From contig JAPYKE020000268.1 of NCBI GenBank assembly GCA_028554795.2, forward strand, positions 124,001 to 188,000: a stretch of 64,000 bases of DNA. Direction: 5' to 3'. Below are positions 1 to 64,000 of this stretch, piece after piece (position 1 is the first letter of the stretch; the number at the start of each line of letters is the position of its first letter). The notes beneath the pieces are model-generated. The model was given only the letters and a program-made list of their open reading frames with translations, was not told the DNA's origin and did no database searches. This DNA is from Sinohyriopsis cumingii (Eukaryota; Mollusca; Bivalvia; Unionida; Unionidae). A program made the position numbers and the translations under genes.

Positions 1-2868
1 ACTTACCGATGACTTTCTTATTATCATCGCAGTGGATGGTCTGGTCTGGTGGATATTCACTGAGGTCGAAACGTTCTCGATGCTGATATAGGTTCACGTA
101 GACAGCATCGTTGTAAAATTCGTACACTAGTGAGTCAGTATTGGTCATGAGAAGTGTGGCTTTCGTACTTGCGTTTGATGAAGTCGTAAGGAAACTCATG
201 CATGAGCATTTTGAAGAGATCGTTAAGAACCGTACCGACGTAGACAGGTTTGTCCAGAAAGAGAATATTTTTGCTTGATTCGATGGCGACGAGTTCTTTG
301 TCAATGATTTTCATGCTGTTCAATGCATCAGTGGCAACGAACTTATCTCGTCGTCGCTAGTTGTTAACGATTTACGATGTTCTTGCGAAGTCTGATGTTT
401 TCGATATTTTTTCCTAAGACGCTACTGTTCATGAGTTTTAAATAATCTATGTGAAGTTTCATCCACGGAAATTAAACTTGAGTACGTGATGCACTTTGTC
501 GAGAACGAGTGCATGCTGGAGAGCCTGTTCGAGTAGACGACAATGTATTTTGTAGGTATTTTTGTTTATGACTAGGATCAGGTAAGAATTGTTATACCTT
601 ATCGTCTCAGTGTCCGAAAGGATTCGTTGGTCGTAACTGTTCTGAAGACAACATCATGTTGTCCATGAGAACGGATTCAGCGCAGAAGGAATAATCGTTG
701 TGAGCGTCGTGAAGGGGTTTTGGATAGGTAAGATCGACCTCGACAAAATAGTCATCGTCGTCTTGATATCCTGCCTGCCTTTCCAGGAGAAATTGTTCTG
801 GGTTGATCCAATAAAAATCTCACTCGGGAAGGAGTTGTGACAAAGTCTACCAATAGAGATTGTTAGTCTCCAGGCCTAGGATATACACAGGTGGTTGAGT
901 GGGTCGTAGTTGTTCCTGTATATGTTGTTGGCCACAGCGCGTTTTTTAACTGATGACGGAGATACCTCCACGTGTCCTTTGTTCGGTGAACATGAACAAG
1001 TCTGGGTAGTGAAAATATCTAAGATCATCCCGTGTGCTTGAGCATGGTATCTCAGGAGAGTTTAGGTGATGAGAAATACCAGAGTGGATCGAGTTGGTAA
1101 TGGCTCAGTCATGTACGTCGGAAGTCTTCGAAGATATCTGCGAGCATGAGAACATCTGTTATGATATACATATTTTGATAATCTCCGAGATGTGACAGCT
1201 TAATTCGATCCATATCTGGCACGCGTATTTGTATTCTTCATGTGACTCCGGTCAGGATGAGTTGAGAATAAAAATCGCTTTGAGTTGAATCCTGAGGAGG
1301 CATCGATGTACTCGTAGGGATAGATTCCTTTTTGTTTGAGAAAATCGGCGTGGTGCCCAAATTTCTTGTCGAGGTATGAAAAATTGGGAGAGTGATTAAA
1401 GAGTTCTTCCTGCGACGTGGACATGAACTAAAACGAGACAATTAATTGGAAATGTCCAATGTGATCGACGTGTATTTTTTTCGAAATTGTTGGGGAAACA
1501 TTTGATCTGAGTTCCCACCGCGTAGAGAATGGGCTTGACTCGTGGATGATTGGGAGTTGCCACGTAGATTAAGAGCAATGGCGGAAAGGAATTCTGGATC
1601 CATGAGGCGTAAATTGCAGTCGGCGTAAGCAGCTCCTTCCAGATTTGGCACTGCTGAGCTGTCTTATGTTTCACATCTTTTGTTCGGTGAGTGAAATGAT
1701 CGGTGCTGGATTGTGTTTTTGATCTCCCGGATGCGTTTCCATGCCATCGCAAGTTACTCAAAAAACCACGGTATGCAATCACCGCCACGAAGCTGAAGAT
1801 ACTCCGACGACATGGATTCATCGGCGGAACAGCATATCTTAAACCAGATTAAGCATGGGACGTGGTTGTGTTCCACCTGAATGAAAGAGTGGCTAGGATC
1901 AGGTGATGGCTGTTCTACTTTCGATAGGGATGTAAGACGTATAAGCGTATTTCTTGTGATAATGTCCGAACTTGAGAGTGTCATCGTGTGGCATCTTCAC
2001 CGTATGTAATTCTTGGCAGTACCCCGACGAGATGTGTTCTTGAAGTCGTGCGGGTAGTGGAAAGCACTGTAAGCAACGCTAACAGATATAACCATTATTC
2101 GTATGCTGTGTGTACTGAGATCGACATAGCCGACCGAAGACTTTGATGTACATGAAGTGGTCTTGATAATGAAGTAAATTGATACTGCGTTGTGAGGCTG
2201 TTTTTGAGATCAGCAATAGATAGATTACGAACTGCTTATCGTCTTCCTTTTTGTCATCAAGCCTGAAGACGTTGATGGAAATAAAGTCCTTCGTTGAACG
2301 ATTCTAGTTTTCGAACGTGTTTGACCGCTTCTCAAAAGGTAATTCCGCATGTTTTAAGGATATAAAAATACGGTTTGTTCTTGAAAGCGATCTTTATTAT
2401 CCTGAGCGAAATGTAGCGTAGAAAGTGTAGCCCACACAAGATAGTAGTTGTCGTTGTTTTGACGTTGATGCAAGCTTTGGTGGTCAAGACGAATTTGGAA
2501 AGAGACACGTACCTACTTCTACGCAACGGTGTGAATTTAGTAGTGTGATAAAAGATAGAATTGACTCCGGCGAAGATCCAAACCGATACTGAATCTTGAT
2601 AATCTTTGACTGATGAACGGCCATGTGATATAGACGATGTGAATGAAATCATCACTGTCATGAGCGACTTGGATCGCATCCACACATAGATGCTTTTGAG
2701 TTCCTTGACGAGAAGAATGATGATGGCAACTCAGGGTTCGGTGACGGTTTGGGCACTCACTTCTACCTGTGCTGTGGGAGGTAGAATCCGCTGAAGGAGT
2801 GGTTTGACGACTCCACGCTGAAGCACGTTGGAATGATCGTAAGTAAATCTTGTGTCAGCACCTCCGTA
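1..2868 (-). pseudogene. Polinton-type protein-primed DNA polymerase B, remnant (element A)
   Basis: This is a broken family-B DNA polymerase of the Polinton/Maverick type, which would copy the element's linear DNA by protein priming. Reading on the minus strand in shifting frames, I see a segment with KACIN (about 2460), a segment with SADESMSSEYLQLRG (about 1800), FGHHADFLKQKGIYPYEYID (about 1330), which matches the conserved RKGVYPYEYVDS stretch of this family, an NNLY motif A region (about 870) and the palm region with FPYDFIKRKY and TNTDSLVYE (about 150). Motif C normally reads DTDS; here the first Asp is Asn, so catalysis would be lost even without the frameshifts. Every part aligns with the better copy at 36.65-39.6 kb at roughly 80% by eye; homology stops near 2868. 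The C-terminal end lies outside the window. Confidence 0.85.
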
Positions 2869-3029
2869 TCGTTATGTTTTATTCGTAGCAATATTTAATC
2901 GCACGGATATTTTTACGACCACAGCGTCGACACACTTGGAGTTGACTTTGAACACCTTACTGACATCCCAAGGAGGATTTTATTATTGGACGCCCACGCT
3001 TGATCTATGCATAATGCGGAGCGCATTAC

Positions 3030-3290
3030 TGTCTCGTGCAAGATCTGCTGCACTTCTCCGTACTATCCTACGGCAGCCACACACACACCAGTGTCCCACG
3101 TATAAGCTTCGAGCTATATAATACACAGTCAATTTTTATGTCACAAAACGAACAAGTTATTAGGGAAAGGAATACAGGACTATTATATAGCATCTCCGCT
3201 GTAAAGATTGACCAAAATGTTGCCAAAAGTTACAAATTAACAAACAGAGAAACAAATACTTGAATATTATACAGCATCTACACTGGTGCA
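3030..3290 (+). repeat. Inverted copy of the polymerase-upstream repeat region of element B
   Basis: This stretch is nearly the reverse complement of 40200-40480, the region upstream of the polymerase of element B. Shared pieces include TTGCACTTCTCCGTACTA-like sequence, GAGCTATATAATACACA, TTTTTATGTCACAAAA and GCATCTCCGCTG. In element B the sequence lies upstream of minus-strand genes; here it faces the other way relative to the polymerase remnant, so an inversion or a separate repeat insertion is needed to explain it. The open frame across it (3036-3263) is not convincing as a gene. Confidence 0.7.
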
Positions 3291-5590
3291 AGACTAAACA
3301 AACTACGACCATATGTGCTAAATACATAAATACAACGTGTGCTTAGTTACCTGTACTCACCCATTTTACACCAATTACTAAGGTTAAGTGCCGGTCCTAG
3401 AACGAGAATACAAAAGTACACACAAATCAGAAAAAATTGGGTTGAAGGATGCTTGACCACACAAATACAAACAGTAAAAAAAATCGCAATCTCCTGTTAG
3501 GCTCCTATCTGACTATCTGACGAGTGCAATATATTTGCCATTGTAACATACCCACCACTGTACATCTCATTCTGAACAACAGATCCCAACAATCATCATC
3601 GTTCTTAATACTACTACTACTACTAATAACAATAATAATAATAACAATAAATATAATCATAATAATAATATTACTAGTACCTAAAACTTTATTTCAAGAA
3701 GAAGCTCCTTTGGTCTGCAGTTCAATCTTTCAAGAGGCGTTCTACAACGACTTGTGTACAGTTATCTATATACATATTGTTTTCAGGAAGAGATGTCTTT
3801 TGACAACTAATGCGATTATATAATGTGTGTATGTGCAGACGAATGAAATCACGTATTGATGTATATGTGTCTGGCTTAAAGCGACTATTCATTTGCTCTA
3901 TTAAGCGACATATGTGTTACATGAGATACACACCTCTCTCAACAAAACTGGACACATACGAATATATTGATGTATATGTGTCTGTGTGTAAGCGACGGTT
4001 CATTTGCCTCAATGAAGAGCCATTCTGATAGGACTTTTCTAAATACTCCGAGACTAGGTCTGATCCACAAGATCTTTCTGCGGTTTAGAATAAATGGATC
4101 ATACATGTTATTCCACTTCCCTCTCTGTACTTGTCAATACTTATATCAAATCCAGACAAGTTCGACATTCTACCCTTATATATCTCAGTAAACTAATATT
4201 TTTTTCAGGTGTGAAAATATAAGCATATAGCTAATAATAGTTATCCAAGTCAGGTAGGGATTGTGTCAGTTATATACGTCAGGTAGGGATTGTGTAATTA
4301 AGACATCACGCTATTCAGTACTAAATATACAAATAAACCGCAAACTTATTCACCTCATCACAGCCCTTTACACATTTCATAACATTACGGTTTGTGAACC
4401 AACCACCATCGGCACATCGCCTAAATGTAATATAACTTGTCAATATCCATCATCTATGGCAATTTCAAAATACCTATTACTGGCAGAACCTTTTTGGAAA
4501 GGACTGACTGTTTCCTGGTCGAATCTTCAGTTATTTCACCTATGATAACGCTAGAGTGCATTGGAGGTACTCTTGACTTTTGTGTTCATAAGGTGAGGCT
4601 CACTGACCGAATAACCGTTTCTGAAACAAATGTGGATGGCTTGCACTGTGGTAAAGAAGAGAGCTTTTAATTCTGGAATCATAAAGTCAATCATTTAAGC
4701 ATTTTTCATTTTTTATTGTCTTTGAGCTACCTTTGCAAAATAGAATTGGTTATTTCGTGCCAATAAATGGGACCGAAGTGTTTAACCGAACAAAACATCG
4801 AGACAGATGATATAGGCTCGTATCACCGTTATCAACACCTATGATCTTTTGATTACGAAGGGGTTACTACTAAGCGAGCTGCTGCCAAGAATATTGATAT
4901 TTTCAATTTTGGACCTGAGAATGTGTATTATGTATCTCTACCCGCGTCACACAATGAGCAAGAAAAACAATATCTCCCTATACATACAAATCTGCATTGA
5001 TTTGAACTGATGCAAACATATCTAAGAGACGAATTTTTCATTACTATTTAGAACGTTGGGATAGAAAGGAGGAAAATAAAAAATCAGAATAATTTGCATT
5101 GTGTCCACTATGTATCCTCTCCTTAAAGGTGATGAACTACACTCATTTTGTAAAGAATCTACGGTGAATAATGCACGTAAATGTCAGTGACCAAGTTAAT
5201 GAAAAGAAACTACTTTAATTCCAATTACAACATATATGTTACATGAAGTACACACCTCTGTCAACAGAACTGGGCCGACACTGGGTGAAAACACTGGTGG
5301 CAGAAACACATCTACATTGGGTTTCCATATCAAACAGCCATTTGAAAAACGTATATGTTCATATAGTGCTTTCACATATAACGTTGTCTGACAGTTGTGT
5401 TGTTGTGGTTTTGCTGCAACTAGAATCTGTGAGTGTCAAATGATGCATTCATCCATGCAATACTCTGATACACGGGCATACAATGTCGCACAAAGGGTGA
5501 AGTCATTCATGTATATGATATTCGCTTAAACATCATTTTCATGATGCTCCCATGTAGTACGTATGGGTATAACATCATTTTATTCCTTCT
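3291..5590. other. Non-coding stretch with small repeats
   Basis: I see no gene here. It holds an ACT/AAT microsatellite at about 3609-3675, a tandem duplication of about 110 bp containing GATGTATATGTGTCTG (about 3858 and 3968), a direct repeat GTCAGGTAGGGATTGTGT at about 4250 and 4279, and a motif ACACACCTCT(C/G)TCAACA(A/G)AACTGG repeated at about 3929 and 5249. Short open frames are present but have no recognisable domains. Confidence 0.6.
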
Positions 5591-5599
5591 TAATGCATT

Positions 5600-5850
5600 T
5601 GAGTCGGGGTGGTGGGGTTGTCGAGTGGTCTAGAGAAGTTCGTCTTAACTGATCATCTCACCTCTCTCTGCATGGGTTCGAATCTCTAGTGCTGTTACTG
5701 TGTGTATATGATTAAGGTGCCCGTAGCTTCCAGTATATGTTGATTTGTACTGGGATTTCATCCGGGTGCTTCCTTCACCTTTTATACTGACCGCAATGTA
5801 TCTCACATCTCTCGCTGAGAAATGGCTTAAAACCCCAAACCAACAATAAA
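5600..5850 (+). repeat. tRNA-derived SINE
   Basis: A tRNA-like head is visible: an A-box-like stretch GTCGAGTGGTCTAGAG (about 5620) and a B-box-like GGGTTCGAATCTC (about 5670-5682). A body follows and ends near AAAACCCCAAACCAACAATA, a 3' end type common in molluscan SINEs. It has no CCA end and no clean cloverleaf, so it is a retroposon rather than a tRNA gene. Confidence 0.7.
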
Positions 5851-7780
5851 TTGTATTTGTAACCCCTGCTATTATGGCACGTTTGTGTATGAGTGTCCAC
5901 ATAGTTCCTAACACTTAGCAACAAAAAAAAAAAAGAAAGAAAAAAGGTACATTTTCTATAGTTGTTTCAAAGAAATATTAGAAGTAATGAAGCTAAACAA
6001 TATTGGTATCAGGAGTTTTGTTGTGGATTGACTGGTGCTTAACGGCTAAATTGTTTGGAAATGATAATGAATATACAAAATGTTCTTGTTTTATATTTTA
6101 TAAACATACGTATAAATCAGCTTTTATAGCTTATTATTCATTCGTCAGAGGTCGGTGAAAACTTTCCCCATAAGAATCCGAAATGAATCAGAGTAGGAGT
6201 TCTACAAACCATGTCCAGTACTTTTTGTGTAGTGCATAGTATTGGGATGCAGTATTAGTCTTGAGTCTACAGGTCAAACAGCAGACGATCGATGGATGTT
6301 GAAAACCAACGTTAAAGCACCTTAGCAAAAGACGGATCAAATCTAAGGATCATGAAGTAGCTGCAGTAGGAAGAAAAGACCGACCATTAGCGTACCTTAA
6401 ATCCCGCATGGGATCCCCTTGTCAATCCATCTGGAGTATATTTATATGGATGGAGCTAGTCTATGTTTTCAGTGATTTACCATGTTCGACATCTGAAGAT
6501 GCAAATGTCTACAGATCACTTTTCTACCACAATGTTTGCTTGAACTATTGGCCTTTGTACGTGCAGCTTGATGTAGTGCATACCAGAATATTATGAATGC
6601 GACGGCTGTCAAAGTTTATGTTTACCAACATTAAAATTCGAAGATGCGCATATCACGAAATTAGTATTTTCTGCAATTTGTTACAAAAATTCGATTGTTT
6701 TCTTACAATGTCATATTTTTGAACATTCAAATATTGGTGCAGTTTTTGCTACAATACTCTAAAATTTGTGTAAGTATTGTGTGAAAATGGTATAGATATG
6801 AAACCATTTTGTCTACACTTTGTGGATTTTTAAAAAACAGCCATAATTGACCACGGTGTCTAGTATGTGTAATTGCTTGCATTTTCGCACATATTTCCAT
6901 AACAAATATGGATCTCGACATTTTTGCCTTATTTTGTCCACTAAAATCGATGGAAATAATAAGACATTGAATTCTCTTCATCAATAACAAATATCTATTC
7001 GAGAGAAAAAAGTCGATTCTAGCCGAAGTTTTAATCTATACTGGTTATAGTCCAGGAGCGCTAATTCGATAGCATGTCATCAATACATCCATTATCACGC
7101 TCATCCTAAACTATACCGAGAATTGCTATGAAAGTTAACACACTGGCATCCCATGTTCTAGCTGGTCCTAAATGAAAAAGGTGCGATATGAACATATTTA
7201 ATCGCTAACACAGAGGCCATCTCTATAGAGTTATTTGATTTTTAATGTGCCTATACTGATATTGCTCACAATATTAATTATGTAGATGTAGATTTGTTTC
7301 GAGATTTTGTATGGCTTTGTCGCTACATAGTGTAGGATGGATTGTTGGCATTGGCCAACAGTTTACTATAGCTGCTCCTCAACTGTTTGGAGAATTGCCA
7401 TGAAAGTTAACACATAAGCCATTTTTCAAATCGTTTTATTGCTATTACTCTTAAATGGATGGCAATATGAGTATGTGGTTTCACCTGAAGACTTGATAAC
7501 ATCTAGTACGTTCGAAATGTTAACAGAGTCAGTGATGACCAATATGGCTACCATGGCAACCATCATAAACATTGTTATTTCTCTATGGTGACAAACTAAG
7601 TAACAGAAAAAGCAAAGCCAACAAGTTTGTAAAACTTAACAAAAATAGTAATTATTAAATTTATGAATGAAAGTGTGAGAGAAACTTACAGTATTATGAA
7701 GTGGATTCAAACTAATTTGTTCCTTATAAATTTACAAACCAGAAATGTATTGGTTCTCTAAGAAGTGTGACATTGTTAAA
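5851..7780. other. Non-coding AT-rich stretch
   Basis: No gene is seen. An A-rich tract sits at 5923-5945. Two diverged copies of a motif containing GAGAATTGC(T/C)ATGAAAGTTAACACA occur near 7118 and 7390, suggesting an old tandem duplication of about 270 bp. Confidence 0.55.
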
Positions 7781-9765
7781 ATGGTATTATTTATTGTCTA
7801 ATGAATTCAGTACTAAGCCAGATACCAAATATACTGCATACCATAGTTTGTATGCATTTCTTGATAAGAATAGTGGCCGATATAGTTTACATAGTTTAGT
7901 TTAACATAGTTCTTCTCCAGTGCAAACGACAAATTTGTTTTTTTTTTACCATTGAACCCTGATTGTATTTTGCTCTTTAAACGTTCATCTTTACGAAGAA
8001 ATGTTTTATCATTTGTAAACATGTCAAGTTGAATGGATTTGTTTGTACATGAAGTTTTGAACCATTTCATTTTTAAGTTACCCCCCCCAAATATTCGTGT
8101 TTTTTGTTAACTAGCTAACTGAAAATATATCTTAAAGCGTAAGATACTTAAACAATGATCTGTCCCAGAATATACAGCGAATAACATTTACTTTTGAAAT
8201 TTGTTATTCTGTCCCAATATATATGGTAAATTATGCACGCAGACAGATTCATAAACAAAATAGTCTTTGATGTTTTCATTCTTTGTGCAGCTAGTGGATT
8301 TTCATTTATGACAAAATATGACATCATTCACAGCCCACAAAGTTAAATAACCATGAACATGTATTTTACAATAATCCCAAAATATAAACGAATTCCCAAG
8401 ATCACACAGCTTTCATAAAAGTGAACATTCATAGTGCTGAAACTTATTAGCGGTCTATTGCGTAGGTTGAACAGAAATTCATTATGTATTACATCGCCTA
8501 TTCAATGTGTATTTTCCCATGTCAAAATTCATTGCTACTGCGACCTAATTGATATTTGTCATCTATTTGCAACTATAGGTGAAATATGTGTTTACAATAT
8601 ACAAAAGTCTGTACAAATGTGAACAAGATGCTTTCTTTTAAATGAGTTACTTTTTCATCACATTAAATAACCATGGTGCCACGTTGGATGCCATATTTCT
8701 GACATAAATTATGATCTTACTTGGGATATATGCCGATATTATTAAACTCATGGGCGAGTTGAACAATGAACATGATATGTACATTCTAGAGAAGTGATCT
8801 TCCTTTTAATTGGCTGAAATTATTGCCACTCTATGGGAGAAATTTCTGATCAAATTTGAGTCAACCCTGGAACACATACATGTAACTCTATGATCGAGGA
8901 TGCATCCCACAGTGAGTGAGATCTATGCATATCACTGAGGTAATCTTCTATCTGATTGGCTGATCTTGTTACTGCTCTGGAGGCCAGTTTTGGTCAGATT
9001 TGGAATGTATGCGTATCATAGTCGAGATCTCTGACATTTTCAATATTTAACAATATGGAAGTATAGTATTGAGGCGATCTTGCATCTTATTAGTTTAGCT
9101 TGTTGACACTTCGAGTCATATTTTTATATAAGTTCGATTGAACTTGACAGGATTGTTTTACGTTTACTGTTTTATTTTATGTTATGTTTCGATGCATATG
9201 CCGATATATAGTTTACTATTTGTTTTAATTCATTTTGAATTTATGATAGAATATTTTGCCGTAAAAAGTTCTAATTATGATATTCGTTAATATTGATTGC
9301 TGTATGCCCTAAACATTGTATAGACATGTATAAAATATACCTCGAACATCTATATCTATATCTAGATGTATTATTGAAATACAATAAACACGGTGTAATT
9401 AGCCTATGGAACATATATGTTACCGTTGAATTATGCATAAAGTAAACAATATATTTATTTGCGTAGTTTGTAGACAATTTTATCCTGATTAAGGAAATCT
9501 TAATTTTAATGTGCGCACTTTTTATTGCTTTGTCGAAGCATATCATGACATTTAAATGATCAGGAAATCTAGATGTAAAATAAAATATTGTGGTTTGCAT
9601 CTGTTTATCTGTCCGGACATAGAGTATTGATGATGTAACTTGCTCTGTAAGGATGTACAGCATGACAATGGAATACTTATAATTAGTAGAAAATAGCATT
9701 CATTGAAACATCGCTCTAAATAACTTTACTTTAATTTTTGAAATTAATAAAATCCAAAATAAACT
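7780..9765 (+). repeat. Diverged tandem unit of the large duplicated block
   Basis: This stretch aligns along its whole length with 9766-11540 and with 52352-54130. Landmarks in order are TATTGTCTAATGAATTCAG (about 7793), ATACTGCATACCATAGTTTG, TGTCCCAGAATATACAGCG, TATATATGGTAAAT, GTGCAGCTAGTGGATTTTCA and GAAGTATAGTATTG. It is clearly more diverged than those two copies are from each other. No reading frame is conserved between the copies, so it appears non-coding. Confidence 0.75.
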
Positions 9766-11959
9766 TAGATTATAATATTGTCTAATGAATGCAGTTCTAA
9801 AACAGATAATATACTGCATGCAATAATTTACTTGCAATTCTTGATACGAATAGAGGCACTATAAAGAAAAAAAGTCTGAATTTAACAGAGTGCAAACGAC
9901 TAGAGTTTCCACTATTGGACTCTAATTATATTTTGCTCTTTAAAAGTTTTATTTGGAAGATGTGTAAAAAAAACTGTTTTTTGTTTTATCATCTTTATAA
10001 AATTTCACGTTAAATGGATTTGTTTATATATGCAAGTTTCGAACAATTACTTTTCTAAATCGACAACAATACCAGCTAAGCATCATTGTTATAACTGAAA
10101 TGATATCCTAAGACGTATGACTCGAAAACAATTTTTTTTGTCCCAGAATATACAATGCACAACAGTTACGTTGGAACTTAATGTATTCTATCCCCCAGCA
10201 TATATGGTAAATACTTTACACATATATACGCATTCTCACAGACAACATTCTTCGATGTTTTACTTCTATGTGCAGCTGGTGGATTTTCATTTTTGGAAAC
10301 ATAGAGGGCCCCATACACAGTCCACAAAGTTAATTATCTATTAGCATGTAAATTTTCAATAAACGAATAAGATAAATGACTTCACAATATTATATTGCTT
10401 TCAAAAAGGTGAGCATTCTTAGTGTGTTCTCAGTCATCAGCTGTCTATTATTCAACTTGAGAGGAAAACTTACAACGTATTACCTCGTCTTTTCAATTTG
10501 TCTCTTCCCTGGTCAATAGGGCATGTAATTGCTATGTAATTCACACTTCTGATCCATTGTCAACCAAACGTGAAATATGTGTTGATAACATAAAAACGTA
10601 TGTACAAATTTGATGATGAACAAAATGTTTGCATGTGTTAACAAGTTACTTTTGCATCTGGTTGAATAACCATGATATCTCGTTGGAGGCCATATTTCCA
10701 AAACTTATTATGTTCTTACTTGGTATATATGCCGATATTATTGAACTCATGGATGATTTAAAAAATGAACACGATCAATACATTCTATTTAAGTGCTCTT
10801 GCATTTGAATGGCCGAAATTACTAGCACTCTGTGGGCCATATTTCTGATCCAATTTGAATCAAACAATACATATATACATGTACCTCTGTGCTCGAATGT
10901 GCGTTCCATAATGAGTGAAATCTATGCATATCACTAAGGTAATCTTGTAAGTGAATATCTGAAATTGTTACTATTGAAGAGGTCAAATATATTTGGAATG
11001 TATGCTTATCATAATCAAGATCTCTGACAATTTAGACAATAAGCAATATACATGCATATTATTGGGTTGATATTGTTGCCACTCTGCGAGCCGTATTTTT
11101 GATATAATTTTGATAAAACGTGACAAAACGGTTATACTTTTACTCTTCTATTATATACTATGTTTCGGCAAATATACAGATATATAGCTTATTATTTGTT
11201 TTAATTTATTTTGTATTTAAGATGGAATATTTGGCTGTAAAACGTTTTAATTATGATACGTGCTGATATGGATTGCTGAATACATTGTACTTGGTACAGT
11301 CAGTGTAGAAACTATAATTCGAACATGTCTGTTATTGTTATACTATAAACACGGTGTAATCAGTCTATAGACTGTACTTGAAACATATACCATTGCTATT
11401 CAATTGTGTACAAAGTTAATAGTACATATGTTTGTGTTGTGGACGAAATATTATGCTGATTAAGGAAATGTTAATTTCAATTTACATTCTTTTATAGCTT
11501 TGTCTAAGCATAACGTGTTATGACATTTACATACTGCTCACGTTAAAAAGCCAATGTTTTTCTTCCTTTTCCATCCTCATTTTGTCAACAATTTACACAA
11601 TGCCCCACATACTTCAATTACAGTTTATCGTATCTTCCTTCCTGTGTCTCTTCTCTTCTTTACCAGCACTTTCGTTTGCTCATGTTTGTGTTTCATGTAG
11701 CGAATCAAAATGTTATATTTTAACACTTGATTAAGACTAATCAAGACTTTTTGAAATTATTGTCGTTTAAACTCTTTCATCGACCATGTATTCACGAATA
11801 CGGTTTCACATTTTTGTATTAAAGGAGACGAACATTATAGGCGATTGGCTTTTGTTCGAATCCTGTATTGTCGTTGTCGTACACTCATTAATCTCCACAA
11901 CGAGATTTACGAAACAAATACATGTCAAAGGTAAAAGCATCGTTTAACAAAATGTGTGT

Positions 11960-12260
11960 GTGCGTGTGATTAGGATCTTTAACGTAGTTGTAGCATTTTT
12001 TCCAGTCATATTGCTACGATGTCAGCAGTGAGGCAGTTTATAATGATGTCTAGTACTGAGGCATTATGTTGCACACATGTAACATCATGTCCCACCCAGT
12101 CACATTATCATGACACCGGGTCAACCTGTCCTAGCATTAATCTGTTAATGCTGAGCGCCAAGCGAGGCAGCTGCTAGCACCATTTGTATAAGTCTTTGGT
12201 TCGAACTCGCTACCCGTATCCGACGAGGGACGCTCTCACCACTTAGGTCACTGGAGCAGT
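11960..12260 (-). repeat. tRNA-derived SINE with Meta-SINE-like central region
   Basis: On the minus strand a tRNA-like head (CCTAAGTGGTGAGAGCGTCC, then GCGAGTTCGAACC) is followed by a body containing GCTGCCTCGCTTGGCGCTCA, CCCGGTGTCATGATAATGTG and a tail resembling GACTGGAAAAAATGCTAC. The same insertion is present in copy 2 of the block (54560-54850), so it was there before the duplication. Confidence 0.75.
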
Positions 12261-12660
12261 TTTAGGGAAATGAAACCACTTACATTATAAAACCAATTAC
12301 TAATATCGTTTTACACACCTTTTATTGAAATATTTTCACAAATGGCCTCAGGGTAACTAGTTCCCGCTTCATTTGATTTAATTATAAAACAAATCTTCGG
12401 TGTTAAATCCAAGATAACCAAATGAGGTGCTGTTACGTTCTAAACATACAAAGAAAATGATCAAAACAATTTACAGTGGATATAAAGTCTTATAGTTGTC
12501 TAAATGGTTGGTGTATGTTGTATGCATTTTCGTATTGTATATATGTTGTAGATAGAAAGCATCAACGGAATCAACGAAATCATGCAGGGTAAGCAAAAGA
12601 TTTATAAAACAATAGGATGTTTTGACAATACGTACGAATAAGAGACTGCGAAAGAATAAA

Positions 12661-12718
<58 letters not shown>
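12661..12718. repeat. (TA)n microsatellite
   Basis: A pure TA run. It sits where copy 2 of the duplicated block has 1.9 kb more sequence that itself contains TA runs, so it may mark a deletion between two such runs. Confidence 0.95.
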
Positions 12719-12720
<2 letters not shown>

Positions 12721-13864
12721 ATAAAGAGAAAAAGAGAAAGTGGTGAATTAGCTTGCGTGATCAACATTGGGTTCCTCTAGCTGCAACATAGTAGTCCTTT
12801 CTGCAAATGCGTCGTTTTGGATCAAAGCATTTCATAAAACGACATATGTTTCCAGTAGCAGTCTTTAAAATAAAATATAAAACTAGGTAAGGCTTGAAGT
12901 GTCTGAGTTCACATAACCAGCCACTAAGTCGAATTTTTTTAGTCTAGAGCTATGTTCTTATGATTGCAAAACTCACAAGCAGGGTTCTATTCCTGATGAC
13001 TGTACGTAAAGAATGTAACATTTGGTAAACAGCCTATAACTTCTGTTAGTCTTATAGGATAGCTAACTTCGTTGTAGTGCATTTTAGGTCATGATGGCGG
13101 GAAGAATATGTCTCTCAATTGTCTGTTGTTAACTGGATTTTGCTTTAATTTTCTTTTTAAACTCTAATCAACAAATATTCTCAATATCCAATTTGTTAAC
13201 GAGTCACCAACACTATATTTTGTGATGTGTGACTAGACTCCGCGTAACCCAGATTTCCTTTTGGAATTACTCTACCTGTTGAAGTTTGAATTCAGTAAAG
13301 GGATCAGATTCCTGCTAAACTGTTAAACTCTGGCCCATAATCCTTGTGGGTCTTGCTGTAAAACGTTGTATTTTAGTGGGTTTTCATATTTCGTGGTTTG
13401 CATAAAACTAACATTCATATTCGGAGGTGTCTGATTTCGTGGATTTCTTATTTTTAAGAAAAATACGATGCAAGTGTATCTGTGTAAGGTTACTGTTATA
13501 GCTACATTCATTTTTATGTGCGATCGATCAGAATTAATACGCACTGCATGTATTAATTTGGGTATTTACGTCATGCATTGATAACTTCTGGCGTAAAAGG
13601 GGTGATGTGAAATAAAACCTGACCTTTCCATTCTTGGGCTAACACATCAAAACCACTATTGTAACGTGATGTAATTAGGTTCTCACGTGCTTGAAAGTCC
13701 GCTATTAAAGTATACAGTTCTAATAATTACGGATTAGGCGATTGTACAAAACCAATGACTGTAAACCAGACAAGAGTGCCAACACGGATGCAGGGACCCA
13801 ATTGTTTGGGGCGACCTTGATCTTGTGTGTGTGTTGTGTGTGCGTCTTGTGCGTGCGTGTGTGA

Positions 13865-13960
13865 TTTAGATTTTTAACATTGTTTTAACACCTTTAGTCA
13901 TATCGATACGATGTCTTTAGCATGTAGCATGTCACTTGACTTGTTTTATTATGGAAACTG
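13865..13960 (-). repeat. SINE tail fragment
   Basis: GATTTAGATTTTTAACATTG and CATATCGATACGATGTC resemble, on the minus strand, the 3' tail of the Meta-SINE-like elements in this window (compare about 11985-12025). A truncated counterpart lies near 58290 in copy 2. Confidence 0.45.
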
Positions 13961-14290
13961 TTGATGGTAACCTCTCAAACTGCTAACGTCAACCTGTCAA
14001 AAATAAATATAAAGTTATTAACATGGAATTCATATCACTGAATACGTTTATTTATTTCTATTTATAACTGCAATGCTGACGAAGGGAATTCCAAATAGGA
14101 TATGAGGTATATAGATCTAGTATTGATTTATATATGTGATCATAAAAGTAAATAATGAACTCATATTAGTAGAGGATACAATGTATGTCCCAGCGACATT
14201 CTTGTTCATAAGGTGTAGTAGCATAAGTTTTATTTCAGTTGGATCATTTGATAATGAATATAACCCAATATACGAGTTTTATCATTGTAG

Positions 14291-14605
14291 GTGAAAAAGT
14301 ATGAACGCATACCAAGAAAACCCTATTACGGTCAAAATATAAATGCAGAACCAAAACCAGAGGCAGTAAACTATATAATTATAGTCACAAGAGGTTTGTT
14401 TTGTTGTAAGATTGTGGCAATAGAAGATATTCATGTCATCGTCTATTTCGCTATGCTAGCATTCATAATGTCTGCCCAATCAACATTACACACCAACGAT
14501 AAGACGCAAGTTAGTGATGTGTTCAATATGTGTCATAACGACAAGCGACTGACTTGTGGTACTGGTGATCGTCAAGGACGACCTTCTAGCTACGTTTATA
14601 ATTAG
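14291..14605 (+). CDS. Hypothetical reading frame conserved in both copies of the block
   Basis: An open frame of 104 codons. Its counterpart at 58652-58948 keeps the frame over most of its length, with shared segments RGLFCCK, AIED and HVIVYFAML. It directly follows TTTTATCATTGTAGGTG, which could be a splice acceptor, so this may be an exon and not a whole gene. I recognise no domain. Conservation may simply reflect a recent duplication, so real coding is uncertain. Confidence 0.25.
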   Translation: MKKYERIPRKPYYGQNINAEPKPEAVNYIIIVTRGLFCCKIVAIEDIHVIVYFAMLAFIMSAQSTLHTNDKTQVSDVFNMCHNDKRLTCGTGDRQGRPSSYVYN

Positions 14606-15543
14606 GGATGGTATAAAATGGTCTTAGTATGCAAAAGCCCTACTCGCCATGAGTTGAATGAGAAAATAAAATCTCGATTATTGAAATGTAGGTCACAGTA
14701 GTTAATTTTGTAAGGATGATGCCATTTCAGTTAATGATTCAAAAAGAACAGTAAAAATATAAAATACATTTAAAGTCATGGATTTGTAAAATATTGGCCA
14801 TAGTAATCACCCTTGAGATATGAATGTCTCACTCAACAAGGTGCATCATCTTACCAAATTTCATAACTAAATATAAAACAGTTATTATTCAAGGGATACA
14901 GAAAACCGAAGTGGTAATGAGCTAAACACAAAATGTCACAATCCTGTAGATATGAAATTATGAGCACATTGTCGTTCTTTTCGTGAAAGGATGAGGTACT
15001 TACCGAAATACATATAATCAGCAAGATTGAAAACTCTGGCACGCTCAGTGCATGATATTGAACCGAAGTCGAGGTTTTCGGAAATATGAAACACATTTAC
15101 CTACTTTAGTGATGTTTGGATATTACTCGTAACGATACATCTCAAAACATTTTAATGTAACGGTATGAATACAAGTTTGAAAACACCACTTGATTATGAA
15201 CTAAATTATATATATATAACCTCCTCTTTCTTTTGGTGTTAAGGTATGATCCTAAATGAGACCCATGCCTCAAGTATTACAATTTACGCATTGGCATAGC
15301 TGGAGAAATTGTCTTTAAAAACAACATTCAAAACATCAGTGAATCGTAAAACTTGGGTAACAACGATACCATTTCGAAACGAAGTACGTGTCAAGATGTA
15401 TCCCTCTCAACATGTCTCATGAGCTAGCCATAGCATTATGTAACTGAATACAATCAGTGCAAACACTAACTTTTAAATAGATTAACTGCTATAAATTCTC
15501 ACGGAGTTTTGGTCAAAAGCAGCTTTTAAATACGATTAATTAT

Positions 15544-15825
15544 ATGAGCGTGTTTGTTGACTTAAACGAATTAATCTTTAAGCTGAATAAAAATAGTAAC
15601 TGTAATTATATCATATTTTATGAACGTTTAGGTGCTTTAATGAAGTTTTTGTGGATGCAACAGTTTGGCTTCATTGTTCTAAGGCGGTATGTATATATTG
15701 TTCATGATATTTTTTACTCCATTTTTGGCTTCTGCGAGCAAATGCGGCTAGAATTATATCATTGTAAGTATAACCAGGGAATAGATTTTCCGGAACAAGA
15801 CTTCTGTCAAGCTTCTTTGTCTTAA
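15544..15825 (+). CDS. Hypothetical frame, broken in the second copy
   Basis: An open frame of 93 codons with no recognisable domain. The matching sequence in copy 2 (about 59940-60230) has small insertions and deletions that break the frame, which argues against a functional protein. Confidence 0.12.
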   Translation: MSVFVDLNELIFKLNKNSNCNYIIFYERLGALMKFLWMQQFGFIVLRRYVYIVHDIFYSIFGFCEQMRLELYHCKYNQGIDFPEQDFCQASLS

Positions 15826-15873
15826 AATCAGATCGGTAAAGATGTATCTTTAACTTTTCCTGACATAATATAG

Positions 15874-16074
15874 GTGACAGGACTTACATGTGATAATATT
15901 AATTACAGCGTATGTTATGCACGTTCTTTTGCACCATGTATGTCTATTTGTACGTTCGCTGTACTAGAAAATGCTTTTGTCTGTATTGAATATCTATTAT
16001 ATGTGCTATATTACATAATATGTTTTGCATGTTATAATGGAGCAGTGTATTATCAATTTTGTTTGCTTCTTTAA
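15874..16074 (+). CDS. Hypothetical hydrophobic frame present in both copies
   Basis: An open frame of 66 codons rich in Cys, Tyr and aliphatic residues. The counterpart at 60334-60519 shares most residues (for example FVCI then YLLY, and YYIICFACY). A membrane-spanning peptide is possible, but AT-rich DNA easily yields such frames; I do not recognise it. Confidence 0.15.
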   Translation: MTGLTCDNINYSVCYARSFAPCMSICTFAVLENAFVCIEYLLYVLYYIICFACYNGAVYYQFCLLL

Positions 16075-16151
16075 TGTGATGATAAATTAAAATCTTTGTT
16101 TTCAACGATCCATGTAATAAAATGAATTTCAGTCTACAGTGTGCACATAGC

Positions 16152-16172
16152 TATATATATATATATATATAT
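16152..16172. repeat. Short (TA)n microsatellite
   Basis: A TA dinucleotide run, absent at the corresponding point of copy 2 (about 60550). Confidence 0.8.
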
Positions 16173-16533
16173 GTTCTGTTATGGCTTTCATGTTGCTTTC
16201 CATTAATAATTTTGAGCTGTTAGTATCTCTCCAAGATCTATCAGAGATAAAAATAGTAATATCGATTTTACGATGATTCTAATACCAATAGCCACAACAA
16301 CAACTCTTTGACACGTTTAAAGAGGCAATGTTAATAACTGTTTGGTTAGGTAGTTATTGAATTTCTGGTCACACGTGTTACATCGAGGCAAAGCTAAGCA
16401 AACAAGCTTCCATGTGCAACTTCTCATCGCTCTTCTTCGATCGGATTTGTTTCATTGTGGCTCACGTTTTACCATCATTTCTAGTCCAGTTATTAGGTAG
16501 CAACGCCTGCATTTTGGAAACAAACACCCAAAG

Positions 16534-16755
16534 ATGGTTTCCCGATATAACACTGCCTCTGAAGCATTGAGGCGCATCACGAATATCAGCGAACAGGAAC
16601 GTTTTGTTCTGGTACAAAATGTGAAGTCAGTCAACCCTGGGTGTCTGACGATATCCGTCGGATGTTCGTACAATAACTCTGCTATAAAACAACACCAGTG
16701 TTTGTTACATCAAAGCATCGTAGTTGGGAATAGTTTGGGATTTCTAAACGAATGA
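16534..16755 (+). CDS. Hypothetical frame conserved in both copies
   Basis: This is a 73-codon frame containing NTASEALRRITN, EQERFVLVQN and CSYNNSAIK. In copy 2 (60749-61162) the same frame is longer, 137 codons, because copy 1 has a TAG and a short deletion upstream. Substitutions between the copies keep the frame intact across about 70 codons. No family is recognised. It could be an exon of an unidentified host gene or an old transposon fragment. Confidence 0.3.
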   Translation: MVSRYNTASEALRRITNISEQERFVLVQNVKSVNPGCLTISVGCSYNNSAIKQHQCLLHQSIVVGNSLGFLNE

Positions 16756-16902
16756 TTATCCGTATCAAATATTAAATCATGCGATTCAGTGTCTGAGTGT
16801 CAGACAGTATGAATGCAGACCAGGTAAAACGTTCCTAAATCTAGAAACTTATGCATAACAAAGACCTCAACCTACATCATCGCCCCATATATACTAAATA
16901 AT

Positions 16903-17308
16903 GAACCATGAAAATATCAATGATGTAATTGTTGCTATTAAAAAATTATTAAAAGACAGTATTAACATATCTGATGAACTGAATCCTGAAAAGATTATTT
17001 CTGATTTTTAAATTTTAGAAGAACGTAAAAATGATGGCGGTTATGTGCTCCCATCTGAATACAAGTTCATAAAACGAATTCAGGCGGCGATGTTCCAGTC
17101 ACTAGCTGCGGTGAAGGATAATCAGGTCAAGGAATTCGTTTTTCTCCCTGCCGCAGTAGAAAAAATTAGATCGGAGTTATCCCAGGAATACGAAGCAAAG
17201 AAAATGATTAGTACTCGTATAAGACAATTAAGAAAAATTATGTCAGCGAGTAACTTCGTTACTGATGAAACGATCCAGAGTAACATCGTTACTGATGAAA
17301 TCACCTAA
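16903..17308 (+). pseudogene. Unassigned coding remnant with one internal stop
   Basis: Reading starts at ATG 16903 (MNHENINDVIVAIKKLLKD), hits TAA after 36 codons, and continues in the same frame to 17308 as a clean, mostly helical, charged sequence (LPSEYKFIKRIQAAMFQSL; AVEKIRSELSQEYEAKKM; TRIRQLRKIM). GC content is higher than in the flanks, consistent with former coding sequence. It directly precedes a long minisatellite. A second decayed coding remnant lies on the other side at 18907-19490, so the two may come from one unidentified element. I do not recognise the protein. Confidence 0.45.
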
Positions 17309-17309
17309 C

Positions 17310-17840
<531 letters not shown>

Positions 17841-17849
17841 ATAAAATCT

Positions 17850-18830
17850 GTTCGATTTGTACAATTTTGAGTACCTAACTATGTATCAGGATTACAAAAT
17901 TGATCGATTTGTATAATTTTGAATACCAAATACCATATCAATTTCAGAATTAAAACAAATACTTTTGATAAAATAAAATATTTCTAATAAAATAAAATAA
18001 AATAAAAATTTCAGAGTAATAATTATAAAAAGAATTGTTGTGTGTTTTCGCAAAACTGAGCGATTTTGTTAATTTTGAGTACCTAACTACATTTCAGGAT
18101 TACAAAATTGATTGATCTTGTTAATTTTGAGTATTATTTACCCCGTCAAAATCAACAATCTGATTGATTTACAAGATTTTGAGTACCAATCACCATATCA
18201 GAATCAACAAATTGATCGATTTACAAAATTTTGAGTACCATTTACCCCGTCAATTTCAGAATAAATAAATTATTTATGATAAAATAAAATATTTCTGATA
18301 AAATAAAATATTTCAGATTATAATAATTATTTCAGATTATTTGCACAACTGATTTGATTTACACGATTTTACCCCATCAAAATTAACAAACTGATTGATT
18401 TGCATGATTTTGAGTACCATTTGCCCATCAAAATTAACAAAATGATTGATTTGCATGATTTTGAGTATCACTTACCCCATCAAAATTAACAAACTGATTG
18501 ATTTGCATGATTTTGAGTACCAACTACCCCATCAATTTCTGATAAAATAAAATATTTATGATAAAATAAAAAATATTTCAGAATAAATAGAATATATTTT
18601 TGTAGTATTTTTTTGCAAAACTGATCGATTTTGTTAATTTTGAGTACCATTTAACCTATCAGGATTACAAAATTGATTGATGTTGTTAATTTTGAGTGCC
18701 AATCACCATATCAGAATCAACAAACTGATTGATTTGCACGATTTTGAGTAACATTTACCCCATCAATTTCTGATAAAATATTTCAGAATAATAATAAAAT
18801 ATTTCTGATAAAATAAAATATTTCTGAAAA
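17850..18830. repeat. Second minisatellite with TTTTGAGTACC units
   Basis: Degenerate units of about 50-60 bp contain TTTTGAGTACCA, (T/A)CCCCATCAAAAT and ACTGATTGATTTGC, alternating with ATAAAATAAAATATTTCTGA runs. It is a higher-order tandem array, distinct from the neighbour on its left. Confidence 0.85.
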
Positions 18831-18906
18831 ATCTACGATAGAAGTCTTGTGACAGAAATCTACAATTTCACATACAGATTTACAATTAATTTCTCTCCCC
18901 GAAGGT

Positions 18907-19490
18907 CAATTAAGTGTCCAAAGTGGTCTGTGAACTTGAAACATTTATTCGTGTTAACATATTATTATGACACCGCAGATAAACAGGATTGATTGGTACT
19001 TGCACGATCAAATCTGCAGGGGAAACTTGTGGTGTGAACGTGTATAATATATATCCTTGTGGAGCCTGATTTGATTTTCCAAGATCTATTTGATAACTGC
19101 CATCGATCACATCACAAACTAGATTAACCGCGATTGTCGATGTTATATTAACGATTCCCGGAGATACATGTCTACCGCCCCCGTGTGGATCATTATTGTA
19201 TCCGAGAATGGATGCTGATGATGCTATTTTTTTCCATGCATCAACAATTTTAGAAAAGTTTTCCGTAATAAGATCATTGAGAGACTTTTTTTAGTTCAGT
19301 TGTGTCAAGTTCTGGTATTGTGAATTCTAATACTTCCTAGGCTGTTTTTTTATAGTGATCAGCAAATAAATCTTTAAAATGATCTTCGATTATTCTTGTT
19401 ATTTTAAAACCCTCAAGTTTTGGTCGTACTGCTGTTTTAATAATATCATGATTAACATCATCAAGATCTGATATAACTATATATTGCTAT
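18907..19490 (-). pseudogene. Decayed coding remnant, possibly capsid-like
   Basis: On the minus strand a coding frame runs from about 19490 to a TAA near 18907, broken by a TAG and one slip in an A-run. Visible pieces in order are VRPKLEGFKITRIIEDHF, TIPELDTTELKK, ENFSKIVDAWKKIASS, then a beta-rich C-terminal part with LGYNND, VSPGIVNI, VCDVIDGSYQ, YTFTPQVSPADLIVQVP and PVYL. The spacing and hydrophobic pattern of the last part remind me of C-terminal jelly-roll (penton-like) proteins of Polinton-like viruses, but this is recollection of a pattern only. The final 66 codons are uninterrupted. It is not homologous by eye to the penton remnants at 25 and 47 kb. Confidence 0.45.
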
Positions 19491-22400
19491 AGTTGCACAG
19501 GAAATCACTAAACCATTTATATTAAACCGTTGAGTTAAACTTGTACGTTATGATAATTTTTGTTATCACTCCAGCAAAGATATTTCATTGGTTTCTCTGA
19601 ATATGGTCTCAATTTATCTCAGATGTCCAACTACATGTTATCGTTTAATTTTCGTACCCTCGAAGTTGTCTTGTTGCAGTGACTTTTGTTTGGGTACGTT
19701 CAGTTGTTGATGACCGTTCTGGACTCTTCAACTATTGCCTCAAACGTGCAAATCAGATTTCATAGAGAATGTTTTTGTCTTGATAACTTCTAATGACTTT
19801 GCAGATTTCTCCAATTATGTTTCATCTCGTACTTGATATTTCTTTACCACATTTATTTGATTTTCGCTTTAATTGCTTTCGTGGTAATTGTCAGTTTTAA
19901 TTCCCAGTTACTGGTTTACTGAATGGCGTTTGAAGATATAAACTTTACAGATTGTATCAATGATATGCATTAGTTGCAATTGAGCTTGCTCACTCTGACA
20001 TTACAAGTAATCTGCAGTGAACCATTGTTTTTAAAATAGAAATGTTTTGGTAGTGAGCTTGAATAGAAAATACATGGTACCACGCCAAATAAAAACAGGC
20101 GGCATTGTTCAACTGTGTTAACTTATGAGCATATACAGGTTGTAATTAGATATTCCAGTTACTTGATCTTAATGGATCATACTAATCGTAAGTTAGACAT
20201 CATTATATGTTTAAGATTATCAATGCATCTCTCACACATATACATGTAGCGGGCTTCAATCAGAAACAAAAATAGTTAGCGTTGTCACCAATATTCATTG
20301 GAATTATAAATCGTATTGTGTTTTGAATATCAATGAGGAAGTGATGCTTACGATGCCATTTAAAAGAAAACAAAATGGTTAGAGTTCTTGTGAAAGGCGT
20401 GATCATATCCAATATTTTGGAAGTAAAATGACTATCATTGTCAAGGAATACAAAGATATGTGGCTATTACTTGGGTGAAGAAAATAAGATTCAAGAAAAT
20501 TGAGAAATCTACAATGAGTAGTTGCTAATGAGCAAAGTACTCGGAAGTTGTATTATCTTTTGTGCATATAAGGTTACTACGAATGCCGAATGACTTCCGG
20601 ATTACAACATATAATTTTCGAATGTATCCATATTTCTTCACTAAGATTTCAGACTTCAAATAACACTTCCACAACCACTGCAAGCAACTGTTGTAAGCAA
20701 ATGAACACAACGAACTGAAAAAAGCAAATATTGTTTCGTTTACAATTACCTAAGAATTAAATGCACAATCATCTTAGATAGAAATATGCAAATATGCAAA
20801 TGCGATCTTCTACAGAAACATAGCTAAAGAAATAATCATATACTTACCAGCAAATACAAAATAAACAAATAAACCTGCTCATGATTCACCCAGAATGGGC
20901 ACGAAGGAACTATTGACATTGTTGAAATGTGTGGATAATTGGATATAGAATATTTTCATTTAATCAGTAGAATACATCTTGGTGGCTATAGAACATCGGA
21001 AAACGGTGATTTTTTTCACAAGGTTTTATTTTGATAGTACATATATCAGAAGCCAATGACTATATTCGTGATGAACGACAACTTGACAAAGACATTATAA
21101 TCGTAGCGTATACATTTGTTGTACTGAAATTTAATGCAGATATCTTCATTTGAGAGGCATACATGAGGAAAGATTGCCCGAGAGTTCTCTTAAATCAACC
21201 TGCAAATATATGAAAACAAAAATATAATCCTCATAGAATTCAGTTATATTTTAGATTAGATAATCAGAATAACTCCAAAGTAACAAGCTCAAATATATCT
21301 TAGAACTGTATAAATATCTTTAAAAAAAGCCCAAGGAACCAAACTTTGTGGGTAACTAAGATTGTAGAAAAATAGATGTACTTAATCCGATAAATGATGC
21401 ATCTAAAGATTACGTTCCAGAAATTCGTGGGGTTTAACTCAAAAGGCTAGATACTTTTAAAGGACTTAATATGTCTTGAAATTTGTTTTCACATACAGTA
21501 TATCACTTAAAGCATTATATATATTTTGGTGTCTTTACCAAGATATACATCATAATATGACAGCTCGTCACGTAGGTTACTAGTGTTCTCTTTCATTTGT
21601 TTGTCTGAGAAATAACTGCTAGGATCTCAGAATGAATAATGTCATGGCAGTTTATCAAGACAGACATTGATGAGCATTCACAGATCTCTAACAGAATGAT
21701 GACTTTCTACTCAAGCTATAGTACTTATTGATATTATATATGATTAATCTAAACCTAACAAGTTCACGTGTTTCACGCATACTTCAAAACTGAATGTAAA
21801 TTTCTTCCAATTTCTTTTGAAGGTTGGTAACTAAAAACAATTTTTTTCTAGTGTTATTGATGAAACACAATTTTACGCATTTTGTAGTTACAGTAATTTA
21901 ATCAAGGTACCATTGTCAGTTGCAGTTAATTACTTAGCAGTGTAAGTACCAAAGTGGGAACATGAATCTTGAGACCAAAGGGCAATATGGAATAAAGAGA
22001 CAGCTAGTATGTACGTAGATACTATTGTTTAAGCTTACGAATGCAAGTGAAGTAAGAATTTATTGTGGGATGCATCCAGTAAATTGTATATAGTCATTCT
22101 TTTTTTCCTGATAATAAATAACCATACTTTTATTCATTATTTTCTTGTTTTTTAAGTAACCATTCTTTATAAATACTTTTTAGAAAAAGGCTTGCTGGAA
22201 AAACTCCGTGCGGACGTCAAGTTTACAAATAATTATACAACTGGTTCTGATCCACAATATGAATTTTATATTGTTATATATATTTAAATTAATTGTTTGC
22301 CTGTTAGTTTCAAAATATTTGTTTTATTCCCTTACGTGATATTGTAATGTAACATTGTTTACTGGATTTGACATTTTCCGGAATTGAAACAGTGTAAATT

Positions 22401-22950
22401 GTTGCTGACCTTGTTCAAAAATCAGTGACAGTTATGGTAAACATCTTTTTGTTTTATCTGTCTCAGAGTAAGAAATATTAAACTGAGTCAAGGTCATATC
22501 TGGACTACTGAATTCACGTGATTGTTTTACCTGGATACACTAAAGTACTTGGATAGGTATCGGATTTATTACAGAACACTTTTGATAGGGATACAAATAC
22601 AATGTTTAACGACAAATGACTTGAATGAGAAAAGAATTATGATTTATACGTGCGTGTATACGATCCAAATATAGACAAATTAACATAATCAGCACCAAGC
22701 TAGTAATTCAGCAAATGAAAATACAAATAAATGACCTTACACGGTACAATGACAAAGGTGAATGGTCCACAGTAATTTCACATGACAAAAGATTGATGTG
22801 TTTTACTCAAATAGTAAAACGGAATTCAATCGAATAGTGACAAATGAAGTATTTTACTCAAATGATGAAAAAAGGGACATATATCATACGAAATATCTTT
22901 CCAATGCCAAAACACTGGTTACTACAAACCCCAAATTCTGAATACGGTTT
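19491..22950. other. No gene seen
   Basis: This is AT-rich sequence with stops in all frames. I saw no RNA gene, no repeat family shared with the rest of the window and no clear exon. Confidence 0.5.
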
Positions 22951-22959
22951 AAAGACTAC

Positions 22960-23310
22960 ATGAATAGATTTGCACACTCCGTCACCAGCACACTTGGCTA
23001 CCATTCACACCGGTCACTCAAGCAGTCAGTATTCCAGGTAGTCACCGACCACCATTCAATTCATTGGTCAATCAAGCAATCAGCGCACACCTATCGGTCA
23101 GAAACACCCGATCACCTACTACTCGACCAGAAACACTGTTCGCTCAGCTCTACGACTGGTATGGTTCAGCTTAGTACCAGCTATGGTCAAATTATATGGT
23201 TAGTTCTACAGCTGGTACCACGTCGACTCCGATCAGCTCTACAGCTGGTACCACGTCGACTTCGATCAGCTCGACAGCTCTACAGCTTCGACTCGGATCA
23301 GGTGTAGATA
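22960..23310. repeat. GC-richer short tandem repeats
   Basis: A locally GC-richer patch with two adjacent copies of CTACAGCTGGTACCACGTCG (about 23205 and 23240) followed by shorter related pieces (AGCTCTACAGC, CGACTC). An open frame crosses it, but its repeated residues only reflect the DNA repeat. Origin unknown. Confidence 0.6.
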
Positions 23311-23764
23311 TATCTAGCACTTTGTAATATGCATGACTCGGGCATATACGATAAGACGTAATTACATTATATACTGTAATTTATACAGATTGCGTTATTA
23401 GCACAACAATTACAGAAAAATATAATGGTGGAGAAGAGAATCTACCCGTGCCCGATAAGAATCCTACGTACTAAACGTTCCTTAAAAATATAACTTTATA
23501 TTATTTATGTAAATCTCTTGCTAAGTCACAACAAGAATAGAAGAATAATGAAACAAGCAAAAATAGAACATATATAACAAATTTATATTATACTACATAA
23601 GCCGAAGCTACATATAAAATATACAAAAGTAAACGTGGTAGTACAATAGTTGTAACTTATGCACAATAAATTAATAAACAATTCACATACTTCTACAGCC
23701 GAAGATGTGCAAGTCTATAACTAGATCGTTCAATGACAAGACGTTCCATGATGTGAAGATTTTA

Positions 23765-24095
23765 GTGTTACGGTGAGTACCGCTCCCGTCGCCTTGTAGC
23801 TTGAGCGTCCGCCCCGGAAGCGGGGTTCGTGGTTTCGAACCCTGGTTGAGTCATACCAAAGACTTATAAACATGGTATTGGCAGCTGCCTCGCAAGGCTA
23901 GCATTAAGCGGATAGTGTTAGGACTAGTCGGTCTGGTGTCAGGATAATGCGACTTTGTGCTACATTTATGCGGCATGATGCCCCAGTGCTCGATATCACT
24001 ATGAACTGCCACCCTCCAGACATCGTAGCGATATGACTAAAACATTGTTAAAGATAAGTTAGAATCCAAATCACACACACTCGCACACAAAATCC
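23765..24095 (+). repeat. tRNA-derived SINE with Meta-SINE-like body
   Basis: The tRNA-like head has CTTGAGCGTCCGCC and a B-box-like TTTCGAACCCTGG (about 23833). The body has TCATACCAAAGACTTATAAA, CAGCTGCCTCGCAAGGCTAG, GGTCTGGTGTCAGGATAATG and CATGATGCCCCAGTG. The tail has CGATATGACTAAAACATTGT followed by a CACACA end. It belongs to the same family as 63275-63535 and the minus-strand copies at 12.1 and 54.7 kb. Confidence 0.85.
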
Positions 24096-24099
24096 TAAG

Positions 24100-24685
24100 A
24101 CGGATGCCATTGCTACTGAATTATAAATTGTGAACTAATACCTATCATTTTTAAATTGTGTGCTTGTTCTCTCAGTTGAATTTTTCCAAATGATTTATAT
24201 AAAACATACGCGTCAAACAACACTTATATGTTCTCTATATATTGGCTTCTCCTATGTCACATTACACTAGTTATAGTAAGTCTATAGCTTAGTTTTGCCC
24301 TTAACAAACTTCAACAGACGTTTTAGTTTCCTATTTCAATCTCAAGCTTTGCATTGCAAATTATATCTAAAGTTTAATTTAGACAGAAGTGGCGTGATTT
24401 CAAGTAAGCTATGGTTGGTCAATTTACAATCGGAAAATTGTACTAAAAATTCAAGAACCAAACAAGGTTCTCATGATAACAAAATCAATCTGCCAGTGTG
24501 TCAAAAGAAATCAATTTTAATGAAAGCATTAATCTAGGGCGGCAAAATATGAATACCGTTCTGTGATCTTTATAGATAATTCATGTCAGTGTTGGATCTA
24601 TTTTTTTTACTGGATTGTGAAAATCAAGTTGATGTTTGTTCTTAAGTGTGTATTGTTTCTAAGTTCTCTATGTGCATGTATTTAA
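24100..24685. other. No gene seen
   Basis: A short AT-rich spacer between the SINE and the start of homology with the penton gene of element B. An open frame at 24295-24537 has no recognisable feature. Confidence 0.45.
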
Positions 24686-24689
24686 GCAA

Positions 24690-25560
24690 CAATATATACA
24701 GTGACAGTTCCATGGAGATGTTTCAAATCAATACTTTATGTTGTTACCTCAGGATATCCAATTAAATCACAAAACTGATTGGGAAGTGGCTTTGGTGGAA
24801 ATGATTTACCCTACACAAATCATAAACATCACCGAAACTCAAAACACCTTCCAGGTCTAAATCCTGAACGTCCAATTGCAAGATTAAATAAATAAAATCG
24901 GGTTTTCAGGCGACAAAAAAGTCAGCAAGCAATTCATCATAAAGCATCTACACATTGAAAATTTCGGCAGGCTATTATTTTAGCTATGAATATTTGATGG
25001 ACACAATTGCTGACAGGTTCGAGGCAGCGTTTTGGCAAAGCCCTGAACAGAGCCAAAACAAAGTGTTAAGATTGAGTACCATATAGTTGCTCCGTACTGA
25101 TAAAAGTTCAGGATACCGAAACGTTGTTCGTTAGGTTTAATGGTAGCTGGTTTGAAATTTGGGGTGGACATCCACAGATGGTAGCACAACATTTGATCAG
25201 GAAGATCAACAGTAATATGGATTTTAACAGGACTTTTTGATCACAAGTAAAAGTGAACAAATGACTCAATTTGATCTTTGTGTACTCTGATGTGGTGGAG
25301 TATAACAAGGTGGGGCACACCTCCGTACCGTTACATCATGTAATTCCTTTCAAAGTGGATTCTACCACGACCATTGTTCTGGCAGGTGGAAACACCAATC
25401 ATGCTCACCGCGAATTCGTACATCCTCACTATTTGCCCGTCAGTATGTCATATTTATAAACTGTCAACATTGCTATGAAAGGAAATCTGGGACGTAATAG
25501 TCCATTATTCAAACGGAAGGTCACGGTGAAACTCCATGTTCGAAAACTATTCTCATAAGT
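24690..25560 (+). pseudogene. Penton-like minor capsid protein, remnant (element A)
   Basis: This is the Polinton/adintovirus penton-like (single jelly-roll) protein that would sit at capsid vertices. It aligns throughout with 46905-47770, but nearly every 50-100 bp carries a shift or stop. Recognisable pieces are ATATACAGTGACAGTTCCAT at the 5' edge, IYTL then YYFSYE (about 24950), a clean frame near 25271-25459 with VYSDVVEYNKVGH, PLHHVIPF and REFVHPHYLPVS, and TVNI then VTVKLH near the end. Homology with element B begins abruptly at about 24685, so the genes that precede it in element B (ATPase, integrase, membrane protein) are missing here. Confidence 0.8.
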
Positions 25561-25931
25561 CATTATCCTATGTACTGAGGCGACGCTCGACAGAGAGGAT
25601 ATGGTTTAGGAGATATTTTGAAATCGGCGTTTCCTTCGGTTTTGAAACTGATTGTGACACGAGTATTGCACGCTTTGAAAGATGCCGTACTTTCTTGAGA
25701 GCTGGGGAAAATGTTTTGATGCAGACGGGCAAAGACATTTTGGGCCGACTAGAAATTCGTAGAAATTCCCTGGACGCTACAGAGTCAGGCATTGCTGCTT
25801 CCCTCACGCCACTGCAAGGACAAGGCAGAAAAAGAGGACGAAGACACCCTTACAGAGGTATTCATACCATCAGAACTAGAAAGACTAAGAAAATAAGAAA
25901 CGTCCGAGAATTAGACGTTTTTGATTATTAA
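25536..25931 (+). pseudogene. pVI/pX-like core protein, remnant (element A)
   Basis: The small basic protein after the penton gene is of the adenovirus pVI/pX-like type found in Polintons. This copy keeps one long frame in its second half with a basic tail (GQGRKRGRRHPYRG, RTRKTKKIRN) and the C-terminal ELDVFDY. Element B ends NLDVFDH at the same place. The expected glycine-rich amphipathic N-terminus is readable only in another frame around 25600. The family is thought to act in membrane penetration and core packing. Confidence 0.65.
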
Positions 25932-25960
25932 AAAAAAAAACAGAGAAAAAGAAAGAAAGA

Positions 25961-26116
25961 AAATGATGCACCGAGAGTCTTGCGAGTGTTCCAAGTCGGA
26001 ACTGGATCTGTTTGCCATGCCAGCCACCACGTTGACGAAGAAAGAATCCCTTGTCAAGCATCCATCAATGGAAATCTCACTTCACTTCACAACGTTGTCA
26101 ACCTTGCCAGAATAGC
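25961..26116 (+). pseudogene. Major capsid protein, N- and C-terminal ends joined (element A)
   Basis: The frame begins MMHRESCECSKSELDLFAMP, the typical start of the Polinton double jelly-roll capsid protein (SELDLF..P). After about 20 more codons it passes straight into sequence matching the extreme 3' end of the capsid gene of element B (compare TCACTTCACAACGTT at about 26080 and 49096). Essentially the whole body of the protein has been deleted. A normal family member has roughly 500-650 residues. Confidence 0.75.
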
Positions 26117-26184
26117 TTATTAGTTTGAACATTTGTTTGTCTGTAAACATGTGTTATTGTTATTTGTTGGTCATTTGTAATTTA

Positions 26185-26190
26185 AATAAA
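26185..26190 (+). terminator. Poly(A) signal after the capsid gene (element A)
   Basis: AATAAA in the context TTTAAATAAAAATGCTGTGT, at the same relative place and context as 49208-49213 in element B. The conservation suggests a genuine polyadenylation signal. Confidence 0.6.
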
Positions 26191-26324
26191 AATGCTGTGT
26201 TTTGAAAACAAAATTGTGTCGGTAGTTTCTTTTCAAGTTTTTATTAAGATACATGCTCTCTGACGTCAAACTATCCCTCACCCTAAAATCAAACTATCAA
26301 AGCGTTCTGACCCAACAAAATATC

Positions 26325-26395
26325 GTAGCAATGTTTTCCTTCACGCTTGTGCTTGACAAATATAAACGGGATACTCGTCATCCTGGCTACCCATA
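26325..26395 (+). promoter_or_regulatory. Conserved arm-gene promoter block (element A, gene ii)
   Basis: ATGTTTTCCTTCACGCTTGT, then TTGACAAATATAAACGGG (TATAAA at 26361-26366), CTCGTCATCCTGGCTACCCA. The same ordered block precedes the arm genes of element B at 50108, 51288, 35185 (minus) and 34075 (minus). Confidence 0.75.
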
Positions 26396-26418
26396 GTTAA
26401 TTCATCAACTGTGAAGAA

Positions 26419-26700
26419 ATGAGCAGCAGAATCATAAAACTCTTGGAATCCCAAACGCACCTGGGGTATACCAGGCGCTTTCTGAACGAACTGCTATGTA
26501 GGAAATAGAACAAAGTGCGATAATAGAAGACGAGGAGGAGGAGGAGAGGAACAAGAAGAACGAGAAGAAAGAATCCTGCCTCACCTCATGTTGAGACCTC
26601 TGTGTGAGGCCAATCCTGTGGTGATACTCCTCCACCATTACAACCAGCACCACAACCATAACACCGTCAGCTACAGCCACCAGTACCATTGTCATAGATA
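26419..26700 (+). pseudogene. Arm gene ii remnant (element A)
   Basis: ATG at 26419 opens a frame resembling arm gene ii of element B (IKLLE, HLGYTRRFLNELL), followed by an acidic/basic run and ILPHLMLRPLCE-like residues in a shifted frame, then a His/Gln-rich tail. Unlike the copy at 50198 the start is not followed at once by a stop, so this copy shows the original N-terminus better. Function unknown; a charged, partly helical protein. Confidence 0.6.
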
Positions 26701-26879
26701 AGGAGACCTCATAATTCCCGAATTCACAATAGAAGACAGAGGGAAGTAGTCACTATCCCACAAAGTTAAGACTGAGATGATGAGGCAACTGAACACATGT
26801 AAATTGGGAGCAGGACTGGAGTAGACGTCGCGTGTGCGGGGCCAGGCCTGGGAGATGCCAGCATTAGTTAAGTGTATTT

Positions 26880-27010
26880 GAAGTTAAAAGAAATCAGCCT
26901 ATCTTATTGCTATCGAGATCTCTAGAAAAGAGACTATTCAATTTGCCAATGTACATGAGTGTAGAGTAGTATGATTATAAACATTCCTTTACTGATGTGA
27001 TTGTGTGAGT
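26880..27010 (+). promoter_or_regulatory. Degraded histone-type 3' region and conserved block (element A)
   Basis: AATCAGCCTATC (about 26892) is where element B has its hairpin after gene ii; the hairpin is lost here, but the downstream CTCTAGAAAAGAGACTATTC is kept (about 26921-26940). GTGTAGAGTAGT and CTTTACTGATGTGATTGTGT follow, the same block as 50735-50790 in element B. Confidence 0.55.
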
Positions 27011-27039
27011 ATATTTGTGGTTTGTTATTTTCTTCTTCC

Positions 27040-27860
27040 CGTGTGTGGATATTAGATTTTGGGTTTGTGTGAGTGCGCGTTAGTTTGTGTGGATAGTAGA
27101 GTGTGTGTTTGTATGCAATCGCCTACGTTTATGTCGATAGTAGAGTGCGTCTTTGTGTGGTCAGTAGAATGTGTTTTGTGTGGATAGTAGAGTGCTTGTT
27201 TGTATGCGTGCGCGTACGTTTGTGTGGATAGCATATTTTGGGTTTATATTTTTTGCTTCCCGTGTGTGGATAGTATATTTGGGGTTTGCTTTCCTCATTC
27301 CATGTGTGGATAGTAGATTTGGGGGTTGTATGCGTGCGCGTACGTTTATGTGGATAGTAGAGTGTGGGTGTGGATAGTAGAGTGTGTCTTTATATTTGTT
27401 TTCGCGTACGTTTGTGTGGACAGTATATCTGTGGTTTGTTTCTTCTCTTTTTCCGGGGTTTGAACAGTAGATAGTGTTATTTATTATATCATATTTTGGG
27501 TTTATGTGGATTGTAAAGTGTATGTTTGTATGCGTGCGCATACGTTTGTGTGGATTATACTTTTGGGGTTTGTTTTCCATCTCTTCTGTGTTGATAATAT
27601 ATTTTGGTGTTTGTATGTATAAGCGTACGTTTGCTGCTTATAGTAGAGCGTGTGCTTGTGTGGTTGTATGTTTGCGCGTACGTTTGTATGGATAGTAGAG
27701 TGTGTGTTTGTATGCGTTTGCGTACGTTTGTGTGGATAGTAGACTGTTTGTTTGTGTGGATAGTAGAATGTATGTTTGTATGCATTGTATGTAGAGTTTG
27801 TGTGGTTAGTAGAGTGTCTGTACGCGTTAGCTTACGTTTGTGTGGATAGTATATTTGTGG
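27040..27860. repeat. TG-rich minisatellite of the right arm (element A)
   Basis: About a dozen units of 55-75 bp built from TGTATGCGTGCGCGTACGTT, TGTGTGGATAGTAGAGTGTG and variants with GGATAGTATATTTGGGG. Related shorter units occur in the right arm of element B (50790-51285), and CA/TG tracts occupy the left arm (34330-34470). The long open frames on both strands are by-products of the repeat. Confidence 0.9.
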
Positions 27861-27931
27861 TTTGTTTTTTCTCCTATGTCCTTGTTTGGATAGTATATTT
27901 GGTGTTTGTATGAATATAGAAGAAACTGAAA

Positions 27932-27948
27932 TGTCCTTTTTAAGGACA
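27932..27948 (+). terminator. Hairpin at the position of the arm gene iii 3' stem-loop (element A)
   Basis: TGTCCTTTTTAAGGACA is a perfect inverted repeat standing exactly where element B has its histone-like stem-loop (51985-52000). The shared downstream context is TCATATGCCTCGAAAAGA here and TCATATACCTCGAAAAGA in element B. The histone consensus itself is no longer met, and the register of pairing differs. Confidence 0.5.
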
Positions 27949-28089
27949 ATTCATATGCCTCGAAAAGATTTTCTTTCTTACCTAACATTTTTTTAGTATA
28001 TTTTATAGATGAGGTGTATATATTTTATACGTCTATGTCTATCCACTCGCTGAACTATTTAAACTTACTCGCCCCTCCAAGCGTTATAG

Positions 28090-28756
28090 ACTTTCATGGT
28101 GATATATCGACAAGGGAAATGGAATAGATGAGGTGATGTCACGGAACAAGACATTGGCTACAATGTGGCAAGAAGCTTCCCTCAATCGGGCCAAAGAGAA
28201 ACATTGACATGGGGTAGAGTGTAAGTTCAGCATGTTCAGCGGGTAGCGGGTGCGGGTACGTTAAGCTAGCTTATAAACTGTACCAATAAAACTATGCTTG
28301 GCGGAGCGGAACATAGAACTGGATAGAACGCTTGGTGGAGCGGGACGTATCACTTTATAGGACGCCTGGTTGACATTGTTGCCAATGAATGGTACCTTGA
28401 CGTCACCTCACAGGTTCCATTCCTACTATCCCTATACAAACCCAATATGTTTTGTCCCTATACAGGCCCAATATTTCCATTTTAAAGTCCCTTTGTCCCC
28501 AAAGTGCCGGTCATGTATTCCCTATGTTAAATTCCCATTATCTCCAATCGTGCCCAGTGAACTTACCAGCTACCCGCTACCCTATAAAACAATTCCACTT
28601 TCCTTTGTCGCTATACACTCCCAATATTCCCCATGTTAAATTCCCCTTGTCGCTAGACCGTCCCAGGGTGTGCTAAAATAGGTTGACGCCAGACCGTCCC
28701 AAGGGGGGTCAGTACTGTATTGTCCCATTGCCGCTAGGGTATCCCACTACACTACT
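28090..28756. repeat. Subterminal iterons and right end of element A
   Basis: From 28380 to 28756 a set of 40-45 bp motifs recurs: CCCAATATTCCCCATGTTAA, AATTCCC(C/A)TT(G/A)T, TCGCTAGACCGTCCCA. The last bases ATCCCACTACACTACT match CCCCACTTAACTACT at the right end of element B. Reverse-oriented versions (GACAAGGGAAATGGAA at 28111, AATCGGGCC, GCGGGTAGCGGG at 28237) lie between 28090 and 28260, so the terminus is partly self-complementary. Polinton ends are typically 5'-AG...CT-3', which fits the final CT. Confidence 0.65.
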
Positions 28757-29790
28757 AATATGCCACACTATACTTAAATCTCAATGGCTTGCTATCTGAT
28801 AAAATATAGACTACATGTAATCAATGAAGACTAATCCCCTGTTTTCCTAACTTTTTAAGCAAGAAACTAGACAATACGCTCAAAATAAAAACCTCAGATG
28901 TTATACATGGATAATATCATTGCAATCGAAATTTAGCAGACTAAAAATGCAATCAAAGTCTAGAAGATCTTGAAATCTCTAGGAATCTAACTTATTTTAA
29001 TCAAAGTTATAAGTGTTAAGATTTAGAGCTTGAGTGTGAGTTTGCCTTAAAACATTTCAATTATATGGAGCCAGGAAGTGAGGTATGCTATACATGCATT
29101 CATCTTTAAGCAAGGTGGTATTCAAGAAAATCTCTAATATTTCCAGTTCAGAAGGCTACACAATTGAATGGATATTTGTTTATTATTCTCACTATATTAT
29201 GCCGATACAAATCCTTTAATTGAGTTTGATACGTCCCTGCAATTGCACAAAATTGGAAGTACTAAGCAGAACTACAATTCAAATAATTCATTTCTACTAA
29301 AACTAAATAATTTGTGCCTTATAACGTATACTATTTTCAATTATAGTTCTATATATTAATATGTTCAATGGTCGACAGCTCCACTAAATAAAGCGTTTAA
29401 AAATATCAATTATTGAGACTCTATATATTCAAAATTAAATAAACAAACAATATTTAAGGTAAATCTTTTTCCCGATAACCTTTGTAAAGGTAGAAACGAG
29501 TTGCGAGCACAATGATCATCCGTACGAGATTTCATTGCTGCTCGAACAAGGAAGTGCGACTTATGAAATAGATAAAAAGGTATTTTCACGATACCCGCTT
29601 TAAAACTGGACAGGTATTGATCAATTTTTGACAAGGAAGACAAAAATAAATCCACATGACTTAACCAGGTTTTGAATTGTACAAAAGGTTAGGTGGTGTG
29701 TGTGTGTGTGTGTGTGTGTGCACGCGTACGTGAGTGCACATTGCCACGTAATTAAGGAAAAATATAGCCCATTTCATACCAAATATAACC
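28757..29790. other. No gene seen
   Basis: AT-rich sequence following the right end of element A. It contains a GT microsatellite at about 29693-29721. Small open frames (for example 29168-29359) lack any recognisable feature. Confidence 0.5.
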
Positions 29791-29919
29791 GAGTTGCTCC
29801 ATAGTTATCCTAGTAATCTCCCGATCAGTTTATACTCCAGCCAATTAAACACTGGTGGGCACATGTACATAACAAAATTGCGTACACTGTTGATTAGAAC
29901 TATTAAAGAAATAAAATTT

Positions 29920-30127
29920 GAAGAAATAAAACCTCATTGTATCGTCAGAGGTTGCAAAAGTTGCTCAAATCAAGCATGTGGCATTACATTTCATCGTCTG
30001 AAATGGAGAGATGATTTTCTGTGCAAACAGGGGCTCATACGTGCAGAAAAATCGGAACCAGAATTGACCGCAAAACCAATGTCACATTTCTGGAATGCTA
30101 TCATGTGTCATGTGTTCGCTGCATTAT
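29920..30127 (+). pseudogene. THAP-like zinc-finger fragment
   Basis: A frame ending at 30127 contains HCIVRGCKSC (first Cys at 29938) then ITFHRLK, the usual opening of a THAP domain: Cys-x4-Cys followed about ten residues later by FHR. The second half of the C2CH finger is not clear; an alternative frame from 30021 also lacks a clean C-x2-H. THAP domains bind DNA and occur in P-element-type transposases and host regulators. It may be a decayed transposase or an exon whose partner lies elsewhere. Confidence 0.35.
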
Positions 30128-30129
30128 AG

Positions 30130-31320
30130 TACTGATGGTGAAGGAACTTTTTCAGCTTTACCGTCGAGAAATATTCCAGGTTTTTATACCGTATGTTAAT
30201 ACGAAACAAATTCATTATATTGGTTAACGAAACGCAATTTATGTAATACGGTTTCATCGTAAAAAATGTACATAAAATGTGACCTACGGAAAATAAAATT
30301 GTTAAATAATTTAGTATGTTAAGTTATTTTCGTATCGTGACATTATTCAGTACTGACTAATAACGTGATGTTCAAAATTTCTGCTAACGATATTAGTGAT
30401 TTATAAAATTAAGTAATTAGTTGTTGAAGTAGTCTACTTTTAAATTATAAATAGCGGGAACATGATAAACTGAGATTCACTCCTAGGCGTATTCTTACTT
30501 TCAACCTACACTTAAATGTGTAGATTTTAACCTATATAACGTATATAATATTCTTATGTCGTTTTTAAAATTTAGACTTTAAAAGACAAGAGGTTGTTGT
30601 AGGTTTAGTACAGCTCACTGTTGATAACTGTTGGCTCCATATCGAATCTATATATATTTCATTGTTGCTGGTGAAAAAGTAGATGACTAATATTGCACTA
30701 CTTACTGTGTTGGGATTGGACTTCATATACAAGATACAAATACGGCTTACAATGGAATCAGTTATCATCCATTTCTCAAAGTAAACCAATCAGACAATCG
30801 GTATATCATAAGAAGAGTACCTACATAATCATATAAAGGATTTACAGAGACCAGTGTTTCAGTTGAATCATGTTAACTTGCAACTGTATTTATTAAGAGC
30901 TGTTTACTGGGATTAGATTCTTTACTCCATTGATCTAATTCATTGATGAATGATTCTGCAAAAACTCTCTCAGTGTCGCAAAATTTATTAAGCTTATAAA
31001 CCTCCCGTTGTTCTCCTGTTCATGGTCGGTTATGTTTTTTTCTTTCTTCTTTCCCTTCTGTTTTCTTCTAAAGTCTACATCATAGATTGGAGCTGCTAGA
31101 AGTTTAGCTAGCCTTGGCTTATTCCACGCATAAAGTTTATCTAACGAAAAAAGGAAAATTTAGATAGACTAAAGAAAATTAAACGTCTTTCTGTTACAAT
31201 TGATATTATTATTATTGAATGTCTTTGTAAATTAGAGCACCAATATTTATGGTAATATATCTCAACTTGATGATATACGCACCAGTACATGATGGAATGT
31301 CTTCAGGAAGCAAACACCAA
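30130..31320. other. No gene seen
   Basis: AT-rich sequence. The frame at 30565-30789 (minus) has no recognisable feature. Confidence 0.45.
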
Positions 31321-31328
31321 GACAAAAC

Positions 31329-31539
31329 CTTCCAGTGTATAACACAGTGCAGCGGTATATTTGCACGTACAGTTAGGATAAGACCCAGCTGGGCATGAGC
31401 AGCTAGCATGTATGATGTCATCCACTGCGTTCGGCATTAGAATCACCATGAAGAATTGTTGTTTCATGTGTGCTAGAACCACAGCAAAAACAATGTCTTT
31501 TTTTGCAATTTCATCTTTCTTCACAATGATGTGCCGTAA
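31329..31539 (-). CDS. Possible exon with a SWIM-like zinc-binding segment
   Basis: On the minus strand a frame runs from an acceptor-like TATTCTTTAG (just above 31539) to a donor-like GGAAG/GTTTTG (31329). It encodes RHIIVKKDEIAKKD, a hydrophobic beta-like stretch, then HASCSCPAGSYPNCTCKYTA and LCYTLE. This resembles SWIM fingers (C-x-C ... C-x-H, usually followed by AAL), with Tyr where the His is expected. SWIM domains accompany YqaJ-type nucleases and Mutator-like transposases in invertebrates. The splice sites and the function are inferred. Confidence 0.4.
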
Positions 31540-32169
31540 CTAAAGAATACACTTTTAAATGTTTTTTTGGAGGACAATAAACATACAATCATGTTCATTA
31601 CGGAGGACAAAACTAAACTTTATATGTTTCAGTATTTTCCCCACATAGAAAATGTGTTTTCTTTTTAATTGGGTAGGCTCCCACCTACAAAACAATTTAA
31701 AACGCAATAAATGTGATAGTTTCGAAGTTAAGCACAACCCAATAATTAGATGTAATTTATTTCCTTCATTTATATACACGTATTTACAATCTAAATAATG
31801 GGGGGGGGGGGTAACTTGAAACAAGCTTATATTCTAATTTCCTACACATATTCATTATAAAAAGATATATGTAAATCCAATTACCTTAACATATTGCACG
31901 TAAAATGTTTTGCATGTATTAGTATTGCGACTTGAGAAATAGTTCTGTAATTGTCCATGAATGTCATAGAGATCGAAAACCGGTGACACCGTCATCAAAT
32001 CCAACAAGTGGAGCTAATTAAATGATTGAAATTTACATGTAAATTATCCGGATACTTTCAAAAAACAAATGGGATAAACTCACGTGAAACGTATTTTATT
32101 TCAATGACGTTTCGGATGAATATAAATAGTTTGAACAACTTGATCTTTGATTGTCAGGGTTAATTTTGT

Positions 32170-32406
32170 TTACTTCGACACCGTTTCATTACTGACATGA
32201 AATTGTTCAGATGTAAACAGCTCAAAGTGACTCTCTCGTATGGCCTTGAAATCCTCCCTGGTTTCCAGAAAATAATATAGGTTGGTTTCGATATGAAATT
32301 TCGTCAATATCTGCGGCAGCATCGCTGTTGAATAGACATTTTTCAACTCGATAAACGATGTTGAAGCACTTGGAGAAGTTGATGCTGACGTTGCAGTGTC
32401 CGTCAT
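32170..32406 (-). CDS. Unassigned frame, possible first exon
   Basis: This is an intact minus-strand frame of 78 codons with an ATG start. A Ser/Thr-rich N-terminus (MTDTATSASTS) leads into a compact hydrophobic/charged sequence (SFIELKNVYS, QILTKFHIETNLYYFLE, FTSEQFHVS). It lies upstream, on the same strand, of the SWIM-like segment at 31.4 kb, so the two could be exons of one host gene or captured transposase. No family recognised. Confidence 0.35.
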   Translation of the reverse strand: MTDTATSASTSPSASTSFIELKNVYSTAMLPQILTKFHIETNLYYFLETREDFKAIRESHFELFTSEQFHVSNETVSK

Positions 32407-32409
32407 ATT

Positions 32410-33345
32410 TTGCCCACCAGCTATCGAGTGACTATTACGGTCAGCTCACCGTTCGCCACGTGATTAAGATTCCAAGCAAATTACGAAGTTTGCTGAAGTC
32501 TGCATGAAATGGCCTATTGCAATTTTGTTTCCTTTTCAGGAAGGTTTCCATGTGTCATTGCCCTCAATTTAAGAAAGCACTTACTTTTATTTTTGCACTA
32601 CAACTCCTCTTTAGTTTTGGATTTCAATTAACTTGGTAGATATCTTGTCAGCGAAGTGACCTGTCCTAAATTTATTTGTGGGTGTTTGTTGTTTTGCAGT
32701 ACTAATTGTTTTACAAACATGCTTTCGTTCCTGATTAATAATTCCTTCAATTTCTATAGAATTTCAAGTAAATTTGGTATGCAACTTTATGATGATACAT
32801 TGCCTTCATTTAATTTGTCATTGTTCAATCTGCGTCATTATTTAACGGAGTTGTGACATTAAAAACATTCACTTTTGTGATATAGTAATTCCAATAATTA
32901 TTGCCACCTTTATTTTGACACCGTATTTCCATATTCAGCACTTTTGTTTTGACACAGTAATTCCATTAATTATTACTGGACATCAAGGAAATTTCACACG
33001 TAGCTCTATAGTCATCGTAATTGTATTATCAACAGAACCTATCGTGGTTTAATGGAGTCATTGCTGCTGAATATTGTTCTCTCATTTTGTATCTTGCTTT
33101 ATATTTATGAGACGCCACCTTGTTTGTTTCGAGTGACTGTGTTCTTTGCCATTACTAATATCTCCAATTAATAATCAAAGTAATTTATTTTACTGTATCA
33201 CAACTGTCACCCAACCTTTCCTCGACGAAAGTGTATTTCCCTACATTCAAGGACATCAAGTCTTTGAATTCGCTTGTCTATTTGTCGTAGCTCGACGGTG
33301 GTCGTTTATTAAAAAAACTATTTATCTTAGCTGTAACATATCGGT
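32410..33345. other. No gene seen; expected left end of element B not found
   Basis: The reverse complement of the right terminus (AGTAGTTAAGTGGGGC and iterons) was looked for here and to the left and not found. The direct sequence is AT-rich with an open frame at 32656-32856 that has no recognisable feature. A repeated TTTTGACAC(C/A)GTA(T/A)TTCCA motif occurs at about 32916 and 32948. Confidence 0.4.
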
Positions 33346-33349
33346 TAGA

Positions 33350-34000
33350 AAAAACACGCACCATGTTTGGGCTCTTCTTCTTCCTCTTCTTCTATTTTCT
33401 CCAGTTGTTCCACCATCTCCTCACTTTCTGTATTCTTCCTTTCATCTTCTTCTTTTCATTCTCTGGTAACCAGTCCGGATGACCCTACGCTCTGAACGTT
33501 TTCTGTACCATGATGTAATTTTAATTCTATTTCTCCATATCATCTTGTTTCTTTGTATTTTCTTTCTCCTTTCTCTCCTTAGCCCAGGTACCTTTTATCT
33601 TCTTTACCTCCTTTTCCATCACCTTTCTAACCTTTTATTCTGCTTTATTGAATTGGTCTAATCCTCACATCACAAAACACAAATCTGTTAAATTCTCTAT
33701 TTTTTCTCAAACGTACTTTGCCTTTGTCACACCATCCAAAGACTCCTTCAGGTTTCGCACTTTAATTAATATACATAGGCTTAATAAATCATCTTAACTG
33801 CTCCACTTCTACTCTATCATGTCTTTAATCAGATCACTGGCTGCCTTTAGACTCGTCATTTGACTTGTCACAAATTCTAGGGTAACTGGATACCTTCATT
33901 CAGCTGCAATCATTTCTACTACACGGGTTATATCCATCATCCCATACCAGCTGTATTTTAATCATTAAACAAATTCATTTTTCAATGTGTTGTCTGATCA
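33350..34000 (-). pseudogene. Arm gene iii, left arm copy (element B)
   Basis: On the minus strand the segment 33485 to 33365 reads GHPDWLPENEKKKMKGRIQK then VRRWWNNWRK. This matches the right-arm copy (GYPDWMPEDEEKKKKG, near 51870) very well. The rest of the gene up to the promoter at about 34000 is heavily decayed. It ends with CCCAAACATGGTGCG where the right arm has CCCAAAGGCCCTTTTCAGGG, so the 3' stem-loop is lost on this side. Function unknown; the C-terminus is charged and Trp-rich. Confidence 0.6.
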
Positions 34001-34075
34001 ACGAGGGTAGCCATATTGACAACCGCTCCACTTTATGTCTCAATCATGCACATGAAGGAAAACATACCCTCTCAC
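34000..34075 (-). promoter_or_regulatory. Arm-gene promoter block, left gene iii
   Basis: Minus strand: GGTATGTTTTCCTTCATGTG, then GAGACATAAAGTGGAGCGGT, TGTCAATATGGCTACCC. It is the same ordered block as at 50108-50185, with the TATA element changed to CATAAA. Confidence 0.65.
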
Positions 34076-34224
34076 AACTACCCATATCACCTACCAAATA
34101 ATCCAGTGATGAGAGTGCTAACCTAATACAAATTTTTATGCAAAACAACACACTAATTCTAAGAAAACTACGACACCTTTTGTCAATATATAGTGGAGAA
34201 TGAGGTTTTTATTTACGAAACACA

Positions 34225-34300
34225 CCATTACCTACAATTACATCAGCAAATGAGTTAGTGTTTGTAATCACACTACTCCACATTCACAGAAAACAAACAA
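34225..34300 (-). promoter_or_regulatory. Conserved block between arm genes ii and iii (left arm)
   Basis: Minus strand: GTGAATGTGGAGTAGTGTGA, then CAAACACTAACTCATTTGCT and GATGTAATTGT. The right arm has GTGAATGTGGAGTAGTGTGA at about 50737, followed by a TATAAAA and CTGATGTGATTGT; element A has a related block at about 26960. Twenty identical bases in two otherwise diverged arms suggest a function. Confidence 0.65.
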
Positions 34301-34329
34301 TCATAAGTGTAGGGACAAGGGCTTTTTTA

Positions 34330-34470
34330 GGGAAAGACACACACCCAGACACGTACACGCGCACACCACAAACGAACGCGCCCACACATACACAAGCAAA
34401 AAGAAACACATACGTACGCACGCGTACACAAATAAAAATACACACATACGTACACGCACACACGCGCACA
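34330..34470. repeat. CA-rich repeat of the left arm
   Basis: Irregular CACACA/CGTACG-rich sequence between arm genes ii and iii, matching the TG-rich repeats at the same place in the right arms of both elements. The open frames in it are repeat artefacts. Confidence 0.8.
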
Positions 34471-34500
34471 CACATAATTATATGATTGGCAACTTGATCA

Positions 34501-34541
34501 GTCTCTCTTTTCTAGAGATCGAGTTAGCCGTGAGAAGGGCT
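34501..34541 (-). terminator. Histone-type 3' stem-loop with downstream element, left gene ii
   Basis: Minus strand: AGCCCTTCTCACGGCT (34526-34541) has six stem positions each side with one C-C mismatch and a TCTC loop. It is followed by CTCTAGAAAAGAGAGAC (34501-34517), a purine-rich stretch like the U7-binding downstream element of histone genes. It stands after arm gene ii, as in the right arm. The consensus histone loop is TTTC, so this copy has drifted. Confidence 0.6.
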
Positions 34542-34727
34542 GTGCTTTTTTATACTTCAGATGCACATGCTTAATGCTGACACCACCTAGGCCGGACACC
34601 ACAGACACATAGTCGACTTGATATTTATATGTATGGGTGGGAGCGCAGACGGTTGATGAGTGGCTTCATCATCCGGGTTTTCACTTTGAGGGATAGTGAA
34701 TACTTGTTCCCTCTGTCTTCTCCAATG

Positions 34728-35103
34728 TCATACCCGGGGATGATGATGTCTCTGCCATTCCCACTCTTGCCGGTGTCTTTTGAACTCCTCCCAGTTTTCT
34801 GTCTGGGCGACAGCGACTCTTGGTACTGATGGTAGTGGTTGTGGCTGTGGTTGACGTGGTGGTAGTACTGCTAGTGGTGTTGGCATCCTCACCTCAGACT
34901 TGACCTCACACGGAGGTCTAATCATGAAGTGAGGCAAGATCTGTCTTTCTTTTTCCTTCTCCGCGTCCTTCTTCTTTTTTTCCTCCTCGTTCTCGAGTCT
35001 GGCACTTTCTAAGGTCAGCTGATCCAGAAGTCGCCTGGCATATTCCAGGTGCATCTGAAGCTTCAACAATTTGCTGATTATTCTCAGTTTTGAATGTTGA
35101 CTA
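34728..35103 (-). pseudogene. Arm gene ii, left arm copy (element B)
   Basis: A minus-strand frame is open to 34728 with KLQMHLEYARRLLDQL near the N-terminus, an acidic/basic coiled-coil-like run (EEEKKKKDAEKEKE), ILPHFMIRPPCEVK, then a Pro/Gln-rich part (PPRQPQPQPLP) and a C-terminus rich in Trp, Arg and His. The right-arm paralogue (50198-50632) has the same order of segments. The ATG is not seen (TTG or AGT at the expected place), so the start has probably been lost, though the body is still open. No known family; a disordered, charged protein. Confidence 0.6.
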
Positions 35104-35109
35104 CTCAGC

Positions 35110-35185
35110 GATGGGTTGCCTTACTGACGAACGCTCCACTGTATATTCCTGAAGCACGGACGTGAAGGAGAACATCCCCTTACAC
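35110..35185 (-). promoter_or_regulatory. Arm-gene promoter block, left gene ii
   Basis: Minus strand: GGGGATGTTCTCCTTCACGT, CCGTGCTTCAGGAATATACA, then GTGGAGCGTTCGTCAGTAAG. The TATA element reads ATATACA. It is otherwise the same block as upstream of the right-arm genes. Confidence 0.7.
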
Positions 35186-35330
35186 AAAAACTAGCAATAC
35201 CCACGCCATAACGAAAACCATAGAACACGCGGACCTAAATGAAACACTCACGTTCACATTTTCCCTACAAACACACTTTATTACCACTCACACATACAAA
35301 AAACACAGATACTATCTTACAAGGGAAAGG

Positions 35331-35350
35331 AAGTGTTTATAGGCACACTT
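35331..35350. promoter_or_regulatory. Covarying palindrome, left arm, copy 1
   Basis: Minus strand AAGTGTGCCTATAAACACTT: six-base arms AAGTGT and ACACTT around a core ending in TATAA. The right arm has AAGTGC/GCACTT arms at the same place, so both partners of one base pair changed together. Confidence 0.65.
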
Positions 35351-35414
35351 TAACTTTTTACCTACAGACAAACACACACATCACACACACACTATCTTTC
35401 AAGCAAGGGAAACT

Positions 35415-35434
35415 AAGTGTTTATAGGTACACTT
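35415..35434. promoter_or_regulatory. Covarying palindrome, left arm, copy 2
   Basis: Minus strand AAGTGTACCTATAAACACTT, the second of two copies in the left arm. Like the other three it is followed by a TTCC(C/T)TT or TTTCC-like tract. Confidence 0.65.
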
Positions 35435-35493
35435 CTAATTGTAAACCAACCAACACACAAAGACACACATTTTGGCAAGATAATATTCATCTT

Positions 35494-35787
35494 CTAAGAT
35501 TGCGTCCCCGACTGGCTGCAGGATAGGGTCTGCTTCTTCGGAAAGAGATGAAATGTTTCATGTCCACACGTCAGTCCACAAAACCTCTGTCTGGCTCCTG
35601 CTGCTAGTGTTGCCGCTGCTGCTATTTGCTTCTGAAGTCTGTACTTCTCGATCCACTCTTCTTGCTCCTTCTTGATTTCCTCTTTAAACACCGCTTCTAT
35701 CAGGTCTTGGGCCACTTTTAACATCCTGACATTCCCAATCTCTGCAGCCTTGGGTATCAGGTTTTGCCTGACACGATTTAAATTCAT
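35494..35787 (-). CDS. Arm gene i, left arm copy (element B)
   Basis: An uninterrupted minus-strand frame of 97 codons from ATG 35787. It reads LNRVRQNLIPKAAEIGN, MLKVAQDLIEAVFKEEIKKE, WIEKYRLQKQ, an Ala-rich stretch and a Cys/His-containing C-terminus (RFCGLTCGHE, FPKKQTL). The right-arm paralogue at 49422-49787 shares the same order and about three quarters of its nucleotides. The central part should form an amphipathic helix or coiled coil. No TATA box or shared promoter block is visible upstream, nor a stem-loop downstream, unlike the right copy. Function unknown. Confidence 0.6.
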   Translation of the reverse strand: MNLNRVRQNLIPKAAEIGNVRMLKVAQDLIEAVFKEEIKKEQEEWIEKYRLQKQIAAAATLAAGARQRFCGLTCGHETFHLFPKKQTLSCSQSGTQS

Positions 35788-35789
35788 GT

Positions 35790-36640
35790 GTTCTTCGTTC
35801 AGTGTTCAGACTAGTTAGTTAATTTAAATTTAAGTGGTTTTCGCACAGTCGTGCACTGTTTTCTGCCTACACGGTAGGCTGTTTAATTACTCCACCAGGC
35901 TTTTAAGTGCTCACGGAGTACTGTTTAATTGAAGCAGTCAGGCAGTGGGACTAAAATTAGTACTAACTGTTTGAACGGTGGGCTTGAAGGTGAGTGTATA
36001 ATTTTACCAGACTGAGAAACCGTAATCAATATATTAGCCATACATGTTAGAATCAGTAAAATTGGCGAGGCACAAATCCTACAGGCTATACCATCTACTT
36101 AACGTATCTGATGAAAGTTTACGTAGACGAAAGAGACGGAGAAATGAGGATGGGTAGAAACGTTGTATTCTTTGCGATACGTTTGATCATCAGAGACAGC
36201 AAGAACATTTAAGTGGCATTTAAGCAGGAACCATATAGTACAATACAGAAGTTAACAGTAAACGTTTGCAACAGTGACAAAAAACATTCAAATAGTCTAT
36301 ATAACGTATTCAGGGAGAGCATTTATTTCTGACAAGAGCGTCACTAAAATACCCTCCTGACCGTTTTAGAGGTACGTTAAACCCAAAGGAGGGTTCTGGT
36401 TCACTTTTCGGTCATATCAAAGGGGTTTTGGGCTCACTTCTTCGTGATCACCACGGTGACCGAGTGGTTTCTGGCTTAAAGTGGGTTTTTATATCTTTGG
36501 GGGGATGAGCGAGTGTGTGATTTGAGTATCGGTTGAATATCAAAGGACACAAACCTTTCTTGTTAATGATCGTAGGGAAGATTTGGTGTAGTTTTGATCG
36601 AAAGGTTACCATGGAATAGTAAATCATGTGACCATGTAGC
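35790..36640. other. Left arm to polymerase spacer
   Basis: No gene is seen. It holds short inverted pieces such as GCACAGTCGTGC (about 35848) and GCCTACACGGTAGGC (about 35865), and further on a stretch with GGGTTCTGGTTCACTTTTCG. It may contain polymerase 3' sequence or regulatory sites. Confidence 0.4.
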
Positions 36641-36649
36641 CATTGTGTA

Positions 36650-39610
36650 TAATGTTGTGGTGTGAATACTTTGGCGGTGACTGGTTTTATTACTCCTATG
36701 ATTTTTTCATGACTATGTCATCATCGCGTGTGATGGAATACACTTTGGAGCGACGTCCTATGAATTTCCTGATGGGTTTCCAAATATTTCATCTTTGAAC
36801 TTAGCGATGACTTTCTTATTATCATCGCAGTGGATAGTCTCGTCTGGTGGATAATCGCTGTGGTCGAAAAGTTATCGATGCTGATATAGGTCCAAGTAGA
36901 CAGTGGATTTCGTACACTAATGAGTCAGTATCAGCCATGAGAAGTGTGGCTTTGTCTCCGTACTTGCGTTTGATGAAGTCGTAGGGAAACTGAAGCATGA
37001 AACATTTTGGCGAGATCGTGAACAGCCGCATCGACGTAGACATATTTCCCCAGCAAGAGATTGGTTTTTCTGGATTCGATGGCGACGAGTTCTTTGTCAA
37101 AGATTTTCATACTGATAAAGGCATCATTGGCGACGAGTTTATCTTGTCGTTGCGTATTCTTGCGGCGTCGGATGTTTTCCATGGTTTTTCCGATGACGCT
37201 ATTGTTGTTTTTGGCACGTTGTGTCATATGTAAGGTTTCATCCACGGAGATTGAACTTGAGTACCTGATGCACTTTGTCGAGAACGATTCCATGCTGAAG
37301 AGCTTTTCGAGTAGACGATAATGTATTGGGATTGGGTATGAATTTTATTACCTTATCGTCTCCGAGTCGGAATTGTTTCTTTTGTCGTAGCTGTGCAGGA
37401 GGCAGCATCACGTTGTCCATGAGAACGGAATCAGCGCAGAAGGAATAATCGTTGTGAGCGTCGTGGAGGTGTTCTGGATAAGTAAAATCGACCTCGACTA
37501 AATAGCCATCGTTTTGTTTATATTCTGCCTGCCTTTCCTAGAGAAATTGTTCTGGGGTGATCCAATAAAAATCTTACTCCAGAAGGGGTTGTGACAGAGC
37601 CTATCAATAGAGATTGTCAGTCTCCAGGTCTAGGATGGTTGAGTGGGTCGGAGTTGTTCCTGTATTTGCTGTTGGCCACAGCGTTTCTTTTTTCACTGAT
37701 GACGTTGTTCGCTGAGCATGAACAAGTCCGGGTCGGTGAAAAGCTCTAAGGTCATCCCGGTGCGCTTGAGTTTAGGTGATAAGAGATACCAGAGTGGATC
37801 GAGTTGGTAATGAGTCGTGCATGTACGTCAGAAGTCTTCGAAGATATCTGCGAGCTGGAGCATATATGTTTTGAGCTAAATATCTTGATAATCTCAGAGA
37901 TGTGACAGTTGAATTCGATCCATATCTTGCAGGCGTATTAGTATTCTTCATCGGTGACTTCGTTCAGGCTGAGATGAGAATAAACATCGTTTTGACTTGA
38001 ATCCTGAGGAGGAATCAATGTACTCGCAGGTATAGATTCCTTTTTGTTTGAGAAGATCGGCATGGTGCCCAAATTCCTTGTTGAGGTAGGCAAACTTGGG
38101 ACAGTGTTTAGCTAGTTCTTCCAGCGACGGGGACATGGAAAGATCCAATGGTGATCGACATGTACTTTTCAAAATTGTTGGGGATACACTTGATCTGAGT
38201 TCCCACCGCGGACAGAATCAGTTTGACTCGTGGATGACTGGGAGTTGCCACGGTGAAATGACCGTCGTATCCAAGTAGATTATGAGCAATAACGGGAAGG
38301 AAGTCTGGATCCTTGAAGCGTAAGTTGCAGTGGGCGTAAGCAGCTCCTCGATAGTGACATGTGCTATGGCATTGGTCTCTTCCTTTATTGTCATGAGGTT
38401 TAAAATATTCATCCAAGATGTGGCACTGCTGAGCTGTCTGATGTTGTCACAACTGTTGTGTGGTGAGAGAAATGATCGGTGATGGATTTTGTTTTTGATC
38501 TCCCGGCTGTGTTTCCATTCCAATCCGAGTTGCTCAAGAAACCATTAGATGCAATCAACGCCACGAAGCTGAAGATACTCCGACGACATGGATTCATCGG
38601 CGGAACAGCATACCTTAAACCCGACGAAGCATCGGACGTGTTTATGTTCGACCTGAGTGAAATAGTGGATAGGATCGGGTGAGGGTTCTTCTCCTTTTAA
38701 AAGCGACGAAAAACGTATGAGTATATTTGTTTTTGATAATATCCGAATTTGTGGCATCTTCACCGTCTGCAATTCTTCGCAGTACTCCGACAAGATGTGT
38801 TCGTGAAGTCGTGCGGGATGTGGAAATCACTGTAAGTAACGATAACAGAAATAACCATTATTCTTATGCTGGGTATACTGAGATTGACATAGCCTTCTGA
38901 AGTATTTAATGTACATGAAGTGGTCTTGGTTAGGAAGTAAATTGATAATGCGTTGTTAGTCTGTTTTGGAGATCAGCAATATATATATTTCGAACTGCTT
39001 ATCGTCTTCCTTTTTGTCATCAAACCTGAAGACGTTAATGGAAAGAAAGACCTTCGTTGAACGGTTCTAGTTTACGAAAGAGTTTAGGCGGTCCTGGAAA
39101 GGTAATTTCGCATGTTTTAAGGATATAAAAATACGGTTTGTTCTTGAGAAGCGATCGGCATTATCTTGAGCGGGTTGTAACGTGGAACGTGTAGCCCACA
39201 CAAGACAGTAGTTGTTTTTGATGTTGATGCAGGCTTTGGTGGAAAAGACGGATTTGGAAAGAGACACGTACTTACTTCCAATCAACGGTGTGCATTCAGA
39301 AATTTTAAACGATATGTAATTGACTCCGGCGAAGATCCAAGCAAATAATATTGGCTCTTGATAATCATCGATGCGGTGCTGGATAAACGACCATGTGACT
39401 GAAATCTTCACTGCGATACACGATGAGTGACTTTGATCAGATCCACACATGGCCTTGAGTTCCTTGAAGAAATTAATGTTGAAGGAAACTCCGGGCTTGA
39501 TGGAGGTGTGGGCACTCAGTTCTGCTTATAGAGTGGGATGGCGACTCCACGCTGAAGCAAGTTGGAATGATCGTAAATAAATCCTTTATCAGCACCTCCG
39601 TATGCTTTTT
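36650..39610 (-). pseudogene. Polinton-type protein-primed DNA polymerase B (element B)
   Basis: Nearly full-length (about 1000 residues) but frameshifted. From the N-terminus on the minus strand: STKACINIKNNY (39230), INVFRFDDKKEDDKQFEIY (39030), SADESMSSEYLQLRGVDCI (38590), YRGAAYAHCNLRF with FLPVIAHNLLGYDGHF (exonuclease motif, 38300), FGHHADLLKQKGIYTCEYID (38050), LADIFEDF (37850), an NLY motif A region with two stops (37600), NNSVIGKTMENIRRR (motif B, 37200), FPYDFIKRKYGDKATLLMAD then TDSLVYEI (motif C intact, 36930) and the C-terminal NKKVIAKFKDEIFG with SKVYSITRDDD (36700). This is the replicative enzyme of the element. It points away from the structural genes, so transcription diverges near 40.1-40.7 kb. 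Confidence 0.9.
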
Positions 39611-39764
39611 CAATGTGTCGGGTTGGGGTGGGGGTGGAAGACGTGTGACCTGATTACGTTGTCGTTGAAGCGTTTGTGGATCGATTTTGGGTAGTTTCTT
39701 CTCAATAGTGGCTCGTCATTATCGACTAAGGATCTCATGCCAAACTCGAAGGAGCTTGTAAGGC

Positions 39765-40088
39765 TTAGCGATTTTTTCCCGTGAGCGCTTTGTATTGGTC
39801 TCTCAATTGCTTCATGTACTGCTGCTGCACGGTGAGAATCTCTTGTCGTTCAATTGATTTGCACTCGTTGATGAGCTTACTGAGTGAAAGATACTTTCTC
39901 GACATCGCGATGAGATCTCTCGGGAAGCTCTCGATGGGTTCATGCAGGGTTGCATTCGACTTTGGATAGGGTATCATATATCCTGATAACGATTGAGCGA
40001 TGCTCTTAAGTCGTCGAGCGAGATCATGACGAAGTATAATATCTCTTCCCGTGTCGGCAATAACCCGATTCAGAATTATGCTTCTCAT
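39765..40088 (-). CDS. Helical protein upstream of the polymerase (N-terminal part or separate gene)
   Basis: An intact ATG frame of 107 codons (MRSIILNRVIADTGRDIILR; SLSKLINECKSIERQEI; QQYMKQLRDQYKAL). After its stop at 39765 further coding-like sequence with KLPKIDPQTLQRQRNQ and PPPPQPDTLKKH continues in another frame towards the polymerase. It may therefore be the N-terminal region of the polymerase polyprotein, perhaps of terminal-protein type, or a separate upstream gene. The helical, charged composition is seen; the role is inferred only from position. Confidence 0.45.
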   Translation of the reverse strand: MRSIILNRVIADTGRDIILRHDLARRLKSIAQSLSGYMIPYPKSNATLHEPIESFPRDLIAMSRKYLSLSKLINECKSIERQEILTVQQQYMKQLRDQYKALTGKNR

Positions 40089-40099
40089 TGTTACTTAGG

Positions 40100-40480
40100 A
40101 AACAAAATTTGGTCTATACCTGCAACAACGGAGATGCTAGATAAAAGTCCAGTATTTGTTTCTGTAACTGTTTGTTAATGTTTATTCAAGATAAAATCCT
40201 GGTGTAGTCTTGCATCAGTCAATATGCTGTATAATATTCATGTATTTGTTTCTCTAACTGTTTGTTAATTTTTAACTTTTTGCAACATTTTAGTCTATCT
40301 TTACACCAGCGGAGATGCCATATAATATTCATTGTCCTAATTACTCGTTCATTTTGTGACATAAAAATTGAATGTGTATTATATAGCTCAATGCCTATAC
40401 ATGGGACACAGAAGTGTGTGGGGCTTCCTCGGAGTAGTACGGAGAAGTGCAACAGGTCTGTAAACGGAGTGTAAAGTGAA
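40100..40480 (-). promoter_or_regulatory. Repeat-containing control region upstream of the polymerase
   Basis: Three imperfect repeats of about 100 bp contain GGAGATGC(T/C)ATATAATA-like and TTTGTTTCT(C/G)TAACTGTTTG pieces (about 40125, 40225, 40310). The region separates the minus-strand polymerase genes from the plus-strand genes. An inverted copy lies beside the polymerase of element A (3030-3290). It is likely the divergent promoter region or an origin; which one cannot be told from sequence. Confidence 0.5.
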
Positions 40481-40714
40481 AGGATTGATTCTAAATCAAG
40501 TGGTGAACTTTGATGTATTGAAAGAAGCATTGCAGTCTGAAGTAGATATAAAACTTTAAGTGACCACCCGTGAACAGCACAAGATTGTATGTTTACCCAC
40601 TCACCAAATTGTCAGTCCACCCTTGGAAAAGCTGTATCAAATCGTGTACCAGAGGCGAGTGCGGCTTCCCAACTACTTCACTTTGCCGTACGGCCACGTC
40701 GATATTGGTCAGCA

Positions 40715-40735
40715 TATAAAAAGGGACAATATGCA
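40715..40735 (+). promoter_or_regulatory. TATA box of the first rightward gene
   Basis: AGCATATAAAAAGGGACA (TATAAA 40715-40720), with ATG at 40731. This may serve the decayed gene that ends in the BIR domain. The ATG is too close to the TATA to be the start of that transcript, so the mRNA would begin downstream of it. Confidence 0.4.
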
Positions 40736-41264
40736 GATCGATAGTTTATTGTCACTACCAAGACCAAGTGAACAAGATGAATCCTTTAAAACAGACATCA
40801 TTCAAGTTCGGGGATTGTAAAAAAAAATCTTACGTCCCCATAGTGTGATTAGTAGCGGATGGATGGATAAGACCCATGCATTGCGACGGAAATTGTTCGG
40901 AAGGAACCTGTAAGTGTGCATGCGCTTACCATTGTCATTGCGGAGTTTGCATTGGAGTACGGTGCTTTGCCTTGCAATGAGATCAATGCAGTAAAGCATC
41001 ATGGGAACATTGTTGTCGCTACTCCTTCCACTACACCTACCATATTAAGTGATGTTGTGCGTGCCAAACCTGACAGATGCGAAAGCGATGCCAATCGTTT
41101 TCGTGGACTCTTTACTGGCTGTCATTGTCAATGTCCACATTCACGTGAGGCCATGCGTTTACCACCCTACGGATGTCATCCAGCACTGAGCAAACTCCGG
41201 TCGATGTCACTGAGCAAACTCAGGTCGAAACGAACCTGTGAAAGACGAATATTCGATCCCTGTG

Positions 41265-41518
41265 CGTTTGCCTGAATACTGTGACTTTGAAAATCGTCTT
41301 CAATCGTTCCAAGGAAAATGGCCTATATATCTGTGAGGAGCGACCCATCAAGAATTAACCCGAGCCGGATTTTCTACTTGGGCGAAGGAGATAAAGTAAA
41401 GTGCTTCAGTTGTGGTGAATCACTACACCAGTGGAAACAACAAGATTCAGCATACCTGGAACATGTTCGATGGTCTCAGAATTGTCACTACCTACTTTTA
41501 GTGGGACCGAGTTTGTGA
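41265..41518 (+). pseudogene. BIR (IAP-type) zinc-binding domain, remnant
   Basis: An inhibitor-of-apoptosis repeat read in two frames: ENRLQSFQGKWP (about 41284), a TGA, then THQELTRAGF, and after a one-base shift FYLGEGDKVKCFSCGESL, W...D, YLEHVRW and NCHYLLL. All four zinc ligands (C-x2-C, H, C) and the Arg-Leu-x-Ser-Phe...Trp-Pro opening are present. The coding sequence probably started further upstream (NEPVKDEYSIPV precedes the domain). BIR proteins block caspases or act in signalling; large DNA viruses of invertebrates carry them. Here it sits between the polymerase and the ATPase, so it appears to be cargo of the element. No RING domain is seen after it. Confidence 0.75.
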
Positions 41519-42370
41519 AGTGACCTACCAAGTCGTTTAAAAAACCAGATTGGTCATGAGTTAAACGTTGGACACCACCGAGACCAGTATTTAAACAATT
41601 TAAAAAAATAATATTCAAGAATTACCAAACGAACTGCAAGAGAAGAGCAACAAGGAAGTTTGGCAGGGACCTGCCAGAGCAAAGTCTCAATGGGTGACTG
41701 TAGAACTTTTGTGTCGAGAAATTCACAAGAGGAAAGTGAAAGAAGTCAACAAACTGATTAGATTTTTCTGGGACAAGCGTGCATTCACCCTATTATTCTG
41801 CTTTAGGCCGTTTACCTACTCACATTCTTGACCGTTACCCTGAATGGCAGTGGTCAGAAATTACTCAGTATGTTTATTACTTTCGCTCCAGGAGAAGATT
41901 TTAAATAAAATAATACTGACTGACACGATCATGAATACTTTACAAGAGAACATTCGGGGTTAGCTTGTGGAGTTGAGATAACGCATTTACCAAGAACTAG
42001 TCAAAATTCAAGTGAAAGGCAAAGAACAATTGCATACGTTACGTCACTGGAGTTTAAACCACTGGTACCTGAGTGCCATAAGAGGACTGATTCAGATAAA
42101 AGTGTTCCAGTGGTCAGACCTTGTTAAACTGTTCGAGGACGAGAAGGATCGGTATGCTAATGATTTTTTTACTACGAGATACACATACTGCAATGAATTC
42201 CAGAAGAAGAGTTAGAGGATTAAAAACATATTGTACGCAACGTGAACTTAGTTAAAGAGAAAACTTCTGAACGAAGTGTGATGTGCATGTTAGTGACTGA
42301 ACCATTTAGATTCGCTACTGGAGGACGATTATCTCTGTGCAGAAAGTACATTTATTGCTTCCGAAAAAAG
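41519..42370 (+). pseudogene. Decayed coding-like stretch, unassigned
   Basis: GC content and runs of open frame suggest a former gene or genes. Pieces are NKEVWQGPARAKSQWVTVEL, REIHKRKVKEVNKLIRFFWD (41640-41790) and HWSLNHWYLSAIRGLIQIKV, KLFEDEKDRYANDFF (42030-42170). No domain recognised. The Polinton cysteine protease (C48/adenain type) is normally found near the ATPase, but I could not identify it here. Confidence 0.4.
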
Positions 42371-42374
42371 AAGG

Positions 42375-42860
42375 TATAAAAACAGGATTCCATGCCACGA
42401 CCTTTATCAAAAGTGATTCAACAGATGCCGTGGAAGGAAATCAATGACACTATTCAAACAGTGGAAGATTAACAAGACTTATTACATGAGCTGTGTCCAT
42501 TGAATTGGGGCCGACGTTTGGTGTGTGTCATAGTGACTCGTTTTCTTGGAGTTCGTTTATCAGCCGATTCCTTGTGGACTTTTTACGAACTGTACTTGCC
42601 ACCCAATAGAACATGAAAGTGGTTCCCTTAAATGTCCACGACAGACTCATTTTGCTCAAAGCCGCGTGTTTTCATCTGGATACTTGGTGACCTCTACGGG
42701 AAAAAGTATTCGTCAAATTTTAGGTACCGAAGATGTGTATGACGATGTGTGGATAGCTTGTGATTTACACATTCTTTGGACAGATGTACGTGGCTGGAAA
42801 ATTGGAGTTTTGAGGCTTTGCATCCAAGAAGTGGCCCATTATGCTCGAGAGTTGTGATCC
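42375..42860 (+). pseudogene. Unassigned small gene with its own TATA box
   Basis: TATAAAAACAGG (42375) lies 17 bases before ATG 42392. The frame reads MPRPLSKVIQQMPWKEIND, then a TAA, then LLHELCPLNWGRRLVCVI and LGVRL (NWGR at 42503-42514), with later frames open to 42857 (GWKIGVLRLCIQEV). The NWGR segment is reminiscent of a Bcl-2 BH1 motif, but no BH2 or BH3 is convincing. I cannot assign a function. Confidence 0.35.
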
Positions 42861-43213
42861 ACAATTCAAAACCTTCTAGGAAAAAGTCACTATTAATCCT
42901 GTTAGTGACAGTGCCAGAAGAACCCGTCACCGAGAACAGCCACTTCCTTCAGGACAGGACTGTCATGAATATTCCCGAAGACCTTTTCCGGAGGACACTT
43001 GTGTGACATTACCCCATGCAGAGTCTGTAAGAACATTACACATTGTACCTAGGACAACTTGGTTACCAAAAACAAGTTGTACAGAGACTTGTTTCTATTC
43101 CACTTTTGATCGTTTTGATGTGTATTTTATAGTTGTACTTTACCCTTTGGCTTTTATTATTTTTGTCTTTCGTGTTTATTTTTAAAAAGTCATTAAACGT
43201 GTCCTGAAAAATG

Positions 43214-43219
43214 TATAAA
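43214..43219 (+). promoter_or_regulatory. TATA box upstream of the ATPase
   Basis: ATGTATAAAAACTGCTGTCT, about 130 bases before the ATPase coding region. Confidence 0.5.
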
Positions 43220-43322
43220 AACTGCTGTCTTGTCTGTCTTCGTGTCTCAAGGGACATTCTTGACACTACGACTACCTCTGCTGTCTTCTCCACTTTCAAA
43301 GTCATCGACGAACACTTAGATC

Positions 43323-43921
43323 TTGTATCTTCGCCATCCCTTTAAAATGTCAATTGCTGGGCCTAGCGGTTCAGGCAAAACCGAATTTGTCAAACGTTTG
43401 ATCGAACATAAACATCATTTGATCGATCGTTCACCTCAACGAGTCGTGTGGTGTTACAAAGAGTGGCAATCGGCGAACAGTCTCTGGCGAGAAAGTCAAG
43501 GCGATTCCATCGTGTTTGTGGAAGGCATTCCTAACGAAGGCGACGGAAAGGGGTCTGACCCCAGTCAAACCAATCTGGTCATTTTTGACGACATCTTATG
43601 AGAAGACAAAGAAGAAATTAAACTGTGGTTTATGCGCAAAGGGCATCATCGTAATGCAAGTGGCATTTACATTACTCAAAATTTGTTTCAACAAAGTAAA
43701 TACCATCGCACCATCAGTCTTAATGCTCATTACGTGATCTTATTTAAAAGCCCTAGAGATAAATCGCAAGTGCAAGTCTTAGCCAAACAGTTAGGAACAC
43801 CTTGGCTGACTCATGCGTACGACAATGCCACTCAAACCACACCACACACCTATCTACTCTTTGATATTAAACCCACTACCACCGATTATTTGCGATTTCG
43901 TACCCATTTGTTTCATCACTA
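43323..43921 (+). pseudogene. FtsK/HerA-type genome-packaging ATPase with one stop
   Basis: The Polinton/adenovirus-type (A32-like) packaging ATPase, which would drive DNA into the capsid. Visible are LRHPFKMSIAGPSGSGKTEF (Walker A), VVWCYKEWQ, NLVIFDDIL (Walker B), then a single TGA at about 43599. The frame then continues unbroken with KLWFMRKGHHRNASGIYITQ, NLFQQSKYHRTISLNAHYVI and SPRDKSQV to the end at 43921, giving about 199 residues, a normal length. The first ATG in frame is 43347; conserved residues before it (YLRHPF) suggest the true start was at 43323, now TTG. One stop in about 200 codons makes this one of the best kept genes of the element. Confidence 0.85.
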
Positions 43922-43983
43922 GTGTCAAGAGGGAAATGCTGCCACGTACATGTTCCCGTTGTCGACTTAACCAATAAAAAATC

Positions 43984-43989
43984 TATAAA
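43984..43989 (+). promoter_or_regulatory. TATA box before the gene at 44029
   Basis: ATCTATAAAAATCTCGTACA, 45 bases before ATG 44029 and followed by a pyrimidine-rich stretch (TTTTCGTCTCTCTCACACA). Confidence 0.55.
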
Positions 43990-44028
43990 AATCTCGTACA
44001 CTTTTCGTCTCTCTCACACATCGTCAAC

Positions 44029-44659
44029 ATGACGTCCCTTCAGTCTCATCTTCCCGTCAAGTTGATTCGTGTCTTGCGTGGCATCAGTCGCGAAAAAATC
44101 CACAAATACGTGCTCATGTCTTAGAAGCAAGTCTCAAAGAAGTCTTACGATGGTTTACGGTGACAGCACGTCAATTACTGCAAGACATCGTTCAGATTCC
44201 TCATCAAACCAAACGCGTTTTTGATAGAAACAAAGTAGCCTTGACACATCTGACCGATCCCCGTATCGATACTCAAACCAAAAAGCAAACTATTTTGAAA
44301 CCTGGTGGGAGCGGTTCTCTAGGAGGTCTCATCATTCGCTCATTCTTAAAATGGGATCCTATTGCTCCCAAAGCGTCTCCATCCAAGCGGAAAAAGAACC
44401 TCATTCAAACAGCCTACAAAGATATCATCGATACCGTGTGCGAATGGTGTTTGAACGTCTCGAATGGCATGATACCATTGTCAAAACACCAGAAAGAATG
44501 CTTAGGCAAACATCGTCACGATCTTCGCCAAATAGTTCAAAAGAAAATACTATTTTTCAAAAGAAGAAGATGTTGGTACAACGTGGAGGAATTTTGCCTC
44601 TGTTGTTAGGACCTTTGCTGAAAGGAGTATTGGGAACCATGTTTCGAGGACTCGTGTGA
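44029..44659 (+). pseudogene. Polinton protein with GGF/hydrophobic C-terminus, frameshifted
   Basis: ATG 44029 begins SLQSHLPVKLIRVLRGISRE. Later pieces are in shifted frames: VTARQLLQDIVQIPHQTKRV, LKPGGSGSLGGLIIRSFLKW, FERLEWHDTIVKTPERMLRQ, and the end KKKMLVQRGGILPLLLGPLL with a hydrophobic tail to 44659. Short proteins or domains ending in VQ.GGFLP plus a hydrophobic segment recur in invertebrate Polintons between ATPase and integrase. The role is not established; a membrane-active or core protein is possible. At least two frameshifts. Confidence 0.55.
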
Positions 44660-44699
44660 GTAAGATGAAAGGGACCTCTGGAGCCAAAGATCTCAGACC

Positions 44700-45292
44700 T
44701 GACCCTTGAAATCGCAAGGAAGGACGGAAACTGGCTCTAGTGCCTTACAAACGATGAATGGAATACCATCGTTGGCAAGGACAACGGACCCGGCATTTGC
44801 CTCCCAATCCAAAGTTGACTGAGATGTCCCAGTTTCAACACGAACTGCAGTCATTGATGGATCGCCACGATTTGTCTGAAACAGAAAAATCACAAAAGTA
44901 CTGTCAACTCTTGCAACGACTACAATTCTTTCACCAGAAAGCTTTAGACGAAACAGCTCTACCCACTCTGAAAGATTTTAAGGCCTTGATGAGAGGTCCA
45001 TCAGCCACACAACCACCCCCATCCCCAATGGTCACGAGAAACTCAACCCCACGAAAGCCTGAGGAAGAAGAGGTACGAGAAGTCTTTCAAACACCGTCAG
45101 CAGATCCCATTCCTACTAAGATTGCAGCGTCCGTGTCGACCCCATGCCTCACACCCCGATGAGAAGAAATGAAAGCTTTGGTTAAAAAGATGATGTCCAC
45201 TCCTCCTTCGATAGAAGTGAAAAAGAAAGAAGTGAAGCCAGACGTGAAAAAAGAAAAGAAGACCAAATCCATTCCGTTACCATCGAACATGT
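44700..45292 (+). pseudogene. Conserved Polinton protein of unknown function
   Basis: The frame shows GRKLALVPYKR then, after a TGA, MEYHRWQ. It continues with LTEMSQFQHELQSLMDRHDL, SETEKSQKYCQLLQRLQFFH, a Pro-rich linker (QPPPSPMVTRNSTPRKPEEE), another TGA at about 45160, and a Lys-rich C-terminus (SIEVKKKEVKPDVKKEKK) ending at 45291. The LVPY segment and the helical QxLQRxxxF stretch are typical of the protein preceding the integrase in many invertebrate Polintons. Only nonsense changes, no frameshift, break it from 44758 on. Confidence 0.6.
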
Positions 45293-45345
45293 AAATCCGT
45301 TTCCAAACCACCCTTTCGCCCCGCCCAAGGTACCTTCAGCGAAGA

Positions 45346-46458
45346 GTGGGTGACTTATTAAAAATGGAGATGGTGCTAGCCAGCATTTATTACAATCCAT
45401 CCCGTCCTGCAGGTTACGGAGGAGTTCAGAAATTATATCGTGCTGCCAAAACTCGACTGAAAAGTCTCCGTTTACCTCAAATGCAACGATGGTTACAAGA
45501 ACAAGCTACCTACACTTTACACAAACCGATTCGACGAACGTTTTCCAGAAGTCTCACGTAAGTGGAAGACATCAATCATCAATGGCAAGCCGATTTAGCC
45601 GATGTCTCTCATTTGGCCACCTACAATCGTGGTTACATTTATTTGTTTTGTGTCATAGACGTCTTTTCCAAATTTGCCCGGATCGTGCCATTGACATCCA
45701 AATCGAGCAGTGAGTTAGTGTGAGCCATGCAACGGGTGTTGAAACAAAGCGGTCGTCACCCTCTTCGATGGCAAACTGACAAAGGCACCGAATCTCTGAA
45801 CCAAGCTTTCAAAATAGAATTAAAGAAACGTGACCATCATTTATTCACCGCCGAGAATCCCGAAACCAAAGCTAGCATTGTGGAACGTTTTCAACGTACT
45901 TTGAAAGAACGCGTGTGGAAATATTTTACCCATCACCACACTCTCAAGTACATAGAATTGTTACCTCACTTGGTTCAAGCGTACAACCAATCTTACCATC
46001 AAAGCATTGGACGTGTCCCCCAACAAGTGACTCACGCCAACGAAGTGCTGATTTTCGTGCGCCTGTTCGGTACGTCCCCAACGGTGACTGTCCCCAAGAA
46101 AAGTGGAGTGTTGACGATAATAGATTGGGTACGCACTGGCAAAACCAAACGGTTACTTACCCACCTGGACCAACGAAATTTTCGTGTCACTGGACGAGTG
46201 CATGGTCGTCATCCTGCCGTGAATACACTGGAAGACATGAACGGGGAAGTGTTTAAAGGAACCTTTTACTTGCCTGAGTTACAACGCGTGACAAAACAAG
46301 AAGACTACGTGTGCGACATCGAAAGCATTCTCGAGCGCAGAACCCGAAAAGTGGGAAAACCCCGTGTCAAAGAAGTCAAAGTACGTTGGAAAGGATATCC
46401 ACCCAGTTTTGATTCTTGGATCCACGCTTCGCAAGTCATCGACTATAAAGAGAGGTGA
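45346..46458 (+). pseudogene. Retroviral-type integrase with C-terminal chromodomain
   Basis: This is the Polinton integrase (DDE family), which would insert the element. In order: YYNPSRPAGYGGVQKLYRAA and TYTLHKPIRRTF (N-terminal region), TAA at 45559, HQWQADLADV (first Asp) with YNRGYIYLFCVIDVFSKFAR, TGA at 45721, RWQTDKGTESLNQAF (second Asp), TKASIVERFQRTLKERVWKY (Glu) and YNQSYHQSIGRVP. A chromodomain-like end follows: DIESILERR, VKVRWKGYPPSFDSWI. From 45727 to the stop at 46456 the frame is completely open, 243 codons. Only two nonsense changes and no frameshift are seen, so the protein decayed late. The chromodomain suggests targeting to modified chromatin. Confidence 0.92.
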
Positions 46459-46463
46459 CCAAC

Positions 46464-46901
46464 ATGCCCTTCCACACAACCTCAGCTACCTCTACCACTG
46501 CAGCGACCACTCCTTCAGTCAGTTCTTCTCTGCAAGATCTACAAAATCAACCCTTGTGGGTGTGGTGTGGAGAACGTGTGCCTAAAAGGAAAATCGTCTT
46601 TTTCTGCCAAATCTTTGTGGTGTATTGTGTCATCTGTGCAGCCATTGCCAATTTCAGTTTGCAACAAGGAGACAAACAACTGTGGACCATTTTATTGGGC
46701 AGTTGCATCGGTTACCTTCTTCCCAATCCGTCCCTGAAATACTCCTCGAACGGCAACAACGGTAATCTTGCGTCCAGTGTCAGTCACCACTCCAACAACA
46801 ACAATCCCATTTTGGGAGGAGACACTCCTCTCACTACCAGTTACGCCTCAGACAGCCACAGAACTCTAGAATTATGTACCATAACAACCAATTTTACTTG
46901 A
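46464..46901 (+). CDS. Two-helix membrane protein typical of Polintons
   Basis: An intact frame; ATG 46464 lies 5 bases after the integrase stop. A Thr/Ser-rich N-terminus is followed by PLWVWCGERVPKRKI, a hydrophobic helix (VFFCQIFVVYCVICAAIANF), NFSLQQGDKQLW and a second helix ending in GSCIGYLLPNPSLK, then an Asn/Ser-rich tail. The VPKR, GD.LW and GYLLPNP segments match the membrane protein found beside the penton gene in many Polintons. The end overlaps the penton start by 28 bases. Role unknown; membrane modification or an inner virion membrane is conceivable. This is the only core gene without a visible lesion. Confidence 0.75.
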   Translation: MPFHTTSATSTTAATTPSVSSSLQDLQNQPLWVWCGERVPKRKIVFFCQIFVVYCVICAAIANFSLQQGDKQLWTILLGSCIGYLLPNPSLKYSSNGNNGNLASSVSHHSNNNNPILGGDTPLTTSYASDSHRTLELCTITTNFT

Positions 46902-47771
46902 CGTTACCCAGTGACAGTTCCATAGAGGTGTTTCTCCATAACACGTTGTGTTGTTGCACGGCCGAATTATCTCAGGCTTTCCAATTAGATCACGAAGCCC
47001 ATTGGGAAGTGGCTTTGGTGCAAATGATTTACCCTACACAAATCAAAACATCACTGAAAAGCAAAACAATTTCCAGGTAGAAATCCTGAACGCTCAATTG
47101 CAAGACGAAATAAATAAAATTGGGTTTTCAGGGGACACCAAGAAAGCAAACAATCCATTGTTTAGCATCTACACGTTGAAAAGTCCTTCAGGTTATTATT
47201 TTAGTGGTGAACGTTTGGAGGACACTATTGCGGACAGGCTCGACTTGGTATTTGGCCAAAAGAAGTGTTAAGATTGAGTATCATAAAGTGGATCGTCGCC
47301 TCATGATCAAATTTCAGGATACCGAAACATTGTCCCTCAGGTTTAATGGTAGTTTATTTGAAATTTTGGGTGTACATCCACAGATGGTAGCACACAATTT
47401 TAGCCACAAGATCAACAGTAATATAGATTTTTATAGGGCTTTTGGATCCCCGGTAGAACTGAACGAAGGACTTAATTTGATCTTTTTGCACTCCGATGAG
47501 GTGGAGTACAACGTGGTGGGACACAACTCCGTGCCGTTACTGCGCGTCATTCCTTTCAATGTGGATAGTATCACGACCAATGACCAGAAAGGTGGAAACA
47601 CCTATCACATTCACCGCGAATTTATTCATCATCACCATTTGACCGTCAGTAAGTCGTATTTCGACACTGTCAACATTAATATAAAAGGAGATCTGGGACA
47701 GAATATTCCATTCTCCAAAGGTAAAAGCACGGTGAAACTCCATTTTCGAAAACGATTATATAACGAATTGC
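46874..47771 (+). pseudogene. Penton-like minor capsid protein (element B)
   Basis: From ATG 46874: NQFYLTLPSDSSIEVFLHNT, HWEVALVQMIYPTQI; a frameshift near 47040; NNFQVEILNAQLQDEINKIG, IYTLKSPSGYYFS; another shift near 47265; then a long clean frame with LRFNGSLFEILGVHPQMV, LIFLHSDEVEYNVVGHNSVP, REFIHHHHLTVSKSYFDTVN and STVKLHFRKR. The FY.TLPS start, the WEV.L.....YP element and the C-terminal LHFR are hallmarks of Polinton/adintovirus penton proteins (single jelly roll at capsid vertices). Two frameshifts, no nonsense change in the long third segment. Confidence 0.85.
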
Positions 47772-48198
47772 ATGTCATGTATCCAGCGAGGACATGGTTT
47801 AGGAGATATGTTGAAATCAGCATTTCGTTCGGTGGCTCCGGTGTTGAAACTGATGGTGACACAAGGATTTGCACGCCTTGAAATATGCCTCATTGACGCA
47901 CGGCAAAGAATTTCTCAAAAATGGCATCATCGACAAACAAAAACACAAAAGATGCTTTCTTGAGAGCGCGCAAAAATGTTTTGCTTCAAACAGGCAAAGA
48001 CATTTTGGGCGACGAGAAACGCCTATAAATGCCTTGAACGCTACCGAGTCAGCCATTTCCGCTTCCCTGAAGCCACAGCAAGGACAAGGCAGAAAGAGAC
48101 GACGAAGAAAATACCCTTTCACAAGACTTCATACTCCTAAAGCTAGAAAATCTTATAAAAGAAGAACTGCTCGAAACCTAGACGTTTTTGATCATTAA
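47772..48198 (+). pseudogene. pVI/pX-like core protein (element B)
   Basis: Begins MSCIQRGHGLGDMLKSAFRS then VAPVLK, the glycine-rich amphipathic start typical of adenovirus pVI/pX-like Polinton proteins. A one-base shift near 47870 leads into KYASLTHGKEFLKNG; the rest is open to 48198 with a strongly basic tail (GQGRKRRRRKYPF, KARKSYKRR) ending NLDVFDH. It is thought to condense DNA and help membrane passage in relatives. A short homologous remnant lies in element A. Confidence 0.7.
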
Positions 48199-48214
48199 AT
48201 CAAACAAACAAGAA

Positions 48215-49136
48215 ATGATGCACCGAGAGTCTTAGCCTGTTCCAAGTCAGAACTGGTTCTGTTTGCTATGCCGCCTACCATGATGACAATGCAAGAATCC
48301 CAATGGGTCGAATTTCATCCCATCGCCTTTTTGACCGCCGCAGCTCCCAACGAGTTTGAAATCAAAGGACAGCCCGAAGATTACATTTATCTGAACAGTA
48401 GTTACTTGTATTTGAAAGTCAAAGTGAACGATTCGGATGGTAGCGATCTAGATGTCGATGAGGCAGTAGCTCCTGTCAACGATTTCATGCATTCCTTGTC
48501 CAGCGAAGTGGGCTTGTACTTGAATAACAAACTGGTCAGCAGCAGCATGGATGCAATCATTACCTGTGAAGAAAAACAACACAAAAATGGATGCCTGGGT
48601 ACTTTATTACCCTTTGAATCACAGTTTGTAAACTGCTTCTTGGAATCCTGTCATGTGTGCTAAAGATGAACAACCTCAGCGCAAACCTCAAGACCATCAA
48701 GCTTATGTCATCAACACGGACGGCAGTCGTCTCCCTGGAACCGTCTACGTTCCCCGTGATGGTTGTGTGGAGTATTTTAATTGTATTGATTGCCCCCTTT
48801 GGAAGACGATATCATTGACTTTATGAGAAGAAATGCTCAGACAACAGGATTCGATAACGTAAAATTACAAGGCACAGATTCCATGGTGTGTGAATAATAT
48901 TGTGTGTATTTTCTACACTAACACAGTCTTTGATATTCTTTAGATCATTTAGTGATATTTTGATCGTCATTCTTCGAGAAACGATGAGAAAGTAGATCAA
49001 TAGTTTTGTGACCATTATGGCTATCTTTTGTCATTAACTAGAAAACGTAGTGTACATCAATGGCCCAATGACTTCCAACAGTGGAGGTCTAGGTTCACTT
49101 CACAACGTTTCATCCTTGTCCAAAATAGATGGTGAT
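48215..49136 (+). pseudogene. Major capsid protein, shortened (element B)
   Basis: ATG 48215 (MMHRES) meets a TAG; the frame is restored by a one-base loss and runs as LFAMPPTMMTMQESQWVEFH, PNEFEIKGQPEDYIYLNSSY, LYLKVKVND, VAPVNDFMHSLSSEVGLYLN and NKLVSS. This is the N-terminal jelly roll of the double jelly-roll capsid protein (F54H12.2-like in animal genomes). After 48663 further pieces follow in other frames (KPQDHQAYVINTDGSRLPGT; a C-terminal GGLGSLHNVSSL near 49090). Total length is about 300 codons against 500-650 usually, so the middle has been deleted. Element A has lost even more of the same part. Confidence 0.85.
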
Positions 49137-49207
49137 TAGAAAAAAAGTTTGTTATTGATTGAATTGTTAATTAAAATATTCGTTACTTGTTGGTTGTGAG
49201 TTATTGG

Positions 49208-49213
49208 AATAAA
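49208..49213 (+). terminator. Poly(A) signal after the capsid gene (element B)
   Basis: AATAAA in GGAATAAAAATGTGTTTTGA, 70 bases after the capsid stop, matching the signal at 26185 in element A. It contrasts with the histone-like 3' ends of the arm genes. Confidence 0.6.
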
Positions 49214-49339
49214 AATGTGTTTTGAAGAAAAAATGCTTCTGTCGTTTGAGTGCATTTATATAATGAACCATACTCTTTAACTTTTCTATCTCTCATATCA
49301 GCATATTTTAGCGTTCCGATTCTACACAGTGTAGTGATG

Positions 49340-49410
49340 TTTTCGATCGCTTCCGCGCTTGAACAATATAAAGCGGGGTATTCTCCAGTCTGACCATCCA
49401 TTGTTAACTC
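49340..49410 (+). promoter_or_regulatory. Promoter of arm gene i (right arm)
   Basis: GTTTTCGATCGCTTCCGCGC, then GAACAATATAAAGCGGGGTA (TATAAA 49367-49372), CCAGTCTGACCATCCATTGT. It keeps the layout of the shared arm-gene block but is its most diverged member. Confidence 0.65.
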
Positions 49411-49421
49411 ATCCTCCCGTG

Positions 49422-49787
49422 ATGATGTGCTCAAGATTAGCCAAGCTGAACGAAGCTTACGTGAATTTGCATCGTGTCAGGCAAAGTCTGATACCGATGC
49501 CTGAAGAGATAGAGATTGTCAAAATGTTGAAAGTAACTGAAGACCTGATAGAAGATCTCTTCAGAGAGGAAATCAACAAGGAGAAAGAAGAATGGACGGA
49601 GAAGTACAGACTTCAGAAACAGCAGAGAGAGAGAGCAGACAGAGCAGCAGCAGCAGCAGCAGCAGTAGGAACCAGACAAAGCTTTTGTCGACTGCCGTGT
49701 CGACACCAAATAGTTCTCCTTCTCTTTCCGAAGAAGCAGACACTATTCTGTGGGAAAGCCTGCCGCCAGACGAGGACTCAATTTTAG
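49422..49787 (+). CDS. Arm gene i, right arm copy (element B)
   Basis: An intact frame. ATG 49422 is preferred because the TATA box lies inside any longer frame. The product (about 121 residues) has RLAKLNEAYVNLHRVRQSLI, MLKVTEDLIEDLFREEINKE, WTEKYRLQKQ, an Ala run from a CAG/GCA repeat and a Cys-containing C-terminus (FCRLPCRHQ, FPKKQTLFCGKAC). Its mirror-image paralogue is at 35494-35787. A related motif (VTRHL...VAMNLVKDMVEEEV) appears in arm gene iii at about 51500, so i and iii may share ancestry. A predicted coiled coil; no known family. Confidence 0.65.
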   Translation: MMCSRLAKLNEAYVNLHRVRQSLIPMPEEIEIVKMLKVTEDLIEDLFREEINKEKEEWTEKYRLQKQQRERADRAAAAAAAVGTRQSFCRLPCRHQIVLLLFPKKQTLFCGKACRQTRTQF

Positions 49788-49827
49788 ATCATAAATGATT
49801 GCCATAGCTCTGCGTCCACACAAAAGC

Positions 49828-49867
49828 AGCCCTTTTCAGGGCTACCCAATACTCTAGAAAAGAAATG
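49828..49867 (+). terminator. Histone-type 3' stem-loop and downstream element after arm gene i
   Basis: AGCCCTTTTCAGGGCT (49828-49843): a perfect 6-bp stem, TTTC loop and a conserved G at stem position 2, flanked by ACAAAAGC and ACCCA. It matches the metazoan histone consensus GGCYCTTTTCAGRGCC apart from the outermost base pair. CTCTAGAAAAGAAATG (49852-49867) follows 9-12 bases later, like the purine-rich histone downstream element bound by U7 snRNA. It starts 40 bases after the stop codon. Confidence 0.8.
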
Positions 49868-49919
49868 CTAATTCAATTGTCAATGATATGTTAGTCAGTT
49901 AGAAAGAAAAACAAAACAG

Positions 49920-49939
49920 AAGTGCGTCTATAAGCACTT
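49920..49939. promoter_or_regulatory. Covarying palindrome, right arm, copy 1
   Basis: AAGTGCGTCTATAAGCACTT: arms AAGTGC and GCACTT. The left arm has AAGTGT and ACACTT at the same place. Confidence 0.7.
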
Positions 49940-49959
49940 AATTTCTTTATCTTTGTTAG

Positions 49960-49979
49960 AAGTGCCAGTATAAGCACTT
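49960..49979. promoter_or_regulatory. Covarying palindrome, right arm, copy 2
   Basis: AAGTGCCAGTATAAGCACTT, 40 bases after copy 1 and followed by CGTTTCCG. Confidence 0.7.
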
Positions 49980-50107
49980 CGTTTCCGTAGCTTATCAAAC
50001 TTTTTAATTAGTTATTGTCAGTACAAAGGTGAGTGCGTTTTTCTTTTACGTCCGCGCAATCCATGTTTCCTTTGGGGCAATGATATGGTCTTGTACGTTT
50101 TGGTGTC

Positions 50108-50185
50108 AGGGGATGTTTTCCTTCACGTCCGTGTCTGACATTTATAAAGGGAACGCTCGTCAGTCTGGCTACACATTGTCAATGA
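50108..50185 (+). promoter_or_regulatory. Promoter of arm gene ii (right arm)
   Basis: AGGGGATGTTTTCCTTCACG, TCCGTGTCTGACATTTATAA (TATAAA 50143-50148), AGGGAACGCTCGTCAGTCTG, GCTACACATTGTC. This is the clearest member of the block shared by five other sites. Confidence 0.8.
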
Positions 50186-50197
50186 GACAACAAGAAG

Positions 50198-50632
50198 ATG
50201 AGCAGAATTAGCTAATTGATTGAACTCCAGATGCATCTGGAATATACCAGGCGGCTCCTAGATGAGCTGGCAATGGAGGAAATCGAAGAGAAAGCCATGA
50301 TAGAGAAGGAAGAGAAGAGGAAAAAGAAGAAAGAGACAGAAGGAAAAATCCTACCTCTCATCATGCTGAGGCAAAGGTGTGAGGTAAAGCCTATTGCGAA
50401 GACGCTTCCACAGGTAGCACCAGCACAAGCACGACAGCAACAGCCACAACAACCACAACCACAACCTGACCAACGAAGAGAACAACAGCATCCACGGCTC
50501 TGGAACAGACAGAGTGAAGTCTTCAGGGTCCCACAAACAGAAGCTTGGGATTCCTCTGCGATCCCAGCTACACATACCAATTGGGATAACGATTGGGGAG
50601 TGGTCGTTGTGTCTGCGGCGTTAGATCTGTGA
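50198..50632 (+). pseudogene. Arm gene ii, right arm copy, with an early stop
   Basis: ATG 50198 is followed after five codons by TAA (50213-50215); from there the frame is open to 50632. It reads IELQMHLEYTRRLLDELAME, a Glu/Lys-rich helical run, ILPLIMLRQRCEVKP, a Gln/Pro-rich segment (ARQQQPQQPQPQPDQ) and a C-terminus with TNWDNDWGVVVV. The left paralogue is at 34728-35103 and a remnant lies in element A at 26419. The product is probably largely disordered. A single early nonsense change may be the only lesion. Confidence 0.6.
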
Positions 50633-50674
50633 GATGTCATCATTAGCCAGGTGCATCTGAATTTTAAAAAACTC

Positions 50675-50714
50675 AGCCCTTTTCTGGGCTAATCAAAACT
50701 CTAGAAAAGAGACA
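50675..50714 (+). terminator. Histone-type 3' stem-loop and downstream element after arm gene ii
   Basis: AGCCCTTTTCTGGGCT (50675-50690): five pairs plus a T-T mismatch at the closing position, TTTC loop, preceded by TAAAAAACTC. CTCTAGAAAAGAGAC (50700-50714) follows as the purine-rich element. It starts 43 bases after the stop codon. Confidence 0.7.
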
Positions 50715-50734
50715 CTATTCAAATTGCCAATTTG

Positions 50735-50790
50735 TGTGAATGTGGAGTAGTGTGAATATAAAAACTCACTCCTTTACTGATGTGATTGTG
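50735..50790 (+). promoter_or_regulatory. Conserved block between arm genes ii and iii (right arm)
   Basis: GTGAATGTGGAGTAGTGTGA, then ATATAAAAACTCACTCCTTT and ACTGATGTGATTGTG. Twenty bases are identical to the left arm (34225-34300, minus). Confidence 0.65.
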
Positions 50791-51285
50791 TTTGTGAGTG
50801 TGTGTGTGTCTGTGTGTGTGTGTTTGTATGAGCTCATGTAGGTTTGTGTGGATAGTACATTATTGGGATTTGTAAGCGCTCACGTAATTTTGTGTGGATA
50901 GTAGAGTGTGTGGTGTTTTGTACATTTCCTTCTGTGTGGATGGCATAATTGGTTTTTTTTATCCTCGTGTGTGGAAAGTATATTTTTGTTTTGTTTCTTC
51001 GCGTGTGTGGGTATTATATTTGTGGTTATGTTTTGGGCTTCTTCCCGGTTGTGCATAGTAAATTTGAAGTTAGTTTTGGCAGCTTTTCGTGTGTGGATAG
51101 TATATTTTGGGCTTGTTTTTGCTTCTTCGCGTGTGTGGATAGTATATTTGTGATTAGTTTTGCTCATTCCCGTGTGTGGATATTATAATTGTGGTTAGTT
51201 ATTGCTTTTTTGCATCTGTGGATAGCAATATTTGTTTGATTATATCCTTTTCGTGTGTGGATAGTAGATAATATGTAAAGTGAGT
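50790..51285. repeat. TG-rich minisatellite of the right arm (element B)
   Basis: Units of about 60 bp with CGTGTGTGGATAGTATATTT and TTTTGCTTCTTCGC, after a short GT run. It is the counterpart of 27040-27860 in element A. Confidence 0.85.
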
Positions 51286-51287
51286 GT

Positions 51288-51360
51288 AGGGGATGTTTTC
51301 TTTCATGTCCGTATGACAAATATAAAGTCAAAGCGTTCGTCGTTCGTGCCATTCTACGGA
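51288..51360 (+). promoter_or_regulatory. Promoter of arm gene iii (right arm)
   Basis: GGGGATGTTTTCTTTCATGT, CCGTATGACAAATATAAAGT (TATAAA 51321-51326), AAGCGTTCGTCGTTCGTGCC. Same block as before gene ii. Confidence 0.75.
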
Positions 51361-51367
51361 ATAACCA

Positions 51368-51978
51368 ATGAAGAAGATGGCAACAGCCTCAGCTTTATTT
51401 AATAACTTGACGGAGTGATGGTATTGGATAGTTGATGGCTTCTATGTAGTGTAAAGGCTTGAGAAAGGAATGTAGGTATTCAGTTATCAAAGAGTTTGTC
51501 ACAAGACACCTAACAAGTCTCAATGTAGCCATGAATCTTGTGAAAGATATGGTAGAGGAAGAAGTGAAGAGATTAAGAGGCTTCATTCACCTTTAGTATG
51601 TGAGAGTGGGAACATATATATTGTCATGAAAGTCAAGGGTTAATTACAAGATATATTGTAATGGACAGAGTGGTCTTTTGTAAAATGCGGAATGGACCAG
51701 CTCAAGAAAGCAGAACTAATGAAAAAGGTAATGGAAAAAAGTAAAGAAAATTAAAGATAGCTGGGAAAAAGAGAGAGAAAGGAAAAGGAAAATATAAAGA
51801 AGAAGGAGGAGCTTGACAGACTGAACAAGAATTGGATGAAGGTCTAGGAAAAATTTAGAGCTATTGGCTATCCTGACTGGATGCCAGAGGATGAAGAGAA
51901 GAAGAAGAAAGGAATATTTGGGAAAGTCAGGATCTGGTGGAAGAAGTGAAGAAAAAGATAGAAGAAGAAGCAGAAGGA
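51368..51978 (+). pseudogene. Arm gene iii, right arm copy
   Basis: ATG 51368 opens MKKMATASALFNNLTE and meets TGA. Later pieces in other frames are CRYSVIKEFVTRHLTSLNVA and MNLVKDMVEEEVKRLRGF (about 51470-51590), then a Lys/Glu-rich coiled-coil-like part and GYPDWMPEDEEKKKKGIFG (about 51865) close to the end. The left copy at 33350-34000 matches the last part. The middle resembles arm gene i, suggesting a small gene family. Function unknown. Confidence 0.55.
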
Positions 51979-51984
51979 CCCAAA

Positions 51985-52024
51985 GGCCCTTTTCAGGGTT
52001 ACTCATATACCTCGAAAAGAAATG
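51985..52024 (+). terminator. Histone-type 3' stem-loop and downstream element after arm gene iii
   Basis: CCCAAAGGCCCTTTTCAGGG then TTACTCA: the stem-loop GGCCCTTTTCAGGGTT (51985-52000) equals the histone consensus with its flanks (AAAGGCYCTTTTCAGRGCC) except that the last two bases are TT, giving G-T pairs at the base of the stem. CTCGAAAAGAAATG (52011-52024) follows as the purine-rich element. Confidence 0.75.
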
Positions 52025-52204
52025 CTTTCTAGCCTGACAATTTTTGTTTTAGTCATTTGTATAAGTGTTTGTTGTATGTTGTTTATTGCATGTGTTATAT
52101 AAATCTAAGTCCCACTCTTTCTTCCCGATTCAGGTCAGTCCGGTGCACATCTGTTCCTACTCTTGTTGCAACATTTGTACCAATCTACCAGACCCTGACG
52201 TCAG

Positions 52205-52345
52205 ACGCTATACAAACTCCACTTTCCCTTGTCCGTAAACAGGCCCGATATTCTCCATGTCAAAATCCCCTTGTCCATAATCGTGCCCGATGGGGGATCC
52301 GTAATGTATTTTCCCATTGTCCGTAAAGTGCCCCACTTAACTACT
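52205..52345. repeat. Subterminal iterons and right end of element B
   Basis: Repeated 40-45 bp motifs: CCCTTGTCCGTAAACAGGCC, CGATATTCTCCATGTCAAAA, TCCCCTTGTCCATAATCGTG, TTTTCCCATTGTCCGTAAAG, ending CCCCACTTAACTACT at 52345. The last bases match the right end of element A. The sequence that follows (AACGTAG...) belongs to the duplicated block, which places the element end to within a few bases. Confidence 0.7.
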
Positions 52346-54559
52346 AACGTAGATTATAGTATTGTCTAACGAATGCAGTAATAAAACAGATAATATACTG
52401 CATGCCATAATTAGCTTGCATTTCCTGATAGTAATAGGGGCACTTTGAAGGAAAAACATATGAATTTAACACACTGCGAACGACTCGAGTTTCCACTATT
52501 GTACCCTGATTATATTTTGCTCTTTAAAAGCTTGCCTTTAGGAAGATAAACCTATTTTTTGTTTTGTCATCTTTATAAAATTTCATGTTAAATTGAATGG
52601 ATTTGTTTATATATGCAAGTTTCCAACAATTACATTTTTAAACCAAACAACAATAGCAGCTAAGCATCATTGTATAACTGAAAAGATATCATAAAACGTA
52701 TGACTAAAAAACAATTATTTGTCCCAGAATATACAATGCACAACAGTTACTTTAGAACACAAATGATCCTATCCCAGCATATATGGTAAATACATTACAC
52801 ACATATCTGCATTCTCACACACAACATTCTTCGATGTTTTACTTCTATGTGCACCTGGTTTATTTTCATTTTTGGAAACAGTGTGAGCACCAAACTTAAT
52901 CGACAAAGTTAAATGTATATGAACATGTAATTTTTCAATAATCGAATAAGATAAATGAATTCACAATATCAGATTGCTTTCATAAAGGTGAACATTCATA
53001 GTATGTCCTCAGTCATTAGCAGTTCAACTTGAGCAGAAACCTATATTGTATTACCTCGTCATTTCAGTTTGTCTCTTTCCTGGTCAAAATGTCATGTTAC
53101 GGCTGTGAAATTCACGCTTCTGATCCATTTTCAACCAGACATGAAATATGTGTTGATAACATAAAAACGCATCTACAAATTTGATAATGAACAAGATGTT
53201 TGCATGTTAATGAGTTACTTTTGCATATGGTTGAATAACGATATCTCGTTGGAGGCCATACTTCCAAAACAAATTATGTTTTTACTTGGTATATATGAAG
53301 ATATTATTGAACTCATAGACGAGTTAAAAAATTAACACCATGAATACATTCCATTGACGTACTCTTGCATTTTATTGGCCAAAATTAGTACCACTCTGTG
53401 GGCCATATTTCTGATCCAATTTGAATCAAACATTAAGTATATACATGTACCTCTGTAATCGAAGTTGAGTTCGTAATGAGTAAGATCTATGCATATCACT
53501 GGGGTAATCTTGTATGTGATTGGCTGAAACTGTTACGACTTAGGAGGTCAAATATATTTGGAATATAAACTTATCATAATCAAGGTTTGTGGCAATTTAG
53601 ACAATTAACAATATACATGTATATTATTGGTTTGATCTAGCATCTTATTAGCAGAACTTGTTGCCACTCTGCGAGCCGTATTTTTGATATAATTTTGATG
53701 AAACGTGGCAAAACGGTTCTACTTTTACTCTTCTTTTATATACTATGTTTCGGCAAATATACATGATTTAGCTTATTATTTATTGTAATTTATTTTGTGT
53801 TTCTGATGGGATATTTGGCTGTAAAACGTTTTAATTATGACAGGTGCTGATCTATATTGCTAAATACACTGTACTTGGTTACAGTCAGTGTAGAAACCAT
53901 AATTGGAACATGCTTGTTATTGTTATACTATAAATACGGTGTAATATGTCTATGAACTGTACTTGAAACATATACGTTGCTGTTCGATTGTATATATAGT
54001 TAATAGTACATATGTTTGTGTTGTGGTCGAAATATTATGCTGATTAAAGAAATGTTTTTAATTTTATTGTACGTTCGTTTATAGCTATGTCGAAGAATAA
54101 CGTGTTATGACATTTACATACTGCTCACATTAAATAGCCAATGTCTTTCTTCCTTTTCCATCCTCATTTTGTCAACAATTTACACAATGCCCTACACAGT
54201 TCAATTAAAGTTTATCGTATCTTTTTTCCTGTGTCTCTTCGCTTCTTTACCAGCACTTTCGCTGCTCAAGTCTGTGTTTAATGTACCGAATCAAAATGTT
54301 GTTTAAACACTTGATTACGACTAATCAATACTTTGAAATTGATGTCGTTTGAACTCTTTCATCCACCATGTATTCACGAATACGGTATTTACTTTTTTTG
54401 TTGTAAAGGAGACGAACTTAATAGGCAGTTGGCTTTTGTTTAAATCTTGTAGTTTCTTTATCTTACACTCATTAATCTCCAAAACGAGATTTACGAAACA
54501 AAAATATGTCAAAGATAAAAGCCTCGTTCAACAAAATGTGTGTGTATTTTTGTGTGCGT

Positions 54560-54850
54560 GTGATTAGGATCTTTAACATAATTGTAATTTTTTTCAGTCA
54601 TATTGCTACCATGTCAGCAGTGTGGCAGTTTATAATGATGTCCAGTACCGAGGCATCATGTTGCACACATGTAGCATCATGTCCCACCCAGCCACATTAT
54701 CATGACACCGGGTCAACCTGTCCTAGCATTAATCTCTTAATGCTGAGCGCCAAGAGAGGCAGCTGCTAGCACCATTTGTATAAGTCTTTGGTTCGAACTC
54801 GCTACCCGTATCCGACGAGGGACGCTCTCACCACTTAGGTCACTGGAGCA
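54560..54850 (-). repeat. SINE, orthologous to the one at 11960-12260
   Basis: The same insertion in the second copy of the block, nearly identical over the tRNA-like head (GTTCGAACTCGCTACCCGTA on the plus strand). It shows the SINE predates the duplication. Confidence 0.75.
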
Positions 54851-55239
54851 GTTTTAGGGAAATGAAACAACTTACATTATAAAACCAATTACTAATATCG
54901 TTTTACACACCTTTTATTGAAATATTTTCACAAATGGCCTCAGGGTAATTAGCTCCCGCTTCATTTGATTTAATTATAAAACAGATTTGATGTGTTAAAT
55001 CCAAGATAACCAAATGAGATGCTGTTACGTTCTAAACATACAAAGAAAATGATCAAAACAATTTACAGTGGATACAGTCTTATAGTTGGATAAATGGCTG
55101 GTGTATGTATTTCCGTTTTGTATATATGTTGTACATATAAAGCATCAACGGAACCATGCAGGATAAGCAAAACATTTATAAAACAAGAAGATGTTTTGAC
55201 AATACGTACGAATAAGAGACTTTGCGAAAGAATACAGTT

Positions 55240-56697
55240 TATTTTCTAACGGTGCATATATATGTTGAGGTTTCCATTGACAACTTCAGCACATAAAAGT
55301 ATAATATTTCAAGCTTACAATAATGGTCGGTAATGAGTTTGGAGAAACGGACTTCTCAGTTATGAAGCAAGTTTTAGGAAATATATATAAGATTTTGTCC
55401 TCTAAGGCAAAACAATTGATCAGATAATTTGTATTTTAAAAGTAAAGAGTTCTAGATGAAAGAGTTCTAGATGTAACTAGAATAAAATGTACACGTGTCT
55501 ATGTTTGCTGTAATTATTCATTTGGATCATCATGTTTCAGCTTAACTTTGTAATCACAATTAATTGCGGGAAATAAGATATGTTCATTTCTTCCGTTCAA
55601 ATATTCTCCTGATAAGTTTTATATGAACGAATGAATGATAAAAATAAGCATTAAGTCCCATGTTGTGATGTCACTTTCGTATTTGTTCTTTTATTTTCAA
55701 TAAAACCAGTAACTAACTACCTCACATTCCTTGTATTTATTTTACATCATTACCGATCTCAAAACATGGCGATATAGGCAGTGAGTGAACCCAAGCATTA
55801 TATATCTTTTCTAAGAGGTTCAAAATAAAAAAAAAACTCATGTAAACGGAACTATTATCTAAGGAATAAATTTAGCTAAGAAAGTGGTCGAGCTATTTTA
55901 TGATTTCTAGGAATAAATGAGTAACGCTGAGGTCACGTTTCCATCGCATATTGTTGATCGTTCGTTGATTTTTTTGAATCTGCGGTTAGAAGCGCCCATA
56001 TAATTTTTTTTTCAACTTTGTACTCAGCGAAACATCACGCCAATAAAATTACAAATGTGAACAGTTATAGAACGACACTATCATCAATGATCCACGTGTA
56101 TTTATAAATTTTTTCCTTTAGTTACTGGTAACTACTATACAGTCCGTTTTCCATATTTTTTATCCATTCTGGAGGTACTGCAACATTTCCAACCTCATAT
56201 AATCATTAGGCATCTTGCTCCTGTAAAATAAATGGAGTGTTTTATTTTATCATCTTGATTTCTGGAGACCAACAATAGGATAACTTTCATGTCATATCTT
56301 TCACCGTTACAAGGGCCTAGAATAGTTATAGAGACCATAATCATCATCCCTATGATTATATTCTAATATATAGCAACTCTAGACGTTTCACTTATTAATA
56401 GCTGAATTAAGAATTATTTTTGTCATAAATTTAACTAGTTCATAATTAATTTTGTTTTTGGTACTTGTGTGCTGTATAACTGAACATAAACACGTGAAGG
56501 GCTATATTGCATAGAACAAAATTCCTTGTCAATGTAACTTCTATTGGCTGCGTATCACGTGCCTGGTCTGAGAAGAATTTAAATCTACAGCTTATGATGT
56601 TAACGAGTTTGACAGGGTAAGAATTGTTGGTTCCAACTCACCTAATTCTAGTATTCGGAAACACACTGTCCTTCAATACACCACTTGAAAAAAGAAT

Positions 56698-56738
<41 letters not shown>

Positions 56739-56768
56739 TCTCTCGCTCTCTCCCTCTCTCTCTTTATA

Positions 56769-56847
<79 letters not shown>

Positions 56848-57150
56848 TCGTGTGTGTATGTTTCTGCATTTATAATAGAAAACATAATTTCAGAATTCCT
56901 TCCGGTTTCTGTTAACTGCTTCTTAATGGATTAACTGTCAAGAGGCTCACGTTCCTGCTAACAAACCAAATTTACGTGGTAATTTTTGGAAAACATCATT
57001 AAATGCTTTGCAGTCTTTATTGATTCACAGTTGGTCATCATTTGCTTTAAACGTATAACTTATTTTTCTCACGGAATTTTCTTTTGCTAGAAATTGCCAT
57101 CAAAACATCGGGTAAATAAATTTTGTATAACTTTGGAAACCAGTTTTAGT
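55240..57150. other. Segment present only in copy 2 of the block
   Basis: It is bounded by AAGAATACAGTTT on the left and TAGAGAAAAAGAGAAAG on the right; in copy 1 these flanks are joined by a TA run (12661-12718). It contains TA runs and a short CT/GA tract at 56740-56765. No gene is recognised. It is either an insertion in copy 2 or a deletion in copy 1. Confidence 0.6.
56701..56845. repeat. (TA)n microsatellites flanking a CT tract
   Basis: TA runs at 56701-56738 and 56767-56845 separated by CTCTCGCTCTCTCCCTCTCT. The open frames in it are artefacts. Confidence 0.9.
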
Positions 57151-58235
57151 TCTGTAGAGAAAAAGAGAAAGGGATGAATTACCTTACGTGATCCACATTG
57201 GGTTCCCCTAGCTGCAATATAGTAGGCCTTTGGGCAAATGCGTCTTTTTGGTTCAAAGCATCTCATCAATTGACAGATGTTTCCCATAGAAGTCTTTAAA
57301 ATAAGATATAAAATTAGGTATAGCTTTAAGTGTCTGGCATAACCAGCCACTAAGTCGAATGTTTTAGTCTTAAGCAATATTCTTATGATTGCGAAACTCA
57401 CAAGCAGGGTTCTATTCCCGATGACTGTATGTAAAGAATGTAATATTTGATAAACAGTCTATAACTTCTGTCGGTCTTGGGAATATGATAACTAGATTCG
57501 GGTAGTCCATTTTACGTCATTATGGCGGGAGGAATATGTCTCTTGGTTGCTCTGCTGTTAACTGGATTTTTCTTTAATTTTCTTTTTAAACTCTAATGAG
57601 CAAATATTCTAAACATCCGATTTGTTATTTTGTGTTGTGTGACTAGACACCGCGTAACCCAGATTTCAGTTTGGAATTACTCTACCTGTTGAAGTTTGAA
57701 TTCGGAAAAGGGGATCAGATTCCTGCTAAACTGCTAATAGTTGGCCCATCATTCCCTGTGGATCTTGCTCTAAAACGTTGTACTTTAGTAGATTTCAGAT
57801 TTGTGGTTTGGATAAAACTAAAATTTATATTCGAAGGTGCCTGATTTCGTGGATATCTTATTTTTTTTAAAAAAAAGCTACGATGCAAGTGTATCTTTGT
57901 AAGGTTACTGTTATAGCAACATTTAGTTTATGTGCGAGCGATCAGAATTAATCCGTACTGCATATATTAATTTGGGTAATTACGTTATTCATTGATAACA
58001 TCTTGCGTAAAAGCGGTGATGTGAAATAAAACCCGACCTTTCCACTCTTGAGGTAACACATTACAACCACTATTGTAACGTGAGGTAATTAGGTTCTCAC
58101 GTGCTTGAAAGTCCGCTATTAAATCATAAAATTTTAATAATTACGAATTAGACGCTTGTACAAAACAAATGACTAAATCAGACAAGAATGCCAACATGGA
58201 TGTGGGGACCCACTCTTTTGGGGCGACCTTGATCT

Positions 58236-58238
<3 letters not shown>

Positions 58239-58269
<31 letters not shown>

Positions 58270-58282
58270 GTGTGTGTGTGCG
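58239..58282. repeat. (GT)n microsatellite
   Basis: A GT run; copy 1 has only a short interrupted version at 13826-13863. Confidence 0.85.
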
Positions 58283-58651
58283 TGTGTGATTTAGAGTTAC
58301 GACATTTTTATTATGGAAACGGTTGATGGTAACCTCTCAAACTGCTAACGTCATCATATCAAAAATAAATAAACAGTTATTAACATGGAATTCATACCAC
58401 TGAATACGTTTATTTATTTCTATTTCTAACTGCAATGCTGACGAATTGAATTCCATATGGATAGGAGATATTTAGATCTAGCATTGATTTATATATGTGA
58501 TCATAAAAGTAAATAATGAACTCATATTAGTAGAGAATACAATGTATGTCCCAGCGACATTCTTGTTTATAAGCTATAGTGACATATGTTTTATTCCATT
58601 TGGATGATTTGATAATAAACATCACCCAATTACCAAGTTTTATCATTGTAG

Positions 58652-58948
58652 GTGATAAAGCATGAACGCATACCACGTAACCCCAAATATTACGGTAAAA
58701 ATTTAAATGCAGAAACAAAAGCAGAGCCAGCATACTATAACATTATACCCACAAGAGGCTTGTTTTGTTGTAAGACTGTGGCAATAGAAGATATGCATGT
58801 CATCGTCTATTTCGCTATGCTAGCACTAATAATGTATGCCCAATCGACATTACACAGCAAAGACAACACGCAAGTTAGTGAGGCTTTCAATATGGGCCAT
58901 AACGTCAAGCTACTGACTTGTGGTATTAGTGATCATTATGGACGATAA
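58652..58948 (+). CDS. Hypothetical frame, counterpart of 14291-14605
   Basis: An open frame of 98 codons sharing RGLFCCK, AIED and HVIVYFAML with copy 1. It stops earlier because of a TAA after HYGR. It has the same acceptor-like TTTATCATTGTAGGTG upstream. Not recognised. Confidence 0.25.
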   Translation: MIKHERIPRNPKYYGKNLNAETKAEPAYYNIIPTRGLFCCKTVAIEDMHVIVYFAMLALIMYAQSTLHSKDNTQVSEAFNMGHNVKLLTCGISDHYGR

Positions 58949-60333
58949 GGACGACCTTCTAGCTACGTGTATAATTAGAGATGCTATAAAATGGTCTTAG
59001 TATGCCAAAAGCCCTACTCGCGATGAGTTGAATGCAAAAATAAAATCTCCATTATTGAAATGTAGGTCACAGTATTCTATTTTCTATTTTTCAGTTAATG
59101 ATTCGATAAAAACAGTAAAACGTACGAAATACATACAAAGTCATGGATATGTAAAATGTTGGTCACAATCATCGCCCCTGTTTTATGAATGTCTCACTCA
59201 ACAAGGTGCATAATCTAAACAAATTTCGTAACTAAATATAAAACAGTATTATTCTGGAGATAGAGAAAACCGATTGGTCATGAGCTAAACACAAACAGTG
59301 GCATAATCCTGTATATATGAAATTATGAGCACATCGTCCTTCTTTTCTTGAAAGGATGAGATACTAACGAGATGCATATAATCACCAAGTTTGATGACTC
59401 GGGACACTCAGTGCACGATATTGAACCGAAGTCGAGGTAGTATGAAATATGAAACACATTTACCTACTTTAGTGATGTTTGGATGGTACTTGTAACGATA
59501 CATCTCAAAACATTTTGCTGTAACGGTATGAATACAAGTTTTAAAACACTATCTGATTATGAACTAAAGTAAAAATATAACCTCAACATTTATGATGCGA
59601 AACGTAGGTTCCCATGGCTTTCTTTTGGTGTTAAGGTATGATCCTAAATGAGACCCATGCCTCAAATTTTATGATTTACGTATGGGCAGAGCTGGGGAAA
59701 TAGTCTTTTAAAACAACATTCAAAACATCAGTGAATCGCAAAACTTGGGTAAGAGCAAAATAAATTCGAAACGAAGTACGTGTCAAGATGCATCCCCCTC
59801 ACTATGTCTCATGAGCTAGCCATAGCAGTATGTAACTGAATACAATCGGTGCAAACACTAACTTTTAAGTAGATGAATTGCTTTAAATTCTTACCGAGCT
59901 TTTGTCAAAACCAGCTTTAAAATACGATATTATTTATACGAGCGTGCTTGTTGACTTTAGCGAATTAATCTTTAAGCTGAATAAAAATGGTAACTGTAAA
60001 TATATCATTATTTTATGAACGTTTAGGTGCTTAATGAAATCTTTGTGGATGCAACAGTTTGGTTTCAGTGTTCTAAGGCGGTATGTGTATATTTTTTCCT
60101 GATTTTGTTAATCCATTTTTGGCTTCTGCGAGCAAATGCAGCTCTAATTATATCATTGTAAATATAACCAGGGAATAGATTTTCCGGAATAGTCTTATGT
60201 CAAGCTTCTCTGTCTTAAAATCAGATCGGTAAAGGTGTATCTTTTACTGTTCCTCTGACATAATATAGGTGACAGGTCTTACATGTGATAATATTAATTC
60301 AGCGTATGTTATGCACGTTTTGTTGCACCATAT

Positions 60334-60519
60334 ATGTATATTTGTACGTTCCCTGTACTAGAAAATGCTTTTGTCTGTATTGTATATCTATTATATGCGC
60401 TGTATTACATCATATGTTTTGCATGTTATGATGGAGCAGTGTATTATCAATTTGGTTTGCTTCTTCAATGTGAGGATAAATTAAAATCTTTGTTTTCAAC
60501 GATCCATGTAATAAAATGA
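60334..60519 (+). CDS. Hypothetical hydrophobic frame, counterpart of 15874-16074
   Basis: An open frame of 61 codons with ENAFVCIVYLLYALYYIICF. It extends further than copy 1 because one stop is absent. Probably not a gene. Confidence 0.12.
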   Translation: MYICTFPVLENAFVCIVYLLYALYYIICFACYDGAVYYQFGLLLQCEDKLKSLFSTIHVIK

Positions 60520-60748
60520 ATTTCAGTCCTCAATGTGCACATAGCTTGTATATATCTTACATTTGTAATCAATATATGTTCCGTTACGACTTTCATGTTG
60601 CTTTCCATTAGACGCAGGTAATATGTTTGAGTGGTTAGTAATTATCAGAGATAAAAATAATACCATGATTATAATACAAATAGCCACAACAACAACTTTT
60701 TGACACGTTTAAAGAGTCAATGTTAATAAATGTTTTGTTAGGCAGTTA

Positions 60749-61162
60749 TTGAGCTTCCGGTCACACATGTTGCATCGAGGCAAAACTAAGCAAACAAGCT
60801 TCCATCTGCAACTACTCATCGCTCTACTTCGATCGGATTTGTTTCATTGTGGTTCATGTTTTACCGTCATTTCTAGTCCAGCTATTAGGTTACAACGCCT
60901 GTATTTTGGAGACAAACACCCAAAGATGGTTACATCCGCTCTAGTTTCCAAATATAACACTGCCTCTGAAGCATTGAGGCGCATCACAAACTTCTGCGAA
61001 CAGGAACGTTTTGTTCTGGTACAAAATGCGACGTCAGTCAACCCTGCGTGTCTGAAGATATCCATCGGATGTTCTTACAATAACTCTGCTATAAAAAACA
61101 CCAGTGTGTTGTTAAATCAAAGCATCGTAGTTGGGAATAGTTTGGGATTTATAAGCGAATGA
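60749..61162 (+). CDS. Hypothetical frame, longer counterpart of 16534-16755
   Basis: An uninterrupted 137-codon frame with LHRGKTKQTSFHLQLLIALL, SEALRRITNFCEQERFVLVQ and CSYNNSAIK. Copy 1 has a TAG at the position matching about 60890. No domain recognised. Confidence 0.3.
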   Translation: MSFRSHMLHRGKTKQTSFHLQLLIALLRSDLFHCGSCFTVISSPAIRLQRLYFGDKHPKMVTSALVSKYNTASEALRRITNFCEQERFVLVQNATSVNPACLKISIGCSYNNSAIKNTSVLLNQSIVVGNSLGFISE

Positions 61163-61340
61163 TCATTCGTATTAAATATTAAAACTTATGCTTAACAAAG
61201 AGCTCAGCCTACATCTCGGATTAGTAGCACATGCACAAGTGTACAATTGAATACCACTTAATTTAGAGCAGTCCGCCATATTCCCAATTGTTCGCTAAAA
61301 GCACATACAACAACGCATACATACACACACAACCTAATAC

Positions 61341-61476
61341 CTCACACACGAAAGATCCCGGCCCATAAATGAGCTCACATTGCTCATTAGCAATGTACAC
61401 CTTTCCTGCCTGTGTCATCACATGCTGGGTATATTCCTGGTGGTCGTAGTAGTTACCCGGAATAGTCACACATGCT
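61341..61476 (-). CDS. Probable exon of an ADAMTS-type metalloprotease gene
   Basis: A minus-strand exon of 136 bases bounded by a good acceptor (CGTATTTCAG before 61476) and a donor (GTGTGAG/GTATTAG at 61341). It encodes ACVTIPGNYYDHQEYTQHVM, TQAGKVYIANEQCELIYGPG and SFVCE. The pattern PG..Y...Q...Y.A..QC...YG..S..C is what follows the catalytic domain in ADAMTS-type secreted zinc proteases, at the entry to the disintegrin-like region. Upstream and downstream exons were not found in the window; downstream ones should lie at lower coordinates, where the duplicated block now sits. The family call is by pattern only. Confidence 0.55.
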
Positions 61477-61613
61477 CTGAAATACGAATGTATAATTAGC
61501 GTTGGGGGATACTATATGACCATTGGGAACATACTGACAACGACTACAAATATTCAAATATATGTTCGAATCAGTCTTTGCAAATCACTGAGAACAAGAG
61601 TCATATTTGGGGC

Positions 61614-62990
<1,377 letters not shown>

Positions 62991-62994
62991 CATT

Positions 62995-63230
62995 GATTTG
63001 TGTGAATGTTCCAACAGAGACTTTCACCCAGTGTCGACTCTTACCACCTCAGTGTCTGACGAGTTTGTTATCAAAGGACCAACCAAAGTTTACATTGATC
63101 TGAATAATAAATGGTTCACGCATCTGAATGACAAAGCTTCAATACTGACACCTTTAATATAGCACCGATGCTACAGTTACGCTTGTTAGAAACTTCAAGC
63201 ATTCCATATTCAGTATAGTGTATTTATTTT
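62995..63230 (+). pseudogene. Major capsid protein fragment of a third Polinton
   Basis: The frame to 63162 contains NRDFHPVSTLTT, DEFVIKGPTKVYIDLNN and LNDKAS. This aligns with WVEFHPIAFLTA, NEFEIKGQPEDYIYLNSS of the capsid gene of element B (about 48305-48420). After a frameshift the next piece reads VTLVRNFKHSIFSIV (about 63170-63220), matching VAPVNDFMHSLSSEV. It is the N-terminal jelly roll only. No other element gene was found near it, and it is more diverged from element B than element A is, so it represents another lineage. Confidence 0.7.
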
Positions 63231-63274
63231 TTCAAAACAAAAAAATTACAGCATGGACACTTATCTATACCGAA

Positions 63275-63535
63275 CTGTGATCCCCGGCCGAGTCATACCA
63301 AAGACACGAAAATGGTACTAACAGCTGCCTCACTTGGCGCTCAGCATTTAGAGGTTAGTGCTAGGACTGTTCGGCCGGCTGTCAGGATAATGAGATTGGG
63401 TGGGACATCATGCTACATGTCTTCGGCATGATTGCCCAGTGCTAGCCATCACTATAAACTGCACACTGCAGACATTCTAGCGATATGACTGAAACATTGT
63501 TAAAGCTACGTTAAAAATCCAAATCACACATACGC
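63275..63535 (+). repeat. SINE body with Meta-SINE-like centre
   Basis: Contains GGCCGAGTCATACCAAAGAC, ACAGCTGCCTCACTTGGCGC, TCAGCATTTAGAGGTTAGTG, CGGCTGTCAGGATAATGAGA, GTCTTCGGCATGATTGCCCA and the tail CGATATGACTGAAACATTGT. Same family as 23765-24095; the tRNA-like head is truncated. Confidence 0.85.
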
Positions 63536-64000
63536 TATTTCGAACTGACCAATTTAATCTTCTTACTCATGGAAAAGAGGCCAAGAGCCCAAACTTTCAT
63601 GCATCTTTGTTGTGCAACCCTGACCACTTAAATACCTTCAAAGAACACAGACTTGGCAGAAGATGACGAGCCTCACACCGAAGGGTTAATTACCCACAAA
63701 AAATAAACTATGGGCATAGAAATGAACAAACTTGTACAATTAGACGTACATAAGATAAGGATATGAGGAATCGGTTGAGAAACTGGTACGATTTTAATTT
63801 TTGAAAACATATTAGGAACGATGAGTTCTTGGAAGGAAGAAAATCATATTACATCACTCGAGCTGATCCTCTAAGGAAAAAACAGGAAGTCATTTATAAG
63901 CGAGGAATACGTTAAAGGACACAAACTGAGAGATAAATTAAGATATAACGAAGTAAAATAATCACTATGGGCAGGATAAAACAGCATGAAATTGTATATC
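63536..64000. other. No gene seen
   Basis: AT-rich sequence to the window end without recognisable features. Confidence 0.45.

What the first reader, a model, noticed from the sequence alone, without database searches (positions are those of the whole stretch)
49828..52024. Histone-mRNA-type 3' stem-loops end the arm genes of a Polinton
Seen: three successive small genes in the right arm each end, 5-45 bases after the coding region, in a 16-nt hairpin matching the replication-dependent histone 3' stem-loop (AGCCCTTTTCAGGGCT, AGCCCTTTTCTGGGCT, GGCCCTTTTCAGGGTT). Flanks such as CCCAAAG and ACCCA also fit, and 9-12 bases on comes AGAAAAGA(A/G)A, like the U7-binding histone downstream element. 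A fourth, drifted copy follows left arm gene ii. Known: this stem-loop is bound by SLBP and gives non-polyadenylated, S-phase mRNAs. Inferred: the element couples its arm genes to the host DNA-replication phase while its capsid gene uses AATAAA. I know of no description of this in Polintons.
Basis: partly seen in the sequence, partly recalled or inferred. Interest (0 to 1): 0.9.

Follow-up and report, generated by a model that had tools for sequence, protein, structure and literature searches.

The report
Histone-style RNA endings in a Polinton
A decayed virus-like mobile element (a Polinton) ends three of its small genes with the RNA hairpin and trailing signal that animals normally use to end histone messages, which suggests, but does not prove, that it tied those genes to the host cell's DNA-copying phase.

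Summary
The three hairpins exist at the stated places. Each lies 28-35 nt after an arm-gene stop codon (hand count), with AAAAGA exactly 14 nt further on. Rfam Histone3 matches two (26.9 and 26.6 bits; E 0.0022 and 0.0029 over the window), below its curated cut-off of 34; the middle copy has a mismatched closing pair and is not listed. New: a second, decayed relative in the window carries the module twice, once broken, once with a still-paired stem changed at three of six pairs. A model from five copies finds the held-out sixth (E 0.0024); the next match has E 0.28. AATAAA/ATTAAA are absent from 49214-51749 (P 0.058). Best reading: a captured SLBP/U7-type 3'-end module giving S-phase messages without poly(A). 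This is resemblance, not proof: no transcripts, host U7 or intact relatives' DNA could be reached, and six integrase-bearing contigs from elsewhere, of uncertain arm cover, show no such module.

The parts
49422..49794 (+). right-arm gene i (A); reading frame broken inside its low-complexity tract and by an internal stop; ends at stop 49792-49794 in the frame shared with metagenome relatives
   Evidence: homologues P0001-P0011; frames; tblastn with P0002
49828..49843 (+). hairpin A1R, AGCCCT-TTTC-AGGGCT, 6 of 6 pairs
   Evidence: RF00032 26.9 bits, E 0.0022
49858..49863 (+). HDE-like AAAAGA, 14 nt after hairpin A1R
50231..50646 (+). right-arm gene ii (B); ends at stop 50644-50646 in the frame of the C-terminus of P0132
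50675..50690 (+). hairpin B1R, AGCCCT-TTTC-TGGGCT, one U-U mismatch at the loop-closing pair
   Evidence: not listed by Rfam at E<=10
50705..50710 (+). HDE-like AAAAGA, 14 nt after hairpin B1R
51480..51949 (+). right-arm gene iii (C), approximate start, heavily broken; C-terminal stretch shared with the left arm ends at stop 51947-51949
   Evidence: frames of right and left copies
51985..52000 (+). hairpin C1R, GGCCCT-TTTC-AGGGTT, 6 of 6 pairs, two of them G-U
   Evidence: RF00032 26.6 bits, E 0.0029
52015..52020 (+). HDE-like AAAAGA, 14 nt after hairpin C1R
34526..34541 (-). hairpin B1L in the left arm, AGCCCTTCTCACGGCT, drifted; AAAAGAG 14 nt on
   Evidence: not listed by Rfam at E<=10
26896..26911 (+). 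hairpin place B2R of the second element, AGCCTATCTTATTGCT, stem broken; CTCTAGAAAAGAG kept, AAAAGA 14 nt on
27932..27948 (+). hairpin C2R of the second element, TGTCCTTTTTAAGGACA, stem paired with changes at three pairs against C1R, loop one base longer; CTCGAAAAGA kept. No gene iii coding part was recognised before it
   Evidence: (E 0.0024 with model R1, held out); RF00032 only 11.2 bits, E 3.8
49208..49213 (+). AATAAA after the capsid/protease region; the counterpart in the second element is at 26185

Best explanation
The arm genes of this Polinton lineage carry a 3'-end module of the replication-dependent histone type. Most likely mechanism: host RNA polymerase II transcribes each small arm gene from its own TATA promoter. 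The 6-bp/TTTC hairpin, 28-35 nt after the stop codon, is bound by the host stem-loop binding protein, and the AAAAGA element 14 nt further on pairs with U7 snRNA. The U7 complex then cuts between them, giving a short message without poly(A) that accumulates and is translated in S phase, when Polinton DNA also has to be copied. The capsid/protease region ends instead with an ordinary AATAAA. Shown here: the sequence module, its fixed spacing, its reuse behind three genes of one arm, and its presence in a second diverged element. Inferred: SLBP and U7 binding, cleavage, absence of poly(A) and S-phase timing. Both elements are decayed, so this describes their active ancestors, not the present copies.
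For: RF00032 E 0.0022 and 0.0029 for two of six copies over the whole window and 4227 families. 0 of 3000 shuffles of the arm give three such hairpins (threshold set afterwards). Hairpin-to-AAAAGA spacing is 14 nt in 6 of 6 copies. Position-2 G is kept in 6 of 6; that SLBP needs it is recalled. The coding parts of genes i, ii and iii show no blastn match to each other at E<=1e-4, while the 3' ends of i and ii (49827-49884 with 50674-50731) and of i and iii (49829-49869 with 51986-52026) match from within one base of the hairpin start; ii with iii gave no match at that limit. A second diverged element keeps the module at two places. The stem of C2R differs from C1R at three pairs and stays paired. 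No AATAAA/ATTAAA in 49214-51749. TATAAA lies before genes i, ii and iii of the right arm, at 49367, 50143 and 51321; the same string also occurs elsewhere in the arm. Animal replication-dependent histone genes share this layout: no introns, short UTRs, stem-loop plus purine-rich HDE, no poly(A) signal (PMC5011920, passages; PMC9756948, passages).
Against: Both Rfam scores are below the gathering cut-off. B1R and B1L are not listed at E<=10 and C2R has E 3.8. The copies are related by descent, so they are not independent. The two pairs changed on both sides both come from one sequence; 34 of 500 shuffles reach that. The poly(A)-signal gap has P 0.058 in element 1 and P 0.233 in element 2. Pairing with recalled human U7 beats shuffles at 0.05 in 2 of 6 copies only. 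The left-arm copies of genes i and iii have no hairpin. Six integrase-bearing contigs from other sources show none; their arm cover is uncertain.
Confidence: 0.66

Rival explanations
1. The hairpin arose once by chance or as a neutral structure and was copied to the other arm genes when arm units duplicated or converted; it has no SLBP/U7 role.
For: All copies are related by descent. Several are broken (B2R) or mismatched (B1R, B1L) while the AAAAGA block beside them is intact. Rfam scores are below the cut-off. Only 2 of 6 copies match RF00032 with a low E-value.
Against: A chance hairpin would not be expected to match the histone loop, the purine element and its spacing, and the place just behind the stop codon, all at once. 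The coding parts of the three units do not match each other, while the 3' ends do. C2R changed on both sides of two pairs and stayed paired.
Confidence: 0.19
2. The hairpins are a virus-own transcript-end signal of another kind, comparable to the hairpin 3'-end signals of mimiviruses and their virophages (recalled), not read by SLBP and U7.
For: Hairpins right after stop codons in a virus-like element of the same broad lineage.
Against: The recalled mimivirus hairpins are longer and AT-rich, without a downstream purine element. Here the stem is 6 bp, the loop TTTC, and RF00032 matches. AATAAA after the capsid/protease region in both elements suggests use of host 3'-end machinery.
Confidence: 0.07
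3. The module is a relic of a host histone gene end caught up during one integration event and merely carried along.
For: Strong likeness to histone ends; Polintons are recalled to pick up host genes.
Against: It sits behind three genes in one arm, behind gene ii in the other arm, and at two places of a diverged element, which points to upkeep, not one accident. No histone family was matched by the 10 window ORFs scanned with Pfam.
Confidence: 0.05

Closest known systems
Replication-dependent histone mRNA 3' end (Rfam RF00032 Histone3 plus HDE, SLBP/U7 pathway)
   Same: 6-bp stem, 4-base TTTC loop, position-2 G, upstream CCAAA (C1R) and downstream ACCCA (A1R), purine-rich element after a short fixed spacer, close to the stop codon, no AATAAA/ATTAAA in 49214-51749, TATA strings before the genes.
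   Different: No histone coding found for genes i and ii (gene iii not scanned); first pair A-U or G-U where the Rfam consensus has G-C; score under the gathering cut-off; processing, lack of poly(A) and S-phase expression not tested.
Polinton/Maverick and adintovirus-type elements
   Same: Integrase with chromodomain, packaging ATPase, minor capsid and a major-capsid fragment, inverted arms.
   Different: No paper in the held library holds both Polinton and histone stem-loop; six integrase-bearing contigs from other sources show no such module, with uncertain arm cover.
Weak Histone3 matches reported in coronaviruses (PMC7786107, passages)
   Same: A virus sequence matching RF00032 by covariance model.
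   Different: In SARS-CoV-2 14.7 bits, inside the nsp3 coding region, one copy; here 26.6-26.9 bits for two copies, at gene ends, several copies with the downstream element.

Membership tests
Replication-dependent histone 3' end (SLBP/U7 type) | 16-nt hairpin: 6-bp stem and 4-base TTTC/TTTT-type loop | tested here: met
   A1R and C1R fully paired, B1R 5 of 6 pairs; over six copies 86% of cells paired; the decayed copies B1L, B2R and C2R (loop of five) depart
Replication-dependent histone 3' end (SLBP/U7 type) | Score at or above the Rfam RF00032 gathering cut-off (34 bits) | tested here: not met
   0 matches at gathering; best 26.9 and 26.6 bits
Replication-dependent histone 3' end (SLBP/U7 type) | Purine-rich downstream element at short spacing | tested here: met
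   AAAAGA 14 nt after the hairpin in 6 of 6 copies
Replication-dependent histone 3' end (SLBP/U7 type) | Downstream element pairs with the host U7 snRNA | tested here: inconclusive
   host U7 not available; recalled human U7 5' end beats shuffles at 0.05 in 2 of 6 copies
Replication-dependent histone 3' end (SLBP/U7 type) | No nearby poly(A) signal | tested here: inconclusive
   no AATAAA/ATTAAA in 49214-51749 (shuffle mean 2.6, P 0.058) or 26192-28284 (P 0.233); but ATTAAA at 51750 inside gene iii, AATAAA at 52380, and several in the left arm; other variants not searched
Replication-dependent histone 3' end (SLBP/U7 type) | Gene codes for a histone | tested here: not met
   genes i and ii match no Pfam family above its cut-off; gene iii not scanned
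Replication-dependent histone 3' end (SLBP/U7 type) | Non-polyadenylated, SLBP-bound, S-phase message | not testable with these tools
   no transcripts or host cells; decayed copies
Polinton/Maverick | Integrase, packaging ATPase, minor and major capsid genes | tested here: met
   tblastn: ATPase 43332-43913, integrase 45364-46455, minor capsid 46874-47755, major capsid fragment 48244-48555; Chromo domain
Polinton/Maverick | Protein-primed DNA polymerase B | tested here: inconclusive
   a DTDS-type motif is seen by eye on the minus strand at about 36932-36921 (motif recalled); no Pfam or tblastn match
Polinton/Maverick | Terminal inverted repeats | tested here: inconclusive
   pieces of 33366-35802 and 49446-51984 are inverted repeats at 73-93%; the element's ends and target duplication were not determined

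The most novel reading that the evidence does not exclude
A virus-like animal element took over the histone 3'-end module and spread it over its set of arm genes, giving it an S-phase-locked, poly(A)-free early regulon beside poly(A)-type capsid genes. It would be the first non-cellular, non-histone gene set known to use the SLBP/U7 pathway, as far as the paper searches and my own knowledge go.
Probability: 0.54. Interest if true: 0.87.

Novelty: new variant of a known kind. Interest (0 to 1): 0.74.

Why it matters
Metazoan histone messages are described as a unique class that ends in a stem-loop instead of poly(A) (PMC12775136, start of abstract in the listing). A mobile DNA element that used the same ending would show that the pathway is open to non-histone genes. 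It would offer a concrete account of how a Polinton times its genes to host DNA replication, and give a simple sequence tag to look for in other Polintons and adintoviruses.

Tried and rejected
Relatives' DNA: integrase, arm-gene and capsid queries against viral contigs gave no confirmed relative. Genome contigs gave none for the arm gene and 6 of 14 candidate stretches for the integrase (L001-L006, inside bacterial MAG records, 3.0-13.4 kb). None of the six holds the module. Their ORFs were read for L002 and L004 only: L002 stops about 0.8 kb after its last core gene, L004 goes some 2.8 kb beyond; arm cover of the rest was not established, so this is weak evidence of absence. DNA-pattern scans of viral contigs: searches gave 2 and 13 stretches. 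L007 and L008 were read and the match lies in phage-like coding sequence. L009-L021 were checked for the 16-mer and by tblastn with four Polinton queries only: 2 of 13 have six pairs and carry the same sequence, none matched a query; taken as chance. Searches gave 0. Phage and plasmid collections: no match, except one IS3 transposase at 25%.

Considered and rejected: mir-297/snoRNA Rfam matches at 34413-34483 are TG repeats. Gene iii reading through the hairpin in another frame: the C-terminus shared by both arms stops before it. Human U7 pairing as proof: not significant in 4 of 6 copies.

Papers: histone stem-loop with Polinton 0; with transposable element 0; any two of SLBP, non-histone mRNA, histone-like stem-loop, Maverick 0. 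Other listings (with 25 of 143 shown, 53, 57, 71, 76, 94 with 15 of 17 shown) showed nothing on this in titles or abstract starts. Of four papers I saw passages only; none was read whole. An adintovirus paper looked up by DOI is not held.

Full report
What is there. The window holds a decayed Polinton (element 1) between about 33.4 and 52.3 kb (ends not determined). tblastn with proteins of other Polinton contigs places the packaging ATPase at 43332-43913, the integrase at 45364-46455, the minor capsid gene at 46874-47755, a truncated major capsid gene at 48244-48555 and a weak protease trace at 48784-48915. The integrase carries a Chromo domain. The arms are diverged inverted repeats with three small genes, i to iii. 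Gene i has 11 relatives at E<=0.1 among 160 candidates in the protein collection and gene ii has one among 462. Gene i of the right arm is shifted in frame inside its low-complexity tract and has an internal stop; gene iii has many stops.

The hairpins. AGCCCTTTTCAGGGCT (49828), AGCCCTTTTCTGGGCT (50675) and GGCCCTTTTCAGGGTT (51985) end the three right-arm genes, and AGCCCTTCTCACGGCT (34541, minus strand) ends left gene ii. In the frame that each gene shares with its relatives or its other-arm copy, the stop is 33, 28 and 35 nt upstream (hand count). AAAAGA follows the hairpin after exactly 14 nt in six of six copies.

Chance. Of 3000 shuffles of the arm, 89 gave one or more such hairpins, 2 gave two or more and 0 gave three; the similarity threshold was set after seeing them. 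By the same rule the whole window holds 5 on both strands, two of them elsewhere, against a mean of 1.0 and a maximum of 5 in 100 shuffled windows. A search for hairpin plus AAAAGA at 12-16 nt finds only these three in the window; shuffled windows give 0.5 on average and 4 of 200 reach three. Rfam RF00032 matches A1R and C1R with E 0.0022 and 0.0029 over 64 kb and 4227 families, both under the gathering score of 34. That list also has a TG-repeat artefact at E 0.0011. Searched alone in 161 bases, B1R and B1L are not listed at E<=10, and C2R scores 11.2 bits, E 3.8. B2R was not searched alone.

A second element. Self-comparison shows a related decayed element 2 at 1-2869 and 24699 to about 28.7 kb, 76-80% identical in its long core pieces and about 66% in the arm; the gene i region is missing, and no match to the gene iii coding part is listed. 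After gene ii the hairpin place is broken (AGCCTATCTTATTGCT) but CTCTAGAAAAGAG stands unchanged. Where the end of gene iii would be stands TGTCCTTTTTAAGGACA, followed by CTCGAAAAGA. Against C1R its stem differs at three of six pairs (G-U to U-A, G-U to G-C, C-G to U-A) and stays paired, though its loop is one base longer. On the structure-fitted alignment of six copies, 2 of 6 pairs show a change on both sides, both from this one sequence; 34 of 500 shuffles reach that. A covariance model from the other five copies finds it with E 0.0024; the next best match in the window has E 0.28.

Layout. At E<=1e-4 the coding parts of genes i, ii and iii do not match each other, but 3' ends do, from within one base of the hairpin start: 49827-49884 with 50674-50731 (81%) and 49829-49869 with 51986-52026 (88%); genes ii and iii gave no match at that limit. 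TATAAA stands before the right-arm genes at 49367, 50143 and 51321, and also at other places in the arm. No AATAAA or ATTAAA lies in 49214-51749 (shuffle mean 2.6, P 0.058), which runs into gene iii, nor in 26192-28284 of element 2 (P 0.233). The nearest later ones in element 1 are at 51750 and 52380. AATAAA follows the capsid/protease region in both elements, at 49208 and 26185. In the left arm, genes i and iii lack the hairpin, and AATAAA occurs at 35282, 34213 and further places.

Meaning. Animal replication-dependent histone genes lack introns, have short UTRs and end in a stem-loop plus a purine-rich downstream element without a poly(A) signal; the element pairs with U7 snRNA and cleavage gives poly(A)-free mRNA (PMC5011920 and PMC9756948, passages). 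A bivalve's histone mRNAs have the stem-loop close to the stop codon too (PMC6210712, passage). The arm genes fit that layout in sequence. I therefore take the module as an SLBP/U7-type 3' end used by the active ancestors, which would tie arm-gene expression to S phase. The tie is inference: the recalled human U7 5' end pairs with the downstream region better than shuffles at the 0.05 level in 2 of 6 copies only, and no transcript was seen.

Limits. The copies are related by descent and decayed. Relatives' DNA beyond six contigs in MAG records could not be reached; those six have no such module, but their arm cover is uncertain. The window's own genome did not complete (19 calls), so the host, its histone ends and its U7 are unknown. 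Among the 120 integrase relatives listed of 544, the only ones with an organism name are three Saccostrea (oyster) proteins at 44-47%.

Novelty. In the held library no paper carries both histone stem-loop and Polinton, nor histone stem-loop and transposable element. A weak coding-region Histone3 match in coronaviruses is in print (PMC7786107, passages).

Noticed in passing
1-2869 and 24699-28700: A second, decayed Polinton related to the first, with 21.8 kb between its two recognised parts; it lacks the gene i region.
   Followed up: partly
62317-62505: An integrase fragment of what looks like a third Polinton near the right end of the window (52% to P0012); a short match to the capsid region lies at 63059-63104.
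   Followed up: no
9762-16776 and 52346-61183: A segment of about 7 kb, in two pieces, present twice at 85-87% identity; one copy starts just right of element 1, the other lies between the two parts of the second element.
   Followed up: no
50087-50133, 51288-51312, 35155-35201, 34040-34075: A shared block (about GGGGATGTTTTCCTTCACGTCCGTG) shortly before TATA-like strings of arm genes in both arms.
   Followed up: no
50724-50731 and the matching places in other copies: A second conserved box, TTGCCAAT in three of six copies and similar in the others, 13 nt after AAAAGA in B1R.
   Followed up: no
33366 and 51984: Ungapped homology of the left and right gene iii regions stops at the last base before the hairpin, so the left copy seems to have lost the module cleanly.
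   Followed up: no
27000-27910 and 50800-51280: Stretches of degenerate TGTGTGGATAGTA-like repeats after gene ii in both elements.
   Followed up: no
L001-L006: Polinton-type integrase contigs inside bacterial MAG records (tubeworm endosymbiont, Nomurabacteria, Limnohabitans, Ignavibacteria), which looks like eukaryote DNA in bacterial bins.
   Followed up: partly
49422-49794 (gene i), modelled on P0002: Predicted fold of a relative: two helices, one very long, then a beta hairpin (mean pLDDT 78, pTM 0.33). No fold search was run.
   Followed up: partly
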